Positions 1 to 38,906 of a stretch of 38,906 bases of DNA are shown in pieces (the first letter of the stretch is position 1; the number at the start of each line of letters is the position of its first letter). The DNA lies in contig JAOULO010000031.1 in assembly GCA_029881995.1 (NCBI GenBank), positions 1-38,906 on the forward strand, read 5' to 3'. The notes below the pieces were generated by a model. It ran no database searches. It saw nothing but the letters and a program-made list of their open reading frames with translations, and was not told the origin of the DNA. The position numbers and the translations under genes are program-made. The stretch is from Gammaproteobacteria bacterium (GTDB lineage Bacteria > Pseudomonadota > Gammaproteobacteria > UBA6429 > Thiohalophilaceae).

Positions 1-654
1 AATGTCACCTCCACCCTATGCTCCTGTCTGGCCACCCATGCGGTCATGCAGTTTCGATATGGCCAGAAACGACAACGCCTGCCGGAAAAACGCTGGGGAG
101 TATTTTCTCACCGGGTTGTGGATAAACAACATCCCCTGGTTGTAGGGGTGAATACCCGATTTGATGTCCCTCACTCTCGCTTCAACGAGATCAATAGAAG
201 ACAGTTTGAGGCGGCAGGTCTTAAAGTTCTGGTGGAAAGTGATCAGGCCAATACCCATCTGGCTGTGAGTGCGGATGGGTTTAGACAGGTGTTTTTCCAG
301 GGGCACCCAGAATATGACACCATCAGCCTTCTTAAAGAATACAAGCGGGAAGTTACCAGCTATATCAACAAAGAACGAGATGACTATCCACCCTTTCCGG
401 AAAATTACTTCCCCTTACAGCTTCAGGCTATCCTGAATGAATATCAGTATCGACTGGAAAAATCACTTCGTAGAGGAGAAACACCAGAAGCCTTTCCTGA
501 AACCCTCATCACCAGTGAGTTGGACAATACCTGGCATGATACCGGTGAGGCGATCCTTAACCACTGGATTGGATTCGTTTATCAGATCACTAGTATTGAC
601 AGAAACCGACCATTCAAAGATATCATCGATCCAAATAATCCATTGGGTTTGTAA
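1..654 (+). CDS. metA: Homoserine O-acyltransferase (MetA family), 5'-truncated
   Basis: Acylates L-homoserine at the first committed step of methionine synthesis in the cytoplasm. The frame is open from base 1, so the N-terminal part lies outside the window; the ATG at 46 is internal. Visible family signatures are TSTLCSCLATHA, whose second Cys (bases 25-27) aligns with the catalytic Cys of E. coli MetA, then GVFSHRV, GVNTRFDVPHSRFNEI, and FFQGHPEYD, which carries the catalytic His and Glu. The C-terminus looks complete, ending in NPLGL and TAA. Acyl donor specificity (succinyl or acetyl) cannot be read safely from this fragment, so the symbol denotes the family. It converges on the cytochrome gene with 10 bp between stop codons and has no obvious link to the signalling genes. 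Confidence 0.93.
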   Translation, partial: NVTSTLCSCLATHAVMQFRYGQKRQRLPEKRWGVFSHRVVDKQHPLVVGVNTRFDVPHSRFNEINRRQFEAAGLKVLVESDQANTHLAVSADGFRQVFFQGHPEYDTISLLKEYKREVTSYINKERDDYPPFPENYFPLQLQAILNEYQYRLEKSLRRGETPEAFPETLITSELDNTWHDTGEAILNHWIGFVYQITSIDRNRPFKDIIDPNNPLGL

Positions 655-664
655 GAACCAGCTC

Positions 665-1330
665 CTATTTCAGACTGGCGACATAAGCGGCAAGATTCTG
701 GATCTGCTGATCAGATAACTGACTGGCGATAGATTCCATAATTTTACTTCGACGTTTCTTATCGACCTCGTTATTTGCACTGGCTCGAAAACGTTTCAGG
801 GTCATTTCAATATAGTGTCGTTTTTGTCCTGCCAGTCGTGCATATTGGTTACTGCCCAGGCCTTTTACACCATGACAGGTTTTGCAATTTTTCTGGTAGG
901 TTTGCTTCCCTCTGATAGCTACCTGACCATCTACCCTGGCAGGCTTAACTTTTTTGCCAGAATAAAAGATTGCCAGGTTAATCTGATCCTCTTCACTAAA
1001 TTCCCTTGCCAGAGAATTCATTACAAAGTCCTTACGCTCACTTCTGGCAAAACGGCCTATCTGCTCTAATAAATAAACAGCATTCTGACCGGCAAGATTG
1101 GGGACATCAGGCTTAACACTATTGCCATCACTACCATGGCAGTAACTACATATCAAAGCCCTATCCTGGCCAGACAAACTGGCAGATTGACGCAGCTGTT
1201 CATTTGCTAATTTAGCCTGCAAACTTTTTATCAGGTCTGATCTGGATTCTGCTAAGGTTGCTGGAATACCAGCAAGATACATCGAAATGACGAATATGGT
1301 AAAAAAACCGGCTGGATATGGGGACGACAT
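665..1330 (-). CDS. Di-heme c-type cytochrome, cytochrome c4-like
   Basis: Periplasmic electron carrier of 221 residues. An N-terminal hydrophobic signal sequence (about residues 8-27, ending near TLA) is followed by two class I cytochrome c lobes with heme motifs CSYCH (61-65) and CKTCH (149-153). Candidate axial Met residues are M104 and M198, each in the c4-type context F/I-x-M-x-S-x-A followed by an SDQQI/SEEDQI helix. Length and two-lobe layout fit cytochrome c4, which typically donates electrons to terminal oxidases. The ATG at 1330 has an AGGA just upstream. It stands alone between metA (convergent) and the membrane protein gene at 1409-2029, 78 bp upstream. The c4 label rests on motif pattern, not alignment. 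Confidence 0.88.
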   Translation of the reverse strand: MSSPYPAGFFTIFVISMYLAGIPATLAESRSDLIKSLQAKLANEQLRQSASLSGQDRALICSYCHGSDGNSVKPDVPNLAGQNAVYLLEQIGRFARSERKDFVMNSLAREFSEEDQINLAIFYSGKKVKPARVDGQVAIRGKQTYQKNCKTCHGVKGLGSNQYARLAGQKRHYIEMTLKRFRASANNEVDKKRRSKIMESIASQLSDQQIQNLAAYVASLK

Positions 1331-1408
1331 AAAATCCTGTACCTGAGTTTATCTGTGCCACACCATGCTAGCGCAAAATTTCATTAACTGGCAATATCAA
1401 AATATTAA

Positions 1409-2029
1409 TTACTTATCAGGTGATGACTGATAATTTTCGTCAGACATAAGTAATAATTTTGCTTTCGCGGCCTGATAAACAGATTCTGTTAAAATTCCCG
1501 CTTCTGACACCCGGCGCAAGGTTCTTATCTCTCCCGCTAATTGTTTTTGAAACGGAACCTTCATTTCATCCTTATGTAATTTGATTGTTTTTTCGAGTGC
1601 CTCGATAAATTGCTGGTATTCCTTGCGCGTTGGGAGATTAACCCAGAACTCAACCAATGGTAACTGGGTGTAAATTGAAGTAAACACATCGCGACGCCTA
1701 AATGTTCTTATAAACAACATCAAAAACAATAATGCCAGACAAAAACAGCCGATGAAAAAATATAAATAATATTTTTCTACCTGAACTAACGAATACTGGC
1801 CCAGGGTTGGTAGTCCAGCAAGCAACAACATAGAGAGTATTCCGAGAAAAGCCCACTTCTTTTTGTAGAGATAGACCCGCTTTCCCTTATCCACTAAGGC
1901 AAGAACGCTAAAGGCATATCGATGGGTTTTGTGGGACATACTATGTGTGATATGTAACTCACGCCCGGCTTTTAACTGAAAATGCCTCTGTTCGCCATTT
2001 TTCGCCTGTTGATAGAGTTCCAAATTCAC
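1409..2029 (-). CDS. Two-TM membrane protein with SHOCT-like C-terminus, function unknown
   Basis: Not recognised as a named family. The 206-residue product has a soluble N-terminal segment, two adjacent hydrophobic helices (about residues 57-77 and 86-108) forming a hairpin, and a cytoplasmic C-terminal part. The last stretch, GEIRTLRRVSEAGILTESVYQAAKAKLL, is written here only as its key pattern: L-x3-G-I-L-T-x2-x-Y-x3-KAKLL, which resembles the SHOCT oligomerisation motif. The start is a GTG at 2029 preceded by a purine-rich AAGAAGAGAA, which serves as ribosome-binding site. It is transcribed in the same direction as the cytochrome gene but 78 bp apart, and divergently from the HTH-REC gene across a long intergenic region. 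An inner-membrane location is inferred. Confidence 0.7.
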   Translation of the reverse strand: MNLELYQQAKNGEQRHFQLKAGRELHITHSMSHKTHRYAFSVLALVDKGKRVYLYKKKWAFLGILSMLLLAGLPTLGQYSLVQVEKYYLYFFIGCFCLALLFLMLFIRTFRRRDVFTSIYTQLPLVEFWVNLPTRKEYQQFIEALEKTIKLHKDEMKVPFQKQLAGEIRTLRRVSEAGILTESVYQAAKAKLLLMSDENYQSSPDK

Positions 2030-2420
2030 TTCTCTTCTTTATTAAGCCCAACCAATGAACCTACATAATTATAAAGGGAATATTCTTGCTAACACCCTGG
2101 AAAAACAGATCCATCTCACAGATCCAGAATAAATAATGCCCTCAGGGAATAACGGATCAGATTGGTTATTTTTTACCTTTATTTACAGTGGGGATTAGGT
2201 GAAATACGCCAAAATCGATGTAACAAAAAATAACGTTGTCAGATACAATTTTCAGCCATTTTCTCAGCAAGCTGATCTATACTAACTATATGATATTCAT
2301 ATTATTTTAGACAGTTACTCGTACATAAACACCTAACAATTTTAACCTCAATATCGATTAAACCGATGATTTCGTTGTTAGCGCAAGTATCCTGTGCTAG
2401 TTTTTATAGAGGATTTCGTA
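2030..2420. promoter_or_regulatory. AT-rich divergent intergenic region (391 bp)
   Basis: Separates the leftward membrane-protein gene from the rightward HTH-REC gene. I see no supported gene in it; a 25-codon ATG frame at 2055 has no ribosome-binding site. The notable element is ATCGATTAAACCGAT at 2353-2367, an imperfect palindrome whose reverse complement recurs at 10996-11010 in front of the chemoreceptor operon. A weak sigma-28-like match (TAAC-N15-ACCGATGA) ends near 2369 but is too poor to call. AGAGGA at 2408-2413 is the ribosome-binding site for the ATG at 2421. Confidence 0.5.
2353..2367. promoter_or_regulatory. 15-mer shared with 10996-11010 (inverted orientation)
   Basis: ATCGATTAAACCGAT; its reverse complement ATCGGTTTAATCGAT is present exactly at 10996-11010. 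Both copies lie 54 to 87 bp before the first start codon of a signalling gene. A possible operator of the HTH-REC protein. Confidence 0.4.
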
Positions 2421-3035
2421 ATGAGCCCGAAAAAGCCCGTGACCAGTAGCAGAAAACGCAAATACATGACCCCCAATGAAGTCGCCGAATTAATGATGGT
2501 ATCTCCAGTCACCATTCGCCAATGGGCGGCTCGTGGCGAATTACCCGCACTGGTCACACCTGGCGGCCATCGTCGCTTCGTCAGACAGGATATTGAAGAT
2601 TTTGCACGTCAGCGAGGACTGGCCCTTATGCCTTCCGACCGAGAGGAGACGCGAATTCTTATTGTTGATGATGATCGGCCATTTACTTCTTATCTCTGCG
2701 AACTCCTTGAAATGACTGATACCAAAATCAGCCTGGAAGTCGCCTATGATGGTTTTGCAGCAGGCCAAAAGGTTGAGGTATTCCATCCCAATATTATTCT
2801 TCTGGATCTAATGATGCCGGGCATGGATGGTTATGAAGTCTGCCGTCGATTGAAATCTGACCCAAAAACTAAAACTATTCGAATTATTTCCATGACTGGT
2901 TATCCCACCACTGACAACATCGATCGTATTCTTGTTGAAGGTGCCGAGGCCTGTCTGGCTAAACCTGTTAATGTTGAGAAATTATTTAGCCTACTTGGTG
3001 TTCAGAAGCAGGTACAGGTCTCTAACGGCCCATAA
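2421..3035 (+). CDS. Response regulator with N-terminal MerR/excisionase-type HTH and C-terminal receiver
   Basis: Predicted DNA-binding response regulator, 204 residues. Residues about 16-62 form a MerR/excisionase-like winged HTH (MTPNEVAELM...VTIRQWAARGELPALVTPGGHRRF pattern). Residues about 77-195 form a receiver with acidic triad DDD, phosphoacceptor D129 in LLDLMMP, switch T in SMTGY and K in CLAKPV. This is the reverse of the usual receiver-first order. The ATG at 2421 is preferred over a GTG 27 bp upstream because AGAGGA lies 7 nt before it. A solitary gene; the TonB receptor gene follows after 191 bp. It is the only obvious receiver protein with a DNA-binding domain in the signalling region, so it may be the transcriptional output of one of the nearby kinases. 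That pairing is inference. Confidence 0.88.
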   Translation: MSPKKPVTSSRKRKYMTPNEVAELMMVSPVTIRQWAARGELPALVTPGGHRRFVRQDIEDFARQRGLALMPSDREETRILIVDDDRPFTSYLCELLEMTDTKISLEVAYDGFAAGQKVEVFHPNIILLDLMMPGMDGYEVCRRLKSDPKTKTIRIISMTGYPTTDNIDRILVEGAEACLAKPVNVEKLFSLLGVQKQVQVSNGP

Positions 3036-3226
3036 CTTGAGATGGCTAAGACTTTCGTTATAGAGAGATAGATAACTCAACTACATAATAAATAATCAAA
3101 CGTGACTAAAACAGTATTTACCAGAAAGGAATACATTTCACACAACTAAGAAACTCTCATAGCTTATATAACTCAAGGTCATCATAGATAAAGTCTACCG
3201 AAAAATATCCAATCAGGTATTTAATA

Positions 3227-5383
3227 GTGCTTAAACAAAATCTTTGCTTAAGATTACTGACACAAGTTTGTTGCATCCTTACATTATTACAAAGTCAGTT
3301 TCTCCGTGCGCAAGACAATAGCCTGATACAGCTATCTAAAAATGATAGCCTGATGTTGCTATATGGTGACCATAATACAGTTTCCATTGCCACTGGAGCA
3401 GAAAAGCCTATCTATCTTGCACCTTCAGTGGCTAGTATTATTACAGCTGAGGATATTCTTGCTACTGGTGCCACAACCCTGGAAGAAGCACTGGTATCAG
3501 TTCCTGGATTACATATCTCATTATCATTTAATCGGCTAAACCCCATTTATTCATTTAGAGGTATCCATACTGGGGCAAACCCACAGGTCTTATTGTTACT
3601 AAATGGTGTGCCGCTACGGCAATTATTTTCAGGTTCCAGGCCTAATAGTTTACGTATGCCCGTCAGTAATATAGAAAGAATCGAAGTGATACGAGGGCCT
3701 GGTTCAGCCGTATACGGAGCAGATGCTTTCTCGGGTGTAATTAATATCATAACCCATACATCAGCTAAACAAAGTTATAGTGAAGTTGTCTTAAAAGCAG
3801 GTTCCTTCGATAGAGAAGGTGGCTGGATTAACTCCTTTAAGCAACTTGGAAACTGGGATCTACAATTCAATTTTGACTCAGATAAAAGTAATGGGGACCG
3901 TGGCAGAATTGTGAAATCAGATTTACAGACAGCCCTTGACAACGGCTTTGGTACCAATGCTTCTAAAGCACCCGGCCCACTGGAAACCCGATACAATGCA
4001 ATAACAAGCAGCCTGGCACTGAGTAACCAAAACTGGAATTTTGACCTCTGGCTGTATAAGAATGAGGATGCCGGAGTTGGCCCAGGAGCTGCCCAGGTAC
4101 TGGATCCGAAAGGCCGTCAGGATACCACTTTGTATTTGTTCGATATGAAATACACTTCAGACAATACTGGTGACTGGCGGTTCGAAACCCAGGCAAATTA
4201 TTATTATGGTGAAAGTAAATCTCATTTTGTAATTTTCCCTGAAGGAACCCGGGTCTTAATCGATTCAGATGGTAATATTGTTAGCTCTGGAGGAAGTGTT
4301 GTTGATTTTCCAGATGGGATCATTGGTGCCCCGGTAACAATGGATCAACAAACAGCAATTGAATTTCGGACGTATTACAAAGGCTGGCAGGACCATCAGA
4401 TACGTCTGGCCGCTGGAGCTCAAAAACACAAACTAACAGCAAAAGATCAGAAAAACTTTGGTACAGGTGTAATAGATGGTAGCAGTTCGCCTGTTGATGG
4501 CACACTAACCGATGTCAGCGGAACTGAATATGCCTTTATTAAGGATCAGGAAAGAACGGTTTATCACCTCTCATTTCAGGATGAATGGAAATTCCTTGCC
4601 GACTGGGAACTAACCTATGGTGCCCGAGCTGATGAGTATTCTGATTTTGGCACAACTGTTAACCCCAGGTTGGCGGTGGTCTGGTCAAGCAGCCTGAATT
4701 TTACAACAAAATACCTTTATGGCAGAGCCTTTCGGGCACCATCATTTAATGAATTATACGCAATTAACAATCCAGCCATTTTAGGTAATCCAAAACTCAA
4801 ACCAGAGGTAATTGATACCATGGAGTTGGTCTTTGACTATCACCAGGGTAGTCATGATCAATTACAATTGAGTCTATTCAAGTATGAAGTCGATGATCTA
4901 ATTCAATATGTTATAGACAGTAACGGCACAACCAGCACTGCACAGAACACTGCAGGCATTGAGGGCTATGGTTATGAGCTGGAAAACCGTTGGCACATTG
5001 CTAAACACCTCCATGTTAATGCCAGCTACTCATGGCAACTATCACGCTATAAGGATACAGGGCACATTGTTAATGATGCGCCTCAACAACGTCTTTACTT
5101 TAATCCTCGATGGGAGGTTATTTCAGATTGGCACCTGGGTCTTGAGGCTTATCGTGTTTTTAATCGAAAGCGTGCTATCAATGATAAACGTAGTGAGATA
5201 GATGATTATACCTGGGTAAATCTTACCCTAAGGTATCAGCGGAGCAAAAATGATTGGGTATTTACCAGCGGAATTAAAAATCTGACCGATGAAGATGCTA
5301 GAGAACCCAGTAATGGACGAATTTCAGATGACTACCCCCTTGAGGGTCAAAGTCTTTATATTGAAACGGGCTACAGATGGTAA
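3227..5383 (+). CDS. TonB-dependent outer-membrane receptor
   Basis: Outer-membrane transporter of 718 residues with a signal peptide (about 1-28). A possible TonB-box-like segment, TVSIATG, lies before the plug domain. The plug (about 65-180) shows TLEEALVSVPGL, SFRGI, VLLLLNGVPL, IERIEVIRGPGSAVYGADAFSGVINIIT. The beta-barrel (about 200-718) has the TonB receptor signature FRAPSFNELY...NPKLKPE and ends in aromatic W. Its plug most resembles cobalamin/siderophore-type (BtuB/CirA-like) receptors, but the substrate is not readable. The start is GTG 3227 with AGG nine nt upstream; no Fur-box-like palindrome was seen in the 191 bp upstream. It converges on the hybrid kinase gene (35 bp apart). 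Proximity to a binding protein-kinase operon suggests a sensing or uptake partnership. Confidence 0.92.
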   Translation: MLKQNLCLRLLTQVCCILTLLQSQFLRAQDNSLIQLSKNDSLMLLYGDHNTVSIATGAEKPIYLAPSVASIITAEDILATGATTLEEALVSVPGLHISLSFNRLNPIYSFRGIHTGANPQVLLLLNGVPLRQLFSGSRPNSLRMPVSNIERIEVIRGPGSAVYGADAFSGVINIITHTSAKQSYSEVVLKAGSFDREGGWINSFKQLGNWDLQFNFDSDKSNGDRGRIVKSDLQTALDNGFGTNASKAPGPLETRYNAITSSLALSNQNWNFDLWLYKNEDAGVGPGAAQVLDPKGRQDTTLYLFDMKYTSDNTGDWRFETQANYYYGESKSHFVIFPEGTRVLIDSDGNIVSSGGSVVDFPDGIIGAPVTMDQQTAIEFRTYYKGWQDHQIRLAAGAQKHKLTAKDQKNFGTGVIDGSSSPVDGTLTDVSGTEYAFIKDQERTVYHLSFQDEWKFLADWELTYGARADEYSDFGTTVNPRLAVVWSSSLNFTTKYLYGRAFRAPSFNELYAINNPAILGNPKLKPEVIDTMELVFDYHQGSHDQLQLSLFKYEVDDLIQYVIDSNGTTSTAQNTAGIEGYGYELENRWHIAKHLHVNASYSWQLSRYKDTGHIVNDAPQQRLYFNPRWEVISDWHLGLEAYRVFNRKRAINDKRSEIDDYTWVNLTLRYQRSKNDWVFTSGIKNLTDEDAREPSNGRISDDYPLEGQSLYIETGYRW

Positions 5384-5418
5384 TTGAATGATAATATTCT
5401 AGCACGAAAATAGTATGA

Positions 5419-8142
5419 TTAATGCATTATAGATTTGACGGTATTATTATCTGGGATGATTAGTGTATTAATCATATTAACCAACTGGTTAGATTCAACT
5501 GGCTTTTGCAGAAATCCACTAATTTTCATCTCTCTGGATTTTTCTTCATCCATAACATCGCTATATCCAGTACAGATAATAATTGGTATATCCGGCCGTT
5601 TTTTTCGTAAAGCCTTGGCTAGTTTATGGCCTGGGAGAATTGGCATAGTTTGATCGGTTAACACCAGATCATAGTTACCTGGCGAACTTTCAAATGCTCC
5701 GAGTGCCTTGCATGGATCAACAAATAGTTCTACTTTATATCCTCGCTGGGTCAGCATCTCCTGTAAGAAACCGGCCAGATCATTATCATCATCCACAACC
5801 ATGATATTTCCTTTACCAGTTTCAGTCACAACTGAAGAACTTTTGTCGGTTTCTACCACATCCTCATGACTTACAGGGAACATTAACTGAAATTCAGTAC
5901 CCTCACCTGGTTTAGTATTAACAAAAACATGACCCTTATGATCATGTATAATTCCGTGTACAACAGACAACCCCATGCCTGTACCCTTATCAACATCCTT
6001 GGTGGTATAAAAAGGGTCAAAAATCTTGTTTAGTGTCTGACTATCCATTCCCTTGCCTGTATCTCGAATTTTGACTGTTAAAAAATCACCCTCAATATGC
6101 TTATGACAAGAGCTACAAATTTGTCCTTCATTATTGACATGAGAAATTGAGAGATCAATAACTCCTTCGGAGTTGTCAATCGCATCTCGTGAATTGATAC
6201 AAATATTCATAATGATTTGGTGAAACTGAACTGCATCTACCATTGCAGGAGGGAAATCATCAGTAAGTTCATCACGAATAACTATTGAACTAGGCATAGT
6301 GGAGCGTAACATCTTAATCGCATCCCTGATATGTGGGGTCAGTTCCAATGGTTTTGTTTCAGACGTTCCCCCTCGGCTAAATGCAAGCATCTGACTTATG
6401 AGTACTCTAGCTCGCTCGGATGCCTTTGATACCTCCGTTAAATATTGATTCAATTTTGGATCATGCCCAAACATCTCAAGACTGAGACCTGTATAGCCCT
6501 GTATACTCGCCAATATATTATTAAAATCATGCGCAATCCCACCAGTTAGATGGCCAATTGACTCCATTTTTTGGGCCTGTCGTAATTGTTTCTGAAAAGT
6601 TTCTCTTTCCTTTTCAGCCTTTCGCTGATCTGTCAAATCTTCCAGCGCAATTACATTAATTTCTCTATTGTTAAACTGGACTTTACGTATTCTAATTTTT
6701 ATAGGGAAGTATGTTTGGTCATGCCTCAATCCAATTGTTTCAACAGATGCTTCCTGGTTGGTATTTAATACTTCCATAACCACATCACGTTGTTCCTCAG
6801 CAATTAACATCCTGAAGTCTGAAGCAATCAACCCATATCGCCCAACATCGAACATTTGTTCTACTGTATGGTTTACTTCGACAATTAAACCATCCTCATG
6901 TATCAGAATCCCTTCAAATGTTGCATGAGCAAGAGTTTTAAGAAGGTCAGTACGTTCTACTCTAGATGTAACATCATGTGCAATACCATGTACTGCAATC
7001 ACCTTTTCATCTACAATCTCAGGTGTTTCGACAACTTCAAGCTGACATAGACTTCCATCTTTTTTAATTACTTCGACTTCAAACTTAGGTTGCATTTCTC
7101 CCATCAGACAAGCCTGATGATATTTTAAAGAATCTTCATTTTTACTACTTGCTGTAAGGTAGGCTTTAAAATTGTTTGTGAACTCTGTGGCTGAATAACC
7201 CATCATGGGTTCGACTGATGGTGAAATATAGGTAAAATCACCATCAGGTGATTGTGTATAAATAAAGTGCTCTTCAGATAAAGACTCTACAAGCCGCCGG
7301 TATTTTGATTCACTATTTATGAGGTTTGTTACACCACCATTTATTTGTTTCTGGCTTATTAAATAGTCTTCTCTATGTATTGCGATATCACAGATTTTAC
7401 GTAGCTGACTGGCACTAAAAGGCTTACTGATAAAATCCGTCGCACCTGCTAACATAAGCTCACTGGCCATTTTTTGATCGCAATGTGCTGTCATAATAAC
7501 AACTGACTGAAGAGGGTCTTCTTCGGATATTACACTGAGTACATCAATACCTGATAATTTTGGTAACATGATATCCAGCAAAACCAGATCATAATCACCT
7601 TCCTGCCAGGCCTTCAGACCACTCTCCCCATCCATCTGCACATCAATTTCATAGCGGTTATCAAGAAACCGTTTGATTAAATTAACTGTATCTTCAGCAT
7701 CCTCAATAACAAGAACCTTTGCCCTATACAGTCGTGTATTTTTACCGTCTAAATTAGTTAGCGTTTCTGTCAGTTTATAAATATCATTGAGATTAACAAA
7801 AACGTCCACCTCAAATTCACGGGCCATTGCCTCAGTAACGCGTTTACTATAGGTTCGACTTACAACAACAAGAGGGATTGTTTCTTCAACATTTAATATG
7901 CTTGACCTGATGAGACGACATAATTTCCAGCCATCCATATCTGGCAAATCAGGTTCAATGACAACACTCTCATATTTACCTGTATTTAGTTTGCTAATTG
8001 CTTCTTTGGCACTGGAGGCAAGGTCGAATTTGAGCCCATTAGATTTCGATAACTCTTTCTGTATAACCCCGCACTCTATCGGATTATTACATACCAGAAG
8101 TATATTTGAGTCAATCTTATTGGTAGGCTTGTTATTGTCCAT
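5419..8142 (-). CDS. Hybrid histidine kinase: pseudoREC-REC-PAS-PAS-HisKA-HATPase-REC
   Basis: Cytoplasmic hybrid kinase of 907 residues with no membrane helix. Receiver 1 (about 13-130) lacks the acidic pocket: the acidic pair is NN, the phosphoacceptor position is E63 and the conserved Lys is N. Receiver 2 (about 142-258) is intact (D190, K240). Two PAS domains follow (about 280-400 and 405-510). HisKA has H538 in GGIAHDFNN. The HATPase has an N-box SRDAID, DTGKGM, and KGTGMGLS, with an inserted CSSCH (676-680). The C-terminal receiver (about 779-895) has D830 and K880. It is third in the leftward operon after the binding protein and membrane kinase, 143 bp beyond the latter, so it may also have its own promoter; its ribosome-binding site is weak. 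It probably relays phosphate from the membrane kinase to an Hpt protein. Confidence 0.92.
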   Translation of the reverse strand: MDNNKPTNKIDSNILLVCNNPIECGVIQKELSKSNGLKFDLASSAKEAISKLNTGKYESVVIEPDLPDMDGWKLCRLIRSSILNVEETIPLVVVSRTYSKRVTEAMAREFEVDVFVNLNDIYKLTETLTNLDGKNTRLYRAKVLVIEDAEDTVNLIKRFLDNRYEIDVQMDGESGLKAWQEGDYDLVLLDIMLPKLSGIDVLSVISEEDPLQSVVIMTAHCDQKMASELMLAGATDFISKPFSASQLRKICDIAIHREDYLISQKQINGGVTNLINSESKYRRLVESLSEEHFIYTQSPDGDFTYISPSVEPMMGYSATEFTNNFKAYLTASSKNEDSLKYHQACLMGEMQPKFEVEVIKKDGSLCQLEVVETPEIVDEKVIAVHGIAHDVTSRVERTDLLKTLAHATFEGILIHEDGLIVEVNHTVEQMFDVGRYGLIASDFRMLIAEEQRDVVMEVLNTNQEASVETIGLRHDQTYFPIKIRIRKVQFNNREINVIALEDLTDQRKAEKERETFQKQLRQAQKMESIGHLTGGIAHDFNNILASIQGYTGLSLEMFGHDPKLNQYLTEVSKASERARVLISQMLAFSRGGTSETKPLELTPHIRDAIKMLRSTMPSSIVIRDELTDDFPPAMVDAVQFHQIIMNICINSRDAIDNSEGVIDLSISHVNNEGQICSSCHKHIEGDFLTVKIRDTGKGMDSQTLNKIFDPFYTTKDVDKGTGMGLSVVHGIIHDHKGHVFVNTKPGEGTEFQLMFPVSHEDVVETDKSSSVVTETGKGNIMVVDDDNDLAGFLQEMLTQRGYKVELFVDPCKALGAFESSPGNYDLVLTDQTMPILPGHKLAKALRKKRPDIPIIICTGYSDVMDEEKSREMKISGFLQKPVESNQLVNMINTLIIPDNNTVKSIMH

Positions 8143-8285
8143 TTAACTTAATATTAAGCGATTTATCTCAACAAAAAGTATACCAAACTCTTAACTATCG
8201 ACAATATAAACTTTGTAAACATGAGTTAATTGATAAATAGTTAGTTTTACACTAATTCACAAATTAAGATTACCAAATGTTACAG
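8143..8285 (-). promoter_or_regulatory. Gap upstream of the hybrid kinase gene
   Basis: A 143-bp very AT-rich gap inside an otherwise tight leftward gene set. It is long enough for a promoter but I could not identify a convincing one. A GTCGATAG on the minus strand resembles a sigma-28 -10 element but lacks TAAA 15 bp upstream. Confidence 0.3.
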
Positions 8286-9839
8286 TTACAAATTTATATT
8301 TACTGGTAAGGATACATGGAATGTACTTCCTTTACCTAACTCACTATGCACTGTTATGGAGCCTCCAAGCAACTCACAAAACTGTTTCGATACGGTTAAC
8401 CCAAGACCTGTTCCCCCGTAATCTCTGACGATGCTCCCATTTGACTGTTGAAAGGCGGCGAAAATCAGATTAACCTTATCTGGCTCTATACCAATTCCTG
8501 TATCATCAACAGTTATATCTAACATATCCTCTGATACATTGACATAAACCGTGATTTGCCCGTCTTTTGTAAACTTTGCTGCATTTCCAACCAGATTAAC
8601 CAAAATCTGGAATACCTTTTTTTTATCCATGAATACTGAACGGGTATTACAATTTATGTGTCTAGTTAAATGATTACCATTTTTTTCAATCAACGGCATT
8701 GTTGCCGTTTCGACATCATTTATTAACTCTTGCAGATTTACGGTTGTATTCTCTGCAGTTAATGCTCCATTTTCCAATTTTGCCATATCAAGAATTGAAT
8801 TTATTAGTGACAACAGGTGCTTGCCATTAGATTCAATACTTTTTAAATCCTCATCAATCTCTGTAACACCTGCTTCAAGGGCTACTTCAGATGCCACTTC
8901 TACATAGCCAATAATCGCTTGCAAGGGGGTTCTTAACTCGTGCGTCGTATTGGATAAAATCTCGGATTTATATTTGTTAGCTCTAATGGCTTCATCCCTT
9001 GCCTCAATAATTTCTTTTGTTCTTTCCTGGATTGTTATTTCAAGTGATTCGTTATACTCCTGAATTTTTTTATCCCTCTCTATAACAGTATTAACTAGAT
9101 TATTATACGCAGTTGCAATTTCCTGCATTTCTGCTGGCCCCTTTACCCCAGAATAGTTAACTAAATCCCCTCGAATGGAATTGCTCATTGTTAGAGTTAG
9201 TTGATTGAGAGGCGTTAAAAAATAGTTCAGTAAGTAGTATAAAATAAGCAAAACTGTGATGCCTAACATCAATCCTAATACAATATTAGTGTTTAGTGTG
9301 TTTATTGTTGTTTCGTGAAGAAGATTCTTACTAGAGGAAAGATACACATACCCAATCAACTCCTTCGTTTGCTTGCTTTCATAAATATTGAATAGTTCAT
9401 CTTTATTTTCATTATTGCTAGAATAAACCGGGGCAACAAAGTGCCATTCAGACTGATCTTCATTAAGAGTTTTGACATCTGTAATATTTCTAACATCACT
9501 TGCTAATAGGTCATGTCGTGTCGATTGACTTCCTGTCTCATAAAGAATTGACATATCAATATTAATTATTGCCACATGGATAATATCAGGAAATTCCAGG
9601 ATGCTATTGGCTGCACTTTTGGCGTTTTCACTGCTTTTATATAATAAAGCCAAACGGCTATGAAGTGCAGCGCTTCTCGTATGCTGCAGACCAGATTCAA
9701 TCAATAGTCTCTTTGTATGATTATTGCTAATCCAGCTTGCTGTCATCGCCATAATCAAAGATATTACGATAACACTTACTCCAAACAACAAAAACAATTG
9801 GCCTTTAAATGTTATATTTTTCAATTTGCTCAACATCAT
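8286..9839 (-). CDS. Membrane sensor histidine kinase
   Basis: Inner-membrane kinase, 517 residues. TM1 about 14-36, periplasmic sensor region about 37-183 (CHASE8-like by eye: LLIESGLQHTRSAALHSRLALL and VAIINID), TM2 about 184-208, HAMP-like linker about 209-262, coiled coil, HisKA with H300 in NTTHELRTPL, and HATPase with NLVGNAAKFT, DDTGIG and YGGTGLGL. No receiver is attached. The ATG at 9839 has AGGTGA six nt upstream, located at the end of the preceding gene; a second ATG follows immediately. It starts 6 bp after the binding-protein gene, so co-expression is very likely, and the arrangement recalls LuxP-LuxQ, where a periplasmic binding protein feeds a kinase. Phosphotransfer to receiver 2 or 3 of the downstream hybrid kinase is an inference. 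Confidence 0.92.
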   Translation of the reverse strand: MMLSKLKNITFKGQLFLLFGVSVIVISLIMAMTASWISNNHTKRLLIESGLQHTRSAALHSRLALLYKSSENAKSAANSILEFPDIIHVAIINIDMSILYETGSQSTRHDLLASDVRNITDVKTLNEDQSEWHFVAPVYSSNNENKDELFNIYESKQTKELIGYVYLSSSKNLLHETTINTLNTNIVLGLMLGITVLLILYYLLNYFLTPLNQLTLTMSNSIRGDLVNYSGVKGPAEMQEIATAYNNLVNTVIERDKKIQEYNESLEITIQERTKEIIEARDEAIRANKYKSEILSNTTHELRTPLQAIIGYVEVASEVALEAGVTEIDEDLKSIESNGKHLLSLINSILDMAKLENGALTAENTTVNLQELINDVETATMPLIEKNGNHLTRHINCNTRSVFMDKKKVFQILVNLVGNAAKFTKDGQITVYVNVSEDMLDITVDDTGIGIEPDKVNLIFAAFQQSNGSIVRDYGGTGLGLTVSKQFCELLGGSITVHSELGKGSTFHVSLPVNINL

Positions 9840-9845
9840 CCGTAA

Positions 9846-10772
9846 TCACCTGTTAGGAAAAACTACATCAAAACCACTCAGTTGATTGTCATTAAATCTC
9901 ATCCCTAAATGATGGCCTGTTCTGATATTTATTGCTGACTTTGAATAAATTGTATTTTCTCGGATAGTTCTATGCTTCTGTTTAATAACATCCAGACTCA
10001 CCTTGCCTATTTGATGTCCCATGCCTTTATTATCCGGATACATAGCAAACAGTCCTCCCTGTTTGACATAAGCTGGACTTGTTGAAAAAACAATAAATTT
10101 ATTATCCCAGGCTGACTGCAATATCTCCGGTAGTATAACATCACTGGGGAAAACACTATCGACGGGCAACCAAATTGCATCAGTCTGCTTAATAACAGAC
10201 AATATGTCTTTATATATTTTGGCTGCATCGAAACTGGACTTGGCCTGTTTGGCCACTAGTTTAATATTAAGCTTGTCAGCAATATCATATGCCTTTTTAA
10301 TCATCCACTGGTTAGTTGATGGATTAAAGACTACAAATACACGCTTAATATCTCCATGCATTTTCTTTAACCGTTTAAACACAAGTGATGGTTCTATATT
10401 CATGCATATACAGTTATCTTTAGGTAACACCTCAAATACTGCGCTTATAATAGTGGGTATATTCAGCTTAAGTGATTTAACAAAGTGGTAACTTTTATTT
10501 CCAAGGACAATAATTATTTTTGGTTTTATATTATGAAGTTGTTTTAGAAAAGCATCCGATGAGCTTGAGTCATCATATTTATACTTTGTAACTTCTAAAT
10601 TGTCAGTTGTCACTATTCCACTAATAATATTCTCATAAACCTGATTAAAGGGTTTACCGACATCAGGATAAACAACCAGTGCTGTATAATTGCTCGAAAA
10701 TGCCGGCCATGAAAATAAGCACGCAATCAGAACAGCACCATATTGCCAGTACTTGAAATATTTATTGCCCAT
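9846..10772 (-). CDS. Periplasmic ABC-type substrate-binding protein (ABC_sub_bind family)
   Basis: Secreted binding protein of 308 residues with a signal peptide (about 1-27, WPAFSSN at the cleavage region). The body resembles the ABC_sub_bind family (PF04392): an N-terminal lobe with KPFNQVYENIISGI and IIIVLGNKSYH, the hinge-type IKRVFVVFNPS, and the C-terminal pattern AIWLPVDSVF...PAYVKQGGLFAMYPD...G. No ABC permease or ATPase gene is in the window, so it is more likely a sensor subunit than a transporter component. It is first in the operon with the membrane kinase 6 bp downstream. The upstream region carries two CCCTATAAC copies and a TATAGGGA/TCCCTATA palindrome. The ligand is unknown. 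Confidence 0.87.
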   Translation of the reverse strand: MGNKYFKYWQYGAVLIACLFSWPAFSSNYTALVVYPDVGKPFNQVYENIISGIVTTDNLEVTKYKYDDSSSSDAFLKQLHNIKPKIIIVLGNKSYHFVKSLKLNIPTIISAVFEVLPKDNCICMNIEPSLVFKRLKKMHGDIKRVFVVFNPSTNQWMIKKAYDIADKLNIKLVAKQAKSSFDAAKIYKDILSVIKQTDAIWLPVDSVFPSDVILPEILQSAWDNKFIVFSTSPAYVKQGGLFAMYPDNKGMGHQIGKVSLDVIKQKHRTIRENTIYSKSAINIRTGHHLGMRFNDNQLSGFDVVFPNR

Positions 10773-10879
10773 TATTCTTGAGAACCTGAATCCAGGCTTG
10801 CCTGTTGAGGTGAATACAAACTCAATATTACAACCCTATAACATACTATGTTTATGGTCATTACCCTTTTATGGCCAAC

Positions 10880-10899
10880 TATAGGGAAAGCTCCCTATA
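10880..10899. promoter_or_regulatory. Palindrome TATAGGGA-N4-TCCCTATA
   Basis: Perfect 8-bp arms around a 4-bp centre (AAGC). It lies about 108 bp before the binding-protein start and 60 bp before the -35 of the rightward promoter. Its right arm is part of a CCCTATAAC element that is repeated 59 bp to the left. It is a likely operator; the binding protein is unknown. Confidence 0.5.
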
Positions 10900-10959
10900 A
10901 CCTTTCTAATTACTTGTTTTTATTGATTTATTGTAGTCACAACAGACTCAATAAAACAC

Positions 10960-10986
10960 TAAAGCAACTACTAGCATAGCCGATAT
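10960..10986 (+). promoter_or_regulatory. Sigma-28 (FliA)-like promoter of chemoreceptor operon
   Basis: TAAA at 10960-10963, exactly 15 bp, then GCCGATAT at 10979-10986, against the FliA consensus TAAA-N15-GCCGATAA (seven of eight -10 bases). It points at the chemoreceptor-CheY-Hpt-diguanylate cyclase operon, which is a typical target class for the flagellar sigma factor. The initiation site would be near 10993, leaving a leader of about 100 nt. Confidence 0.7.
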
Positions 10987-11000
10987 AGTTAATATATCGG
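10980..11000. promoter_or_regulatory. Inverted repeat CCGATATA-N5-TATATCGG overlapping the -10
   Basis: Perfect 8-bp arms with a 5-bp spacer (GTTAA). The left arm lies within the -10 element of the sigma-28-like promoter and the right arm lies just after the expected start point, so a bound protein could block initiation. The right arm merges with the shared 15-mer ATCGGTTTAATCGAT (10996-11010). Confidence 0.5.
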
Positions 11001-11096
11001 TTTAATCGATAATACTATTTATATCTTTTTTACTATATTTATCGTTTATAGAGATTCTAAATATCTTGTAATCCACAGAAAGATTCAGGAGGTAAG

Positions 11097-11198
11097 ATGA
11101 AACAGTTATTGAGCTTACTGGCACGTGCTTCTTTTTCCTTCCCGGACTTTCTTCAAAATAAACATGTATGTATGCAGTATAAACATGGGACAGTTTAA
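11097..11198 (+). CDS. 33-codon frame with optimal ribosome-binding site; leader ORF or displaced chemoreceptor N-terminus
   Basis: ATG 11097 sits 4 nt after AGGAGG (11087-11092), the best ribosome-binding site in the neighbourhood, and reads [18 protein letters not shown], then LQNKH and a further ten residues to TAA at 11196-11198. It is in a different register from the chemoreceptor frame, which it overlaps. Joining LQNKH (codons ending 11165) directly to the base after the second AATAAACAT (11205) gives an in-frame junction [13 protein letters not shown], identical to the chemoreceptor sequence downstream. So this is either a leader peptide translated in coupling with the receptor or the receptor's real N-terminus separated from it by a 40-bp frameshifting insertion. 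Confidence 0.55.
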
Positions 11199-11205
11199 TA
11201 AACAT
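11157..11205 (+). repeat. Imperfect tandem repeat with A/T-ATAAACAT at each unit
   Basis: Copies start at 11157 (AATAAACAT), 11178 (TATAAACAT) and 11197 (AATAAACAT), 21 and 19 bp apart. The first and third are identical and 40 bp apart, so loss or gain of the interval shifts the reading frame by one base. It lies exactly where the 33-codon frame and the chemoreceptor frame overlap. Confidence 0.55.
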
Positions 11206-12348
11206 TTAATGTTAATGTCAGGGTCTCTCACAATGATTACCCTTACTTTATTTTTAAGCACAAGGTTATTCGATAATAACCTTGTGATTGTACTTCTGTC
11301 TCTTATAACAAGTGTAATGTGGTTAGTTTTTTATAAAACTCAAATGCATAAGATTCAAGTGTCACACCAGCATGAAATTGAAGAACGCAGTAACAATCTA
11401 TTTAATCAGACCAGTAGCATCACTGAAGTTATACAGGATTCTCAGAACAGCCTAACGAATGCTCGCAATGACATAAATCAAGCTAAAAAAATTCAGTCTG
11501 AAGCAATCGAAGGCTTGATAAATGGTTTTCGAGGTCTTGAAAGTGATGCTAAATACCAGGTTGAAATTATACATAGTTTAATTGGTGCAATTGGAAAAAC
11601 CAGTGGCGTGGGTGCTGATGGAAAAGGAGTAAAAGGTGAAACACAGGAACTGATTCAGATATTTGTTGATAGTATCACGACCATGAGAGATGGAAGTATA
11701 CAATTGGTTAATAGTCTAAATTTGCTTGGTGAACGACTATCTGAAATTGATAAAATGCTGGGTGAAATTGATGGCATTAGTGGTCAAACCAACCTTCTCG
11801 CTCTTAACGCTGCTATAGAAGCTGCTCGTGCTGGTGAAACAGGACGGGGCTTTGCAGTCGTTGCTGATGAGGTTCGAACACTATCTCAACGCAGCAACCA
11901 TTTCAGTAACGAAATTCGTGAAATTTTTTCTGATATAAAACATAAAATGCAAAATGCTGGCAACATAGTTGCAACCATGGCCTCCAAGGATATGAATGTT
12001 GCACTAAGTTCTCAGGGCCGCATTGATGAAATCATGAATGACATGCACAAGAATAACGAAAAAGTATCTGTTGGCTTAAAAGATGTCTCATCTATCACAG
12101 ACAAAATTAGCGCAAATGTAGGTGTGCTTGTGAGATCCTTGCAGTTTGAAGACATGAACAAACAGCTGCTTGATTTTACTTCTAACCGAGTTGAACACGT
12201 CAATACAGTTTTAAAAACAATCACAGAGGCTGAATTTAATATCGATAATATACCAGACTTATCCGGTTTATTAGCTAGAAAAGAAGACCAATCAAACAAA
12301 GCGGTACTTCAGGAAGGCATGCATGTTGGAGATGTCAATTTATTTTAA
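11185..12348 (+). CDS. Methyl-accepting chemotaxis protein without periplasmic sensor domain
   Basis: Chemoreceptor of about 387 residues if it starts at ATG 11185. Two closely spaced TM helices near the N-terminus are joined by only a few residues, so there is no periplasmic ligand domain. A helical region leads to the signalling tip with [18 protein letters not shown], then [18 protein letters not shown], the universal CheA/CheW contact hairpin. The C-terminal region has [13 protein letters not shown] and no CheR-tethering pentapeptide. No candidate start (GTG 11125, ATG 11164, 11185, 11209) has a good ribosome-binding site, whereas the out-of-frame ATG at 11097 does, so the start is unresolved; reinitiation at 11209 after the stop at 11198 is possible. 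First gene of an operon with CheY-like, Hpt and globin-cyclase genes. Likely senses an internal or redox-type signal. Confidence 0.88.
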
Positions 12349-12369
12349 TTCAAAGTGAAGGTAATTATT

Positions 12370-12738
12370 ATGGCTAAAATACTCGTCGTAGATGATGAAT
12401 CTGCAGTAAGAAACTTATTTAAAGAAATGTTCCAGGAATCAAATCATGAATTTTTTGAGGCTGAGAATGGTGTAGAGGCTGGTGATGTTATTGACAAGAA
12501 TGACATAGATTTACTGGTTACAGATCTAGTTATGCCTGATAAAAGTGGACTTGAATTAATCATGGACATTGTAGAGAACAATCCTGATCTTCCAATTATT
12601 GCAATTTCCGGTGGTGGTGGTATCACAGGAAGATTTGATTATCTACCAATTGCACAGTTAATTGGCGCAAAACGTATCATTAACAAGCCCTTTAAGATTG
12701 ATGAAGTCAGGGGTATTGTAAATGAATTACTCGCTTAA
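12370..12738 (+). CDS. CheY-like single-domain response regulator
   Basis: Stand-alone receiver of 122 residues. Visible: acidic pair in VVDDE, phosphoacceptor Asp in LLVTDLVMP, switch Ser in IAISGGGG, and Lys in INKPF. There is a GGGG/ITGRFDY insertion after beta-4 that is unusual for classical CheY. ATG 12370 is chosen because AAGG lies 8 nt upstream; a GTG at 12355 would overlap that site. It starts 21 bp after the chemoreceptor stop and is followed after 26 bp by the Hpt gene, so the three form a compact relay. As a lone receiver it may act as phosphate sink or shuttle between kinase and Hpt; whether it touches the flagellar motor cannot be told. Confidence 0.9.
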   Translation: MAKILVVDDESAVRNLFKEMFQESNHEFFEAENGVEAGDVIDKNDIDLLVTDLVMPDKSGLELIMDIVENNPDLPIIAISGGGGITGRFDYLPIAQLIGAKRIINKPFKIDEVRGIVNELLA

Positions 12739-12764
12739 ATAATTACAAGTACGGGAGTAGTAAA

Positions 12765-13136
12765 ATGCAAGCACAACAACTGAAGACAGTAGAACCGTTA
12801 AACGATGAGTTATATATGCAGTTAAGACTGGATTACATTGAGCATATAATAAAGAATTGTCAGTCTTTTTCCCTTAGGGCAAGGACAAACAAATCTATCA
12901 AATCCATCTACAGCCTGAATCAGGAAATACTACGTAGTATCCATTCTATCAAAGGCTCATCTCCCATGTATGATATTTCTATTATTGGTAAGATATGCCA
13001 TCACCTTGAAGACATTCTCAGCAATAATTATCTAATCAACAACCTTAACAACAACAGTTACATAGAAAATCTAACTGCTTATCTTGATTTAATCAGACTT
13101 ACTGCTCTGGTTGAAAAAGAATATATTTATAGCTAA
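12765..13136 (+). CDS. Histidine phosphotransfer (Hpt) domain protein
   Basis: Small 123-residue helical protein. The motif IHSIKGSS (H60 as phospho-acceptor, K63, G64) followed by ISIIGKICHHLEDIL matches the Hpt pattern H-x2-KG-S/A...LA..C..LE. An Hpt protein passes phosphate between the receiver of a hybrid kinase and a second receiver. In this window hybrid kinase 5419-8142 ends in a receiver and has no Hpt of its own, making this a candidate partner. The ribosome-binding site GGGAG lies 7 nt before the ATG. It sits between the CheY-like and the globin-coupled cyclase genes (14 bp to the latter). The assignment rests on the short motif, and overall similarity to known Hpt proteins is modest. 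Confidence 0.8.
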   Translation: MQAQQLKTVEPLNDELYMQLRLDYIEHIIKNCQSFSLRARTNKSIKSIYSLNQEILRSIHSIKGSSPMYDISIIGKICHHLEDILSNNYLINNLNNNSYIENLTAYLDLIRLTALVEKEYIYS

Positions 13137-13150
13137 CAGAAAAGAAAACA

Positions 13151-14317
13151 ATGGTCGATAACGTAGACAAATCCCTCGCAGAACAATTGTGCATAAATGA
13201 CCGAGAAATTTCGGTTAGAAAAGGTATGCTTGAGTTTGAAGAATATGAGATCAAATACCTGATTGAAGCAAAACCTTATATATCAGAAAATCTTGATACA
13301 ATAGTCAGCTTATTCTATGAAAAACTACTTAAAAACAGCGAAGTCTCTCTGGTAATTGGTGACAAGGAAACTCTCTTACGTCTCAAATCAGCGATGCGCC
13401 GTTATATCATTGAACTTTTTTCAGGTGACTATGGTACTGAATACACTAGCCGACGGTTGAGGATTGGTAAGGTTCACAAACAGATTGGTGTTCCGCCAAA
13501 ACTTTATTTATCTGCAATCTGGCGATTAGAAGACATTATTTCCGATGTAATAGCCAATGCAGATGAAAAGCGTATTCATCAGTCTACCAAAACTAAAATT
13601 AAACGCTCTATAAGGAAGCTGTTAATGCTGGATACTCAGTTTGTCTTTGATACTTATATTTCCAGTCTTGTTAATGAAGTACAGAACGCCAAACACGAGT
13701 TACAGGATTATGCCGATAGTCTGCAGGAAATGGTCGATGTGCGCACCAAGCAGCTTGAGGAGATGTCACGTCTTGACGGTCTAACCAACCTGTTTAATCA
13801 AAAAACATTATATGAATACTTATACCGTGAATTAAACATATGTGAACGACACAGAGAGGAATTAAGTCTTGTGTATTTTGATTTGAACAATTTCAAACAG
13901 ATTAATGATACTCATGGCCATCAGGCTGGTAACCAAATCCTGATACAAACGGCTCGCTCAATTCAGAAAAATATTCGTGAAGTGGATATACCCTGTCGTT
14001 TTGGCGGTGATGAATTTGTCATTATCCTGCCAAGAGCGGCCGAAGAAAGGGCTATTGAGGTAATGGAAAGAGTAATTCACGATTTTTCAAATCATGTACC
14101 ATATGATGTGAGCTTTAGTATCGGTATTACATCCGTTAATCTGGACAATGTGCCAGATGCTGATTCCCTTATCAATTCTGTGGATCAGCTAATGTATAAA
14201 TCAAAAGAGAAATCTCATCAAGAACCGGGGTTTTATATCACGGCAACAGATGGACCTTCTAAAGAAGTAAAATCACATTTCAATGGAAAAAAGCAGAGTA
14301 TAAAAGCCATTAAATAG
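13151..14317 (+). CDS. Globin-coupled sensor diguanylate cyclase
   Basis: Makes c-di-GMP from two GTP under control of heme-bound gas. Residues about 10-170 form a sensor globin: Y56 in the B helix region as a possible distal ligand, and H109 in GKVHKQIGVPPKLYLSA as the proximal heme ligand, matching the DosC/YddV class of oxygen sensors. A coiled coil (about 172-205) leads to a GGDEF domain with FDLNNFKQINDTHGH, intact GGDEF (285-289) and an RxxD inhibitory site (R276-D279) five residues before it, so product inhibition is expected. 388 residues, cytoplasmic. Last gene of the chemoreceptor operon; the ribosome-binding site is a weak AGAAAAGA. It links oxygen sensing to c-di-GMP in a chemotaxis-type operon. 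Confidence 0.93.
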   Translation: MVDNVDKSLAEQLCINDREISVRKGMLEFEEYEIKYLIEAKPYISENLDTIVSLFYEKLLKNSEVSLVIGDKETLLRLKSAMRRYIIELFSGDYGTEYTSRRLRIGKVHKQIGVPPKLYLSAIWRLEDIISDVIANADEKRIHQSTKTKIKRSIRKLLMLDTQFVFDTYISSLVNEVQNAKHELQDYADSLQEMVDVRTKQLEEMSRLDGLTNLFNQKTLYEYLYRELNICERHREELSLVYFDLNNFKQINDTHGHQAGNQILIQTARSIQKNIREVDIPCRFGGDEFVIILPRAAEERAIEVMERVIHDFSNHVPYDVSFSIGITSVNLDNVPDADSLINSVDQLMYKSKEKSHQEPGFYITATDGPSKEVKSHFNGKKQSIKAIK

Positions 14318-14365
14318 TATTTTTCAATATTCTTCCTCCTGTATAACAAAGTCAGCACGAGAGTC

Positions 14366-14391
14366 CATAAGGTACACCCTGGGCCCTTATG
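14366..14391. promoter_or_regulatory. Inverted repeat CATAAGG-N12-CCTTATG
   Basis: Perfect 7-bp arms around a 12-bp spacer containing CCCTGGG. It lies 48 bp after the cyclase stop and about 130 bp before the next -35. There is no run of T after it, so it is a poor terminator and more likely an operator. A CCCTATAA element similar to those at 10834 and 10893 follows at 14406-14413. Confidence 0.4.
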
Positions 14392-14519
14392 CCCCGTAAT
14401 CTCACCCCTATAATAATACTAAAACCAAGCGCCTGTCAGAGCGTCTCACACCTTACCTAGACTATTGTTTTATATGGTTTTTTTCCATCTTAAATTGACA
14501 ATTATTAACCTTTAATCTG

Positions 14520-14546
14520 TAAAAATGCCGGTCAGCTTGTCGATAA
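14520..14546 (+). promoter_or_regulatory. Sigma-28 (FliA)-like promoter of PstS-like/porin/GGDEF-EAL operon
   Basis: TAAA at 14520-14523, exactly 15 bp, then GTCGATAA at 14539-14546 (seven of eight bases of GCCGATAA). It leaves a leader of about 50 nt before ATG 14605. Confidence 0.65.
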
Positions 14547-14566
14547 GATATTTATCGATCTTATCG
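14541..14566. promoter_or_regulatory. Inverted repeat CGATAAGAT-N8-ATCTTATCG overlapping the -10
   Basis: Perfect 9-bp arms around an 8-bp spacer. As at 10980-11000, the left arm lies in the -10 element and the right arm lies beyond the expected start point. TTATCGAT occurs twice in tandem here (14552-14559 and 14561-14568). Confidence 0.5.
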
Positions 14567-14604
14567 ATTTTGTCGAATTTACATATTAGAAGGACAAGTA
14601 GTAA

Positions 14605-15069
14605 ATGGCCATCAAAACTGAGCATTTATTTCACAAGGAATTTTTACGCATGAGTGCACTGCTCAGTGCTGTTTGTTTGTTTATGGTTGGTATTTATTCC
14701 GAGAAAGTAGAAGCTCAGGAAGTCATTGTTAATATGTCAGTCAATAAAACAAAAATTAATAAGCGAGTCCTGAAATCGATTTTCAGGATGCAATTATTAA
14801 CCTGGCCCGATGGGACACCAATCAAGGTGTTTGTACTACCAGGAAAGAATTCTACCCATGTCAGTTTTTCTAAAACCGTACTTAATACTTTACCACACAG
14901 TCTCCAGAGAAACAGGGACAAGCTGGTATTTTCGGGGACAGGGGAAAGTCCAGTTATTGTCAAATCAGAGGAAGAAATGCTGAAACGAATTGCAACAACG
15001 CGCGGTGCAATTGGCTATGTTGCAAATATCGAAAAAAAGACAAAGATAAAGGTGCTTCATGTTTATTAA
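14605..15069 (+). CDS. Short PstS-like periplasmic substrate-binding protein
   Basis: 154 residues with a signal peptide (hydrophobic core about 17-31, EAQE near the cleavage site). The mature part follows the phosphate-binding-protein fold pattern: VIVNMSVNKTKINKRVLKSIF, WPDGTPIKVFVLP, and GAIGYVAN near the end, which corresponds to the GAIGYV motif of PstS-like proteins. It is about half the length of a transport PstS, so it would have a single lobe. AAGGA lies 10 nt before ATG 14605; ATG 14650 with a similar AAGGA is an alternative that shortens the signal peptide's n-region. It overlaps the porin gene by 11 bp. With no ABC transporter nearby it is probably a sensor component for the operon's membrane GGDEF-EAL enzyme (inference). 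Confidence 0.8.
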   Translation: MAIKTEHLFHKEFLRMSALLSAVCLFMVGIYSEKVEAQEVIVNMSVNKTKINKRVLKSIFRMQLLTWPDGTPIKVFVLPGKNSTHVSFSKTVLNTLPHSLQRNRDKLVFSGTGESPVIVKSEEEMLKRIATTRGAIGYVANIEKKTKIKVLHVY

Positions 15070-16255
15070 ACAACACCAGTTAATAATATACCTATTTATT
15101 TATTCAATCAGTCTATGTAGTGCGACGGAAGAGGACAGTCCTTTTCGTGTACATGGATTTGTTAGCCAGTCGTATATTTATACAGATCACAACAATTTTT
15201 TTGGTGATCAAAATGGTAATGGCAGCCTGGATTTTCGTGAAATAGGATTCAACACTTCTTATAGAATGTTACCGCAGCTAAGGTTTTCAGGTCAGGTATT
15301 ATCTCGCAATGCTGGTCATGTGAATGACTCAGATCCTCGTATTGATTATGCTCTGATGGATTATCGTGCTATTGATAATACTAACATCAATGCAGGCATA
15401 AGAGCTGGAAGAGTAAAAATTCCTATTGGATTTTATAATGATACTCGGGATGTTGCGCATACTCGAAATGGTATTTTACTTCCTCAATCAGTTTACATTG
15501 CATCACTGCGTGATATGTTTCTTGCTGCAGATGGTGGCAGTCTTTATATGAACAATTCATCTGATTTTGGTAATGTTGGATTTAGTTATCATTCAGGTAA
15601 TCCTGTGATAAGCAAGGAAGGTAAAACTGAGCTTGAATACATTTTGCTTACTGTTAACGATCCCGGCAATTTTGAAGCAGAGCCATTTGAGCTCTATCGC
15701 CTGGATTATACATCTATAAATGAGCGTTTTCGTCTAGCATGGACCCGAGCAGAAGTAGACTTTAGATATGTATCCGCACCTAATTCAATAATCCCACCAG
15801 GCAATATTAGTATATTAGCCAATATATATTCTATGCAGTTTAATTTAAATAAATTTGATTTTACTATTGAATATATGGATGGTATGAACACAATCAGTAA
15901 TTTCTCACCAGTAATACCAAATCAAACAGTAAATAGCCAGAGATACTATTACCAGATCGACTACCATTTTATTGAAAAATGGAATTTATATCTTCGCTTT
16001 GATCATACCCACAAAAACAAAGATGACCCAATGGGCAAAAAATATGCGCAGCAAACAGGCAAGCCTGCACATACTCAGTTCGCGATGGATAGAACTATCG
16101 GGTTAAGATGGCACCATAGTACTAATATGATGTTCGGATTTGAATATCATATTATTGAAGGTACTGGCTGGTTATCACCACAGGAAAACCCAGATCCCAC
16201 TAAAACTAAAAAAGACTGGAACATGCTGATGTTACAGGCTGCATATAGATTTTAA
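15059..16255 (+). CDS. Outer-membrane beta-barrel (porin-like) protein
   Basis: 398 residues with a signal peptide (about 1-22). The mature protein alternates polar and aromatic residues throughout (FRVHGFVSQSYIYTD, LRFSGQVLSRNAGH, YYYQIDYHFIEKWNLYLRFDH) and ends with AAYRF, a C-terminal Phe typical of outer-membrane barrels. An internal GIRAGRVKIPIGFYND recalls the family of phosphate- and carboxylate-type porins. The ATG overlaps the end of the PstS-like gene by 11 bp, so translation is probably coupled. It is followed after 14 bp by the GGDEF-EAL gene. Outer-membrane barrel, periplasmic binding protein and inner-membrane enzyme from one mRNA suggest an envelope-spanning sensing unit. The substrate cannot be read. 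Confidence 0.83.
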   Translation: MFIKQHQLIIYLFIYSISLCSATEEDSPFRVHGFVSQSYIYTDHNNFFGDQNGNGSLDFREIGFNTSYRMLPQLRFSGQVLSRNAGHVNDSDPRIDYALMDYRAIDNTNINAGIRAGRVKIPIGFYNDTRDVAHTRNGILLPQSVYIASLRDMFLAADGGSLYMNNSSDFGNVGFSYHSGNPVISKEGKTELEYILLTVNDPGNFEAEPFELYRLDYTSINERFRLAWTRAEVDFRYVSAPNSIIPPGNISILANIYSMQFNLNKFDFTIEYMDGMNTISNFSPVIPNQTVNSQRYYYQIDYHFIEKWNLYLRFDHTHKNKDDPMGKKYAQQTGKPAHTQFAMDRTIGLRWHHSTNMMFGFEYHIIEGTGWLSPQENPDPTKTKKDWNMLMLQAAYRF

Positions 16256-16269
16256 TAATTGGCTAAACA

Positions 16270-19242
16270 ATGGATAAGTGGGATTATGGATTTAAATCAA
16301 ACTGGTTAGTCATGCTCGATCAGTTATCTAAATATATAATTAGAAAATGCAACAGGATTTGTGGTTTCAAAAATCGCTTTATTAGCCTTAAATGGAAAAT
16401 CACTTTAGCCATCAATATGATAATAATATCTGTTGGTACTTTAATACTTACCATCAACATTGATCACCTATATCATCACCAAAGCAAATATGAGTCTGTT
16501 CGCTATCAACGTGAAAACATCTATATTCAAACCCTTATTGAACAATCAAAAGATAAATTATTTGAATTTTCTGAATTATTACTATCCTCTTCTGATATAA
16601 AAAATATTTTATTAGCTGATAATCCTGGCAGCATAAAAACAGTATTTACCAGATATTGGAATACCATCCAAGGTACTACCACAGTGGGTTATATTGCACT
16701 TTACAACAGTAAGCTCTCAAAAATCGGTGAATGGGGTAATCTTTTAAGTAAATCTGGTAATCGTCGTCATATTATTAAAACTGAAAAAATTGCAGCTACA
16801 GTAACCAGTGAATCTCCTCAATCCTACCTGGCTTGTATCGAGACCTGTAATCTCTATGTTTCATATCCTGTGTTAATTCAAGGCATGGTCTCTGGTGTTC
16901 TTGTCTCCTCGACTCGACTTGTTGATCTATTACTGATTATGCATAAAAGTACCAAAGCTGACATTGGTGTTCTCGTTCCTATTGATAGAAATTATCCTGA
17001 ATTTAATAATTTAAAATTAGATTCCTGGGGCTACAGAATTTCTTCCTTAACCAACAAGCAGTCATCATATGACATTTTATATAAACTTGAGCGAGTTTAC
17101 TCAATTCCAGAATTTAATAAAAAAACACTCAAGCTACAGCAGTATAACAAATACTATACTGCTGATTTTATACCTATTGGTGAAGGAAGTAACGCAGGAC
17201 TAATGGCCTTATTATATGATGATACAGAAGTTATGACCACTATCAAAAATGAGATCCTTCTTGTAATCGTTATTGGTATAGTTGGCTTATTGTTATTACA
17301 GATATTTATCACACACATTCTATGGCGACCTTTAATTAGGCTTAGAAATACAGCTCACACACTACCTATGCTTGCTGACAGTAAGTATGAAACCGTCAGA
17401 AATAGTGTTATTTCCCAGTTAGACAAAGGAATATATCAGGATGAGCTTGATATTCTTGATGAAACAACTGTTGAATTATCTTATGAGCTTGAAATCTTGC
17501 ACAACAATCTTGAGGAAAAAAATGTTGAATTATCTAGTGTCATAACAGACATTAAGAAAAACAGGGATTTTGTTTCACAACTATTAAATAATGCGCAGAT
17601 ACTTGTCCTAACATTATCCAAAGACATGAAAATCATGTCCATTAACAAATTTAGTGAAAATATACTGAATGTTGGTAATGGTGAACTGTTACAAGCCAAT
17701 TTTAAAGATGTATTCCCAATGGATAAGGATTATGAAGAGCAATTCAATGCCATGTTATCTGGAAGTCGTGATTCAATTAAGAATGAGTCTGTAATTAATG
17801 TAAATGGGTCTGACGATATAACCATTGACTGGATACATTCCATTTTACCAGTATCTTCAAATGAAGACTCATATGTTCTTAGTGTAGGATCAGATGTTAG
17901 CCAACGTAAAGAAATAGAGAAGAGACTTTCTTGGCTTGCTGATCATGATGCTTTGACTGGCTTGTTTAATCGACGACGTTTTGCTCAGGAAGTAAAATCA
18001 TTATTATCTGATTCAAAAAGATATTCACGAACAGGAGCTCTTTTCTACATGGATCTTGATGATTTCAAGGACATCAATGATACTGTAGGTCACTATGCTG
18101 GCGATATGGTTCTCAAGGCAATTTCTAATATATTAAGCAAGAACACAAGGGAAACAGATATCATATCCAGGATTGGTGGCGATGAATTTTGTGTTCTAAT
18201 CAAGGAAGTAGATGAAAAAGACGCACTCATGTTGGCTAAGAAAATTGAAGGTAAGATACTAAACAAAAAAATTCTTATTAATGGTAAACATTATAGTGTT
18301 GGATGCAGCATAGGAATTGCAATGTTTCCAGAGCATGGTGACAATTATACAGATCTATTGTCTAATGCAGATATGGCCATGTACAAGTCAAAACAAAGCT
18401 ACAACAATAGCATTAATCTATTTAGCAAAACAGATTTTGATAAAGAGTCTACCCATGATCGTATATACTGGTCTGATGAGATAAAAGATGCCATTAAGAA
18501 TAATCGTTTTGCCCTTTACTATCAACCCATAATAAATATTCAAAATAACAATATTTCACATTACGAAGTATTACTGAGAATGCTATCACCGATGGGGCGT
18601 ATCATTATGCCTTTAAGTTTTATTCCAATAGCAGAGAAAAGTGATCTTATAAACATGATAGATCGGTGGGTTATAAAAACAGCCATACTAAAGTTACAGG
18701 ATGTTCATAAAACAGAGCCTGATATAACTTTTTCAATAAACATTTCTGGAAAGGCCATCAATGATGCTGAATTCTTACCCATGATTCATGACTTACTAAT
18801 CAGCACCAGTGTAGATCCATCAAAACTTATCTTTGAAGTGACAGAAACAGTTGCAGTCTCTGATTTTGAACAGGCTACGCTGTTAATAGAAAACCTAAAG
18901 TCCCTAGGCTGTAAGTTCGCAATTGATGATTTTGGTGTTGGTTATTCATCATTCTATTATATGAAAAAATTGCCTATAGACTTTGTCAAGATCGATGGAT
19001 CATTTATAAAAGAGCTGCATAGGAGTCATGACGACCAGGTTTTTGTCAAAGCATTATGCGAAGTTGCAAAGGGCTTTGGAAAGAAAACTATTGCAGAATT
19101 TGTAGAGAATGATGATGTACTAAAACTACTGATGGCATATGAAGTGGATTATGCACAGGGTTATTTCATAGGAAAACCGTCGGATAAATTAGTCAGCGAA
19201 ATTAATAACAGAAGTACTTATATTCAGATACAGCCTTTATAA
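16270..19242 (+). CDS. Membrane sensor PAS-GGDEF-EAL protein (c-di-GMP synthesis/hydrolysis)
   Basis: 990-residue inner-membrane protein. TM1 about 42-63, large periplasmic Cache-like region about 64-327 with a Cys pair C189/C193, TM2 about 330-352, HAMP-like linker and coiled coil to about 430, PAS about 431-545, GGDEF about 555-712, EAL about 735-980. GGDEF is intact (636-640), with MDLDDFKDINDT and an RETD inhibitory site (627-630). The EAL signature is EVL (766-768); the catalytic Glu is retained, as are E857 in FEVTE, DDFG (886-889) and KID (907-909), so phosphodiesterase activity is plausible. The ribosome-binding site is weak and ATG 16312 is an alternative start. Third gene of the PstS-like/porin operon; it ends 8 bp from the convergent REC-GGDEF-EAL gene. 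Net direction of activity is unknown. Confidence 0.92.
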   Translation: MDKWDYGFKSNWLVMLDQLSKYIIRKCNRICGFKNRFISLKWKITLAINMIIISVGTLILTINIDHLYHHQSKYESVRYQRENIYIQTLIEQSKDKLFEFSELLLSSSDIKNILLADNPGSIKTVFTRYWNTIQGTTTVGYIALYNSKLSKIGEWGNLLSKSGNRRHIIKTEKIAATVTSESPQSYLACIETCNLYVSYPVLIQGMVSGVLVSSTRLVDLLLIMHKSTKADIGVLVPIDRNYPEFNNLKLDSWGYRISSLTNKQSSYDILYKLERVYSIPEFNKKTLKLQQYNKYYTADFIPIGEGSNAGLMALLYDDTEVMTTIKNEILLVIVIGIVGLLLLQIFITHILWRPLIRLRNTAHTLPMLADSKYETVRNSVISQLDKGIYQDELDILDETTVELSYELEILHNNLEEKNVELSSVITDIKKNRDFVSQLLNNAQILVLTLSKDMKIMSINKFSENILNVGNGELLQANFKDVFPMDKDYEEQFNAMLSGSRDSIKNESVINVNGSDDITIDWIHSILPVSSNEDSYVLSVGSDVSQRKEIEKRLSWLADHDALTGLFNRRRFAQEVKSLLSDSKRYSRTGALFYMDLDDFKDINDTVGHYAGDMVLKAISNILSKNTRETDIISRIGGDEFCVLIKEVDEKDALMLAKKIEGKILNKKILINGKHYSVGCSIGIAMFPEHGDNYTDLLSNADMAMYKSKQSYNNSINLFSKTDFDKESTHDRIYWSDEIKDAIKNNRFALYYQPIINIQNNNISHYEVLLRMLSPMGRIIMPLSFIPIAEKSDLINMIDRWVIKTAILKLQDVHKTEPDITFSINISGKAINDAEFLPMIHDLLISTSVDPSKLIFEVTETVAVSDFEQATLLIENLKSLGCKFAIDDFGVGYSSFYYMKKLPIDFVKIDGSFIKELHRSHDDQVFVKALCEVAKGFGKKTIAEFVENDDVLKLLMAYEVDYAQGYFIGKPSDKLVSEINNRSTYIQIQPL

Positions 19243-19250
19243 AGGTAAAT

Positions 19251-21080
19251 TTACATTTTCATATCAACAAACAGTTTTTCAACATCATCGGAACTGACGG
19301 GTTTATTAAACAGAAATCCCTGTATAACATCACAATTTAGGCTTTTCAAAAAGTCTAATTGTTCCTCAGTTTCTACACCTTCAGCAACAACTTGCATATT
19401 TAGACTATGAGCCATTGTAATTATGGCACGTACAATAGCCTGATCTTCCAGCTTTTTATCTAGACGCCCTATAAACGATCTATCTATTTTTAAAGTATCA
19501 ACAGGAAATTGTGTAATATAGTTTAATGAGGCGTAACCTGTTCCAAAATCATCCATTGCAATACTAACGCCTAGGGATGATATCCTTCCTAGAATATCAA
19601 TTGCCTTATCGGTATCCTCTGCAAGAAGACTTTCTGTTATTTCAATCTCAAGCTGACAAGATATATCATTAAACCCAGTATCACGCATTAATATATCTAT
19701 TGTCTCAACTAGATTTTCCATACCAAACTGTCTAGGAGATAAATTTACTGAAATAACTGGTATTAATATGTTATTTTCATGCCAATAAATCGCCTGTTGC
19801 ATTGCCTGTGACAGCACCCACTCTCCAACTTGTATAATCATCCCAGTATCTTCAAGAATTGGAATAAACACGTCTGGCCCAATGAGGGTGTCATCAGATG
19901 ATTTCCATCTCAACAAAGCTTCAACACCCTTTAATTTCCGAGTGTTAATTTCCAACTGTGGTTGATAATGTAAAATATATTCTTTGTTTTCCAGTGCATG
20001 GCGTAATTTGTTTTCCAGCATCAACCTTTTTGAGGCTTTTCTTTGCATATCCGATGAATAAAAATGATAACTACTTCCGGTTATTCTTTTAGAGTAATTC
20101 ATAGCAGATATTGAATTTTTTATAATATCATCGACTGAATATGCATCATCCGGATATATACAAACACCCACGCTGAAATTAATCAGCATTTCACATTCAT
20201 TGTATTTTACTGGTGTTTCATATCTGCTAAATATATTCTGAATATAATCAACCACATGATTCGAAATAACATTATTAGAAAATATCACAGCAAATTCATC
20301 ACCTGACAATCTGGCTACTGAACCATGACTGCCAATTATGCTTATAAGGCCCTGCGATATATGTTGTATAAAATAGTCGCCCGCTACATGTCCATATGTT
20401 TCATTTACAACGCCTAATCGATCTACACCAATAATTGCGACGTAAATCTTATCATCATCGTTTACCTTAATAACTTGCTGGGACAATCTGTCCATAAATA
20501 ACATTCTATTAGGAAGGCCGGTTAGTGAATCAAACTGAGATATTTTTATTAATTCATTTGAAGTGCTGTTCACCTGATTTTGAAGGGCTTGATTTATCGT
20601 TGACAGCTCATCATTAGCATTCTTTATATCGTTTGCTAACCGATCCCTTTCCCTATTTAGTCTGAACTGATTGAATGCCTCAGATATGTTTGCTTTTAAT
20701 GTCTGGGTATCCCATGGTTTAACCAGGAATTTGTATATTTCACCTCTATTTACAGCATCACAAAGCAAAGCTACATTAGTCTCAGCTGTAAGCAATATTC
20801 TTATAGTATCTGGATGCGTTTTTTTTACTTCAGACAGAAACTCGACACCAGTCATTCCAGGCATATTATGATCGGAAATTATAACCTGTACGTTATCTTC
20901 CTGTAGAGTTTTAAGTCCTTCCTCTCCATTACAGGCAGTTTTAATTGTATAATTTTCACCGTGCAACATTCTGTATAGTGATCGCAAAACGTTTGGTTCG
21001 TCATCTACCAGCAATAATACTGGCAATCCTCCCGGTTCATAATCCCTATTCAATTTACCAACTGTGTTTTGAATGCTCAT
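19251..21080 (-). CDS. REC-GGDEF-EAL response regulator; degenerate GGDEF, intact EAL
   Basis: 609 residues, cytoplasmic. Receiver about 18-140 with D70 in VIISDHNMP and K121 in the KFLVKPW motif. A coiled coil (about 140-180) leads to a GGDEF domain (about 183-345) whose signature is SGDEF (259-263); the metal-binding Asp is replaced (IIGVDRLGVVNETYGH) and there is no RxxD site, so cyclase activity is unlikely. EAL domain about 355-605 is intact: EALLRW (387-392), NLSPRQF, E in EIEITES, DDFGTGY (510-516), KIDRSFI and AEGVE. The best prediction is a phosphorylation-controlled c-di-GMP phosphodiesterase, with the GGDEF as a GTP-binding regulator. Last gene of the leftward seven-gene operon, 35 bp after the single-receiver gene. 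Confidence 0.92.
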   Translation of the reverse strand: MSIQNTVGKLNRDYEPGGLPVLLLVDDEPNVLRSLYRMLHGENYTIKTACNGEEGLKTLQEDNVQVIISDHNMPGMTGVEFLSEVKKTHPDTIRILLTAETNVALLCDAVNRGEIYKFLVKPWDTQTLKANISEAFNQFRLNRERDRLANDIKNANDELSTINQALQNQVNSTSNELIKISQFDSLTGLPNRMLFMDRLSQQVIKVNDDDKIYVAIIGVDRLGVVNETYGHVAGDYFIQHISQGLISIIGSHGSVARLSGDEFAVIFSNNVISNHVVDYIQNIFSRYETPVKYNECEMLINFSVGVCIYPDDAYSVDDIIKNSISAMNYSKRITGSSYHFYSSDMQRKASKRLMLENKLRHALENKEYILHYQPQLEINTRKLKGVEALLRWKSSDDTLIGPDVFIPILEDTGMIIQVGEWVLSQAMQQAIYWHENNILIPVISVNLSPRQFGMENLVETIDILMRDTGFNDISCQLEIEITESLLAEDTDKAIDILGRISSLGVSIAMDDFGTGYASLNYITQFPVDTLKIDRSFIGRLDKKLEDQAIVRAIITMAHSLNMQVVAEGVETEEQLDFLKSLNCDVIQGFLFNKPVSSDDVEKLFVDMKM

Positions 21081-21115
21081 TATACAATTTACCAGAATTA
21101 TTCAATCATCCATAA

Positions 21116-21589
21116 TTATTTGCACCATGATGGTACACTTAGTGATCTGACCTTATCAGATAGAATCTTATTTTCATAAAGTATATCCTTATGCTGTAAG
21201 GCCTGAGTTACAGATTTTAATAACTCTGTGTTATTCCATGGTTTTAATATAAACCTGAATATTTCGGCTTCATTAATCGAATCGGCTAGTACAGTTTCAT
21301 CTGCCTGCCCACTTAATATAATTCTAACTGAATTTGGTTGTAAGTTTTTTGTCGATACAAGAAAGCTGATACCATCTATACCTGGCATCCTAAAGTCTGA
21401 TATAAATAAGTCATATACGGATGTTTTAGCTCTTCTAAGAGCTTCAGTTGGCTTTGTAAAACACTCTACTTCTACGTCAACAAGATCATTCAACACCCTG
21501 GTAATTGACTTCAATATATTTTCTTCATCATCAACAACCATTATCCTATGCATTCTCAATCTCTCCAGTATATTAACTGTGTTAGACAT
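21116..21589 (-). CDS. Single-domain response regulator (RpfG-type receiver)
   Basis: 157 residues. Receiver about 12-132 with acidic pair VVDDEEN, D65 in FISDFRMP, switch Ser in ILSGQAD and K116 in RFILKPWNN. A short helical tail (about 133-157) has no recognised output. Its start overlaps the stop of the HD-GYP-like gene by one base (TAATG), so translation is coupled. The KPW motif marks the same receiver subclass as in the three other receiver proteins of the operon. It may compete for phosphate from the operon's kinase or pass it on. Confidence 0.9.
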   Translation of the reverse strand: MSNTVNILERLRMHRIMVVDDEENILKSITRVLNDLVDVEVECFTKPTEALRRAKTSVYDLFISDFRMPGIDGISFLVSTKNLQPNSVRIILSGQADETVLADSINEAEIFRFILKPWNNTELLKSVTQALQHKDILYENKILSDKVRSLSVPSWCK

Positions 21590-22731
21590 TAACTAAGATG
21601 TACTACATCTGTCTGAGTTTTTAATATCGTAATGCATTGATCGACAACTTCTGCATCATATTTTTTACCCTTTTCCTTTTCCAGGACATCTAGAATGTAG
21701 CCAAGTGGAGAATCGACATTATGAATAGCCTCTTCTCTCGCCAACTCTATTCCAACAGTGACAGCCAGAATTCTTGCACCAATAGGGATATCATCAGCAC
21801 TTAAGTTGTCAGGGGTACCATAACCATCATACCTTTCTAATTGATGACGAATTATGTCTGCCACCTCTTTCATTGGCTCCAGACCGGTAAGGAGCTGTTC
21901 GCCATAGACTGGATAGTTTTTAAATTCTGCTACTTCTTCCTTACTCATTTTATTATATGGTTTATTAATAATTTCGTCTGACAATCCCATTTTACCAATA
22001 CCATGTAGCAAACCAGCAATTAACACACTTTGTAACATATCTCCTGTTACACCCATTTTGACAGCTATTTGTTGTGAAAAATCTGCAACACGTCTATTTC
22101 TACCCTTACTGTTAACATCACGCATTCCAATCACATTAGAAAACAATCTTATTAAAGTGATATAATATTCCTTTTGTTTATCATTAGCACTTTTCAACTC
22201 TTCAAGTGCTTTTTTTAATTCTGACGTTCTTTTTTCCACTTCATTTTCGAGTCCAGCATTTAAGCGACTCAATTCTTTGTTTTGTTTCTGCGTCAACGCT
22301 AACAACAATTGATGTTCTTCTTTTAGCTGTTTAGTTTTTAAGGCATTCTCAATGACTATCTGAAAATCAATATCTTCCCATGGCTTCTTTATATAACGAG
22401 CTATATTTCCGTTGTTTATAGCCTTAATAGTTGCCTCAAGATCAGCGTGGCCTGTCAGGAGTATCCTTACTGTCTCAGGCCAGTGTTTTGCTACTTTCTC
22501 AAGAAATGTTACGCCATCCATATTCGGCATATTCATATCAGAAACCACCAGATCAACTGGTTCTTTTGTTAATATTTGAAGTCCGTCTTTCGCACTTTGT
22601 GCAAGCAATATTTTATATCCTGACTTATGAAACAACCTATTAAGTGATGACAGAATGTTTTTTTCGTCATCAACAAAAAGAATACTAAATACTCGCCTAT
22701 CTTCAGTAAGAATTGCATTTGCCTGACTCAT
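21589..22731 (-). CDS. REC-HD-GYP-like response regulator with degenerate active site
   Basis: 380 residues. Receiver about 15-135 (D65 in VVSDMNMP, K116 in YIKKPWED), coiled coil about 138-190, and an HD-GYP-like domain about 195-350. The fold pattern is clear (LIAGLLHGIGKMGLSDEI, YPVYGEQLL, IPIGARILAV), but catalytic positions are lost: HD is H243-G244, the HHE segment is HQLE (296-299), GYP is GTP (305-307), and the metal Asp of the usual VAD segment is absent. It is therefore unlikely to hydrolyse c-di-GMP and may act as a binding or scaffold protein. It starts 2 bp after the kinase gene's stop and overlaps the next gene by one base. Known RpfG-type proteins pair with a kinase in the same way. 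Confidence 0.88.
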   Translation of the reverse strand: MSQANAILTEDRRVFSILFVDDEKNILSSLNRLFHKSGYKILLAQSAKDGLQILTKEPVDLVVSDMNMPNMDGVTFLEKVAKHWPETVRILLTGHADLEATIKAINNGNIARYIKKPWEDIDFQIVIENALKTKQLKEEHQLLLALTQKQNKELSRLNAGLENEVEKRTSELKKALEELKSANDKQKEYYITLIRLFSNVIGMRDVNSKGRNRRVADFSQQIAVKMGVTGDMLQSVLIAGLLHGIGKMGLSDEIINKPYNKMSKEEVAEFKNYPVYGEQLLTGLEPMKEVADIIRHQLERYDGYGTPDNLSADDIPIGARILAVTVGIELAREEAIHNVDSPLGYILDVLEKEKGKKYDAEVVDQCITILKTQTDVVHLS

Positions 22732-22733
22732 GA

Positions 22734-24608
22734 TTATACCGCCATATTTATGTTCTGATCGTCAATATCTGTTGGATTCTGTATCTGAGCCGGTTGTTTT
22801 ACAGGTATCCGTATTGTGAATTTTGTACCTTCACCAAGCTTACTAGTTACTTCAATATTACCCTGATGTTTTTGAATAATGCTATATGTTAGAGATAAAC
22901 CAAGCCCTGTTCCCTTACCCACTGGCTTTGTTGTAAAAAATGGGTTGAATATATTTTTAATATCTTTATCTTCAATACCGGAACCTGTATCAGATATTTC
23001 AACAATCACATGTGTTTCGTCATACAGCCTTGTTACAATTTTTATTATTCCATTATCCTCAATAGCATGCGCAGCATTGACTAACAAATTCATAAACACC
23101 TGATTTAGTTGTGATGCAATGCATTCTATTTCAGGAATGTCACCCAGCTCCTTAATTACTTCTGCCTTATATTTAATCTCATTATTTACGATATTAAGAG
23201 TACTCGTTATTCCCTTGTTTAGATCTGCCCACTGCCACTCTGCTTCATCCACATGAGAAAAATCTTTTAGGTCCTGTACAATTTTCCTGACACGATCTAT
23301 ACCCTCATGAGACTCTTCGAGCAATTCAACAACATCTTTTTTGGTATACTCCAAATCATATTTATTTTTACATTCCTCAACCTCAGAAAGCTCCCGGCTA
23401 TCTTTAGGTACAACATTTTCAAGATTTGAGTATACATTCACCATTTCAATTAAATTATTTACATATTTCTGTAGCATCGATAAATTTGAGCTGACATAAC
23501 CAATTGGATTATTTATCTCATGAGCCACACCTGCTGCTAATTGACCTATAGATGCCATCTTATCTGATTGTGTCAATTGGTCCTGCATTTCGTCGATTCT
23601 AGTTACTAACGTTTTCTGAGTTTCTTTTTCCTCTTTCAAAGCTTGACGTTCATTTTTAAGACTATTAACAAGATAATTTCTTTCCAGGACATGTTCTAAC
23701 TCTACAACAAACATCCTAAATAACATTTCATCTTTATCGGTATACTCTTTATTTTCCTTTTTATGCGCAAGATAAATAGCGCCTACTCTATTATTATTAA
23801 CACGTAAATTAACCCCCATTAATGTTCTCATCAGAGGGTGCCCTTCTGGATAACCCAATGAGTTCTCGCGCAAAGTAACATCATCAATCCTGACCACTTT
23901 GTTACCTTCGTATATATCATTTAGAACGCCTTGCCCAATTGGAAAATCCCCTATCTTTTTCATATCTTCTTTACTTATACCATGAAAATAAAAATCTGTT
24001 ATTTCCTCACCTTCCCTGATAACTAGAGCACCGTAATTAGAATCGGTAAGAGCAGCCAGATCATTAAGAATTGTTTCATAAAATAACTTTATATTCTGAT
24101 CTTGATACAATCTATTTTCTGCATTTCTAATTCTCTGATATGCATCAACAAGCAAAGCCATTCGTATATTTACTTCTGCAAGATGGGATGCTTTGTTATT
24201 TATTTCCTGAATTTTATGATTTTGATTATTTTTTATTTTTCCATTTTTTATGGCAACAATAATCGTTGCATTTATATCTTCTAATGAAGATATAGTGTGA
24301 AGATATCCATCTACATTAACTTTTAGCGCATCATTAAGATAGTCATGATCTTTATTGTCGCTTATAAATACGACGGGTATCTCATATTTAATTCTCACAT
24401 ATTCTGAAAAAGCAACATCATTCTTGATAGAATTAAGGTCCGGGTTCAAAAGAATTAAATCTGGTTTTTTTTCAACAAAAGATTCTTCCGCATTTTTAAT
24501 TCCTTCATTGACAGACAGAACGTCAAAACCTAGAACACCTAACTTTTCTATAAATCCATTTATATGATCAGTTTTTCTGTCTATTATAACCAACCTGTTT
24601 TCTTTCAT
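22734..24608 (-). CDS. Soluble histidine kinase: pseudoreceiver-GAF-HisKA-HATPase
   Basis: 624 residues from ATG 24608, chosen because GAGGTGA ends a few nt upstream; ATGs at 24641 and 24626 are possible but poorer. The N-terminal 120 residues have receiver fold but lack key residues (N55 replaces the phosphoacceptor Asp in LILLNPDLN; the Lys position is H). A coiled coil about 130-165 precedes a GAF domain (about 165-310) with GALVIREGEEI and GVNLRVNNNRVGAIYLAH. HisKA has H363 in GVAHEINNPIGY; HATPase about 495-610 has NLLVNAAHAI, DTGSGI, GKGTGLGLSLTYSI. No TM segments, so it senses a cytoplasmic ligand or protein. It is the only kinase in this operon and the obvious phosphodonor for the four KPW-type receivers. 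Confidence 0.9.
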   Translation of the reverse strand: MKENRLVIIDRKTDHINGFIEKLGVLGFDVLSVNEGIKNAEESFVEKKPDLILLNPDLNSIKNDVAFSEYVRIKYEIPVVFISDNKDHDYLNDALKVNVDGYLHTISSLEDINATIIVAIKNGKIKNNQNHKIQEINNKASHLAEVNIRMALLVDAYQRIRNAENRLYQDQNIKLFYETILNDLAALTDSNYGALVIREGEEITDFYFHGISKEDMKKIGDFPIGQGVLNDIYEGNKVVRIDDVTLRENSLGYPEGHPLMRTLMGVNLRVNNNRVGAIYLAHKKENKEYTDKDEMLFRMFVVELEHVLERNYLVNSLKNERQALKEEKETQKTLVTRIDEMQDQLTQSDKMASIGQLAAGVAHEINNPIGYVSSNLSMLQKYVNNLIEMVNVYSNLENVVPKDSRELSEVEECKNKYDLEYTKKDVVELLEESHEGIDRVRKIVQDLKDFSHVDEAEWQWADLNKGITSTLNIVNNEIKYKAEVIKELGDIPEIECIASQLNQVFMNLLVNAAHAIEDNGIIKIVTRLYDETHVIVEISDTGSGIEDKDIKNIFNPFFTTKPVGKGTGLGLSLTYSIIQKHQGNIEVTSKLGEGTKFTIRIPVKQPAQIQNPTDIDDQNINMAV

Positions 24609-24627
24609 AATCACCTCAAACTTCATA

Positions 24628-25470
24628 TCAGTGTTTAGCAAGCAATATCGAACCCGATACCCCGATCATTTTATCAATTACTTGCAAATATTTACCTATT
24701 GTTTCTATATCAAGCGAGAGCATTTCAAGAGCCTTGCTGTCAAACGGGTAAATCATACTGTCTTCAACAACCTCAGCTAACAACCCACAACTCACGATAT
24801 CTGCCACATGAATTAATGCTGGTAACTTTGATTCAGCCTGTTCAAAATCTGCATGGTGATATCGTATCACTGAACATATTGGTTCAGGCAATTTCCATTT
24901 TTTAGCCACGAACTCGCCTACTTCTGCATGAGTAATCCCAAGCACAACCTTCTCTGCATCTAACATATAACAGTCGTTATGTTTTTTATACTCTATTACT
25001 TCAAGATATTTATCTCTCGCCTTTTTATTGATAATAATCTTTCCTATGTCATGCAGCAGGCCTGCAGTAAATGCAAGATCTGGTTCAACCACTGTCAATT
25101 CAGCAAGCACTCTTGCTGCTACAGCTGTTCCAACTGAATGCCGCCAAATATCATCTACACTTACTGCACTCAACTTACTTGCAGGAAAATGATTTATGAT
25201 ACCAGCTGCTAGCGCAATACTTTTCAATGTATGCACACCCAGAACAATACATGCCTCTCTCAGACTCGATACTTTATTCTGTAACCCATAAAATGATGAA
25301 TTAGCTAATGCCAACACCTGCGCAGTAAGTCCAGGATCTTTTTGTAATTTTCCAATCAAAACCTGGAAATCATTTTCTTCCTTTTCACTAAGATTTATGA
25401 TTTCCTGGATTACCAACGGTAGTGAAGGGATACTCTTAGATGAAATATTTAACTTCTCTAGCCCAATCAT
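24628..25470 (-). CDS. HDOD domain protein
   Basis: 280 residues, almost all one HDOD domain: SIPSLPLVIQEII at the start, IGKLQKDPGLTAQVLALANSS, LGVHTLKSIALA, then an HD-like core with H140-D141 in LLHDIGKI, H171 region, and HH (205-206) in RYHHAD followed by HVADIV. It keeps more metal-ligand residues than many HDOD proteins, so hydrolase activity is not excluded, but HDOD proteins are usually non-enzymatic signalling adaptors linked to motility and c-di-GMP. Third gene of the leftward operon, 2 bp after the 104-aa gene and 19 bp before the preferred start of the kinase gene. Confidence 0.9.
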   Translation of the reverse strand: MIGLEKLNISSKSIPSLPLVIQEIINLSEKEENDFQVLIGKLQKDPGLTAQVLALANSSFYGLQNKVSSLREACIVLGVHTLKSIALAAGIINHFPASKLSAVSVDDIWRHSVGTAVAARVLAELTVVEPDLAFTAGLLHDIGKIIINKKARDKYLEVIEYKKHNDCYMLDAEKVVLGITHAEVGEFVAKKWKLPEPICSVIRYHHADFEQAESKLPALIHVADIVSCGLLAEVVEDSMIYPFDSKALEMLSLDIETIGKYLQVIDKMIGVSGSILLAKH

Positions 25471-25472
25471 AC

Positions 25473-25787
25473 TTATCTCTCATTAATATAGTACTCTGTC
25501 AAAATATCCTTTAGCTTTTTCATGCCAAGGTCAGACTCAACTTTCCTGAAGACCCCTTTCATCAACTTATTCACTGCCTTTCGTTTTTTCTCCAACTGCT
25601 CCGGAGAAAGTTTTTGATTGTTTACAATACTTACTTCAGTAACACCAATTCTTATCAATGTATTGATTTTATCTTCTGTAAGCACAGTCCCAGCTTTTAG
25701 CATTACTGCCCCACTTGCATTATTTACATCTTCCGTTAAAACAGAACCCGCATGACACTCGTCTACAGATATTTCAATTGACTTCAC
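25473..25787 (-). CDS. 104-aa protein resembling the N-terminal accessory domain of HD-GYP proteins
   Basis: No named family recognised. The first 55 residues (AGSVLTEDVNNASGAVML, KAGTVLTEDKINTLIRIG, VTEVSIV) follow the G-x-x-L-x-x-D-V-x-N-x-x-G-x-x-L-L-x-x-G-T-x-L-T pattern found ahead of many bacterial HD/HD-GYP domains. The last half is a charged helix rich in Lys and Glu. Its start overlaps the REC-PAS gene by 14 bp and it ends 2 bp before the HDOD gene, so it is embedded in the operon and probably works with the HDOD or HD-GYP-like protein. Function is unknown. Confidence 0.75.
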   Translation of the reverse strand: MKSIEISVDECHAGSVLTEDVNNASGAVMLKAGTVLTEDKINTLIRIGVTEVSIVNNQKLSPEQLEKKRKAVNKLMKGVFRKVESDLGMKKLKDILTEYYINER

Positions 25788-26658
25788 TTTTTAATACCTC
25801 ATCAGGAATCAACATAATAATTTTACCCCATGACTCCTCTGCGTCTGACTTCTTATACACCAGATAATGAATGCCATTCGAACCATCAATAATATTTTTA
25901 ATTTCTTCCTCACTCTCGTCCATAATTTTACCCAACAAAGCTTGTTCCATAACATTACTTATACTATCTCCAAACAGTCTCGTAGGGTTTGCTCCTAACA
26001 TTTTGTGCGCCATACTATTAGCCAATACAATCATTTCATTATTATCTACGCCCATAATCCCAATTGGCATATTTTCCATTATTTGCTGCGTTACCTGTAA
26101 ACTTCTAAAATTTATTTCTGCATTCTTTTTTTGGTAATTAAAATTTAGTTCCAACTTTTCATTAGCCTTTTTCAACTCATCATTAACAATCTGTAATTGT
26201 CGATTTAAATGATCATTTTCATTAACAAGTTCAAATTGTCTAAATGAATCAACCACATTTGCTTTTAGCAATTCATCATCCCATGGCTTGGTTAAAAATT
26301 TATATATCTCACCTTCGTTAATTGCTTCTGTAATTGTTTTCAGATCTGTATATCCACTTAAAACAATACGAACAGTACCTGGATACAAGTCTCTTACTTT
26401 ACTAAGAAATTCAGTGCCACTCATGCCTGGCATACGTTGATCTGACAGAACTACCCCTACCTGTTCAGTTTTAAGAACTTCTAGACCCTGCTCACCACTG
26501 TTTGCTGTGAGAATCTCATATCCTTCCGGTCGCAATAGTCGTACCAGTGAACGAATAATATTTTCCTCATCATCTACAACCAGCAATCTACGTACAGGCA
26601 TGTTTTTACAATCACTATTAGCCTGTGCGCCATTTGAAATCACACTTAATTTATGCAT
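25774..26658 (-). CDS. REC-PAS response regulator
   Basis: 294 residues. Receiver about 23-145 (VVDDEEN, D73 in VLSDQRMP, switch Ser in VLSGYTD, K124 in KFLTKPWDD). A coiled coil about 146-190 leads to a PAS domain (about 195-290) with NMPIGIMGVDNNEMIVLAN. There is no enzymatic or DNA-binding output, so it likely works through protein contacts. First gene of the leftward seven-gene operon, with GGAGAG 7 nt before its ATG and a sigma-28-like promoter about 60 bp upstream. Its receiver is closely similar to those of the REC-GGDEF-EAL and REC-HD-GYP-like proteins. Confidence 0.9.
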   Translation of the reverse strand: MHKLSVISNGAQANSDCKNMPVRRLLVVDDEENIIRSLVRLLRPEGYEILTANSGEQGLEVLKTEQVGVVLSDQRMPGMSGTEFLSKVRDLYPGTVRIVLSGYTDLKTITEAINEGEIYKFLTKPWDDELLKANVVDSFRQFELVNENDHLNRQLQIVNDELKKANEKLELNFNYQKKNAEINFRSLQVTQQIMENMPIGIMGVDNNEMIVLANSMAHKMLGANPTRLFGDSISNVMEQALLGKIMDESEEEIKNIIDGSNGIHYLVYKKSDAEESWGKIIMLIPDEVLKSEVN

Positions 26659-26717
26659 TTATAACTCTCCAGCATCAGGCTCCAGAAAACGAATATAAAC
26701 TGGGTCCAATGTGAGCT

Positions 26718-26743
26718 TTATCGGCACTCAAGCGGAAACATTG
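26718..26743 (-). promoter_or_regulatory. Sigma-28 (FliA)-like promoter of seven-gene signalling operon
   Basis: On the minus strand a perfect GCCGATAA (plus-strand TTATCGGC, 26718-26725) is preceded by CAATGTTT (26736-26743), which matches six of eight bases of TAAAGTTT with a 10-bp spacer instead of 11. The -10 is perfect, the -35 is weaker than in the other two promoters. It lies about 60 bp before the REC-PAS start. CGATATTATCG at 26751-26761 is a small palindrome just upstream. Confidence 0.6.
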
Positions 26744-26875
26744 ATAAAAGCGATATTATCGAATTATAAAATTTAACAATGTTTGACAATGTGGATGCTG
26801 CGCATATGTATCAGGCGCATGAACGAATATAGAAAACAGGAAGGGCTTGAGAAGAACTTAGGAATAATAACAAAT

Positions 26876-26903
26876 GGCCATACCAAGATTGTCTGGTATG
26901 GCC
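26876..26903 (-). terminator. Strong hairpin after the DUF1537 kinase gene
   Basis: Perfect 10-bp arms GGCCATACCA / TGGTATGGCC with an 8-nt loop. Read leftward it is followed by ATTTGTTATT, and read rightward by TGTTTTG, so it may work both ways. It lies 25 bp after the kinase stop and separates the metabolic cassette from the signalling operon's promoter. Confidence 0.75.
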
Positions 26904-26928
26904 TGTTTTGAAGTAAGTTTTATAGGAT

Positions 26929-28287
26929 CTAAGCAGCTGAACCTGCTGTGTGTGATGGTAAAACTGAGCTTTCCTGCTGTGTAAGGTAATTAAATGCCTT
27001 AGCCAGGGAATACTCATCACCTACATTTCCAGGGAAAATAACAACAGGTAATTCAGGATAGAGCTCATGGTCACCCGGGCAACGAACAACCGAACAACCT
27101 GGCAGAATCTGTCCTACAACTCGGGAGCTTGTCAGACTCAGGCCTGTACTCAAGACATCATTGGAAGTGATACCACCTTTGCTGATTAAAAATCCCAGCG
27201 TTTTGGGTAAGTGACGAACAACATCCATCAGAAATTCCGATACTTGAACCCCAAACGCTAGTCGCTCAGCTTGTGAATCGAATGTCTTTTCAGTGCGACT
27301 GGTAAATACCACCGCATTGATTCCCTGTTGATGCAAAGAAGTAATTTTCTCGATAATGTTATCCAGTAGATTCTCATCATTGCCGATACGCTCTACATCC
27401 ACTTTTACAGGGATAATGCCAGGTGTATCGAAAAGCACCGATAACTGTTGCGTGGTTTTCTTTACATGTGAACCAACAATGATAACACCCGGTTTGCCAT
27501 TACGGACATACTGATTCATTTGCTCAGCTTTTACCGGCTGAGGTGGCAACTGTGCCAATGCTGTTAACAGACTGGCAGCGCTTCTAAATAAAAAACGCTT
27601 ACCAAGTGATGCCGCCTGCATTAATTGATGGCAGAAATGATTCAGATCATCCTGGGTTTCACTATCAACCACACAACACTGATTACCTGACAAACCCATT
27701 AACTTTGCCAGACTATCGTTACGTACGTCATACAACTGAAAACGCACAACATCATTGGACTTAATACGTCCCTTTGTTTTCTCTTCCACATAATCAGGCA
27801 GATAACTATGGCTGTAAGCAAAAACTGAATCATTGGCAAATTCAGTTTGATGTACGGGAACAGGCTCACCATCCACCATCAGATAATGGACACTGTCTAC
27901 GGTAAAGCGACCACCCTCAAAAAAGGCAGGTACCATGAAGTGGGCATCAAACGGGCCCAGCTCTTCGGCAATCACGTCAGTTTCAACCGGATAATGCCCA
28001 CGCAGTGTAGAATCTGAACGACTTACAACCAGTGGATTGATCTCTCGACCTTCTGAGGCGAGTTCGTTTAGCGCCTGCTTTAAATTGATACAGACTTCAC
28101 GAGTCAGGGTTTCTGCTGATTTAGCATCCATACCACGGGTATTGGTCAATACAAAAAACAGTGGTGCCGTATCCAGCAAACCTGTCTTCAGCGTATCCAC
28201 ATCCCAACGTGTCAGCAGTAAGCAACTATGAACCGTTTGTGACCCAGTTGGGTCATCATCTAGTACGATAATTTTTGTTTCAGCCAT
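26929..28287 (-). CDS. Four-carbon acid sugar kinase family (DUF1537/OtnK-like)
   Basis: 452 residues from ATG 28287 (a TTG 15 bp upstream is less likely). The N-terminal domain starts with the family signature IVLDDDPTGSQT, then NTRGMD, SRSDSTLRGHYPVE and PAFFEGGR; the C-terminal domain has VIIVGSHVKKTTQQL and the nucleotide-binding part LISKGGITSNDVL...VVGQILPGC. Known members (OtnK, LtnK, DenK) phosphorylate tetronic acids or 3-oxo-tetronates using ATP. Here it is second in an operon, 98 bp after a phosphoketolase-like gene and without the usual aldolase, dehydrogenase or isomerase partners, so its real substrate is open. It is followed by a strong terminator. Confidence 0.87.
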   Translation of the reverse strand: MAETKIIVLDDDPTGSQTVHSCLLLTRWDVDTLKTGLLDTAPLFFVLTNTRGMDAKSAETLTREVCINLKQALNELASEGREINPLVVSRSDSTLRGHYPVETDVIAEELGPFDAHFMVPAFFEGGRFTVDSVHYLMVDGEPVPVHQTEFANDSVFAYSHSYLPDYVEEKTKGRIKSNDVVRFQLYDVRNDSLAKLMGLSGNQCCVVDSETQDDLNHFCHQLMQAASLGKRFLFRSAASLLTALAQLPPQPVKAEQMNQYVRNGKPGVIIVGSHVKKTTQQLSVLFDTPGIIPVKVDVERIGNDENLLDNIIEKITSLHQQGINAVVFTSRTEKTFDSQAERLAFGVQVSEFLMDVVRHLPKTLGFLISKGGITSNDVLSTGLSLTSSRVVGQILPGCSVVRCPGDHELYPELPVVIFPGNVGDEYSLAKAFNYLTQQESSVLPSHTAGSAA

Positions 28288-28385
28288 TAGTCTGTCTCGC
28301 AATTAAATAGTTAAACATTAGAAAAATCCTGAAACTGGCCGGCACTGCTTCCCACAAACCGGCCAGATCAGGCTAAGGTCACTCA

Positions 28386-30599
28386 CTACTTCGTTAATGT
28401 TTCAACTCGTTCGACCATAATCTCTGGCGTAATGCCATTGAAGGCCATAATTTCATCTGGTGATGCTGTGGTCTCACCACGTTTCCAGCAAATGGTGTCA
28501 CGACGCGGTGCCGTGGTGCGCAGCAATACAGGCTCCAGAGGAGCACTTGGACCACCACTGACGGCCAACAAGACATCACCATCAAACAGTTTGTTAAAGT
28601 CTGCGTCACTCATGAACTTGTCATCTGGCTGAGACACAGTATCCCATGCAACATCCGTTGGGCGATACAGGCGACGTGGGTTAACTACCGCAACAATACG
28701 AACCTTATAACCCTTCGCTTCCAGTTCATCTTTAGCCTTGAAGACCGGCAGATATATCATGTCACCGGTAACGGCAAAGACAACCGTGCCTTTGTCACCA
28801 GCAGTAGATTCATAAATGGTTGCCGCACCTTCATCCATCGCAGTACGCGCTTCATCTATGCTCATGTAAACTGGCAGTGGGCTCTTCGAAGCGATAATGG
28901 TCATGCCCTTGTTAAAGCTATTAGTCGCATATTCATAAGCCACCTGCATGGCATTGGCATCACAGGGGAACAGTGGGAACACGTTACCGTTACGCATCAT
29001 GGCACCGAAATAGTTTTCAATCTCAGGACGCTGATGAGTCCAGCCGTTACGACCCTGCTCCAATGCACCAGCAGTAAACATGGTGACAATAGAAGGTGTC
29101 TTACGACGCAGTTCCGCCATGGCCTGAGTAACCGTCTGAACAATTGGCCAACCATTGATGGCAAAGGACTCATAAGACAGCCACAAAGAACGCGAACCAA
29201 ACAGAGCCAGACCGGCAGCAAGACCCGCACAGGCATCTTCGTTCAATGGCTCATATACCTGACCATTAGGTGACTGGTTATACAGCGCGTCTTCTGTTGG
29301 GTGACGAATCTTCAATGCGTCATTGATGTTCTTCATGGCTGAAGCTTCATTACCATCGGCATTGGTGACAACAAAACGCTTGTCCGCCTGACCGACCTGG
29401 GCAACCAGGGCACCCATGGCAGTAGAAGGCACTGCTTTTTCATCTTTGCCAAATTCCTGCATCTTCAGCTTGGGCAGTGGTGTCATGGCCAGTTCGGATT
29501 CTGTAACAACCGTCTTAACAGCAGGGCCACCACCGGCTCGGCTGAAGTTATCACGAACAATCTGCCAGGCTGCTTCAGGTAAAGCACGGCGCTTCAGACC
29601 ATCAATAATATGTGGCTGATCCAGGGTATCGGCTGGATACAGGTTGTGCGACTTGGCACCAACCGTATGTACACCCGTGCCCTTCAGCTGCTTGATAATG
29701 AATGCCGTCAGCGTACCACCCATGGCAGACTTGGCCGCCTTATCAATCCCTTCCAGAACTGCCTGAGCAAAGGCCAGACGATTTGGCAGAGAGAAGTGGC
29801 TGCTATCAACATAGGCGCCTTCCTGTCCACTGTCATCGAAGTCTTTCGCATCAATCAGAATGACTTCTTCAAACTTGTGGCCCTTCCAGTAATTAATCAT
29901 CTGCTCGTTATTGTGCAGAGAAACCATAGAATGGTGTTCCTGGGAATAGCCGTTCCAGATCAGTGTCGGCAGGAAGTTAGTAATATCCGGGTAAGCGGTA
30001 TTGAAGTGCATCATGGCATTCAAAACATAGGGCTCACCCATGCCACCATCACCAATGGTAACGGGGAAAAGCTTATCGCGATGCAGATAGGCACCGGCCA
30101 TAGCAAAGTGCATACCCTGACCCAGTGGCCCGGCCGGAGCCAGCAGACCAGGAATGGCGCCCGACAAGTGACCCAGCAGACCGTGCTTTTCACGGAATCG
30201 GGTCTGCATGTCATTCATGTTATGGATGTCCATGGCTTCAAGCGATCCATCCAGAAACATGGAGGAATAAAAGCCAGGCGCGTGGTGGCCAACCTCAGTG
30301 ACTATATTAGTATGACCCAGCATCATCAGCGCGGCATGGGCTTCGGCACTGGAGGCAAAACCACCAGGGTGACCTGAGCCTTTAGAGCCACATAGCTGCA
30401 GGGTGACATAACGTAGGGCATCAGCCCCCATCAGAGTCTGGTAGGCAGCAGTTTCATCGATTTTGCTAATGGCCGACTGACCCTCAGCAATCACCGGACT
30501 GGCCGCATGTTTGTCAAAACCATCCCATTGCTCACCGTAGTGCTGGATGCCCTCACAGAAGGTAGGCAGGGCTGTCATTTGTTCTGCTGTTGTGCTCAT
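28386..30599 (-). CDS. ThDP-dependent phosphoketolase/transketolase-family enzyme
   Basis: 737 residues from ATG 30599, which has GAGAGGA 7 nt upstream; a GTG at 30635 is rejected. The ThDP motif is GDGGMGEPYVLN...LPTLIWNGY, close to the GDG...LPILHLNGY of phosphoketolases. Other matches are SYESFAI (activating Glu region), GRNGWTHQRPE (compare NGFTHQDP) and PCDANAMQVAYEYA with KSPLP. The N-terminal part (GSGHPGGFASSAEAHAALM) is more like transketolase. Phosphoketolases split ketose phosphates with phosphate to acetyl phosphate. Some genomes label this subfamily xylulose-5-phosphate 3-epimerase, as far as I recall; I would not rely on either name. The operon with a DUF1537 kinase and a divergent IclR regulator indicates a specific sugar-acid or ketose pathway. 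Confidence 0.8.
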   Translation of the reverse strand: MSTTAEQMTALPTFCEGIQHYGEQWDGFDKHAASPVIAEGQSAISKIDETAAYQTLMGADALRYVTLQLCGSKGSGHPGGFASSAEAHAALMMLGHTNIVTEVGHHAPGFYSSMFLDGSLEAMDIHNMNDMQTRFREKHGLLGHLSGAIPGLLAPAGPLGQGMHFAMAGAYLHRDKLFPVTIGDGGMGEPYVLNAMMHFNTAYPDITNFLPTLIWNGYSQEHHSMVSLHNNEQMINYWKGHKFEEVILIDAKDFDDSGQEGAYVDSSHFSLPNRLAFAQAVLEGIDKAAKSAMGGTLTAFIIKQLKGTGVHTVGAKSHNLYPADTLDQPHIIDGLKRRALPEAAWQIVRDNFSRAGGGPAVKTVVTESELAMTPLPKLKMQEFGKDEKAVPSTAMGALVAQVGQADKRFVVTNADGNEASAMKNINDALKIRHPTEDALYNQSPNGQVYEPLNEDACAGLAAGLALFGSRSLWLSYESFAINGWPIVQTVTQAMAELRRKTPSIVTMFTAGALEQGRNGWTHQRPEIENYFGAMMRNGNVFPLFPCDANAMQVAYEYATNSFNKGMTIIASKSPLPVYMSIDEARTAMDEGAATIYESTAGDKGTVVFAVTGDMIYLPVFKAKDELEAKGYKVRIVAVVNPRRLYRPTDVAWDTVSQPDDKFMSDADFNKLFDGDVLLAVSGGPSAPLEPVLLRTTAPRRDTICWKRGETTASPDEIMAFNGITPEIMVERVETLTK

Positions 30600-30662
30600 T
30601 AGCTTGTCCTCTCGTTTGATATCCCCGATACTCACGACCCGGAATTTCAGAATGCATAATTG

Positions 30663-30679
30663 ATTTCACAATGTGAAAT
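30663..30679. promoter_or_regulatory. IclR-type operator candidate, ATTTCACA-A-TGTGAAAT
   Basis: Perfect 8-bp arms around one base, upstream of the phosphoketolase-like gene. Fifteen of 17 bases recur at 30781-30797 directly before the iclR-type start, and a weaker 12-of-17 match lies at 30762-30778. Matching sites at both ends of a divergent region beside an IclR gene suggest autoregulation plus control of the enzyme operon. Confidence 0.7.
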
Positions 30680-30695
30680 TTTGTAACAAAAGAAA

Positions 30696-30724
30696 AAGCA
30701 GTGTTTTCTTTGCCAACACTGCTT
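30696..30724 (-). terminator. Terminator-shaped hairpin in the phosphoketolase leader region
   Basis: Perfect 10-bp arms AAGCAGTGTT / AACACTGCTT with a 9-nt loop. Read leftward it is followed by TTTCTTTTG, the form of an intrinsic terminator. It lies about 100 bp before the phosphoketolase-like start. A possible leftward promoter (TTGCGA-N17-TATGGT) lies just upstream on the minus strand, so the hairpin could act as an attenuator; otherwise it may just insulate the two divergent genes. Confidence 0.5.
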
Positions 30725-30780
30725 AATCTCGACTTGCATATACCATAGCGAGTATTCTACAATTTCGCAATACACAATCG

Positions 30781-30797
30781 TTTTCATAATGTGAAAT
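30781..30797. promoter_or_regulatory. Second IclR-type operator candidate at the iclR start
   Basis: TTTTCATA-A-TGTGAAAT, 15 of 17 bases identical to 30663-30679. It ends 3 bp before the ATG at 30801, where a ribosome-binding site would normally be, so bound regulator could block its own gene. The adjacent weaker copy (30762-30778) is 19 bp away, consistent with side-by-side dimers. Confidence 0.6.
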
Positions 30798-30800
30798 TAT

Positions 30801-31535
30801 ATGTCATCATCCATACAAGTCATTGATCGTTCGGCTAGCCTTATGCAGGCCATTGCCAGCACCCCACAATCAGCCAGTCTCAAGATTCTGTCTGCTGAAA
30901 CCGGGCTGCATCCCTCCACCGCCTTTCGTATCCTGGGCTCTCTCATCGAAGTGGGCTTTGTTGAACGGGATTCAGCCGGGCACTATTTTATAGGGCGAAA
31001 ACTCGCCCAGCTTGCCAGCAGCCGCCGCCGCTCGACAGACCTGCGCGAAGAGGCCCTGCCCATCCTGGAGCGCCTGCGTGATGAAATCGGCGAGACCATC
31101 AATCTCACCATCCGCGAAGGGGATGAAGTCATCTATATAGAACGAGCCACCCCCAACCGCATGATGCGAGTCGAACAGGTCATCGGCAGTCGTGCCCCCC
31201 TGCATGTCACCGCCGTGGGCAAGCTCATGCTGGATGACCTGGGCAATGAATTTATTCGTGCCTACAGCGAACGCACCGGCCTCAAGGCCTATACCCAACA
31301 CACCCGCTCCTCCATCAGCGCCCTGCTCAAAGATTTACAGACATCCAGCGCCCAGGGTTTTGCCTATGATGATGAAGAAGCCGAGATCGGTGTGGGTTGT
31401 ATCGGTGTACTGATCCGCAATAACAAAAACGACGTCATCGGCGGCCTGTCTGTCTCCGCCCCTATCGAGCGACGCCAGGATGAATGGGCCATGACTTTAA
31501 AGAATGCCGCGAAAGAAATTTCGTCAAGGATTTGA
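30801..31535 (+). CDS. IclR-family transcriptional regulator
   Basis: 244 residues. N-terminal winged HTH (about 5-65: SLMQAIASTPQSASLKILSA pattern, then GLHPSTAFRILGSLIEVGFVERD) and C-terminal IclR effector domain (about 80-244: LRDEIGETINLTIREGDEVIYIER, APLHVTAVGKLML, GFAYDDEEAEIGVGCIGV). IclR proteins bind small metabolites and repress or activate adjacent catabolic operons. It is divergent from the phosphoketolase-like/DUF1537 operon with paired palindromes between them. The ATG has no Shine-Dalgarno sequence, so translation may be weak or leaderless. Its G+C is visibly higher than the upstream signalling region. It ends 3 bp from the tRNA-Met 3' end on the opposite strand. Confidence 0.92.
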   Translation: MSSSIQVIDRSASLMQAIASTPQSASLKILSAETGLHPSTAFRILGSLIEVGFVERDSAGHYFIGRKLAQLASSRRRSTDLREEALPILERLRDEIGETINLTIREGDEVIYIERATPNRMMRVEQVIGSRAPLHVTAVGKLMLDDLGNEFIRAYSERTGLKAYTQHTRSSISALLKDLQTSSAQGFAYDDEEAEIGVGCIGVLIRNNKNDVIGGLSVSAPIERRQDEWAMTLKNAAKEISSRI

Positions 31536-31538
31536 AAA

Positions 31539-31615
<77 letters not shown>

Positions 31616-31623
31616 ATAGGTCT

Positions 31624-31681
31624 GCCACCAGTGGGTGGCGAAAAGAGGGCGCATTTTCCTTGTTCACCCCGACATTGTCAA
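31624..31681 (-). promoter_or_regulatory. Promoter and leader hairpin of tRNA-Met
   Basis: On the minus strand TTGACA (31676-31681), 17 bp, then GAAAAT (31653-31658), followed by a GC-rich GCGCCCTC discriminator of the kind found at stable-RNA promoters. A perfect 6-bp hairpin GCCACC-N4-GGTGGC (31624-31639) lies in the leader 8 nt before the mature 5' end. Confidence 0.55.
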
Positions 31682-31732
31682 GCAGGAACCGTCAGGCTAT
31701 TCGGCTGTGGCCCTGTAGAATCAATGACTTAG

Positions 31733-32824
31733 TTAGACGTTGAAACGGAAATGCATAACATCGCCATCCTGCACGATGTATTCCTTGCCTTCCAGTCGCA
31801 GTTTACCCGCCTCCTTGGCACCGTGTTCACCGTTGTACTGGATGAAATCATCGTAAGAAGTTACTTCGGCACGGATGAAACCTTTTTGAAAATCGGTATG
31901 AATCACGCCAGCGGCCTCGGGGGCGGTGGCACCCCGCTTCACGGTCCAGGCGCGGACTTCCTTCTTGCCGGCAGTGAAATAGGTCTGCAGGCCTAACAAC
32001 TCATATCCCGCACGAATCACTCGATTCAGGCCCGGCTCTTCCAGGCCCATCTCGCTGAGAAAGTCCTGCTTCTCTGCATCATCCAGTTCGATCAATTCTT
32101 CTTCTATCGAGGCGCTGACGGGCACCACTGGAGCATTTTCAGCCGCAGCATATTCACGCACCTTGTCGAGCAGGGGATTGTTTTCAAAGCCGTCTTCACT
32201 GACATTGGCGATATACATGGCCGGTTTGATGGTCAGCAGAAAGAGCTCGCGCAGCATGGCCTTCTCATCATCATCCAGCCCCATAGAACGCACCAGCTTG
32301 CCCTCATCCAGTTGTGCCTTGACCTTCTCCAGCACCACCAGTTTGACCTTGGCGTCTTTATCACCAGATTTGGCCACCTTGGAGGTCTTGTTGATGGCCT
32401 TCTCGACACTGTCCATATCTGCCAGTGCCAGCTCAGTATTGATGACTTCGATATCGTCGATAGGGTCAACTTTGCCCGCCACGTGCACTACGTCGTCGTT
32501 TTCGAAACAACGGACTACGTTGGCAATAGCATCGGTCTCGCGGATGTTGGCCAGGAACTTGTTACCCAGCCCTTCTCCTTTTGAGGCACCAGCCACCAGG
32601 CCAGCGATGTCCACAAACTCAATCGTTGTTGCTAACTCTTTTTCAGGCTCAACGATGGCGGACAGTTTATCCAGACGCGGGTCAGGCACCGGCACGATGC
32701 CGACATTGGGTTCGATGGTACAGAAAGGATAGTTCTCCGCCTGAATCCCGGCCTTGGTCAGTGCATTAAACAAGGTGGATTTGCCAACATTGGGCAGGCC
32801 GACGATTCCGCATTTAATTCCCAT
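31733..32824 (-). CDS. ychF: Redox-regulated ATPase YchF (OLA1/YchF GTPase family)
   Basis: 363 residues from the second of two adjacent ATGs, the same length as E. coli YchF; AGGA lies 7 nt upstream. The start [26 protein letters not shown] contains the P-loop GLPNVGKST, followed by the G2/G3 region ([20 protein letters not shown]) and the altered G4 motif NVSE, which makes the family prefer ATP over GTP. The C-terminal TGS domain ends the protein ([13 protein letters not shown]). It is a ribosome-associated ATPase tied to oxidative-stress control. Last gene of the conserved cluster prs-rplY-pth-ychF, 14 bp before it pth. Confidence 0.97.
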
Positions 32825-32841
32825 CATTAATTCCTGTTTGA

Positions 32842-33420
32842 TTACTTGCTATGTAAATGATTCATGGCCTTTGCCAGATCGCCGGCAATGACCGTGGGTA
32901 ATTCTCGTATGGCATTATCAATGGCTCGCTCGATATCGATACGATCATCCTGGCTGACTTTGTTCAGTACATGTCCTGTGACACGTGACTTGTCACCGGG
33001 ATGGCCAATACCAAGGCGTAGGCGCAGAAACTTGTTGCCACCCATTTTCTGGATAATGTCACGCAGGCCATTGTGGCCACCATGTCCACCACCCTCTTTG
33101 AGGCGGGCCACGCCGGCATCCAGATCCAGTTCATCATGCACCACCAGAATAGACTCAACCGGGACCTTGTAGAAATTTGCAAGGGCCTGCACCGACTGAC
33201 CACTGAGGTTCATGAAGGTCTGTGGCTTGAGCAGCCAGACTTCATCACCATCGATACGGCACTTTGCCGCATCCCCATGAAACTTCTTTTCTGGCTTAAA
33301 GCTGGCACCCTGCTGGCGAGCCACTTCGTCCACAAACCAAAAACCGGCGTTGTGGCGCGTATCCTGATATTCGCGGCCGGGGTTTCCCAGACCAACAATC
33401 AGTTGTACGCGACCAGACAA
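32842..33420 (-). CDS. pth: Peptidyl-tRNA hydrolase
   Basis: Releases tRNA from peptidyl-tRNA that has dropped off ribosomes. 192 residues with [20 protein letters not shown] (catalytic His in TRHNAG, Asn in GLGNPG), FMNLSG, VVHDELD (catalytic Asp) and [12 protein letters not shown]. The start is an unusual TTG at 33420; no nearby ATG or GTG would leave the conserved LIVGLGNPG intact, and the ribosome-binding site (GAGAA) is weak. This may keep expression low. Same order as in Pseudomonas: rplY 33 bp upstream and ychF 17 bp downstream. Confidence 0.96.
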
Positions 33421-33453
33421 CGCCGGTTCTCGTCTTCAGTTACTGAAAAAGGC

Positions 33454-34113
33454 TTAGCTTTCGCCGCCTTCTTCACTGCCTTCAGCTGCACCACCTTCAG
33501 CTGCACCACCTTCATCGGCACTTTCTTTCGCCGCACGAGTCATGTGGACAGAGGCAACAGGTTGGTCATGGCCTTCACCATGAGAAAGTTCAACAATTTC
33601 AACGCCAGCTGGCAGTTTGATGTCTGACATATGGAAAATTCCATCCAGTTGCAGATCAGCCAGATCGGCTTCCAGATATTCAGGCAGATCTTTTGGCAGA
33701 CAGCTCACTTCCGTTTCAGTCGCACTGTGAGTGACCAGACCACCCTCTTTTACGCCAGGACACGTGTCTTCATTGATAAAGTGAATTGGCACATGGACAC
33801 GGATTTTCTCTGAGGCACTGACGCGCTGCAGATCCATATGAAGCACAGTCGGCTTAGATGGATGACGTTGCAGATCCTTGATGATGGCACTCTCTTCGTT
33901 ACCAGCCAGTTTGACCGTCAAGATATGAGAGAAAAAGGCCTCGTTCTCCAGCTTGTGTAGCAGATCATTGTGATCCAGCGACAGAGAAGTTGGTTCCTTG
34001 CCAGCACCGTATATCACGGCTGGCACTTTACCTTCACGACGCAGGCGGCGGCTCGCACCTTTCCCCAGGTCGTTACGGGCTTCAGCTTCCAGAATATAAC
34101 TTTCACCACTCAT
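33454..34113 (-). CDS. rplY: Ribosomal protein bL25, long (Ctc) form
   Basis: 5S rRNA-binding protein of the large subunit, 219 residues. The N-terminal L25 domain shows EARNDLGKGASRRLRREGKVPAVIYG; the C-terminal Ctc/TL5 domain shows VHVPIHFINEDTCPGVKEGG and SCLPKDLPEYLEADL. An acidic Gly/Ala/Glu tail at the end is encoded partly by a 15-bp tandem repeat (about 33479-33510). It is twice the length of E. coli L25 and matches the long form. AGGAG lies 7 nt before the ATG. Between prs and this gene is a GCCGG-TTTC-CCGGC hairpin. Confidence 0.97.
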   Translation of the reverse strand: MSGESYILEAEARNDLGKGASRRLRREGKVPAVIYGAGKEPTSLSLDHNDLLHKLENEAFFSHILTVKLAGNEESAIIKDLQRHPSKPTVLHMDLQRVSASEKIRVHVPIHFINEDTCPGVKEGGLVTHSATETEVSCLPKDLPEYLEADLADLQLDGIFHMSDIKLPAGVEIVELSHGEGHDQPVASVHMTRAAKESADEGGAAEGGAAEGSEEGGES

Positions 34114-34144
34114 TCGAGTTACTCCTAATTTACAGTTAATAAAC

Positions 34145-34158
34145 GCCGGTTTCCCGGC
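34145..34158 (-). terminator. Short GC hairpin between prs and rplY
   Basis: GCCGG / CCGGC around a 4-nt loop (GAAA on the transcribed strand), followed leftward by GTTTATT. It could be a weak terminator or attenuator reducing transcription from prs into rplY. A second small inverted repeat ACTCG-N6-CGAGT lies at about 34196-34211. Confidence 0.4.
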
Positions 34159-34222
34159 ACCATCCCCGCGACCTGAGATGGTTACTTGCTTCGTCTACTC
34201 GATTCAACGAGTACACAAAAAT

Positions 34223-35176
34223 CTAGTCAACATACATACTACTGACGGATTCTTCGTTATTAATCCGTCGCATGGTCTCAGCCAACATGCCCGCCACACT
34301 GAGCTGGCGTATTTTACTGCAGGCCTGGCCAGCATCAGATAACGGAATAGTATCCGTTACCACCAGCTCATCCAGGGCCGAACCCATGATGTTTTCAATG
34401 GCCTTACCGGACAACACCGGATGAGTACAATACGCAACAACCTTAGCCGCACCATGATCTTTCAAGGCACCTGCTGCCTGCCCCAGTGTCCCGGCGGTGT
34501 CTACCAGGTCATCAACGATAACACAGCTACGTCCCTCGACATCACCGATAATATTCATCACCTGAGCCACATTGGGCTGTGGGCGACGTTTATCGATAAT
34601 CGCCAGATCCGCATCATCCAGCCGTTTAGCAAGGGCCCTGGCTCTGACCACCCCACCCACATCCGGTGAGACTACCATCAGATCCGGATACTCCTGTCGC
34701 CAGACATCCCCAAGCAAAATGGGGGACGCGTAGACATTGTCGATAGGGATATTAAAAAATCCCTGGATCTGATCTGCATGCAGATCGACCGTCAGCAATC
34801 TATCTGTTCCAACGGCCATAAGCATATCAGCCACTACCTTGGCTGTTACCGGCACCCTGGCGGAACGTGGTCGTCGATCCTGCCTGGCATAACCATAATA
34901 AGGTATCACTGCTGTGATACGTCCTGCTGAGGAACGATGCAGAGCATCGATCATCACCAGTAATTCCATCAGATTGTCATTTGTCGGCACACAGGTAGGC
35001 TGCACGACAAACACATCCTTGCCACGAACATTTTCCATGATTTCCACCATGGACTCACCGTCGCTGAACTTGCCAACAACGGCCTTACCGAGTGGCATCT
35101 GCAATCGTGAGACGATCGCCTGGGCCAGCTGCGGATTCGCATTGCCCGTAAAGACCATCATATTACTGTCAGACAC
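34223..35176 (-). CDS. prs: Ribose-phosphate pyrophosphokinase (PRPP synthase)
   Basis: Transfers pyrophosphate from ATP to ribose 5-phosphate to give PRPP, used for nucleotides, His and Trp. 317 residues, co-linear with E. coli Prs: [67 protein letters not shown], and the PRPP-binding [13 protein letters not shown]. The start is a GTG preceded by GGGGG; an internal ATG would trim conserved residues. It follows tRNA-Gln after a hairpin-rich 315-bp gap. Confidence 0.97.
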
Positions 35177-35491
35177 GGTGCCCCCGTTAATATAGGTACT
35201 AGTCCGTAGGCCCTGGTACCTAGGACCTGATGTATGGCTGGGGTGCCAGGATTACCTCCGGGCATCCTGCCCTTCGCCCTTCGGGCCAGCTCTGCTATGG
35301 CTACACTGTTCGATTTTGTTGATTCACCACATCCATGTGGTTCACCCTCCGGGCACGCTATGCGCGTCCCATTTTGTTCCAGACAAAATGGTCCCGGCAA
35401 AATCGTCGAACCTCACGGTTCGCATCCTGGCGGTCGTTTAGAAGTTTAAACCTTCTCAGGTTATAGACCTCACATTTCCAGCCTTTCAATA
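35177..35491. repeat. Hairpin-rich intergenic region with decayed copy of the tRNA-Gln 3' end
   Basis: 315 bp with no supported gene. TATGGCTGGGGTG, then AGGATT and ACCT at 35233-35257 match the 3' end of tRNA-Gln and its flank (35490-35517) apart from two substitutions and a 3-base gap. Between the copies are several perfect inverted repeats: CCACAT-N2-ATGTGG (35327-35340), CCATTTTGT-N5-ACAAAATGG (35359-35381), CGAACC-N4-GGTTCG (35407-35422) and AGAAG-N7-CTTCT (35440-35456), plus a CCTCCGGGCA 10-mer occurring twice (35255 and 35347). It looks like a tRNA-derived or REP-like element. Confidence 0.55.
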
Positions 35492-35567
35492 TGGCTGGGG
35501 TGGTAGGATTCGAACCTACGACAACCGGAATCAAAATCCGGTGCTCTGCCAACTGAGCTACACCCCA
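35492..35567 (-). tRNA. tRNA-Gln (UUG)
   Basis: 76 nt with encoded CCA. Acceptor TGGGGTG / CACCCCA pairs perfectly, discriminator G, D arm AGCTCAGTTGGCAGAGC, anticodon TTG within CGGATTTTGATTCCG, T arm GTAGGTTCGAATCCTAC. It lies between ispE and prs, the position known from Pseudomonas. Confidence 0.96.
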
Positions 35568-35590
35568 ATTAATCACTGTGTTTCGGGCCG

Positions 35591-36436
35591 TTAGTTTAGC
35601 ACCTGCAACAGGGGCGAGGTATTTAAACCTCGGGCAACAAACCCTGGCCAATCACCAGAAAGCTGTTGCCAGGCTGACCTTGCTGTCTGTTCCTGCTCAA
35701 AAGCCGCGAACACACAGGCGCCGGTTCCGGTCATCCGTGCCTCAGCGAACTGAGACAGGGCTTGTAGTGCATCATCCACCTCAGGCCAGCCTTTTCTCAC
35801 CAGAGGCTCACAGACATTCGTGCCAGCCCCGGACAGAAAGTCGCGTATTGTAATGGCTGAGCAATCCCGTATCAATTGTGGATCGGAAAAAACCTTGGCT
35901 GTTGAGACATTTACCGGGGGACAGAGCACCACAAACCAGGGCTCGGGCAGCTCAACGGGGGTGAGATTCTCCCCCACACCCTCGGCCCAGGCGGCCTGGC
36001 CTCGAATAAATACCGGAACATCGGCACCCAACTGAAGTCCTAGCTCGGCGAGCTGCTCATTTGCCAGCCCACAGGCCCAAATCTGATTGAGGGCCACTAA
36101 AGTGGTCGCGGCATCAGAACTTCCACCACCCAGACCTCCTCCCATTGGGAGATTTTTATTTAGGGAGATATCGGCGCCCTGTTCAAGCTTGGCTTCCTGT
36201 TGCAATAATCGGGCGGCTCGAACAACCAGATCCTCCTCAGGCTCAACACCATCAATTTCAGTAATTCGATGGATCTGGCCATCTGACCTTGGTGTAAATT
36301 CCAGTTCATCGCCAAAATCCAGAAATTGAAAAACCGTTTGCAGCAAATGATAGCCATCATCTCGCCTTCCGGTGATGTGCAGAAAAAGATTTAATTTAGC
36401 AGGTGCAGGCCACCGACTCGGAGCATCAGACATCAT
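35591..36436 (-). CDS. ispE: 4-diphosphocytidyl-2-C-methyl-D-erythritol kinase
   Basis: GHMP kinase of the MEP isoprenoid pathway; phosphorylates CDP-ME at the 2-position. 281 residues with APAKLNLFLHITGRRDDGYH at the start (substrate-binding Lys and conserved YH), the GHMP ATP loop PMGGGLGGGSSDAA, and LGADVPVFI. It is followed by tRNA-Gln after 23 bp and preceded by lolB after 65 bp. Two adjacent ATGs at the start make the exact first residue uncertain by one. Confidence 0.97.
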   Translation of the reverse strand: MMSDAPSRWPAPAKLNLFLHITGRRDDGYHLLQTVFQFLDFGDELEFTPRSDGQIHRITEIDGVEPEEDLVVRAARLLQQEAKLEQGADISLNKNLPMGGGLGGGSSDAATTLVALNQIWACGLANEQLAELGLQLGADVPVFIRGQAAWAEGVGENLTPVELPEPWFVVLCPPVNVSTAKVFSDPQLIRDCSAITIRDFLSGAGTNVCEPLVRKGWPEVDDALQALSQFAEARMTGTGACVFAAFEQEQTARSAWQQLSGDWPGFVARGLNTSPLLQVLN

Positions 36437-36501
36437 TCTATTTTCGAGTTTATTGTAAATTATCGTATCTTAGAAAATTTGATAGCAGCCGAACAGGCCA
36501 T

Positions 36502-37128
36502 TCAAGATTTTTCGTTAAAAGGATTGTCCGTGGTGGCCGGGCCCAGTTTCCACTCATCGATCACCACACGAACATCCAGATCCTGTTTATCTGCAAATAT
36601 CTTTCGAGGTAAGACCAGACCATTGACTGGCATATAGCGCTTGTACCTTACTCGCCAGTCACCCTGTTTTAGTTGAGACAGACGCCCATGTTTATCAATG
36701 GTTGCAGCTTCTTTGCTGCCCGGCGAAGGTAATCCCAGCAACCAGTAACGCAATTCTGCCACAGGCATTTTAACACCAGTCCGTGCATAAAGTAGTGTAT
36801 CAATATCAGTCGAGTAGAAGCGCTCATCATCCGATGTCTGTAATTCAGATTGTTCTTCATTACCTGTTATCTGGACTTGCCCGGCACCAAATGGGCCAAA
36901 TAAACGGATTTTGTAGTCATCCCCCTGTTGTAACCAGAGCAAGTTTACATGCCAGGACTCACTGCCATTATTGATAGCCGCCCGGCCAGTAGCAAACCAG
37001 TGATTCATATCATCCAGGCTGGCCTTATGGGCCTGCCATGAACCGGTATTTAAGGAATCAGGTACTTCTTGAACTGTGGTACATGCTGCCTGGAACAGCA
37101 GCAAAAGAAAAAACAGGGCTCGAATCAT
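36502..37128 (-). CDS. lolB: Outer-membrane lipoprotein receptor LolB
   Basis: Accepts lipoproteins from LolA and inserts them in the outer membrane. 208 residues with a lipoprotein signal peptide (lipobox FQAAC, Cys at residue 16), then WQAHKASLDDMNHWFATGRAAI, LLWLQQGDDYKIRLFGPFGAGQVQITG and PVAELRYWLLGLPSPG, the LolB patterns. The start overlaps the stop of the TPR gene (ATGA), so translation is coupled. Identification is supported by the conserved position just before ispE. Confidence 0.93.
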   Translation of the reverse strand: MIRALFFLLLLFQAACTTVQEVPDSLNTGSWQAHKASLDDMNHWFATGRAAINNGSESWHVNLLWLQQGDDYKIRLFGPFGAGQVQITGNEEQSELQTSDDERFYSTDIDTLLYARTGVKMPVAELRYWLLGLPSPGSKEAATIDKHGRLSQLKQGDWRVRYKRYMPVNGLVLPRKIFADKQDLDVRVVIDEWKLGPATTDNPFNEKS

Positions 37129-38906
37129 TTAAGAAAGCGCTGAATGACATCCAGCAAGACTTTATGCTCCGGTGTTTGCCTCAGTGCAGCATCCCAGATT
37201 TCCCTTGCTCCATCCTTATCGCCTGAGACCCACATGACTTCACCCAGGTGGGCGGCAATTTCACCGTCATTATTCAGAGAAAAGGCCTTACGTAATAGGC
37301 GAAGAGCTTCGGTAAGCTTGCCCTGACGATAATAGGCCCAGCCCATGCTGTCTGTAATCGCAGGATCAGAAGAATTAAGTTTGTAGGCACGCTCGATAAG
37401 CTTGACCCCTTCGTCAAGACGGTCCGTTCTATCAACCAGGGTGTAGCCAAGGGCATTTAATGCCTGAGCATTGTTTGGTTGGCGTTCGACAATTTCCTGC
37501 AAATCCTGAACGGTAACATCCAGTCGATCTACCTTTTCGGCTGTCAATGCCCTGGCATACAGTAGTTCAATATTATCGGGTAATTCAGCCAGTGCCTCGG
37601 TATAAAGCTCAATGGCAGTTTCGTATTGTTTGTCATTACGCAGAATCTCACCCTCGGCAAGATAGATACGCAGACTGACATCCGAAGTCTTGGCATCAAT
37701 CGATTGCAGTCTTTTACGGGCTTCATCAACCTTACCAGACTTGGCAATCAGGACAGAAATTCTGATCTGGGCATCAATTAAGTGATCGCCAAATTTAACC
37801 AGTGAGTAATACTCAATGGCATCCGCAGGATCTTTATTTCGTTCCGCCATCTGACCAAGGTAATAATTCGCTTCATTACTACGCTTGCCAAGCTCAACCA
37901 GTTTCTTGAAATAATCTTCCGCATCATCTGCTTCACTTAATTGCAGTGAAAGAAGACCCAGCGCATAAATAGCATCACCTCGTGCATCCTCATCGTCATT
38001 ATCGATAAGTTGTTTGAACTGATCCCTGGCATCTTCCAGACGTTTGGCATCGACCAGCTTGCGGGCATAAAAAAGACGTAGGGAATGGTCATCCTCATTG
38101 TCATCTACCACAGTGGCCAGCTTTTCCAGAGCCTCACCATTTCGTCCCTGTCGCGACAGAATATTCACCTGTAGCATCAGGGCCTGCACCCAATCTGATT
38201 TAATCTCCAGGGTCCGTGCAATACCTTTCTCTGCCTTTTCATACTCTCCAACCAGCAGTGCCAGATGGCTATAGGCATAATGGGCATGGGCACTGTCCGC
38301 TCTTTTGGCAACCAGTTTTTCCATGACCTTCAAGGCAGAGAGCTTGTCCTGTTCCTTGCTTAACAAAGAGGTAATCAACATATAACCTTTTTGTTCGTCC
38401 TGCTCTCCATCGGCAATGACCGCTTCAAAATGAGCCAGCGCCTCATCCGTCATGCCGTTTCTGACTAGAAGAGCAGCCAATACCTGACGGGCATCCAGGC
38501 TGAGGGGGGCCAATTTAACCCATAGACGGGCGGCATCCAGGGCCTGACCGGTTTCACGGGCATAAACCGCAATACGGGCTGCCCGTTCGGCAATTTCTGG
38601 ATCCTGAGAAATTTTTGCGGCTTCGACATAGTTCCGAACAGCCGTGGTCAACATGCCTCGCTGACCGGCAATTTCAGCAACTAAAATCTTTTCGATGAGA
38701 ATGGCATTTTGCTGGTGTGGAGATACCCGTACGATCTTTAAAGAACGACGCTTAGGACTCTTTTTTTCCTGTACTGCAGATTTTTTGCTGCTCTTTGAAT
38801 CAGCCCCCTCGGCCAGTTGTAGGCTTGATTGGGGCTGCTCATTCACATTTGAATGCCAATCCCCTAAACCCGGCATAGCCAGTGAAACACCGACGCCGAG
38901 AGACAG
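37125..38906 (-). CDS. TPR-repeat protein, 5'-truncated at window edge
   Basis: The frame stays open to the right edge (10 codons before the ATG at 38876 read LSLGVGVSLA, like a signal peptide), so the start lies outside. At least 593 residues remain, built of repeated 34-residue TPR units (patterns such as A..LY..ALAELPDNIELLYARAL, then NAQALNALGYTLVDR and DPAITDSMGWAYYRQGKLTEALRLLRKA). A Ser/Lys-rich linker lies near the N-terminus. It is likely exported and involved in protein assembly in the envelope. The Pseudomonas homologue in this position lies between hemA and lolB. The function is not defined by sequence. Confidence 0.9.
   Translation of the reverse strand: MSLGVGVSLAMPGLGDWHSNVNEQPQSSLQLAEGADSKSSKKSAVQEKKSPKRRSLKIVRVSPHQQNAILIEKILVAEIAGQRGMLTTAVRNYVEAAKISQDPEIAERAARIAVYARETGQALDAARLWVKLAPLSLDARQVLAALLVRNGMTDEALAHFEAVIADGEQDEQKGYMLITSLLSKEQDKLSALKVMEKLVAKRADSAHAHYAYSHLALLVGEYEKAEKGIARTLEIKSDWVQALMLQVNILSRQGRNGEALEKLATVVDDNEDDHSLRLFYARKLVDAKRLEDARDQFKQLIDNDDEDARGDAIYALGLLSLQLSEADDAEDYFKKLVELGKRSNEANYYLGQMAERNKDPADAIEYYSLVKFGDHLIDAQIRISVLIAKSGKVDEARKRLQSIDAKTSDVSLRIYLAEGEILRNDKQYETAIELYTEALAELPDNIELLYARALTAEKVDRLDVTVQDLQEIVERQPNNAQALNALGYTLVDRTDRLDEGVKLIERAYKLNSSDPAITDSMGWAYYRQGKLTEALRLLRKAFSLNNDGEIAAHLGEVMWVSGDKDGAREIWDAALRQTPEHKVLLDVIQRFLK

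Follow-up and report, generated by a model that had tools for sequence, protein, structure and literature searches.

The window considered here is the whole stretch of 38,906 nucleotides of gammaproteobacterial DNA that was analysed; its feature of interest is a set of three genes that, by ORF calls, run in one direction on the forward strand between positions 14605 and 19242. The first (14605–15069, +) encodes a 154-aa protein, predicted to be periplasmic, that resembles one lobe of PstS and is called hPstS below. It is followed by a gene for a porin-like outer-membrane barrel of 398 aa (15059–16255, +) and then by one for a dCache–GGDEF–EAL receptor enzyme of 990 aa (16270–19242, +), which its Pfam matches and hydrophobic segments place in the inner membrane. 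An initial annotation of this DNA had proposed the same three reading frames, with the same ends, but had put the barrel first; the real order is hPstS, barrel, enzyme. It had also described the genes as overlapping, which is true of hPstS and the barrel (11 bp) but not of the barrel and the enzyme, which are 14 bp apart. Upstream, 287 bp separate hPstS from the preceding gene. A Pfam scan of 20 proteins of the window (which has 35 ORFs of at least 120 aa) revealed no ABC permease or ATPase, and Rfam at the gathering threshold gave two tRNAs in the window and no other match.

The enzyme has a periplasmic part that matches dCache_3 (PF14827) over residues 86–292 (16525–17145, +) with 43.1 bits, above the curated cut-off of 25.7. 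This part is flanked by hydrophobic segments at residues 44–62 and 329–347, in agreement with the large periplasmic domain that had been proposed for the protein, and it contains a CxxxC motif (Cys189 and Cys193; 16834–16848, +) recognized in the alignment of the sensor family. The GGDEF domain (residues 557–713; 17938–18408, +) has both its GGDEF motif and the RxxD I-site intact. In the EAL domain (residues 736–970; 18475–19179, +) the signature motif itself reads EVL, and no other motif residue that was checked is missing.

Less can be said of the barrel from databases. Since the window protein matches no family in Pfam or NCBIfam, we infer its porin-like nature from its relatives, from the C-terminal YRF and from a signal peptide judged by eye. 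Ten of these relatives were scanned with Pfam. Weak matches below cut-off were obtained for six of them, to Porin_O_P, Porin_4 or OMP_b-brl (the Porin_O_P matches being those of L033, L113 and L108), and a weak one to OmpA_membrane for a seventh; three have no match.

A single lobe related to PstS

The signal peptide of hPstS, judged by eye, occupies approximately residues 1–37, and the lobe match extends over residues 41–140 (14725–15024, +). On its own the protein scores 24.8 bits against PF12849 (PBP_like_2), below the Pfam cut-off of 27 (E = 2e-5), and the match covers only positions 97–185 of the 267 in the profile. The family profile supports the assignment: with 27 rows of hPstS sequences it reaches solved PstS chains with a best E of 7e-12. 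The three alignments inspected fall in the middle of the chain, and for one chain, 4h1x, the best match lies towards the end (228–262 of 265). Thus hPstS is related in sequence to the middle part of PstS, and at 154 aa it lacks lobe 1; the size and the profile matches together uphold the earlier description of a one-lobe PstS-like protein. The same genome encodes five further proteins that score above the cut-off of PF12849; their open frames span 306–342 aa. An AlphaFold2 model of hPstS, calculated with L033 as the only other row of the alignment, had a mean pLDDT of 40 and was set aside.

It had been suggested, from the likeness to PstS, that the ligand might be phosphate or another anion. 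In the solved PstS chain that served as alignment reference the anion loop reads SREDGSGT, in which we take the arginine and the SGT to be the residues that hold the anion. In the window hPstS, leucine replaces this arginine and N-S-T stands in place of S-G-T. All 40 hPstS proteins of the window's clade (defined below) lack the arginine and have leucine (28), phenylalanine (8), threonine (2), glutamine (1) or methionine (1) at this position. Because there is one lobe only and because the arginine is missing in all 40, phosphate binding of the canonical PstS type appears unlikely, and the suggested ligand is not supported.

Recurrence of the gene set and variation of the receptor

A profile made from six close relatives of hPstS (A2) was run against 370 genomes of the class and matched in 85 of them at 1e-8. 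The 143 stretches that were read, together with the window and a second set from the same genome, cover 145 of the 146 A2 places listed; seven of the stretches are centred on sensor matches that lack an hPstS. One place (G136:C216) stands outside the counts and has a barrel adjoining hPstS and no recognized receptor, and in L175 the A2 match was not recovered by the ORF scan. When all frames were scanned, 151 were assigned to hPstS, of which six (L033–L038) belong to records from other collections. It should be noted that some of the sequences found by the profiles had also been used to build them, and that a wider hPstS profile has matches in at least 96 of the 370 genomes, including places beyond the stretches read. 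In a midpoint-rooted tree, 40 hPstS proteins, including that of the window, form one clade (support 0.91); the counts for this clade are given for 39, the outside record L034 being left out.

In 36 of the 39, the gene immediately after hPstS encodes a barrel of the same family, and 27 have a receptor with this sensor no more than three genes away, namely 23 GGDEF–EAL proteins, three with GGDEF and without EAL (two of which are probably broken GGDEF–EAL genes) and one kinase. The latter figure rises to 30 on addition of L075 (cut by a contig end), L108 (nearby, on the other strand) and L103 (a tandem copy). The remaining loci comprise three at contig edges (L090, L093 and L119) and six without the sensor (L085, L102, L107, L113, L115 and L118), amongst which L107 has a kinase with another type of Cache domain. 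As background, 478 genes at least five places from hPstS include one barrel and 11 receptors of the chemoreceptor (MCP), kinase, GGDEF and GGDEF–EAL kinds. With a barrel following hPstS in 36 of 39 cases and a receptor with the same sensor near it in 27, the grouping of the three genes is beyond chance, and the proposal that they constitute a recurring unit is substantiated within the window's clade.

The 106 hPstS proteins outside this clade are the remainder of the set, not a proven clade, and include one of 286 aa (the second hit in L073) that is probably a full-size binding protein. A barrel adjoins 94 of them, upstream in 68 and downstream in 26, so that the pair of barrel and hPstS is present in 130 of 145 cases overall. 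The receptors found within three genes are diverse: 31 MCPs, 13 histidine kinases (11 on the other strand), five GGDEF–EAL proteins and four GGDEF proteins. The constant partner of hPstS across the wider family is therefore the barrel, not the enzyme, and the receptor varies. It follows that the question of whether the short protein is usually found apart from GGDEF–EAL genes, an outcome that the initial annotation had held would count against its proposal, has two answers: in the window's clade it is not, 23 of 39 being near one, and in the wider family it is, with only 5 of 106. No receptor was recognized within three genes of the other 53 of the 106, and this figure stands against a relay from hPstS to a receptor. 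A receptor adjoining the pair might, moreover, only regulate it.

The variation can be seen within a single genome. The sole other relative of hPstS in the genome of the window, on contig C28, belongs to a set with the order barrel, hPstS, MCP, and this genome thus pairs the same kind of input with two different outputs. In a KSB1 record (L033) the barrel and hPstS are accompanied by a kinase with a four-helix bundle. In L069–L073 hPstS is the terminal part of a long protein that also has a linker and, judged by eye, a membrane segment, and a barrel follows each; three of these proteins (L070, L071 and L072) contain a DnaJ domain. A fusion of hPstS to a receptor was sought in the long frames that hold hPstS and none was seen; several of these frames look like over-long choices of start.

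The CxxxC sensor and its outputs

The CxxxC motif is kept in all 37 sensors that were aligned, and the eleven that were compared with the window sensor are only 15–24% identical to it. The enzymatic motifs are kept less strictly, GGDEF in 33 and RxxD in 26 of the 37, a number that includes the kinase and cut frames. As a control, 30 loci, from 53 PF14827 places in 104 genomes, were read over residues 41–360 of the centre frame. The motif occurs in all six dCache_3 loci that strongly match the sensor profile and in none of the other 24, amongst which L224 matches the sensor profile weakly (E = 2e-5), its frame being broken, and others lack a recognized output domain, so that the wrong frame may have been read there. 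The cysteine pair might have a role in a disulfide or in metal binding. Periplasmic cysteine pairs act as redox switches in the c-di-GMP systems PdeC and HmsCD (PMC8846402).

Searches that start from the sensor lead back to hPstS. A profile of the CxxxC sensor (A4) finds 36 places in 34 of the 370 genomes, and 29 of these are no more than 5 kb from an hPstS (at least 155 hPstS places being listed), where approximately 0.1% would be expected by chance. Of the seven others, two lie next to a barrel where the contig ends and a third begins at the edge of its contig; in the last four (L156, L158, L159 and L160) neither hPstS nor a barrel was found in the stretch read, which for L156 includes only 2.5 kb upstream. 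The helical sensor that characterizes the MCPs (A6) has 47 places in 40 of the 370 genomes, 33 within 5 kb of one of the same hPstS places and 14 not.

Outputs can differ within one sensor family. The CxxxC sensor is joined to GGDEF alone in L095, in which GGDEF is complete and dCache_3 is above cut-off, and to a HisKA–REC–Hpt kinase in L101, in which dCache_3 scores 22.3 bits, below cut-off, and the sensor profile gives an E of 6e-39. True output swaps on this sensor are few, these being the only two: L097 was rejected as a candidate since its GGDEF match breaks off and a further GGDEF–EAL frame follows, and L111 (G067) because of stops in the hPstS frame. The helical sensor is joined to MCPs and also to GGDEF in L078 and L202. 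A third sensor (Pfam dCache_1 in L174) is found on ten divergently placed kinases and on one GGDEF–EAL protein, that of L174. These helical and third-sensor cases come from stretches chosen around hPstS, so that nearness to it is by construction; the genome-wide figures for A4 and A6 are fair in this respect.

The distances of hPstS, barrel, sensor, GGDEF and EAL, compared over 22 sets, all correlate with one another (0.57–0.87), as expected for a unit that is inherited together. The values for hPstS are 0.69 with the sensor, 0.61 with GGDEF and 0.57 with EAL, differences whose bootstrap intervals span zero; for the barrel no partner stands out in the same 22 sets.

Known systems and a proposed relay

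The closest likeness is to VpvABC of Vibrio cholerae, in which a porin, a periplasmic binding protein and a membrane diguanylate cyclase are encoded in one operon (PMC12456836, 2025); the comparison is by published description. There it is predicted that the porin imports a signal that is sensed by VpvB and VpvC, and suggested that a conserved unit for sensing, vpvAB, may have been linked to vpvC at a later stage. The idea of a relay from porin to enzyme is thus already in print, as a prediction. The window has a counterpart to two of the components, a one-lobe relative of PBP_like_2 and, by sequence, a membrane c-di-GMP synthase with GGDEF, an I-site and two hydrophobic segments, the EAL domain being extra. 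In the place of the porin it has a member of the conserved barrel-like family that adjoins hPstS, a putative porin for which Pfam matches are weak or absent. Two differences are clear. In the window hPstS precedes the barrel, whereas the porin comes first in VpvABC, an order found in the 68 of 106 hPstS loci outside the clade noted above. Secondly, VpvC is a diguanylate cyclase of 430 aa (length from PMC12051071), whereas the window enzyme is a 990-aa GGDEF–EAL protein with a CxxxC dCache domain. In the main text of PMC12456836 neither 'methyl-accepting' nor 'histidine kinase' is mentioned. Within the open literature of PubMed Central we found no paper tying such pairs of barrel and binding protein to chemoreceptors or kinases and, the VpvABC papers apart, none linking a PstS-like protein to GGDEF.

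Other systems share parts of this layout. In NspS–MbaA of V. cholerae a periplasmic binding protein likewise acts on a membrane c-di-GMP receptor, but NspS binds polyamines. NspS is full-sized, whereas the binding protein of the window is one lobe, and the NspS–MbaA unit is not known to include a barrel gene. YfiBNR of Pseudomonas aeruginosa also joins outer membrane, periplasm and an inner-membrane c-di-GMP enzyme in one chain, but there the outer-membrane part, YfiB, is a lipoprotein, and YfiR is not known to resemble PstS. From PstS itself hPstS differs in its single lobe, in the loss of the anion-loop arginine and in having no ABC partner seen alongside.

We consider it probable (roughly two chances in three) that the locus is an envelope-spanning signalling operon of three proteins, of the VpvABC kind, in which the barrel and hPstS are the input pair and the dCache–GGDEF–EAL receptor sets c-di-GMP; our verdict is that it represents a variant in which the gene order differs and the output can be swapped. 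No companion of hPstS is as constant as the barrel, and no part of the receptor as constant as the sensor, so the simplest chain runs from barrel to hPstS to sensor to output. Something passing through or happening at the barrel, be it a solute or a state of the barrel itself, would change hPstS; the changed hPstS would dock on the CxxxC dCache domain, and docking would shift the balance between synthesis and breakdown of c-di-GMP. The contacts, the ligand and the direction of the effect are conjectural parts of this scheme.

Alternatively, the barrel and hPstS might be an uptake or pore-gating pair that the receptor merely regulates or with which it is co-regulated, with no contact between hPstS and the sensor. 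The constancy of the pair and the 53 loci with no recognized receptor would agree with this, but 29 of the 36 places of the sensor family have an hPstS nearby, the sensor is kept where the output becomes a kinase or GGDEF only, and the Pfam scan of 20 window proteins gave no ABC permease or ATPase; we regard such a pair as unlikely. That the dCache domain alone senses a small molecule or the redox state through its CxxxC motif, the barrel admitting the signal and hPstS being an accessory such as a chaperone of the barrel, would explain why the motif is in all 37 sensors and absent from the 24 other dCache_3 loci, and has its precedent in PdeC and HmsCD; yet a mere accessory of the barrel need not accompany the sensor as often as hPstS does, which makes this explanation rather improbable. 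A phosphate sensor with hPstS as a PstS-like binder of phosphate or another anion, despite the relation to PstS and the three weak Porin_O_P matches, is scarcely credible given the absence of lobe 1 and of the arginine.

Returning to the signalling operon, relatives of the pore and the small protein often adjoin chemotaxis or kinase receptors, so the pair looks like a reusable cassette for signal input. In the general form of this proposal, which we put forward tentatively and at somewhat less than even odds, the barrel and the one-lobe PstS would be a portable outer-membrane input cassette, in which the lobe conveys the barrel's state across the periplasm, plugged into several sensor families (CxxxC dCache, helical bundle and the dCache_1 type of L174) with exchangeable outputs (c-di-GMP, chemotaxis and two-component).

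For many c-di-GMP enzymes no signal is known. The CxxxC motif, present in every sensor of the family that was read, offers a direct mutational handle. Members of the hPstS family carry the annotation 'phosphate ABC transporter substrate-binding protein', a label that would be misleading if the barrel and the one-lobe protein are a general input unit. If they serve c-di-GMP, chemotaxis and kinase receptors generally, work on one such pair would inform many receptors.

Signalling genes of the window

The triad, in which the one-lobe PstS-like protein hPstS and a porin-like outer-membrane protein (the barrel) are encoded beside a dCache-GGDEF-EAL enzyme, sits inside a dense signalling island (11125-25470). 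Beside the triad, this island holds genes for an MCP-domain protein, a receiver, an Hpt protein, a protoglobin-GGDEF protein (13151-14317) and a receiver-GGDEF-EAL protein; further members are a receiver, a receiver-HD_5 protein, a kinase and an HDOD protein. A second case of a stand-alone binding protein adjoining receptors is found in the window on the reverse strand (5419-10772), where the gene of an ABC_sub_bind protein (9846-10772) is accompanied by those of a histidine kinase (8286-9839) and a receiver-bearing hybrid kinase (5419-8142). Near these genes, on the forward strand, lies that of a TonB-dependent receptor (3227-5383).

Variation in hPstS

Of 27 hPstS sequences in an alignment, at least 90% share a tryptophan in the region of residue 104; the hPstS of the window (14605-15069) lacks it, reading RNRDK rather than RAWDR. 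At loci L069, L070, L071, L072 and L073, hPstS makes up the C-terminal end of a long protein that also has a long linker and, as judged by eye, a membrane segment; three of the five (L070, L071 and L072) contain a DnaJ domain, and a barrel follows in every case.

Other arrangements around the hPstS–barrel pair

Upstream of hPstS, at a distance of two or three genes and on the opposite strand, a conserved histidine kinase adjoins the pair at loci L166, L181, L186, L192, L194, L197, L204, L208, L209 and L079. At locus L103, two hPstS–barrel pairs stand in tandem, followed by one GGDEF-EAL receptor. On the 302 kb Alteromonas mediterranea plasmid MRG65-300 (L036), a type IV CRISPR locus adjoins the pair.
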